Below are positions 1 through 20,561 of a stretch of DNA of 20,561 bases, piece by piece. Source of the DNA: a virus. The stretch is from the IMG/VR virus record IMGVR_UViG_3300008339_000649, positions 1-20,561 of that record. One strand, given 5' to 3'. Under the pieces are notes generated by a model. It searched no databases, was not told the origin of the DNA, and saw nothing but the letters and a program-made list of their open reading frames with translations. The translations under genes and the position numbers were made by a program. Position 1 is the first letter of the stretch. Each line of letters opens with the position of its first letter.

Positions 1-60
1 TACACTTTTTAGAACGGTCCTAGGCCAAGGTAGATGTCTATGGTGTTGTAGAATGTATAT

Positions 61-109
61 ATTGTAGCGTTATGGTTGTTAGAATGGTGGGGGCGTCCTA
101 CGCTATAAT
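61..109. repeat. Inverted repeat, 10-bp arms
   Basis: ATTGTAGCGT (61-70) pairs with ACGCTATAAT (100-109) over ten positions, with one G-T wobble, around a 29-nt G-rich interior. It could be a structured RNA, a protein-binding site or chance. There is no T-tract, so it is not a standard terminator. Confidence 0.4.
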
Positions 110-144
110 TCTTATAATGTTTGTGATATGCTCTGCCAAAATTT

Positions 145-190
145 CCACCCAAAATCGGGCCACCCAAAAAAATTCGCCACCCTAAAATCT
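145..190. repeat. Three imperfect CCACCC-AAAA direct repeats
   Basis: CCACCC followed by an A-rich run starts at 145, 160 and 177, giving periods of 15 and 17 nt. The units diverge after the CCACCC core. There is no spacer uniformity, so this is not a CRISPR array. It sits just past the stop of the minus-strand gene at 198. Confidence 0.4.
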
Positions 191-197
191 GGAAACC

Positions 198-716
198 TTA
201 GTCCAAATAACTATATCGACCTTTTTTAATGCGATATTTAATTGTATCTGGGTGACAGCCCAAGGCTTCTCCAGCCTTATAGATAGATTCAAAGATTCCT
301 TGATCTGTCTGCACTCTGCGTTGAGTCTTTGCCCACCTAGCACGAGCACTTGCTTTCATTTTTTCTATTGTTATTTCACTGTGTTTCTCGATATAACCGA
401 AAAGGCGATTACGTTCTTCAATTCTACCTTCATTTTTCAACTGTTCACCTAATTTTTTCCGTTTTAGACTACCTTTTCTGTTAGCCTCTAACCAATTAGG
501 ATCTTTACTTAATTCTAAATTTTTTTCTGTTACTTTTTCAATCCAATCTCGACGTCCTGCAAGTTTTCTATTTCTTATTGTGCTTTGTTTTCGGTAATCA
601 TCTGATGTTTTGTCATAGGATGATATACGAGCAACAACTTGTCTAGGTCTTAGTTCTGTTAAAGGACTATCTTTCTTAGCATCTTCAATTAATTGTTGCA
701 ATGTTTTATTTGACAT
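198..716 (-). CDS. Stand-alone NUMOD/IENR1-like DNA-binding protein
   Basis: 172-aa very basic protein. Residues about 135-169 (TDQGIFESIYKAGEALG, then HPDTIKYRIKKG) fit the NUMOD1/IENR1 helix-turn-helix repeat found at the C-terminus of phage homing endonucleases. In that pattern a 'GxFxSI..A...LG' stretch precedes 'TI..RIKKG'. Residues 45-130 are Lys/Arg-rich helices with repeated RK and W motifs that resemble NUMOD3-type segments. No HNH or GIY-YIG catalytic motif is visible, so it may be a degenerate homing endonuclease or a DNA-binding regulator. The start overlaps the end of the upstream AAA+ gene by 11 nt, showing it is last in a three-gene minus-strand operon. The family call is by pattern memory; the function is inferred. 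Confidence 0.6.
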   Translation of the reverse strand: MSNKTLQQLIEDAKKDSPLTELRPRQVVARISSYDKTSDDYRKQSTIRNRKLAGRRDWIEKVTEKNLELSKDPNWLEANRKGSLKRKKLGEQLKNEGRIEERNRLFGYIEKHSEITIEKMKASARARWAKTQRRVQTDQGIFESIYKAGEALGCHPDTIKYRIKKGRYSYLD

Positions 717-1572
717 ATTCTTGTTCCCAAATGTCTAAGTAATTATTAGGATATTGAACAATTTTTTTAGTCATTTTTTCTATGATACTGAGATTTCTTT
801 CTGTTATGCCTTTATCCCATTTTTGATAACACCAAAGCAGAATTTGTTCTTTGTGTGCTTGTTTTATACCTGGGAAATGTTTTTCACAAATATGTTCATT
901 AAGCACCACATCTGCCACATAACCCCAAAGTTCTAAACTTGGCATTTCTATTTCTTTGTATTCTGTTCTGCGACGTATTGCATAACGACTATTATATTTT
1001 GACCATTTTGGGCTACCATCTTCTTGTGCTTCTACTTCATCTACTGTGTGGAGATGACAATTAGTCAAAGTAATAAAAGTTACGTTTTTTACATCTATAT
1101 CCAAACCTGCTCGTGCATCATCTGCAAAACTTTGCACTGCCAGCCATTGTGTGTCACTACAAAGTGGTCGTAGACTACGATAGTTTTTTCCGTAGCGTAG
1201 AATTCTAGTGTCGTCAAACATTTTCTTAGTGGTGTTAATTATCTTATCTTCAAACAATACATCACAATCATCATTAACAACAACCAATTTATTCTGCGGA
1301 CCACCATTAAGGTATATGGCAGTTGTTATATCTAAAAAATAACCAAAAAACCCATTATCGCCTTTAAAAATCAAAGGAGGATTAGTCATTCGGTTTATAG
1401 CCAAATCCATTTCATAACTTTTACCCAAACCAGGCAAACTCGAAATAATAAAGTTATCACCAAATTGGTTATTGTTAAGGGCTTGATCAATTTCATTTTT
1501 CAAAGTTTGTCTATGAATTTGACCTTTTTTGATTAAAAATAATTGATCTGTGTTAAAAACCTGAATAGTCAT
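706..1572 (-). CDS. AAA+ P-loop ATPase
   Basis: 288-aa P-loop NTPase. The Walker A-like loop is SSLPGLGKS (residues 44-52). The first loop position is Ser rather than the usual Gly/Ala, but GKS is intact. Walker B is KLVVVNDD (95-102). A sensor-1-like strand TFITLTN ends at Asn171. An Arg-rich segment at 196-202 could supply an arginine finger, and the C-terminal helical part (about 255-285) looks like an AAA+ lid. The start ATG overlaps the lipoprotein stop (ATGA), and GAGG lies about 8 nt upstream on the minus strand. Phage AAA+ proteins of this size include helicase loaders and DNA-transaction ATPases; the sequence does not say which. The nearest functional hint is the co-transcribed DNA-binding protein. 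Confidence 0.7.
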   Translation of the reverse strand: MTIQVFNTDQLFLIKKGQIHRQTLKNEIDQALNNNQFGDNFIISSLPGLGKSYEMDLAINRMTNPPLIFKGDNGFFGYFLDITTAIYLNGGPQNKLVVVNDDCDVLFEDKIINTTKKMFDDTRILRYGKNYRSLRPLCSDTQWLAVQSFADDARAGLDIDVKNVTFITLTNCHLHTVDEVEAQEDGSPKWSKYNSRYAIRRRTEYKEIEMPSLELWGYVADVVLNEHICEKHFPGIKQAHKEQILLWCYQKWDKGITERNLSIIEKMTKKIVQYPNNYLDIWEQEYVK

Positions 1573-1778
1573 CGTTTTACCTCGTAGATTCGTCCAGTGG
1601 GTTGATTATGTCTAAGTTCTTCTATACGTGTAGGTCTGATTGGGTAAGGATTTTGACTACTAGTCTTATAGTCACCCTTTTTCATCAAAGCCTGTTCACA
1701 GAGCCAATCACTACCACATAGTCTAGACGTGCCACTAGCACAGCCCGCTAATACGATGCTTAATATGATTATTCTCAT
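1569..1778 (-). CDS. Small predicted lipoprotein
   Basis: 69-aa protein with a short hydrophobic N-terminus (residues 2-12) ending in the lipobox VLAGC, so Cys13 would be lipidated after signal peptidase II cleavage. That leaves a mature chain of about 57 residues with Cys21 and Cys27 and a basic tail. It is first in the minus-strand operon and overlaps the ATPase start by 4 nt. AGGA motifs precede the ATG. Rz1-type spanins are small lipoproteins, but they are usually proline-rich and nested with Rz; neither is evident here. An envelope-modifying or exclusion function is possible. Membrane targeting is well supported; the role is unknown. Confidence 0.6.
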   Translation of the reverse strand: MRIIILSIVLAGCASGTSRLCGSDWLCEQALMKKGDYKTSSQNPYPIRPTRIEELRHNQPTGRIYEVKR

Positions 1779-1843
1779 TTATTCCTATCCTGTTAAGTTC
1801 GCAGAAACAGATAATAGCAAATATATTATTCTATGTCTTTACT

Positions 1844-1866
1844 AATTGGCTATCAGATAACCAATT
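1844..1866. promoter_or_regulatory. Inverted repeat, candidate operator
   Basis: Arms AATTGGcTAT (1844-1853) and ATAaCCAATT (1857-1866) are complementary at 9 of 10 positions around a CAG centre. A near-perfect dyad of this size between divergent genes is typical of a dimeric repressor site. No repressor gene is identified in the window. Confidence 0.45.
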
Positions 1867-1889
1867 TCCCCGAGTAGTCTACAACCAAT

Positions 1890-1897
1890 AATAAATA
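1890..1897 (+). promoter_or_regulatory. ATAAATA late-promoter-like element
   Basis: AATAAATA ends 18 nt before the ATG at 1916. The same word recurs in the other plus-strand gaps and resembles the T4 late promoter TATAAATA. If it is used, the leader would be very short, which fits the absence of a Shine-Dalgarno site for this gene. Confidence 0.4.
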
Positions 1898-1915
1898 ATT
1901 CAAAATATTTACATT

Positions 1916-2266
1916 ATGGAACCACGTTATCGATATCAGGGCAAGGATCGCCCATATATTAGATCCATTAGATTATGGTATATTCGTAGTCGTTGTCAGG
2001 CTCGTTTTAGGGGTGAGGAATTCGCTGTATCCTGGACACATTTTCTGTCATTATGGCTCACAGACAACCAGTGGCAGAGTCACGGCACTGGCAGTCTTGA
2101 TTTATGTTTTGGTCGTTGGGATTGTGATTTACCCTGGACTGACTCAAATACACTAATTATTTCACGACAGGATTACCTAAAAAGGAGATTTAGTCGTGAG
2201 AATAATTCAATACCAAAAAATCGAACCCGCCACAAGCAGAACCTGGTTCGCAAGATTGAAGCCTGA
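1916..2266 (+). CDS. Conserved phage protein, HNH-like motif pattern
   Basis: 116-aa protein. Residues 28-60 (RCQARFRGEEFAVSWTHFLSLW) and 60-90 (DLCFGRWDCDLPWTDSN followed by LIISR) follow a pattern I associate with small phage proteins. Those carry an R.QA.FRxE.W.....F..LW block and an R.D...PW...N..I..R block, the latter resembling the second half of HNH nuclease domains. The canonical HNH histidines are not evident, so catalysis is doubtful. No Shine-Dalgarno precedes the ATG. The last 24 codons overlap the next gene by 71 nt and look unconserved. First gene of the rightward unit. Confidence 0.5.
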   Translation: MEPRYRYQGKDRPYIRSIRLWYIRSRCQARFRGEEFAVSWTHFLSLWLTDNQWQSHGTGSLDLCFGRWDCDLPWTDSNTLIISRQDYLKRRFSRENNSIPKNRTRHKQNLVRKIEA

Positions 2267-2573
2267 GGATAGATCTTGGCTACAGGCAGAGATTGTTAGT
2301 TTTCTTGTAGCAGTAACAGAAACCAGTAGTCAAACTACTCGGGATCCTTGGTTCACAGTGTCAAGTCCCTGTCGGGAGTTATGGGGCCGAAGTCAGCAGT
2401 ATCCTGGTGCCAATACTATGTTAAGTGTATTAAGTGGTGTATATCGTAAACTGGAGCGTAGTAGTGATATCAGTGCTCGTCAGGTTGAATTTGTCAATCG
2501 CATTGGCAGCATAATAGATCAATTAGGCACTGACACAGAACAATTTAAACCATTTAGGTTAGACAGTGTTTAG
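2196..2573 (+). CDS. Hypothetical protein, GTG start
   Basis: 125-aa protein with no family I recognise. It is Trp- and Arg-containing, predicted mostly helical, with two helical blocks (about 25-45 and 75-110) flanking a TTRDPWFTV segment. The GTG at 2196 is supported by AAAGGAGA at 2181-2188, so translation starts inside the preceding gene. Its stop overlaps the next gene's GTG start by 8 nt, indicating translational coupling of 1916, 2196 and 2566. Confidence 0.55.
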   Translation: MRIIQYQKIEPATSRTWFARLKPEDRSWLQAEIVSFLVAVTETSSQTTRDPWFTVSSPCRELWGRSQQYPGANTMLSVLSGVYRKLERSSDISARQVEFVNRIGSIIDQLGTDTEQFKPFRLDSV

Positions 2574-3102
2574 CAGTGTAGTCGTATTAAATGGTCCCAG
2601 CAGCCTGCGTTGGTCTGGTCGAGATATCGCCTTAGAGACCTATGGTTGTAATTTAGCCTATAAGGATTTTAGATTGGATCACTGTGTCATAGTGGATGTT
2701 GAGGCTGTGCGTAATCTTCGTCATGAACAGCGTCCAAGTCACACACGTTTTTATACTAAAACCGCATGTCCTGACAGTTATCTTTGGCCAGGACTAGAAC
2801 GTATCCCTATTCCGGGCATAGATTCGGGCACAGCAGCCTGTGATCTGGCACTAAAACGTACACAAGGTTGGGTTTTGGTCATAGGAGCAGATGGTCAATT
2901 TGGTCAAACACAAACAAGATATCAGTATCCTTGGCAACGACGACAGCCCACAGAACGTGTGTATAGCATTCATTATCAAACCTGGCTCAAATTACATTCG
3001 AGTCATCGTGTTATATTTTGTAGCGAACAACGTCATCCTGTATTTCTAACCTTGGGCTTTGAGGGCTGTCTAAACCTGGTTTGTCGTAGTCAAAATAAAT
3101 AA
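2566..3102 (+). CDS. Rossmann-like DUF115/GT42-type protein
   Basis: 178-aa protein. Three blocks match a phage family related to DUF115/sialyltransferase-like Rossmann proteins. They are an N-terminal VVLNGPSSLRW (residues 6-16), YGCNLAYKDF (26-35) followed by VIVDVEAV (41-48), and SGTAACDLAL...WVLVIGADG (87-110). The NGPS loop and the 'SG..A..LA......IG.D' segment normally build a nucleotide-sugar site, so a sugar-transfer role, perhaps on tail or cell-surface components, is plausible. This is inference from motifs only. GTG start overlaps the previous stop. The gene lies directly upstream of the big fiber gene. A start further in is unlikely because the NGPS strand begins at residue 4. Confidence 0.5.
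   Translation: MFSSVVVLNGPSSLRWSGRDIALETYGCNLAYKDFRLDHCVIVDVEAVRNLRHEQRPSHTRFYTKTACPDSYLWPGLERIPIPGIDSGTAACDLALKRTQGWVLVIGADGQFGQTQTRYQYPWQRRQPTERVYSIHYQTWLKLHSSHRVIFCSEQRHPVFLTLGFEGCLNLVCRSQNK
3095..3101 (+). promoter_or_regulatory. ATAAATA late-promoter-like element
   Basis: ATAAATA overlaps the stop codon of the preceding gene and ends 19 nt before the fiber ATG at 3121. Because it covers the codons AAT AAA TAA, it could be coincidental; its spacing to the ATG nearly equals that of the 1891 element. Confidence 0.3.
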
Positions 3103-3120
3103 AGTTGGAGCCCAAACACA

Positions 3121-6100
3121 ATGGTAAAACCCGTTATAGTTAAGAGACTGGTCAAGGGCAGTCATCTTACATTTACAGAATTAGATCAAAATTTTCAAAA
3201 TCTACGTGATGCCACCATAAATTTCACTGATGGCTCACAAACACTCAGCATAGATCTCAATGACACTGTGGTCATTGAAGGCCAGGCTGATCATAACATA
3301 CAGGTCACTGTGGATGATACTAGCAGTCTTGACCAAACCATAACCATAGATAATCTTCTAGGTGATTATACCAAGGAGCCCATGGGGTTTGAAAATCGCA
3401 CAGACAGCACTGTGAGTTTTAATGCTGGATCAAGGCAGTTTAGTATTGCACCTACCACTAGCAGTTATCGTATTTGGGTGCAGGGTCGTATGTTTATAAA
3501 AACTACTACACTAACTTCAACAATACCCAATACCAGTGATCTATATTATTTTTATTTTGACAGTGCAGGCCTTTTACAGTATGGGACTAGTTTTAATTTT
3601 GGCCAACACTGTCCTATCAGTGCTCTGCAATGGAATGCCAACACAGGCAATTATTATTTCCTAGGTGAAGAGCGTCACGGCGTCACAATGGACTGGAGCA
3701 CACATCAATACCTCAATGAAACAAGGGGTATGCAGTATGCGTCAGGTTTTGCTGCTACAAATTATACAACTACTGGTTCAGGTGCCTTGGATGCAGATGC
3801 ACAATTGGATCTAACTGATGGTGTGGTCTATCAGGAAGACATAAGAATTAGTGTTAGCCATAGCAATACACCTACATATAGTCTATTTCAACAGGACATA
3901 GCAGGACCAGGTCGTTTTCCTGTGACCTATCACAGTGGTAGCACAGGTGAATGGGTCAAAGATTCAGCAACCGATTTTCCTGTCAAGGCTGGCACTAGTC
4001 GCATAACCTATAACTTAAACACAGCAGGCACTTGGACCACTCCGGATGTAGGAGCCAATCAATTTGTGGCCTATTGGTTAGTGGCCACTAGCAATATTTT
4101 AGATGGCCCTATTGTCAGTGTTATGGGACAAAGAACAGACAGTAATATTGGTAATGCACAGGATAACAATACTTTTAGTGAATTAGACCTTACTAATTTC
4201 CCTGGTGCAGAAAGCAGACCATTATATCGTTTGATATTTCAAACAGGCAGTTATGGCAATACTGTAAATGCACGACTGGTAGATATTCAGGACATTAGAT
4301 TAGACACTGTTAGAGCCACATTAGGCTCAACTGCCGCAGGACTGGCCAATGTTGTAGAAGATTTGAATCCACAATTGGGTGGTGACCTAGATGTAAATGG
4401 ATTCAGTATTGTTAGTATAAGCAATGGTAATATACCTATAACACCTAATGGCACTGGCAGCATTATTCTAGATGGCCTTAGTTGGCCACAAACTGATGGA
4501 TCAGCCAACTATGTGCTAAAAACTAATGGATCAGGACAATTAAGTTGGGTAGCACAGACTGTGGATACCAATACCACTTATCAATTGTCGGCTATACAAG
4601 ATGGTCTAGATGCCAACATAAGACTAACAGGCAGTGACGCAAGTACAGATGACATACAATTAGAAGCAGGTTCAAATATCGCATTAAGTGTGACCAGTAC
4701 TGGTGCTATACAAATTAGAACTAGCGCAGATCAGTCAGTGGACAATCTAGCAGCCACTTATAATCTTACAGCAGGTGGTTATACACAATCATCAAATCAA
4801 TTGTATGCTTTTAGTAGTGTTGGTGCAGATGGCACACAGTCAGGTAGCACGCCTCATAGAGGATTAGGTGTTAGTAATGCAACCTCAGGTAGTCGTGCTG
4901 TTGTATATGTTAGAGCACACGGACAAAATGAAAGTGGTGGCACTGGCACTACCTCAGGCCTTGCTCAATTAACATTAGAAGGCACAAGAGGTACACATAC
5001 TGCGCCCACTGCCTTAACCACAAATAATAATTTTGCTATTATTAGTGCAGGAGGATATGATGGTGCCAAATACACTGTCTCTGACAGGGGTGCAGGCACA
5101 GCACAGATAATTTTCCAAGCAGATGAACCCTGGGCCAATGATGGCACATATACCACAGATGCTGGAACTGTTATGGTAGTTAGAGCACAGCCCAGTAATA
5201 TGCGTTTGACCAGTAATAGTCGTCAAAACATTTTTATCACTGATTGGGATACAACAGTAACGGGCAGTGGCCCTGAGCAGTTTATTTTATTTGGTTATCC
5301 CAATAGTAATACACAATATACCAACACAGGTGTTCAATATACGGGCACTGCAAAAACTAAAACGCAATTTATCAATACCGCTTTGGCCAATATTGGTGTA
5401 ACTGGTCAGGATGGTGCAGAATTTACAGCAGATATTACAGGAACCACAATGACAGTCACTGCTGTCGCCAGTGGTATTATAAGCCTAGGACAAAGAATTT
5501 ATACCAACAGTGATGGAACCTGGGGCAGTGTTACACAATTAACTACAATTACAGCCCTAGGCACTGGCACAGGTGGCACAGGAACTTATACTGTTAGTGT
5601 TAGTCAAACAGTCGCAAGTATGACCATGTATAGCGGTCCTGATAATCATAGTTTAAGATTTAGTAACAGTATTGCTTTAGTTGCCAATCGACGTAATGGC
5701 CTAATTGGTCGTAGAAATAAAATTAAAAATAATGACATAATTCATACTATTGATTTTTATGGCCAAACTACAAACAGTAGTAGTGGATTTGGTGGTAAAA
5801 CGGCCACTATAGGTGTTACTGCCGTAGAGGATTTTGAAACCACAGCCTATGGTAGTCGATTTGCAATTGAAACAGTAGCACCAACAACTACCACAATGTC
5901 AACTAGATTAAGTCTGCAAAGCACTGTGAGCACAATTAACACAGATAGTTTAACAGTGGAAAATGTCGCAGGCACAGATATCTTAACCTTGTCTACAACC
6001 GCAGCAGAATTAACCAGTCAATCTATTGACCTTACTACAACCAGCACAGGTAATATCACATTAGATATAAATGATCAAATTTTAGTAAATGGTAGAGCGG

Positions 6101-6567
6101 GCAGTCCTGTTATACAAAGTACAAATTCCAGTTATCCAGGGCTAATCTTACAAAGTCAAACAGATTATATAAGTTATATTAGAATAGCAGGTGGACAAAA
6201 TGGCGACATCACCATATTTCCTCATGGTACCGGTAATGTTAACATGCTTACTGATACACTACGCCTTGGTGACAATGGTGAAGATTGCGCAATTACAACC
6301 TATGGCAGTTATGATCTAACATTGAACACCGACAGTGGTACCAGTAGTGGTAGTATAAAAATTAATGCAGGTGCCAATGGTAATATAGAAATTACACCTA
6401 ATGGTACTGGTAAAATTGACCTTGCTGGTGCTATAAAAACTAATGCTACCACAGGCACGCCCACAAATTATGAAAATGGGTATTTTGAGGATATGTTGGC
6501 CACTCCTGTAAGTTGGCTCAAAATAAATGTTGGTGGCAGTGACTATTATATGCCACTATTTCAATAA
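3121..6567 (+). CDS. Large tail fiber / adhesin
   Basis: 1148-aa Ser/Thr/Asn/Gly-rich, beta-structured protein. Residues 7-28 carry the phage fiber N-terminal pattern KGSHLTFTELDQNFQNL. Around 406-450 is the module GLANVVEDLNPQLGG followed by ITPNGTGSI. Next come WPQTDGSANYVLKTNGSG (about 457-475), a motif common in phage fibers, then long beta-rich repeats. Near the C-terminus are PHGTG and PNGTG copies and a terminal block WLKINVGGSDYYMPLFQ. The last block resembles C-terminal ends of other marine phage fibers. No S74 peptidase/chaperone domain is visible. It probably forms the trimeric receptor-binding fiber. GGAG at 3107-3110 precedes the ATG. Shares modules with the 7636 gene. Confidence 0.8.
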   Translation: MVKPVIVKRLVKGSHLTFTELDQNFQNLRDATINFTDGSQTLSIDLNDTVVIEGQADHNIQVTVDDTSSLDQTITIDNLLGDYTKEPMGFENRTDSTVSFNAGSRQFSIAPTTSSYRIWVQGRMFIKTTTLTSTIPNTSDLYYFYFDSAGLLQYGTSFNFGQHCPISALQWNANTGNYYFLGEERHGVTMDWSTHQYLNETRGMQYASGFAATNYTTTGSGALDADAQLDLTDGVVYQEDIRISVSHSNTPTYSLFQQDIAGPGRFPVTYHSGSTGEWVKDSATDFPVKAGTSRITYNLNTAGTWTTPDVGANQFVAYWLVATSNILDGPIVSVMGQRTDSNIGNAQDNNTFSELDLTNFPGAESRPLYRLIFQTGSYGNTVNARLVDIQDIRLDTVRATLGSTAAGLANVVEDLNPQLGGDLDVNGFSIVSISNGNIPITPNGTGSIILDGLSWPQTDGSANYVLKTNGSGQLSWVAQTVDTNTTYQLSAIQDGLDANIRLTGSDASTDDIQLEAGSNIALSVTSTGAIQIRTSADQSVDNLAATYNLTAGGYTQSSNQLYAFSSVGADGTQSGSTPHRGLGVSNATSGSRAVVYVRAHGQNESGGTGTTSGLAQLTLEGTRGTHTAPTALTTNNNFAIISAGGYDGAKYTVSDRGAGTAQIIFQADEPWANDGTYTTDAGTVMVVRAQPSNMRLTSNSRQNIFITDWDTTVTGSGPEQFILFGYPNSNTQYTNTGVQYTGTAKTKTQFINTALANIGVTGQDGAEFTADITGTTMTVTAVASGIISLGQRIYTNSDGTWGSVTQLTTITALGTGTGGTGTYTVSVSQTVASMTMYSGPDNHSLRFSNSIALVANRRNGLIGRRNKIKNNDIIHTIDFYGQTTNSSSGFGGKTATIGVTAVEDFETTAYGSRFAIETVAPTTTTMSTRLSLQSTVSTINTDSLTVENVAGTDILTLSTTAAELTSQSIDLTTTSTGNITLDINDQILVNGRAGSPVIQSTNSSYPGLILQSQTDYISYIRIAGGQNGDITIFPHGTGNVNMLTDTLRLGDNGEDCAITTYGSYDLTLNTDSGTSSGSIKINAGANGNIEITPNGTGKIDLAGAIKTNATTGTPTNYENGYFEDMLATPVSWLKINVGGSDYYMPLFQ

Positions 6568-6577
6568 GGAATAAACT

Positions 6578-7111
6578 ATGCCTACTTGGCCTTCAACTAC
6601 AATTAGTACAACACATCTTGATGCCGGAGGCGATCGTCCCAGTCTTGCTCGTGCTGACATAAAACAAATGGCAGATGTGGTTAATGAATTAGTAAATTAT
6701 GGTACACCACAAGGTGGGTATCCATTTTTTATTATCTATCCTAATTTAGGAACAGGACAAAGTGTCGGTGGACAATATCGTTGGTCAATAACAGAAGAAT
6801 ATGATGCAGGTGGATTGACTACGCTGTCGGATAGCAATTATAGATTTAGTTTAGATGCAGGAACTTGGATATTCAATCCATTGTCAGGTTATCAAGGATT
6901 GGATACTAAAGAAAGTTTAATAATTTATAATTATACAGGATCTACTACATTGGGCACAATGGAAAATGATGAAATAGGCACAACAGGCACTACAATTATT
7001 CAAGGTACATTACCTATTGTTGTAGCCAGCAACATAGTCTGTGAATTAAGAACAGCCAGTGTGACTGGACCTAATAGCAGTCATTACGTTTTCTGCATAA
7101 AAGTAGCCTAA
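6578..7111 (+). CDS. Phage fiber-associated structural protein
   Basis: 177-aa protein. The N-terminus (STTHLDAGGDRPSLARADI, residues 9-27) is a frequent phage virion motif of the form TT.LD.G.DSP..ARAD, seen at the start of fiber or tip proteins. The remainder is beta-rich: FSLDAGTWIFNPL near residue 89, then LIIYNYTG, ending with HYVFCIKVA. That pattern suggests a small jelly-roll (C1q-like) head. It starts 10 nt after the large fiber stop, with AAGGA directly ahead, so the two are co-transcribed. Likely an accessory fiber or fiber-tip protein; exact position in the virion is unknown. Confidence 0.6.
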   Translation: MPTWPSTTISTTHLDAGGDRPSLARADIKQMADVVNELVNYGTPQGGYPFFIIYPNLGTGQSVGGQYRWSITEEYDAGGLTTLSDSNYRFSLDAGTWIFNPLSGYQGLDTKESLIIYNYTGSTTLGTMENDEIGTTGTTIIQGTLPIVVASNIVCELRTASVTGPNSSHYVFCIKVA

Positions 7112-7135
7112 AAACGCCCTATAAAAAATAACCCA

Positions 7136-7146
7136 ATAAATATAAT
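7136..7146 (+). promoter_or_regulatory. ATAAATA / TATAAT promoter-like element
   Basis: ATAAATA at 7136-7142 runs into TATAAT at 7141-7146. No TTGACA-like -35 box is present at the usual spacing. Lies in the 71-nt gap before the GTG at 7183 and abuts a perfect palindrome, so it is a good candidate for a regulated start of a late transcript. Confidence 0.45.
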
Positions 7147-7159
7147 TGTAATTACAATT
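7144..7159. promoter_or_regulatory. 16-bp perfect palindrome
   Basis: AATTGTAATTACAATT is fully self-complementary. It overlaps the TATAAT-like word and lies upstream of the 7183 ribosome binding site. With no loop it is more likely a protein-binding dyad than an RNA terminator. Confidence 0.5.
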
Positions 7160-7182
7160 TAGTAACCCTTAAGGAGATTCCA

Positions 7183-7623
7183 GTGAGCAACGCTTGTTCC
7201 AATTATTTAGAACGTAAAATTCTTGACCACGTATTAGGTGAAGGTGCTAGAAATTATACTAGTCCTACACTTTATGTGGCCTTATTCACAGCCGTAACAG
7301 GACTTGAAGGCAATAGCCCAACCAGTGAAGTATCAACATCAGGCACTGCCTATGCTCGTGTAGCAGTAAACTTTGCCGCAGCAGACACTACCAGTGATGC
7401 TTATACATTTGCCACAACCAGCGGTGATGTAGAATTTGCCGCTGCTACAGGTGGTGGATTTGGTACAGTCACCCACGTGGCCATTGTTGATCATCAAACA
7501 AACACCAACTGGGGAACCGATGTCAATGTGCTGTTTTATGGACAACTAAGCACCAGCAAGACAATTAGTGCATCAGATATTTTCAAAATTACCGCCGGCA
7601 ACCTAACAGTTCAGTTGGCCTAA
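7183..7623 (+). CDS. Gp80-like phage tail/structural protein
   Basis: 146-aa protein with a pattern typical of a widespread virion family often named phage tail fiber protein (Gp80-like). Features in order: N-terminal helix SNYLERKILDHVLG, then SPTLYVALFTA (residues 26-36), AYARVAVNF (about 57), GTVTHVAIVD (about 93-102), LFYGQLSTSKTISASD, and terminal TAGNLTVQLA. GTG start chosen because AAGGAGA lies at 7171-7177 with ideal spacing. It begins a new transcription unit after the palindrome. It probably decorates or connects the fiber region; the family name is from memory. Confidence 0.65.
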   Translation: MSNACSNYLERKILDHVLGEGARNYTSPTLYVALFTAVTGLEGNSPTSEVSTSGTAYARVAVNFAAADTTSDAYTFATTSGDVEFAAATGGGFGTVTHVAIVDHQTNTNWGTDVNVLFYGQLSTSKTISASDIFKITAGNLTVQLA

Positions 7624-7635
7624 TAGGAGGTCACA

Positions 7636-8739
7636 ATGGCTACAATAGTAACCAGGACTGGTAAAGGCAGTGCCTTAACCTGGGCAGAAGGTGATGCTAA
7701 TTTTAATAACCTAAATTCTGACAAGTTAGAAAATGTAACATTACGTGGTGACTCAGGCACGGATGCTGCCATAACCAGTAATGAAATTGTTCGAATCAGT
7801 GGCGGCACTGGACTTAGCAGTGTGGTCAGTACTGAAAGCACAGGACAGAGTACTGTTACACTTAATTTAGACAATACCACAGTTACACCCAATACCTATA
7901 CACTAGCAACTATAACAGTTGATGCTCAAGGACGTATAACCAGCGCCAGTAATGGTACTGGTGGTGGAGGTCTCAGCAATGTTGTAGAAGATCTAACACC
8001 TCAACTTGGTGGTAATTTAGATGTCAATGGTTTTACTATTACCAGTGTGTCAAATGCTAATGTTGAAATTTCACCCAATGGTACAGGTGATGTTTATCTA
8101 ACTGCTGACACTATAAGAGTTGGTGATAGCAATACCAATGTAACAATTACGACTAATGGAACTGGTGATCTAATTCTTAACACAAACAGTGGCAGTAGCA
8201 GTGGTAGCATTACTATTGCAGACGGAGCCAATGGAAATATTTCTATAGCACCTAATGGCACTGGTTTTGTTGAAATACCTGGAACAGCCAGCACTAGTGG
8301 TCGTATTAAATTATATGAAGAATTAAGCAGTGCTGCTAATACAAATAGTGTAACATTAAGAGCACCACAAATATTGCAGGCTGATGTAACTTTAACATTA
8401 CCTAGCACTTCAACCTCAGCAACATTAGGGTATTTGAACATACCAGCAGTTGGAGCGAAATCAGGCAGTTATACATTGACCACAGCAGATGTGGGAGAGT
8501 ATGTAGAAGTTCAAAGTGGTGGCAGTATAACAATACCAAATAGCACATTTAGTGCAGGTGACATTGTGGTAATTGTTAATAATCATACTGCTGCAATTAC
8601 CATAACTTGTACTATTACAGATGCTTATATTGCAGGTACTGATAGTGATAAAGCCACTGTTAGTTTGGCCACAAGAGGTATAGCAAATATCTTTTTTGTA
8701 AGTGGTACTCGTTGTATTATTACAGGAAATGTTTCATAA
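7636..8739 (+). CDS. Tail fiber, paralog of the large fiber
   Basis: 367-aa beta-rich protein. N-terminal RTGKGSALTWAEGDANFNNL (residues 7-26) is the same fiber-start motif as in the 3121 gene. The module at 112-150 (NVVEDLTPQLGG...PNGTG) and that at about 155-215 (DTIRVGD...SGSITIADGAN, PNGTG) repeat modules of the large fiber. The C-terminal 95 residues (GAKSGSYTLTTADVGEYVEV onward, ending with LATRGIANIFFVSGTRCIIT) form a separate beta domain common at phage fiber ends. AGGAGGT at 7625-7631 is a full-strength Shine-Dalgarno. Stop overlaps the next ATG (TAATG). Confidence 0.75.
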   Translation: MATIVTRTGKGSALTWAEGDANFNNLNSDKLENVTLRGDSGTDAAITSNEIVRISGGTGLSSVVSTESTGQSTVTLNLDNTTVTPNTYTLATITVDAQGRITSASNGTGGGGLSNVVEDLTPQLGGNLDVNGFTITSVSNANVEISPNGTGDVYLTADTIRVGDSNTNVTITTNGTGDLILNTNSGSSSGSITIADGANGNISIAPNGTGFVEIPGTASTSGRIKLYEELSSAANTNSVTLRAPQILQADVTLTLPSTSTSATLGYLNIPAVGAKSGSYTLTTADVGEYVEVQSGGSITIPNSTFSAGDIVVIVNNHTAAITITCTITDAYIAGTDSDKATVSLATRGIANIFFVSGTRCIITGNVS

Positions 8740-9461
8740 TGGGTGGAGCACTTGCGAGTTTATTAGGTAGTCATCCTATTGCAGCAGGTAGAAGTGCTAT
8801 AACTTTAACTGCCAGTGGTAATGCTCAAATCGACACTGGATCTTTCAAGATAGGATCTAGTAGTGGTTTATTTGATGGCACAGGTGACTATCTAACTACT
8901 GGTGATCTTTCCACTGTTTTACCAAATACCAGTAACTTTACCTTGGAATTTTGGGTAAGATTTAATGTACTACCTACAAGTGGTAATTTTAGAATGATAT
9001 GGGGAACTAGTAGTCCTAATCAATATTGGGGATTATGGAACAGTAGTGGAACATATAGAATAGCAGTAGCAGTGACTGGATCAGATGGAACATTTTATAG
9101 AGATTGGTCTAATGGAGGAACACCTAGCACAACCACGTGGTATCATTATGCTATGGTTAAAAATGGCACTAGTTTAGATGTATACAAAGATGGCACTGCA
9201 CTAACCAGTCCTACTAGCACAGGCACAATGACCGCAAACAAAGGTATAGCAGGCAGTACCTCATATATTGCCCGTTGGAGTAATGCCACCTCATATCAAC
9301 ACAATGGATGGATAGATGAACTTAGATTAAGCAAAACTGCAAGATATACTGCTAACTTTACTGCTCCAACCTCGGCATTTACTAATGATAGTAATACAGT
9401 TTTGTTAGTTCATTTTGAAGGTGCAGATGGCACCACTACATTTACAGACGATAACGCATAA
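8739..9461 (+). CDS. LamG / concanavalin A-like lectin-fold virion protein
   Basis: 240-aa protein. A laminin G-like jelly roll occupies most of the chain. Visible motifs are SGLFDGTGDYLTTGD (residues 36-50), NFTLEFWVRF (about 62-71), TWYHYAMVKNGTSLDVYKDG (about 131-150), GWIDELRLSKTARYT and NTVLLVHFEG. These are the usual LamG_3 landmarks, and the fold commonly binds carbohydrate. The ATG at 8739 was chosen over an upstream TTG (8712) because it forms a TAATG overlap with the previous stop and has AGGAA about 10 nt upstream. Likely a receptor-contact or fiber protein; the ligand cannot be inferred. Confidence 0.7.
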   Translation: MGGALASLLGSHPIAAGRSAITLTASGNAQIDTGSFKIGSSSGLFDGTGDYLTTGDLSTVLPNTSNFTLEFWVRFNVLPTSGNFRMIWGTSSPNQYWGLWNSSGTYRIAVAVTGSDGTFYRDWSNGGTPSTTTWYHYAMVKNGTSLDVYKDGTALTSPTSTGTMTANKGIAGSTSYIARWSNATSYQHNGWIDELRLSKTARYTANFTAPTSAFTNDSNTVLLVHFEGADGTTTFTDDNA

Positions 9462-10666
9462 TGGCTGACCAATACTATATTGACCCAGGATATTTTACTC
9501 CAGAAGAGTATTTTGCCTATGTGGCAGAAGCCGAAGCCAATATACAATCTATTACAATTTTAACTAGCACAGGTAATCGTGCTCAAACAGGCAATGTTGT
9601 TATAGAATCGTCAACAATAATAAGTGTTAGTGCCAGTACTGTAATAGAAATTCCTACAAGTGTAATAACTTGGGATGAAACAGGAACTTGGGATGATTTT
9701 ACTGGAGGATATTGGGATCCAGTAGGATTTGTAATTCCTAGCACATTTGTGGTTACAGCACAAGGTGCCAAATTATTTTCTTCAACGGCAAATATACAGT
9801 CTACATCAAACGTGGTTGTTGACGCCAATCTAGTACAATCCGGCAGTGCTAGTATAGAATCTACAACGCAGGTACAGGTTGCAGGATTGCGTTTACCAAC
9901 TTCAACCAGTCAATTAGAATCAACCTCAGCGGTAACTGTCAGTGGCACAAGAATAAGTTTAGGCCAAGTTGTTATGGCCAGCACATCAACTGTGACTGCT
10001 AGTGGAACTAAGGCCGGTGAAATTGTTGTTACATTATTTGATACACTTGCACTAATAGCAACTGCTACTGTAACTTCATTTGGACAGGCAAATGTACAAT
10101 CTAGTACAGCAACCACTGTTATAGGTAATAGACTACAATTAGCAGACGTTAATATACAAACTAGTACAAATTTAGATATTATATTATCTCTAATACAACT
10201 TAACTCTAGTGTATTAACAGGCTCAAGTAATTTAACTGCCATAGGCAATCGCGTAGAAACAGCAGCCTCAACTATTATCAGTCAAGCCACTGTAGAATCT
10301 TTTGCAGCAAGAATAAGAACTGGCTTGGCCAATATCAGTGTTGATTCAGCATTGGATCTAACACCAGCAAGGATTAGACTAGGTCAGTCACAATTAGCAG
10401 TTACAAGTTTTGTAATAGTTAATCCTATAGGTGTTATTCTAGACGGTCGTGCTAATCTCAGTGCATTTTCTGTTCAGGTTGTTATAGGTGATGTAATTGG
10501 TATTGTTCCATACTTTACCATACGTGTATTACCAGAAACAAGAACGATTGTAGTAGATGAGGCCACAGGCACGATAACAGTTTTACCAGAAACAAGAACT
10601 ATAATTACAGAACAAGAAACAAGAAATATAATGGTCATTCCTGAATCCAGGACCATAGTTTATTAG
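9461..10666 (+). CDS. Tandem-repeat virion protein
   Basis: 401-aa protein. Residues about 68-90 contain TWDETGTWDDFTGGYWDPVG, a motif I recognise in marine phage structural proteins. About 95-340 are built of roughly a dozen degenerate 19-21-residue units following 'a.i.STs.v.v.G.ri..g', for example QLESTSAVTVSGTRISLG and VVMASTSTVTASGTKAG. The periodicity suggests a beta-solenoid or fibrous shaft. The C-terminal 50 residues carry four PETRTI-like repeats. Start overlaps the previous stop (TAATG). Its place between the fibers and the fiber-tail adaptor suggests a distal tail or baseplate-fiber component. Confidence 0.65.
   Translation: MADQYYIDPGYFTPEEYFAYVAEAEANIQSITILTSTGNRAQTGNVVIESSTIISVSASTVIEIPTSVITWDETGTWDDFTGGYWDPVGFVIPSTFVVTAQGAKLFSSTANIQSTSNVVVDANLVQSGSASIESTTQVQVAGLRLPTSTSQLESTSAVTVSGTRISLGQVVMASTSTVTASGTKAGEIVVTLFDTLALIATATVTSFGQANVQSSTATTVIGNRLQLADVNIQTSTNLDIILSLIQLNSSVLTGSSNLTAIGNRVETAASTIISQATVESFAARIRTGLANISVDSALDLTPARIRLGQSQLAVTSFVIVNPIGVILDGRANLSAFSVQVVIGDVIGIVPYFTIRVLPETRTIVVDEATGTITVLPETRTIITEQETRNIMVIPESRTIVY
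10529..10663 (+). repeat. LPETRTI repeat block
   Basis: TTACCAGAAACAAGAAC occurs at 10529-10545 and again at 10583-10599, 54 nt (18 codons) apart. Looser copies around 10615 and 10640 encode QETRNI and PESRTI. Together they give four short repeats closing the 9461 protein. Confidence 0.6.
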
Positions 10667-10674
10667 GAGGCAGT

Positions 10675-11004
10675 ATGGCAACCCTAACAGGTTTTCAACA
10701 AGATAATACAGGTGCATATATAGAAAAAGATCCTAACGCCAAACTTACTTACACAGTGAGTTGGGTAGATTGGTTGCCTACAGGACAGACTGTGTCAACC
10801 AGTAGTTGGACTTTGGAAACAGACAGTGGCGACGGTAGTCCTTTGGTCAATCACGCTACAAGTGCAACAACCACCACAGCCAGTATTATTATCAGCGGTG
10901 GCAGTGCAGGCTCAATATATAAAGTTTATAACACAATAACAACCAGTGGAGGCTCCATAGAAAGGCGATATTTTAGACTAAGAGTAAAGGAGAGATCACT
11001 GTAA
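10675..11004 (+). CDS. Phage fiber-tail adaptor-like protein
   Basis: 109-aa protein matching a small Ig-like virion family named fiber-tail adaptor. Landmarks: YIEKDPNAKLTYTVSWVDWL (residues 15-34), STSSWTLETD (42-51), TTTASIIISGGSAGSIYKV (about 66-84), NTITTSGGSIERRYFRLRVKER. The order of a KDP...YTVDW...WL strand followed by 'GG.AG..Y.V.N.I.T..G....R.F...V' is characteristic. AGGAGG at 10665-10670 gives a strong ribosome site. It separates the fiber cassette from the packaging genes and presumably links fibers to the tail. Family by memory. Confidence 0.65.
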   Translation: MATLTGFQQDNTGAYIEKDPNAKLTYTVSWVDWLPTGQTVSTSSWTLETDSGDGSPLVNHATSATTTTASIIISGGSAGSIYKVYNTITTSGGSIERRYFRLRVKERSL

Positions 11005-11357
11005 TGCTTAAATTAGTCAAAGAAGAACAAGAAGAAGATTTATCAAGACCTGCTGCTGCACCTAGGGTCAGAGACATTGATAAAAATATGGTATGGAAGT
11101 TGGCCACAATGATGTGTTCCTACAAAGAAATAGGAGACATTTTTGGCCTAGGCGAAAGTACAGTTCGTAGACACTTTGGCAGTCTTATTGAACAGGCCTA
11201 TAGCATAGGTCGTCGTAGTCTGCGTCGTGCTCAGTTTCAAAAAGCCCTTGAAGGCGATACTCGTATGCTTATATTTTTAGGCAAACAATATTTGCAGCAA
11301 AAGGATACGCCAACAGAAACAGAAACAGTGCAGCCTTTGCCTTGGAAGGATGACTAA
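11004..11357 (+). CDS. HTH packaging protein, terminase small subunit-like
   Basis: 117-aa protein. Residues 29-58 form a helix-turn-helix (MVWKLATMMCSYKEIGDIFG, then GESTVRRHF). An Arg-rich helix follows (RRSLRRAQFQKALEG), then MLIFLGKQYLQQKD, a tail I associate with small DNA-packaging proteins of marine phages. The position, two genes before the large terminase, supports a role in recognising the packaging start site. ATG overlaps the previous stop (TAATG). A pure transcription regulator is the alternative. Confidence 0.7.
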   Translation: MLKLVKEEQEEDLSRPAAAPRVRDIDKNMVWKLATMMCSYKEIGDIFGLGESTVRRHFGSLIEQAYSIGRRSLRRAQFQKALEGDTRMLIFLGKQYLQQKDTPTETETVQPLPWKDD

Positions 11358-11538
11358 CATGACACTGAAAGAATTAGCACAAGAAATTAAAAATATTAAA
11401 GAAAATCACCTTGCTCACATAGAACAAGATGTCAGTAAATTAGAACGTCGTGTGGAAAGCATTGATGGGCGTATATGGGCAGTGTTAGTAATTTTAGTGG
11501 GCAGTGTTATAGGTTTTATTTTTAAGGGCCTTGTCTAA
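11350..11538 (+). CDS. Small coiled-coil plus TM protein, XhlA-like
   Basis: 62-aa protein. Residues 5-40 form an amphipathic helix or coiled coil (LKELAQEIKNIKENHLAHI and onward), and 42-59 are one hydrophobic membrane segment (IWAVLVILVGSVIGFIF). The arrangement resembles XhlA-type holin accessory proteins, but similar small proteins of unknown role are frequent beside phage terminases. ATG at 11350 overlaps the preceding gene by 8 nt; ATG 11359 is an alternative start. Its stop overlaps the terminase ATG. Membrane insertion likely, lysis function uncertain. Confidence 0.55.
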   Translation: MTNMTLKELAQEIKNIKENHLAHIEQDVSKLERRVESIDGRIWAVLVILVGSVIGFIFKGLV

Positions 11539-12779
11539 TGCCATTAACAGTTCCGCAAAGAACTATAGCAGATAATCCTGCCAGATTCAAAGTCTTGATT
11601 TCAGGACGTAGATTTGGCAAGACTCACCTTGCTATTAGAGAATTGTGTAAGATGGCTGCAAAAAAGCCAGGTAGTATATGCTGGGCCATTTGTCCAAGTT
11701 ATCGTATGGCCAAACAAATTTGGTGGATACAATTAAAAAGTAAATTACATGATCTACGTTGGGTAGAAAAAAGTAATGAAGCAGAATTAACAATCACACT
11801 CAAGAATGGTAGCCTCATTGCCTTGAAGGGCGCAGACAACTTTGACAGTCTACGAGGTGTTGGTCTTGATTTGGTTATTTTTGACGAGTTCCAGGATGTT
11901 CCTAAAGAAGCGTGGTCTGAAGTTATAAGACCTACACTAAGTGATAAGCAGGGCAGTGCATTGTTCTGCGGCACGCCTCGAGGTGTGGGCAGTTTTAGCC
12001 ACGAACTTTATACAAAGGCTCTGACCGAACAAGACTGGGCCGCCTTCCAATTTTCTACAATCGAAGGCGGTAATGTTCCCATAGAAGAAATCGAAGCAGC
12101 CAAAAGAGACTTAGATGAAAGAACATTTCTTGCTGAATATTGTGCTAGTTTTTTAACCTATTCTGGAACTGTATATTATAACTTTGATTATCAGCGCAAT
12201 GTTATAAAAATTCCAGAAATAGACCAAGGCGTTATAAATGTTGGAATGGACTTTAACTATGATCCAATGTGTGCCATCATAGCACAGATCAAAGGTGAGC
12301 ATATACACATCTATGATGAACTACACATTAAAGGTTCAAACACAGAAGAAGTCTGTGATGAACTAAAACGTCGTTATCCTTATAGCAAGATCAATGTATT
12401 TCCAGATCCTGCTGCAAGACAAAAACGAACAAGTGCAGGAGGTAAGACTGATTACTCCATATTAGTCAATAATAATTTTACTGTACGAGCACGAAACTTT
12501 CATACTCCTGTGAGAGATCGTGTTAATGCTGTCAACGCTAAACTTAAAAATGCAGCAGGACTAACCAGTCTTACTGTTGATCCCAAGTGCCGGCATACAA
12601 TTGACAGCCTACAGAGATTAACCTATAAAGAACAAACTAATCAAATAGACAAAGAAAGTGGCCTGGATCACCAAAGTGATTGCGTGGGCTATCTTGTTGA
12701 TTATTTGTTCCCAATTAAGACTAAAGTTGAACAGGTCGAACCACAAAGATGGACCTTTAGCACAGTAAGGAAAAAATAA
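11538..12779 (+). CDS. terL: Terminase large subunit
   Basis: 413-aa packaging motor ATPase/nuclease. Walker A is SGRRFGKTH (residues 22-30). Walker B is LVIFDEF (112-118) with catalytic Glu117, and the coupling motif is CGTPRG (144-149). The RNase H-like nuclease has acidic residues at GMDFNYDP (D238), VFPDP (D290) and DHQSD (D377/D381). All the catalytic elements are present and the length is normal for the family. It pumps DNA into the prohead through the portal encoded next; stop and portal start overlap (TAATG). Confidence 0.95.
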   Translation: MPLTVPQRTIADNPARFKVLISGRRFGKTHLAIRELCKMAAKKPGSICWAICPSYRMAKQIWWIQLKSKLHDLRWVEKSNEAELTITLKNGSLIALKGADNFDSLRGVGLDLVIFDEFQDVPKEAWSEVIRPTLSDKQGSALFCGTPRGVGSFSHELYTKALTEQDWAAFQFSTIEGGNVPIEEIEAAKRDLDERTFLAEYCASFLTYSGTVYYNFDYQRNVIKIPEIDQGVINVGMDFNYDPMCAIIAQIKGEHIHIYDELHIKGSNTEEVCDELKRRYPYSKINVFPDPAARQKRTSAGGKTDYSILVNNNFTVRARNFHTPVRDRVNAVNAKLKNAAGLTSLTVDPKCRHTIDSLQRLTYKEQTNQIDKESGLDHQSDCVGYLVDYLFPIKTKVEQVEPQRWTFSTVRKK

Positions 12780-14479
12780 TGTATAGCAAATATGACATTG
12801 AACAAGCACACCCAGAATGGTCTAATAACATTGATCGTTGGCAATTTTTAATTGACAGTTATTATGGTGGCAAAGAATATAGAGATGGAAAATATCTACT
12901 TGGCTATCTTATGGAAGCACAAGAAGACTATGAAGAACGATTAGACAACACTGCATTAGACAATCACGTAAGTGCAGTGGTCAGTATCTATAATGCTTTT
13001 CTTTTTAGACAGCCACCTAAACGCGACATGGGTAGTTTGGCATTAGATCCTGGACTAGAAGCATTTATGGCCGATGCTGACTTAGAAGGTAGAACATTCA
13101 GTGCCATTATGAGAGATGTATCAACCTATAGTAGTGTATATGGACATGTTTGGTGCGTTATAGACAAACCTGAGACCACAGCCTATACTCGTGCTGAAGA
13201 ATTAGCACAAGGATTACGTCCATATATCAGTTTGTTTACACCTGAGAATGTTATAGATTGGTCTTACAGTCGTGCTAGTAATGGTGCTTACTATCTTACC
13301 TATTTGAAAGTTATAGAAAGTCGCAGTTCAGATCGTATTGTATGGCGTATCTACAGGCCAGATCGTATAGAAGTTGTCTATATGGAAAAAGGTGCACGAG
13401 ATCCTGTTATAGAAAGTGTAACTATGAATGCTCTTGGTCGCGTGCCTGCTCTATGTGTCTATACACGTCGTAGTCCAATAAGAGGCATAGGCGTAAGTGA
13501 TGTAGGTGATGTAGCAGACCTACAACGCAGTATCTATAACGAACTTTCAGAATGTGAACAGTTAATTAGATTAACCAATCATCCAAGCCTCGTAAAAACC
13601 GCATCAACACAGGCCGCAGCAGGCGCAGGTGCAATCATACAAATGCCAGAAGATTTGCAAGCAGATCTCAAACCATACCTACTACAACCTAATGGCAGCA
13701 GTTTAGATGGCATTCTAAATGCTATGAAACATAAAATTGAAGCCATTGATCGCATAGCACATATGGGTGGTATTCGCAGTATAGAAAGTCGTAGACTATC
13801 AGGTGTGGCACTGGCAACAGAGTTCCAACTTTTGAACGCAAAGTTAGCAGCCAAAGGTGAAGAGATGGAATTTGCTGAAGAACAAATTTGGCGTCTTTAT
13901 GCTCAATGGCAGGGTATGGTTTGGGACGGAAGCGTTGATTATCCAGATAGTTTCAATATTCAAGACAAGTATAACGATATGAATATGCTTAAATTGGCCA
14001 AAGATGCCGGACCTAAGAGTCTAGTTGTGCAGCAAGAAATTGAACGTCAAATGTTGAGAATATTGGTTGAAAACGAAGACCGTTATGAAGAACTAGTAAC
14101 AGAAATAGGCGAAGAAACTGAAAAAGATGAAGCCAGTTTAATCATGGACAGTTTACAGGTCTATGAAAAAGTTAAACAAATTATTGCAATGCCTTCAACA
14201 GGCAATGCAGATATTGATCGTGCAATTCATAACGAAGTATTAGATGAAGCCATTGATGATCCAGCAGTTAAACAACAGTTAGGCATTGTTCACGAAGAAG
14301 AGGAAGAAGAGGAAGAAGAGCATCCTAGCCTAGAAGGCATGAGTCCAGAGGATAGACAAAGCCATTTGCAGTCAATGTTAATGGAAGGTTATAGCAACGA
14401 TGAAATTATAGAACTTCATCCCGAAGTCGATGTAGAAGAAATTGTAGCAGCAGCGGCAGCAGCAGCAAGAAGTAATTAA
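12779..14479 (+). CDS. Portal protein
   Basis: 566-aa portal, slightly longer than usual. Core landmarks: an N-terminal helical YYGGKEYRDGKYLLGYL (residues 28-44), LDNTALDNHVSAVVSIYNAF, then SPIRGIGVSDVGDVADLQRS and NELSECEQLIRLTNHPS of the wing/stem, and SGVALATEFQLLNAKLAAK of the crown-side helices. The C-terminal 60 residues hold an acidic Glu run (nt 14294-14320) and 'MSPEDRQSHLQSMLMEGYS', ending in an Ala-rich helix. Directly downstream of TerL, it would form the dodecameric ring for DNA entry. Homology by context and pattern. Confidence 0.9.
   Translation: MYSKYDIEQAHPEWSNNIDRWQFLIDSYYGGKEYRDGKYLLGYLMEAQEDYEERLDNTALDNHVSAVVSIYNAFLFRQPPKRDMGSLALDPGLEAFMADADLEGRTFSAIMRDVSTYSSVYGHVWCVIDKPETTAYTRAEELAQGLRPYISLFTPENVIDWSYSRASNGAYYLTYLKVIESRSSDRIVWRIYRPDRIEVVYMEKGARDPVIESVTMNALGRVPALCVYTRRSPIRGIGVSDVGDVADLQRSIYNELSECEQLIRLTNHPSLVKTASTQAAAGAGAIIQMPEDLQADLKPYLLQPNGSSLDGILNAMKHKIEAIDRIAHMGGIRSIESRRLSGVALATEFQLLNAKLAAKGEEMEFAEEQIWRLYAQWQGMVWDGSVDYPDSFNIQDKYNDMNMLKLAKDAGPKSLVVQQEIERQMLRILVENEDRYEELVTEIGEETEKDEASLIMDSLQVYEKVKQIIAMPSTGNADIDRAIHNEVLDEAIDDPAVKQQLGIVHEEEEEEEEEHPSLEGMSPEDRQSHLQSMLMEGYSNDEIIELHPEVDVEEIVAAAAAAARSN
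14294..14320 (+). repeat. Three perfect copies of GAAGAAGAG
   Basis: A 27-nt tandem array of the 9-mer GAAGAAGAG encodes nine glutamates in the portal C-terminus. Such arrays can gain or lose units by slippage without shifting frame. Confidence 0.8.
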
Positions 14480-14487
14480 GGACACTT

Positions 14488-14859
14488 ATGTTAGACATTC
14501 ATAGACTACTACTTGAAGATGATCCAAATTTAGATTATAAAAAATATAGCCCTGAAGTATTGAATAGATACTTTGGCTATAAAGTTAGACCCAGCGAGCA
14601 TCATTTTAGAATTCTCAAGTTGGCAGAGTTATACTATGTCAATAATGAAAAATTTATGAAGAAGGGCTATTTGGAACCTGGTATTCGTGCTCGTGAAGCA
14701 TTAAGAGAATTGCGTAAGTTAGTGGTCACTAGACGTATAGAAATATTAGAAGATATGTATCGCATTCGTGCAGAATATCGAAGACTTCGCCAACCTGAAA
14801 ACTATAAGGAGAATGTATATGCCCTTAAAAAAAGGATACGGAAAAAAGACGATCAGTAG
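14488..14859 (+). CDS. Hypothetical basic helical protein
   Basis: 123-aa protein, predicted mostly helical and strongly basic in its C-terminal half ([20 protein letters not shown]). No family recognised. It lies between portal and scaffold, where head-morphogenesis accessory proteins often sit. AAGGA at about 14479-14483 precedes the ATG. The last 41 nt overlap the next gene. Confidence 0.6.
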
Positions 14860-14989
14860 AAATATTGCCGCAGAAGTAAGAGCAGGTCGTCCAGTTAAGC
14901 AGGCAGTGGCAATCGCTTATAGCATGGCCAGAAAGTCAGCACCAAAAAATAAACGTGCTGCATTATCAAGAAGAAAGGGGAGAGCATGA
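14819..14989 (+). CDS. Small basic MPLKKG-type phage protein
   Basis: 56-aa Lys/Arg-rich protein beginning [20 protein letters not shown], with [16 protein letters not shown] and a basic tail. This matches a very common phage protein pattern (MPLKKG..K..IS.NI..E...G.P.KQAVAIA). The ATG at 14819 was chosen over earlier in-frame starts because AAGGAG lies at 14806-14811, at the right distance, and the conserved motif begins there. Possibly a DNA-associated head protein; unknown. Confidence 0.65.
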
Positions 14990-15033
14990 AATACGGTAAG
15001 AAAAAGCCCAAAAAACGTGGTAAAAAATACTAG
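14986..15033 (+). CDS. 15-aa Lys-rich microprotein
   Basis: Reading ATG at 14986 gives [15 protein letters not shown] and then TAG. GGGGAGAG lies just upstream and the start overlaps the previous stop (ATGA), as for real coupled genes here. Similar Lys/Gly-rich mini-proteins are known from phages beside this gene family. With +9 net basic residues it could bind DNA. Too short for coding statistics. Confidence 0.4.
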
Positions 15034-15047
15034 TATTATAAATAATA
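15034..15047 (+). promoter_or_regulatory. TATAAATA late-promoter-like element
   Basis: TATTATAAATAATA (15034-15047) is an inverted repeat with a two-base centre and contains TATAAATA at 15037-15044, the exact T4 late promoter consensus. It precedes the scaffold gene by 61 nt, a suitable distance for a promoter of the head genes. Confidence 0.5.
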
Positions 15048-15104
15048 TTACATTAACAGAATTATCTGGTTGGTGTTACTCTTTCACCTAATAAGGAGGC
15101 CATA

Positions 15105-15776
15105 ATGAGTGATGAGGTTACTGGTAAGCCCACTGTTGAAGCAGACTTCACAACAGAAACCCAGGATCGGACAGGATTTACACAGGAAGATGTTGATCGC
15201 ATTGTAAAAGAAAGATTAACTAGAGAAAGATCAAAAATTCTTAAACAGTATGAAGGTGTTGACGTAGAACGTTATAGACAACTTACTGCCAAAGAAGAAC
15301 AATTGCAATTGGAACAAGAAAAAGCCAAGGGTAATTTTGAAAAGGTCTTGCAGGAAACAGTTAGTAAGAAAGACAGTGCCATACAGCAACTTCAAAGAGA
15401 GTTACAAGCAATTAAGGTTGATGGTAGTTTGTTATCAGCGGCATCAGGTCGCAAGGCAATCAATCCTCAACAGGTGGTAAGGTTATTGAAAGACAATATT
15501 AGATTGACAGCCACAGGTGAAGTTGAAGTTGTAGATGAACAAGGTAATGTTCGTTATACAGAAACAGGTTCAGCAATGTCAGCAGAAGATCTAGTAAATG
15601 AATTTCTAAATACCAATCCACACTTTGTCAGTGCAGGTCCTAGTGGATCAGGCAGTCAAAGTAGTATTGCTCAAAACAAACAAGGTGTAATTGATCCTGC
15701 CAAGTTGAATATGAATGACCCTAAAGACAGGGCCCTTTATAGAGAACATATGAAGTCTAAAGGTATAAAAATTTAA
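15105..15776 (+). CDS. Scaffolding protein
   Basis: 223-aa protein, coiled-coil-like in residues 45-115 (KEEQLQLEQEKAKGNFEKVL, then QQLQRELQAI). The N-terminus has TGFTQEDVDRIVKERLTRER, the usual start of phage scaffolds. The C-terminal LNMNDPKDRALYREHMK is basic and typical of the capsid-interacting tail. AAGGAGG at 15093-15099 gives strong translation. It would shape the prohead and leave before packaging. Position immediately ahead of the major capsid gene supports this. Confidence 0.85.
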   Translation: MSDEVTGKPTVEADFTTETQDRTGFTQEDVDRIVKERLTRERSKILKQYEGVDVERYRQLTAKEEQLQLEQEKAKGNFEKVLQETVSKKDSAIQQLQRELQAIKVDGSLLSAASGRKAINPQQVVRLLKDNIRLTATGEVEVVDEQGNVRYTETGSAMSAEDLVNEFLNTNPHFVSAGPSGSGSQSSIAQNKQGVIDPAKLNMNDPKDRALYREHMKSKGIKI

Positions 15777-15797
15777 CATAACTTTTAGGAGGCCATT

Positions 15798-16682
15798 ATG
15801 GCAACAGGTGCAACAACTTCGGGTACCGCAGGTAGTAATCAAAACCTAGCAGCCCTTTATTCAACAATTCAACAGACCGCTCTCTTCACTATGCAAGAAG
15901 TGGCATTTATGCGTCCTTTAGTACGCAACTTTAACTTGGTAGGACAACCAGGTAAAACTGCTCGTGTTGGTATCTATCCAACATTGGCAACTAGCCTTAT
16001 TACCACAGGTGAAGGCACAGACATCAGCGCTGCTCAGCGTATTGATGCCACTGAGAAAGAATTCTCAGCAACAGAAAAAGCCATCATGGCTACACTAACT
16101 GACACTGCTCGTGATAGCACAGCAGATGATTCAGCGGCTGCTATTGGTCGTGTTCTTGGTGAAACTCTTGCCAAGAAAATCGATGAAGACATTGCTGCAT
16201 TATTCACAGGTTTCAGTTCAGCAGTCGGTGGTGGAAGTGGAACAGAATTAACACCAGATGATATCCTTGCTGCTATTGCCACACTACGTGGTAATTCAGT
16301 AACAGGTCCTTTTGTTGGTGTATTTCATCCATATCAGACCTACAACCTACGCAAAGTTTTAGCCAATGCTGGTGCTGCTACAGTCCCTGCACTAAGTGAT
16401 GTAGGTAATGCTGTTTTACAAAGTGGATATATCGGACGCTTGTTCGGTGTAGATATCTATGAGTCAGCAGTGGTTACTGGCACAAGTGCTGGTGCTTACA
16501 TTGGTGCTGTGATGCATCCAGATGCTCTTGCTTTCTGCTTGAAGAAAGATCTAGGCATTGAAACACAACGTGATGCAAGCCTACGTGCTACAGAAATTGT
16601 GGCAAGTTGCACATACGCAGTTGGTGAATTATTTGACCTACACGGCGTAAAGATCATCACTGATGCTTCAATTAGCAACTAA
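15798..16682 (+). CDS. Major capsid protein (HK97 fold)
   Basis: 294-aa protein following the scaffold. Landmarks: helix-rich N-arm (residues 10-40), ARVGIYPTLATSLITTGEGT (55-74), TEKEFSATEKAIMATLTDTA (about 84-103), ETLAKKIDEDIAALFTGF, GPFVGVFHPYQTYNLRKVLA, IGRLFGVDIYES and TYAVGELFDLHGVKII. The last pattern, an inner strand after a helix, is common to HK97-type capsids from marine phages. Length is normal. AGGAGG at 15787-15792. Followed by a terminator, so its mRNA level can be set apart from tail genes. Confidence 0.9.
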   Translation: MATGATTSGTAGSNQNLAALYSTIQQTALFTMQEVAFMRPLVRNFNLVGQPGKTARVGIYPTLATSLITTGEGTDISAAQRIDATEKEFSATEKAIMATLTDTARDSTADDSAAAIGRVLGETLAKKIDEDIAALFTGFSSAVGGGSGTELTPDDILAAIATLRGNSVTGPFVGVFHPYQTYNLRKVLANAGAATVPALSDVGNAVLQSGYIGRLFGVDIYESAVVTGTSAGAYIGAVMHPDALAFCLKKDLGIETQRDASLRATEIVASCTYAVGELFDLHGVKIITDASISN

Positions 16683-16698
16683 TCATTATTAGTTCTAT

Positions 16699-16724
16699 AA
16701 GGGGGTTATCAAGCCCCCTTTTTC
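16699..16724 (+). terminator. Intrinsic terminator after major capsid gene
   Basis: AAGGGGG (16699-16705) pairs with CCCCCTT (16714-16720) around an 8-nt loop, followed by a T run (16719-16723). A strong G:C stem with T-tract 16 nt after the capsid stop is the standard Rho-independent terminator form. Confidence 0.85.
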
Positions 16725-16732
16725 TATATACA

Positions 16733-16739
16733 ATAAATA
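16733..16739 (+). promoter_or_regulatory. ATAAATA late-promoter-like element
   Basis: Located 9 nt after the terminator T-tract and 61 nt before the ATG at 16800, the same distance as the 15037 element. It would restart transcription for the tail genes. Confidence 0.45.
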
Positions 16740-16746
16740 TAACAAC

Positions 16747-16767
16747 GAGAGAAGAAGGACTTCTCTT
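16747..16767 (+). promoter_or_regulatory. Leader hairpin with AAGGA loop
   Basis: GAGAGAAG (16747-16754) pairs with CTTCTCTT (16760-16767), including one G-U pair. The five-base loop is AAGGA, itself Shine-Dalgarno-like. The true ribosome site of the next gene (16786-16792) lies 18 nt further on. May stabilise the mRNA 5' end. Confidence 0.4.
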
Positions 16768-16799
16768 ACCCTATAAGTAGGACTTAAGGAGGCCAGTTA

Positions 16800-17249
16800 A
16801 TGGCTATATTCGCAACTATTGATGATGTCACAGATTACGAACCTCAGGTATTGGACTATGGTCTGCTTGAATTCGATGACGCATTAACCAAAGCACAAGG
16901 CGATGTAGAAAGATATCTACGCATACATTGGTGGCCTACCAAACAAATAGGCAAATATGATATAACAGTTATTGGCACATTCAGCGAAATGGAAGTGGCC
17001 AAATTAACACCAAGCCAATTGACTCGTGCCACAGTTTATTGTGCCCTGGGCTACTACATCTATCCCAGACTAAGCAAGTTTGAGCCAGATATGGATGTGT
17101 TTCAAATTAAACTAGATTATTATAAAAAAATGTATGCTGAAGAAATAGATTTGGTTATTCGCGACGGTGTAGAATATGACATTGATAATAGTGGCACAGT
17201 TTCAGAATCAGAAAAGGCGCCTACTTATTTCTTAAGACTTAAGAGATAA
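16800..17249 (+). CDS. Head-tail connector protein with EF-hand-like loop
   Basis: 149-aa protein. Helical N-terminal half (ATIDDVTDYEPQVLDYGLLE, LTPSQLTRATVYCALGYYI) resembles head-completion/connector proteins that sit next to the capsid gene. Residues 127-138 (DIDNSGTVSESE) fit the 12-residue EF-hand loop: D1, D3, S5, G6, V8, E12. The C-terminus is YFLRLKR. AAGGAGG at 16786-16792. It likely docks between portal and tail; the calcium site may be structural. Connector assignment rests on position and general pattern. Confidence 0.7.
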   Translation: MAIFATIDDVTDYEPQVLDYGLLEFDDALTKAQGDVERYLRIHWWPTKQIGKYDITVIGTFSEMEVAKLTPSQLTRATVYCALGYYIYPRLSKFEPDMDVFQIKLDYYKKMYAEEIDLVIRDGVEYDIDNSGTVSESEKAPTYFLRLKR

Positions 17250-17251
17250 CA

Positions 17252-17677
17252 GTGAGCCTACGCGAAGACTTTGCCAAGAATATAGTAGCCGTCCTTAAAA
17301 ATATGCAGGACCCTAAACCTGCCTTGGTTACTAGAGAACCATTTGATGTTGAAAAAATTGCTATTACGCAATTTCCTGCCATACTAGTTCAAACTACCAC
17401 AGAAGTTCGTAATGACATATCAATGAATATTAGCCGACAAGGTTATATAAGTTACACTGTTCGTGCTTTTGTAAGAGGCACAGAATTAGACACTAAGGTC
17501 AATGACATTGTAGAACGCATTGAAGAAACATTAGATGAGGACAGAACAAGAGGAACCAATAATCGAGACATGGTTACTCGAGTCAGCAGTATTCAACGAA
17601 TAGAACGATTAAGCCCATTGGCTGAGGTTATAGTTAATGTGGATGTGCGTTACCGTTATAATAAAGGATCAACATAA
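17252..17677 (+). CDS. Tail terminator / completion-like protein
   Basis: 141-aa alpha/beta protein. FPAILVQTTTEVRNDI (residues about 50-65), a mid helix VNDIVERIEETL (about 90-101) and C-terminal strands EVIVNVDVRYRYN look like the compact fold of tail terminators (lambda gpU-like). The GTG start lies 3 nt after the previous stop, with only a weak AAGAG ahead, so coupling is likely. It would cap the tail tube at the head end. The call rests on gene order plus secondary structure pattern. Confidence 0.6.
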   Translation: MSLREDFAKNIVAVLKNMQDPKPALVTREPFDVEKIAITQFPAILVQTTTEVRNDISMNISRQGYISYTVRAFVRGTELDTKVNDIVERIEETLDEDRTRGTNNRDMVTRVSSIQRIERLSPLAEVIVNVDVRYRYNKGST

Positions 17678-17898
17678 TGATCATAGTTCACAAAAATGGA
17701 GAATCTAAAGTTATAAAACAAAGATATCTCAATAGACATTTAGATGATGGTTGGAGTCTTGAGCCACCTAAATCTAAAGCACTTCAGAAACTACGAGGTA
17801 GTATTACTCGTGCTGTTCCGGAAGTGATTCAGCCTCCAGTTCAGGAAGAACCAGAGGCTTTGCCACAACTAAAGGAGACAGAAGATGGCAACCTATGA
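17677..17898 (+). CDS. Small hypothetical tail-region protein
   Basis: 73-aa protein with a basic N-terminal half (KQRYLNRHLDDGWSL) and an acidic Pro-rich C-terminus (PPVQEEPEALPQLKE). No family recognised. Start overlaps the previous stop (TAATG), and its last 14 nt overlap the tail tube gene. Its conserved-looking YL...L..GW core suggests a real protein rather than a spacer ORF. Confidence 0.55.
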   Translation: MIIVHKNGESKVIKQRYLNRHLDDGWSLEPPKSKALQKLRGSITRAVPEVIQPPVQEEPEALPQLKETEDGNL

Positions 17899-18304
17899 AG
17901 GCTCCAACGGAGCAGTTAAATTGTTAAGTGGAACAGGCACATTAACCAATGTGGCCGAAGTTCAAAGTTGGAGTGTTGAAGTTACTCGTGACACAGTAGA
18001 AGATACTGTAATGGGAGACAACTTCCGCACTTATAAGAAAGGTTTACAGGCTTGGTCAGGCAGTATGGACATTGTTTATAGCGATAGTTCAGATGCTGAA
18101 GTCAGTAGCGCACTAGATCCTAGCACAGATGCTGCTATCAGTGTTGAATTATTTCCAGATTCAAGCCAATCAGGAACTAAATTTGCTGGCACAATCGTTG
18201 TTACAAGTTTTAGCATAACCGCAAGTTATGATGGACTGGTAACTGCGTCAGTAAGTTTCCAGGGAACTGGTGCTCCAACAACTTGGAAGTTTGGCGGTAT
18301 CTAA
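17885..18304 (+). CDS. Major tail tube protein
   Basis: 139-aa protein of tail tube type. Starts EGSNGAVKLLSGTGTLTNVA, then VQSWSVEVTRDTVEDTVMGD (residues 26-45), then QAWSGSMDIVYS, LFPDSSQSGTKFAGTIVVTS and final SASYDGLVTASVSFQGTG-like strands. This is the pattern of siphovirus tube proteins with paired beta sheets. AAGGAGA at 17872-17878 supports this ATG over other options. It forms the DNA conduit around the tape measure. The short length argues against extra surface domains. Confidence 0.8.
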   Translation: MATYEGSNGAVKLLSGTGTLTNVAEVQSWSVEVTRDTVEDTVMGDNFRTYKKGLQAWSGSMDIVYSDSSDAEVSSALDPSTDAAISVELFPDSSQSGTKFAGTIVVTSFSITASYDGLVTASVSFQGTGAPTTWKFGGI

Positions 18305-18612
18305 TGCGTATTAATGTGGAACTAGAAGGTTTTGATAAAGCCAATCAAGAACTTGACCGCATCATTACACGTTTTGTAGCAGATGCCAGTTCCACATTGA
18401 CTAATAATCTACGCAGTCGCACACCCGTAGATACAGGCCGTGCTCGCCGAGGCTGGACTAATAGAACCAGTGGCAAAACAGCCAGTATTGAAAATCGTGT
18501 GCCTTATATTGATTATCTTGAACAAGGACATAGCCGGCAAGCCCCCACTGGCTTTGTTCGTCAGGCCATATCAGCCACAGTAGCAGAAATGAATAGAAAA
18601 GGAAAATTATGA
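18304..18612 (+). CDS. HK97 gp10-like tail-joining protein
   Basis: 102-aa protein. LRSRTPVDTGRARRGWT (about residues 37-53) and PYIDYLEQGHSRQAPTGFVR (about 71-90) are hallmark motifs of the HK97 gp10 family of head-tail joining or neck proteins. The ATG at 18304 was preferred over TTG 18283 because it overlaps the tube gene's stop (TAATG). Ends with an ATGA overlap to the chaperone gene. In many siphophages this gene lies before the tube protein; here it comes after it. Confidence 0.8.
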   Translation: MRINVELEGFDKANQELDRIITRFVADASSTLTNNLRSRTPVDTGRARRGWTNRTSGKTASIENRVPYIDYLEQGHSRQAPTGFVRQAISATVAEMNRKGKL

Positions 18613-18965
18613 GTAGTAAAAATTTAAGCCCAATACAAAGAGTTCAAAATCACTTCCAAGCAAAATTGGCAGGTGGTTTGAAAAAAACACACGTCGAAGA
18701 ATGGAATATGGATGTTTATTATAGAACAACCACCACTCTAAAACAAGAAGCCCAGATTGTAGAACTTAGCACACAGGGTAAAAGTGTAGAAGCATTAGTT
18801 GTAGCAGTTATCAACAAGGCCTTAGATGAACACGGCAAACCTTTATTTCAGGCCGCGGATAAGGCAGCACTAATGAATGAAGCAGATCCTGGTGTTATTC
18901 TAAACCTGGCAAGAATATTAAATGGAGGAGAACTTCCCACTGTTGAGGAACTGGAAAAAAACTAA
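18609..18965 (+). CDS. Tail assembly chaperone, short form (gpG-like)
   Basis: 118-aa protein, the zero-frame product. It follows the tube and gp10-like genes and precedes the tape measure, the position of lambda gpG-type chaperones. It has a helical core (VEALVVAVINKALDEHG, DPGVILNLARILNGG). Its stop TAA at 18963-18965 immediately follows the slippery heptamer at 18956-18962. The short form probably binds tail tube subunits or coats the tape measure during assembly. Confidence 0.75.
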   Translation: MSSKNLSPIQRVQNHFQAKLAGGLKKTHVEEWNMDVYYRTTTTLKQEAQIVELSTQGKSVEALVVAVINKALDEHGKPLFQAADKAALMNEADPGVILNLARILNGGELPTVEELEKN

Positions 18966-19141
18966 GTCAAGATCCTGATACACATTTTTTATTGTATTTG
19001 GGTCAACAACTTCATAAAAGTTTAGACGAAGTTTTGAATATGACAACCTTAGAGGTAAGACTCTGGGCTGCATATTTCAGCAAACAAGAAAAACAGAAAA
19101 AGAAGTCAATGCACAATGGCAGAAACAAGCATAACCGTTAG
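18609..19141 (+). CDS. Tail assembly chaperone, -1 frameshift form (gpGT-like)
   Basis: Fusion made by reading 18609-18962, stepping back one base and resuming at 18962 to the TAG at 19139-19141, for a total of 177 aa. The slippery heptamer A AAA AAC lies at 18956-18962 in the correct phase. The extension of 59 residues (LSQDPDTHFLLYLGQQ...TTLEVRLWAAYFSKQEKQKK) has the gpT-like features: a short hydrophobic start, then 'MTTLEVRLWAAYF' with basic end. It overlaps the tape measure start by 26 nt. An obvious downstream pseudoknot was not found, but none is required. Confidence 0.85.
18956..18962 (+). promoter_or_regulatory. -1 programmed frameshift site
   Basis: A AAA AAC, with zero-frame codons AAA AAC directly before stop TAA (18963). 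Both tRNAs can re-pair as AAA AAA one base back. The -1 frame stays open for 59 codons, while the zero frame ends at once. Confidence 0.85.
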
Positions 19142-20561
19142 GCTGATTGATGAAACCCGAGCAGGGTTCGCCACAATCAATAGTAACCTAGATCGCATAG
19201 ACAGTAGTGCCAGTAGTTTAACCAAGACAATGAAAGGTCTTGAAACTGCTGCACTAGGATTTGCCGCTGCCCTTGCAAGCCGTCAAGTTTTTGATTTTAT
19301 AGACGGTATACAAACTATGGAAAATCGTCTAAAACTTGTAACAAAAAGTCAGGACGAATTTAATGATCGGTTCAGAGAATTATATGATGTTAGTCAAAGA
19401 ACAAGCACTCCATTATCAGAAAATATTGATCTTTATAGCAAACTTGCACAAAATCAAAAAGTAACCGGTCAGACCAGTGAAGATCTAGTCAAAGTCACAG
19501 AAGCATTTAGTGCTGCCTTAAAAATTAGTGGTGCCAGCGGTAATGCTGCCGCAGGCGCAATCACACAATTTGCACAGGCAATGGCATCAGGAAAATTTCA
19601 AGGCGATGAATTCCGCAGTGTTGCTGAAGCAGCACCTAAAGTATTAGATGTCCTAAGTCAAAGAACAGGAATTGCTAGAGAAGAACTTAAAGAATTAGCC
19701 AGTAAAGGTTTTCTCAATGCGAAAATAACCAGTCAGGCTTTAATAGAAGCATTACCTGACTTACAACGTGAACTAGATAAAACTGGTAAAACAGTTGGCC
19801 AGGCTGCTACACAAATGGTCAATGAATTCAAACGTATTTCTCAGGAATTCCTTGAGACCAGTGGCCTAAGCGGTGCTTTGGTTAAAGCCATAGATCATAT
19901 AACTGCTAATATGGAAAATCTTATTCCTATTGTTAAAGTTGTTGGTGCTGTATTAGCAGGTCTGGCTGTAGTTTTTGCTCCTATGGCCACGGCAGTTATA
20001 GCAGTTACAGCAGCAGTGGTGGCCTTTGCTGATGTTATAGGTCCTATGTTAAAACCTGTGGTAGATGCTGCTGAGGCTGCTCTAGGTGCTTTAATTAGAA
20101 CTGTAGTTGGATTTGGCAGTGCTATAAAGGCCATAATTAATTTTGAAAATCCCTTTACTGCTTTTACTAATGCTACACAAGAATATGATGCTAAACAAAA
20201 AGAAACCAACAAAACGGTTACAGCCTATAATTCTGTAAGCAAAGAAGCATCAGGTGTCAGTGAAGAAATGGCCAAGCGTATGAAGGAAAATGGCTTGGCC
20301 ACAGCCTTGGTGAAAACCGAATACGGTGATTTCATTAACAAACTTAAAGAAAGTGTAGCAGTCAGTCAGTTGGATAGTAAAGAACGTGCTATTGCTACAG
20401 AAGTTAATAAGGCCTATGAAGCCAAGGCCAAAGATCTCAAACTCAGTGTGCAGGATCTCAGTGATACACAAAAGGCTGCAATAGCAGAAGAAGTGCGTGG
20501 TCTTGTTCAAAGTCGTCAGGCCAATGAAGAAGCCGCTGCTGCTCGTAAAAAACTTATAGAC
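19116..20561 (+). CDS. Tape measure protein, 5' part
   Basis: Open to the window end: 482 codons seen, incomplete. It begins MAETSITVRLIDETRAGF. Residues about 130-210 match the tape measure N-terminal domain (GASGNAAAGAITQFAQAMAS, then GDEFRSVAEAAPKVLDVLSQ). A hydrophobic stretch at about 270-310 is likely membrane-active, as in other tape measures, and Ala/Lys-rich helices follow. The ATG at 19116 lies inside the end of the GT frame and has only weak AAGAAG upstream, so coupling to GT translation is likely. It sets tail length and helps DNA entry. Confidence 0.9.
   Translation, partial: MAETSITVRLIDETRAGFATINSNLDRIDSSASSLTKTMKGLETAALGFAAALASRQVFDFIDGIQTMENRLKLVTKSQDEFNDRFRELYDVSQRTSTPLSENIDLYSKLAQNQKVTGQTSEDLVKVTEAFSAALKISGASGNAAAGAITQFAQAMASGKFQGDEFRSVAEAAPKVLDVLSQRTGIAREELKELASKGFLNAKITSQALIEALPDLQRELDKTGKTVGQAATQMVNEFKRISQEFLETSGLSGALVKAIDHITANMENLIPIVKVVGAVLAGLAVVFAPMATAVIAVTAAVVAFADVIGPMLKPVVDAAEAALGALIRTVVGFGSAIKAIINFENPFTAFTNATQEYDAKQKETNKTVTAYNSVSKEASGVSEEMAKRMKENGLATALVKTEYGDFINKLKESVAVSQLDSKERAIATEVNKAYEAKAKDLKLSVQDLSDTQKAAIAEEVRGLVQSRQANEEAAAARKKLID

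Follow-up and report, generated by a model that had tools for sequence, protein, structure and literature searches.

Gene calls and homologue searches place the 20,561-base window—by which we mean the whole stretch of DNA analysed here—within the genome of a siphophage, and a nearly identical IMG/VR record of 33,792 bp (G001) extends it. Along its plus strand stand five copies of a single short word, ATAAATA, each before a gene, and the features that matter for what follows are these.

1891–1897, plus strand: ATAAATA element in a divergent gap, upstream of the open reading frame 1916–2266 and the P1/P2 genes
1916–2266, plus strand: P1, of a small HNH/PacI-like nuclease family, upstream of P2 and at the head of a divergent operon in several relatives
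2196–2573, plus strand: P2, a group-restricted gene (about 125 aa), candidate late specificity factor
3095–3101, plus strand: ATAAATA element, 19 nt before the tail-fibre gene at 3121, overlapping the stop of the open reading frame 2566–3102
7136–7142, plus strand: ATAAATA element before the gene at 7183, kept in G002, G005, G023, and DSL-LC06
11538: TerL
12779: portal
15037–15044, plus strand: TATAAATA element, 60 nt before the scaffold gene
15105–15776, plus strand: head scaffolding protein (phrog_206, E 2.5e-17), preceded by the 15037 element
15798–16682, plus strand: major capsid protein (phrog_544, E 5.7e-16)
16699–16720, plus strand: intrinsic terminator (9-bp stem, T-rich tail) between the capsid gene and the 16733 element, which it immediately precedes
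16733–16739, plus strand: ATAAATA element, 60 nt before the tail-gene block at 16800
16748–16766, plus strand: 5'-leader hairpin with an AAGGA loop, beginning a few nt after the presumed start
16800 onward: tail genes

The comparison drew on many contigs of IMG/VR and on DSL-LC06, a circular phage genome of 29.8 kb from Dishui Lake (OR003941; PMC10611076); four Pelagibacter siphophages in culture (HTVC111P, 202P, 112P, and 026P) served as more distant relatives. DSL-LC06 is of the window phage's own lineage (TerL 55%), with the motif in orthologous gaps and P2 present, but it lacks the window phage's 288-aa ATPase and small polymerase-like gene. The four pelagiphages share the TerL, portal, scaffold, and capsid lineage at about 37–49% identity; unlike the window phage, they have no TAAATA promoters of the kind proposed below, no comparable avoidance of TAAATA, and no P2, and they own DnaD-domain or HTH early genes. 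A search for a host or prophage, made with two protein queries, found no relative in 84,980 bacterial and archaeal genomes.

Two other genes of the window have distant kin. The 288-aa P-loop ATPase (706–1572, minus strand) is common to several motif-bearing phage lineages and has relatives, at 23% identity, in the Burkholderia jumbo phages FLC6 and FLC8; its structure model is poor, and the fold search was uninformative. Within the tail-fibre gene (3121–6567), aa 89–398 share 28.6% identity with an uncultured megaphage of 735 kb, and matches to phages of Pelagibacter and Prochlorococcus fall in another part.

Placement of the Word in the Window

Exact matching yields five copies of ATAAATA and no more, at 1891, 3095, 7136, 15038, and 16733, all on the plus strand, with zero copies on the minus strand. 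A preliminary description of this DNA had listed the same five sites as a candidate set of late promoters; its distances to the start codons (19, 20, 41, 61, and 61 nt) equal ours plus one, for we find that the word ends 18, 19, 40, 60, and 60 nt before the codons at 1916, 3121, 7183, 15105, and 16800. Four of the sites are intergenic, the fifth being the one at 3095, and the gene bodies of the window hold no copy at all, just as had been noticed for the long coding stretches. The longer form TATAAATA, reported earlier at 15037, is indeed there, once in the window.

How surprising is such an arrangement? When the count is set against shuffled sequence, as the preliminary description had proposed, here by dinucleotide shuffles, the total proves lower than expected (5 vs 8.4 +/- 2.7), so that the word is not over-frequent. 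The gaps, which amount to 867 nt, nevertheless hold four sense copies where their composition predicts 0.49 (Poisson P = 0.0017). It is the placement of ATAAATA, not its frequency, that is unusual in the window.

Conservation and Avoidance among Relatives

The decisive support for ATAAATA as a real signal is comparative, and it begins with the sites themselves. Upstream of the scaffold gene, 17 of 18 relatives have the word at 55–68 nt and the remaining one, G017, has it at 33 nt, and upstream of the 16800 gene ATAAATA, CTAAATA, or GTAAATA lies at 50–63 nt in all 16; the HTVC phages have it at neither gene (0/4 each), and both tallies include some relatives that are near-duplicates of each other. 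Orthologues of the 1891 gap (G004, G007, G023, DSL-LC06, and G002) keep ATAAATA, often back-to-back with a reverse copy. The site at 3095 had been suspected of being a chance match. Its overlap with a stop codon is as described, but it is probably real, because [AC]TAAATA precedes the fibre orthologues of five relatives (G007, G004, G002, DSL-LC06, and G019) by about 20–40 nt. In G001, eight copies of ATAAATA, three of them outside the window, lie on one strand throughout.

Equal frequency on the opposite strand or within genes had been named in advance as grounds for abandoning the proposal, and neither was seen. Among relatives of the window lineage, once near-duplicates and less related contigs are removed, ATAAATA runs 62:5 toward the structural-gene strand (P = 7e-14); in the four related HTVC siphophages the sense:antisense count is 40:58. 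Gene interiors, 265 kb in all, hold 4 sense and 3 antisense copies of ATAAATA, and isomeric words mostly occur 20–78 times, the exception being TAAATAA, which holds the TAAATA core. Pelagiphage gene interiors show no shortage of ATAAATA. An unbiased k-mer count of intergenic sequence puts TAAATA first among 6-mers (83 vs 28.9 expected), with ATAAATA (51 vs 9.5) and CTAAATA (25 vs 5.3) among the leading 7-mers, and the same count in pelagiphages gives no comparable enrichment of TAAATA.

The reverse of this enrichment is avoidance. Over both strands of the core lineage, TAAATA ranks first in depletion among 2,033 hexamers (98 vs 214 expected, true sites included in the count), and in T4 its avoidance is milder (rank 5 of 1,546). 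Depletion on both strands suggests that selection clears stray TAAATA, as one would expect for an active, strand-specific initiation signal. Such reverse copies as exist lie mostly in divergent gaps beside a forward copy at a variable spacing (10–24 nt), which fits divergent promoters and is unlike a dimer operator. The element is also common to several structural lineages of small phages: the TerL lineage, G020/G021, and L094/L095.

Geometry of the Element and Its Surroundings

What is conserved is a core TAAATA, usually after A and sometimes after C, with CTAAATA as the second form; the reading as a T4 late word thus stands for the core after A or C and falls for the strict TATAAATA. Across 89 contexts, there is no information at a -35 element and no preference for T at -13, just before ATAAATA, a position that is weak also in several T4-like phages (PMC1524935). 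Beyond the word itself, one position alone stands out: offset 14, eight nt downstream of ATAAATA, holds a purine in 76 of 89 contexts (55% around control ATAAATA words in pelagiphages). T4 and 80 environmental gp55-bearing contigs have their purine at offset 12, 6 nt after the word, and HTVC008M has one at both offsets. A few small-phage sites place an ATG at offsets 10–12, which suggests leaderless messages, and where the ATG is at offset 12 it fits the T4 start distance. Transcription would thus begin at either offset 12, as in T4, or offset 14.

Spacings compatible with leaderless messages recur elsewhere. ATAAATA lies 4–5 nt before an ATG at G001 28609 and 30486, G002 24572, G007 1289, and G023 4492, and in gp55-bearing contigs (L098–L177, plus stretches of T4, HTVC008M, and Syn9) an ATG stands exactly at offset 12 in 66 of 250 ATAAATA sites. 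The latter would be leaderless late messages, their number possibly inflated by one orthologous gene that adjoins gp55.

Around 16733, the terminator upstream and the hairpin downstream fit a start site between them. The hairpin covaries: there are 24 double-change cells vs 9.4 after shuffling, and slid controls are far lower. Within the 30 nt that follow the hairpin is a second, small one with a TAGGA/CAGGA loop near the ribosome site, and the leader recurs in L064, L065, L063, and L051. These leader hairpins are reminiscent of stem-loops that present a Shine-Dalgarno sequence or of those of the CsrA type (ANGGA). Rfam finds nothing significant in the 15–17 kb region.

A Second Class of Promoters

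Could the words simply be sigma70 promoters? We rejected this for the window, where the sites have no -35 and a scan gives 63 matches vs 59.5 expected; TAAATA, moreover, is without the T at position 6 of TATAAT. Other gaps in these genomes do carry perfect or near-perfect TTGACA-17-TATAAT promoters (DSL-LC06 1316 and G003 21398; spacing 16 in G020 29526). In G002, G004, and DSL-LC06, sigma70-type promoters stand directly before the P1/P2 genes with ATAAATA just downstream, and in G001, G007, and G023 there is no strong sigma70 promoter before P1/P2. The presence of consensus sigma70 promoters in the same genomes argues that the host sigma70 is conventional and that something else must read the TAAATA class, whose lateness we infer from the genes that it serves.

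Search for a Reader

The literature ties T4-style late promoters to the gp55 sigma of T4-like phages. The idea that a siphophage lineage has a dedicated set of -10-only, late-type promoters has held up; that of a T4-type sigma of the phage's own has not. Neither the gp55 family (phrog_234) nor the gp33 family (phrog_254) has a member in DSL-LC06 or in any of the motif-bearing contigs searched, with T4, HTVC008M, and Syn9 matching as controls; a deep gp55 profile likewise finds nothing. In near-complete relatives, Sigma70_r2 is absent and the phiEco32-type sigma (phrog_1740) is absent or unsupported, the phiEco32 control matching; its only match, a weak one of 12 bits in G002, falls at the position of the TerS orthologue. 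In the window, the likely small terminase at 11004–11357 weakly matches a helix-turn-helix like that of Sigma70 region 4 (E 0.006), which could give rise to false sigma annotations. PF00940, for T7-type single-subunit RNA polymerases, gives no match, but neither does it in the control genomes, and Pfam scans of DSL-LC06 and G001 open reading frames list no single-subunit RNA polymerase among their families.

One polymerase-like protein did emerge. At L057:11085–12215 (G001 29085–30215) lies a 376-aa protein with YDI...P and EHDGW motifs that folds like the palm of family-A DNA polymerases and mitochondrial RNA polymerase (best Foldseek E 1.7e-4), a compact polymerase that we take to be reminiscent of TV-Pols. 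It has relatives in L094, L095, and G017. As a general reader it was rejected, being absent from DSL-LC06 and most relatives.

One divergent family, P2, is conspicuous as a candidate: nine motif-bearing contigs, spread over several structural lineages, carry a member (leave-one-out E 3e-17 to 7e-4). The HTVC siphophages, T4, HTVC008M, Syn9, and the 80 gp55 contigs lack it, and contigs fetched by P2 alone (L179–L185) carry about 20 sense to 2 antisense copies of ATAAATA. P2 was not found in G003, G007, G016, G019, G022, or L094 and is only weak in G017; some of these contigs are fragments, and G017 and G019 are near full size. Its profile has no detectable similarity to PDB, PHROGs, gp55, or sigmas. 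Having no recognisable similarity and missing from some motif-bearing contigs, P2 is a candidate only, and it could instead be a replication or takeover protein. Its neighbour P1 has a member in DSL-LC06 that lies in a gene annotated as PacI endonuclease and another at L051:7322–7678.

Discussion

We think it highly probable, from sequence comparison, that the five words form one distinct class of -10-only promoters serving virion genes, of the type known from T4 and phiEco32. The late promoters of the T4 family, which work with gp55, gp33, and gp45 and depend on the sliding clamp and on replication, likewise have a single -10 element, ATAAATA, with no -35, stand before virion genes, and consist of a word avoided elsewhere. 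The differences are that the small phages have neither gp55 nor gp33, that the T at -13 is not conserved, that the purine is at offset 14 vs 12, and that T4 is a T4-like myophage and the window lineage one of 30-kb siphophages. The element would act like a T4 late promoter; its membership in the T4 system is not supported, gp55 and gp33 having been sought and not found. In phiEco32, the gp36 late promoters also have a single -10-type element, tAATGTAtA, with no -35 and with starts 6–8 bp downstream, and the early genes use sigma70 (PMC8948821); there, however, the word is different, and the phrog_1740 sigma is absent from the small phages.

Essentially, then, we propose that -10-only TAAATA elements would be read by the host core RNA polymerase carrying a specificity factor other than sigma70 and would switch on the virion gene blocks after early, sigma70-type genes, the factor being P2, as the best candidate, or some other early protein in which no homology to sigma can be recognised. 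This explanation as a whole is, in our estimate, about evenly balanced between right and wrong, and so is its central element, that the reader is a phage-encoded factor that has escaped recognition. The narrower claim, that the P2 family is a new promoter-specificity factor with no sequence kinship to known sigmas and brings the host's RNA polymerase to TAAATA promoters that have no -35 in several small aquatic phage lineages, is tentative and on balance rather unlikely. As to the reader, we would favour a phage-encoded factor such as P2 over a helper's gp55, and the latter over a host factor.

With a helper, the sites would be true late promoters of the T4 family whose reader comes in trans, and the small phages would be satellite-like, needing a co-infecting, gp55-bearing T4-like phage for late transcription and perhaps for replication. 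The repertoire does match that of the T4 family, with NATAAATA in T4 and cyanophages, CTAAATA, the second form here, in the T4-family Aeromonas phage Aeh1, and no -35 (PMC2988020, PMC1524935, PMC2984593), and gp55 and gp33 are missing from the small phages. Pfam finds no replication genes in DSL-LC06, G002, G017, G018, or G020, and the related autonomous HTVC siphophages, which have no motif, own DnaD-type genes. Satellites with their own capsid genes and no obvious replication genes are known in MiniFlayer and MulchRoom of Streptomyces (PMC10690885), which DSL-LC06 resembles by Pfam, but their hosts differ, the helper would here be a putative one, and their promoters are not mentioned in that paper. 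Contigs with gp55 come from two metagenomes that also yield small phages (3300021964 and 3300022198), a co-occurrence that is weak because T4-like phages are ubiquitous. The purine at offset 14, rather than at 12 as in gp55-bearing contigs, counts against a helper's gp55, as does the family-A-like polymerase fold in the window phage's full record, by which the phage is not bare of replication functions; we hold this reading to be improbable. Less probable still is that TAAATA is read by an alternative sigma of the host, or by the host's RNA polymerase after a small phage protein has modified it, and that the phages exploit this reader. A shared host factor would explain an element common to several unrelated small-phage lineages in which no known sigma was found encoded, but the genome search described above returned no relative and identified no host, and the sites misfit sigma70 in both the -35 and position 6.

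Might the word not be a promoter at all? Back-to-back inverted copies in divergent gaps look like operators, and avoidance on both strands could stem from a DNA-cutting or DNA-binding activity, so that TAAATA might be some other sense-strand signal, such as an operator half-site, an RNA processing site, or a protein-binding site. Yet the spacing of inverted copies varies, T4 shows the same avoidance, and single sense copies at a fixed distance, a phased purine, an upstream terminator, and a covarying leader hairpin fit a start site, and we regard such a signal as distinctly improbable. Chance AT-rich words in AT-rich gaps we consider extremely improbable: the window total, below the shuffled expectation, would on its own have suited chance, but conservation, strand bias, and avoidance across relatives refute it.

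A T4-class element that is strongly selected in 30-kb siphophages, in which no sigma can be recognised, would have one of three meanings: a new family of sigma-like proteins, the dependence of satellite viruses on a T4-like helper, or a host factor not yet linked to phages. The avoidance signature itself offers a general computational route to promoter classes in uncultured phages.
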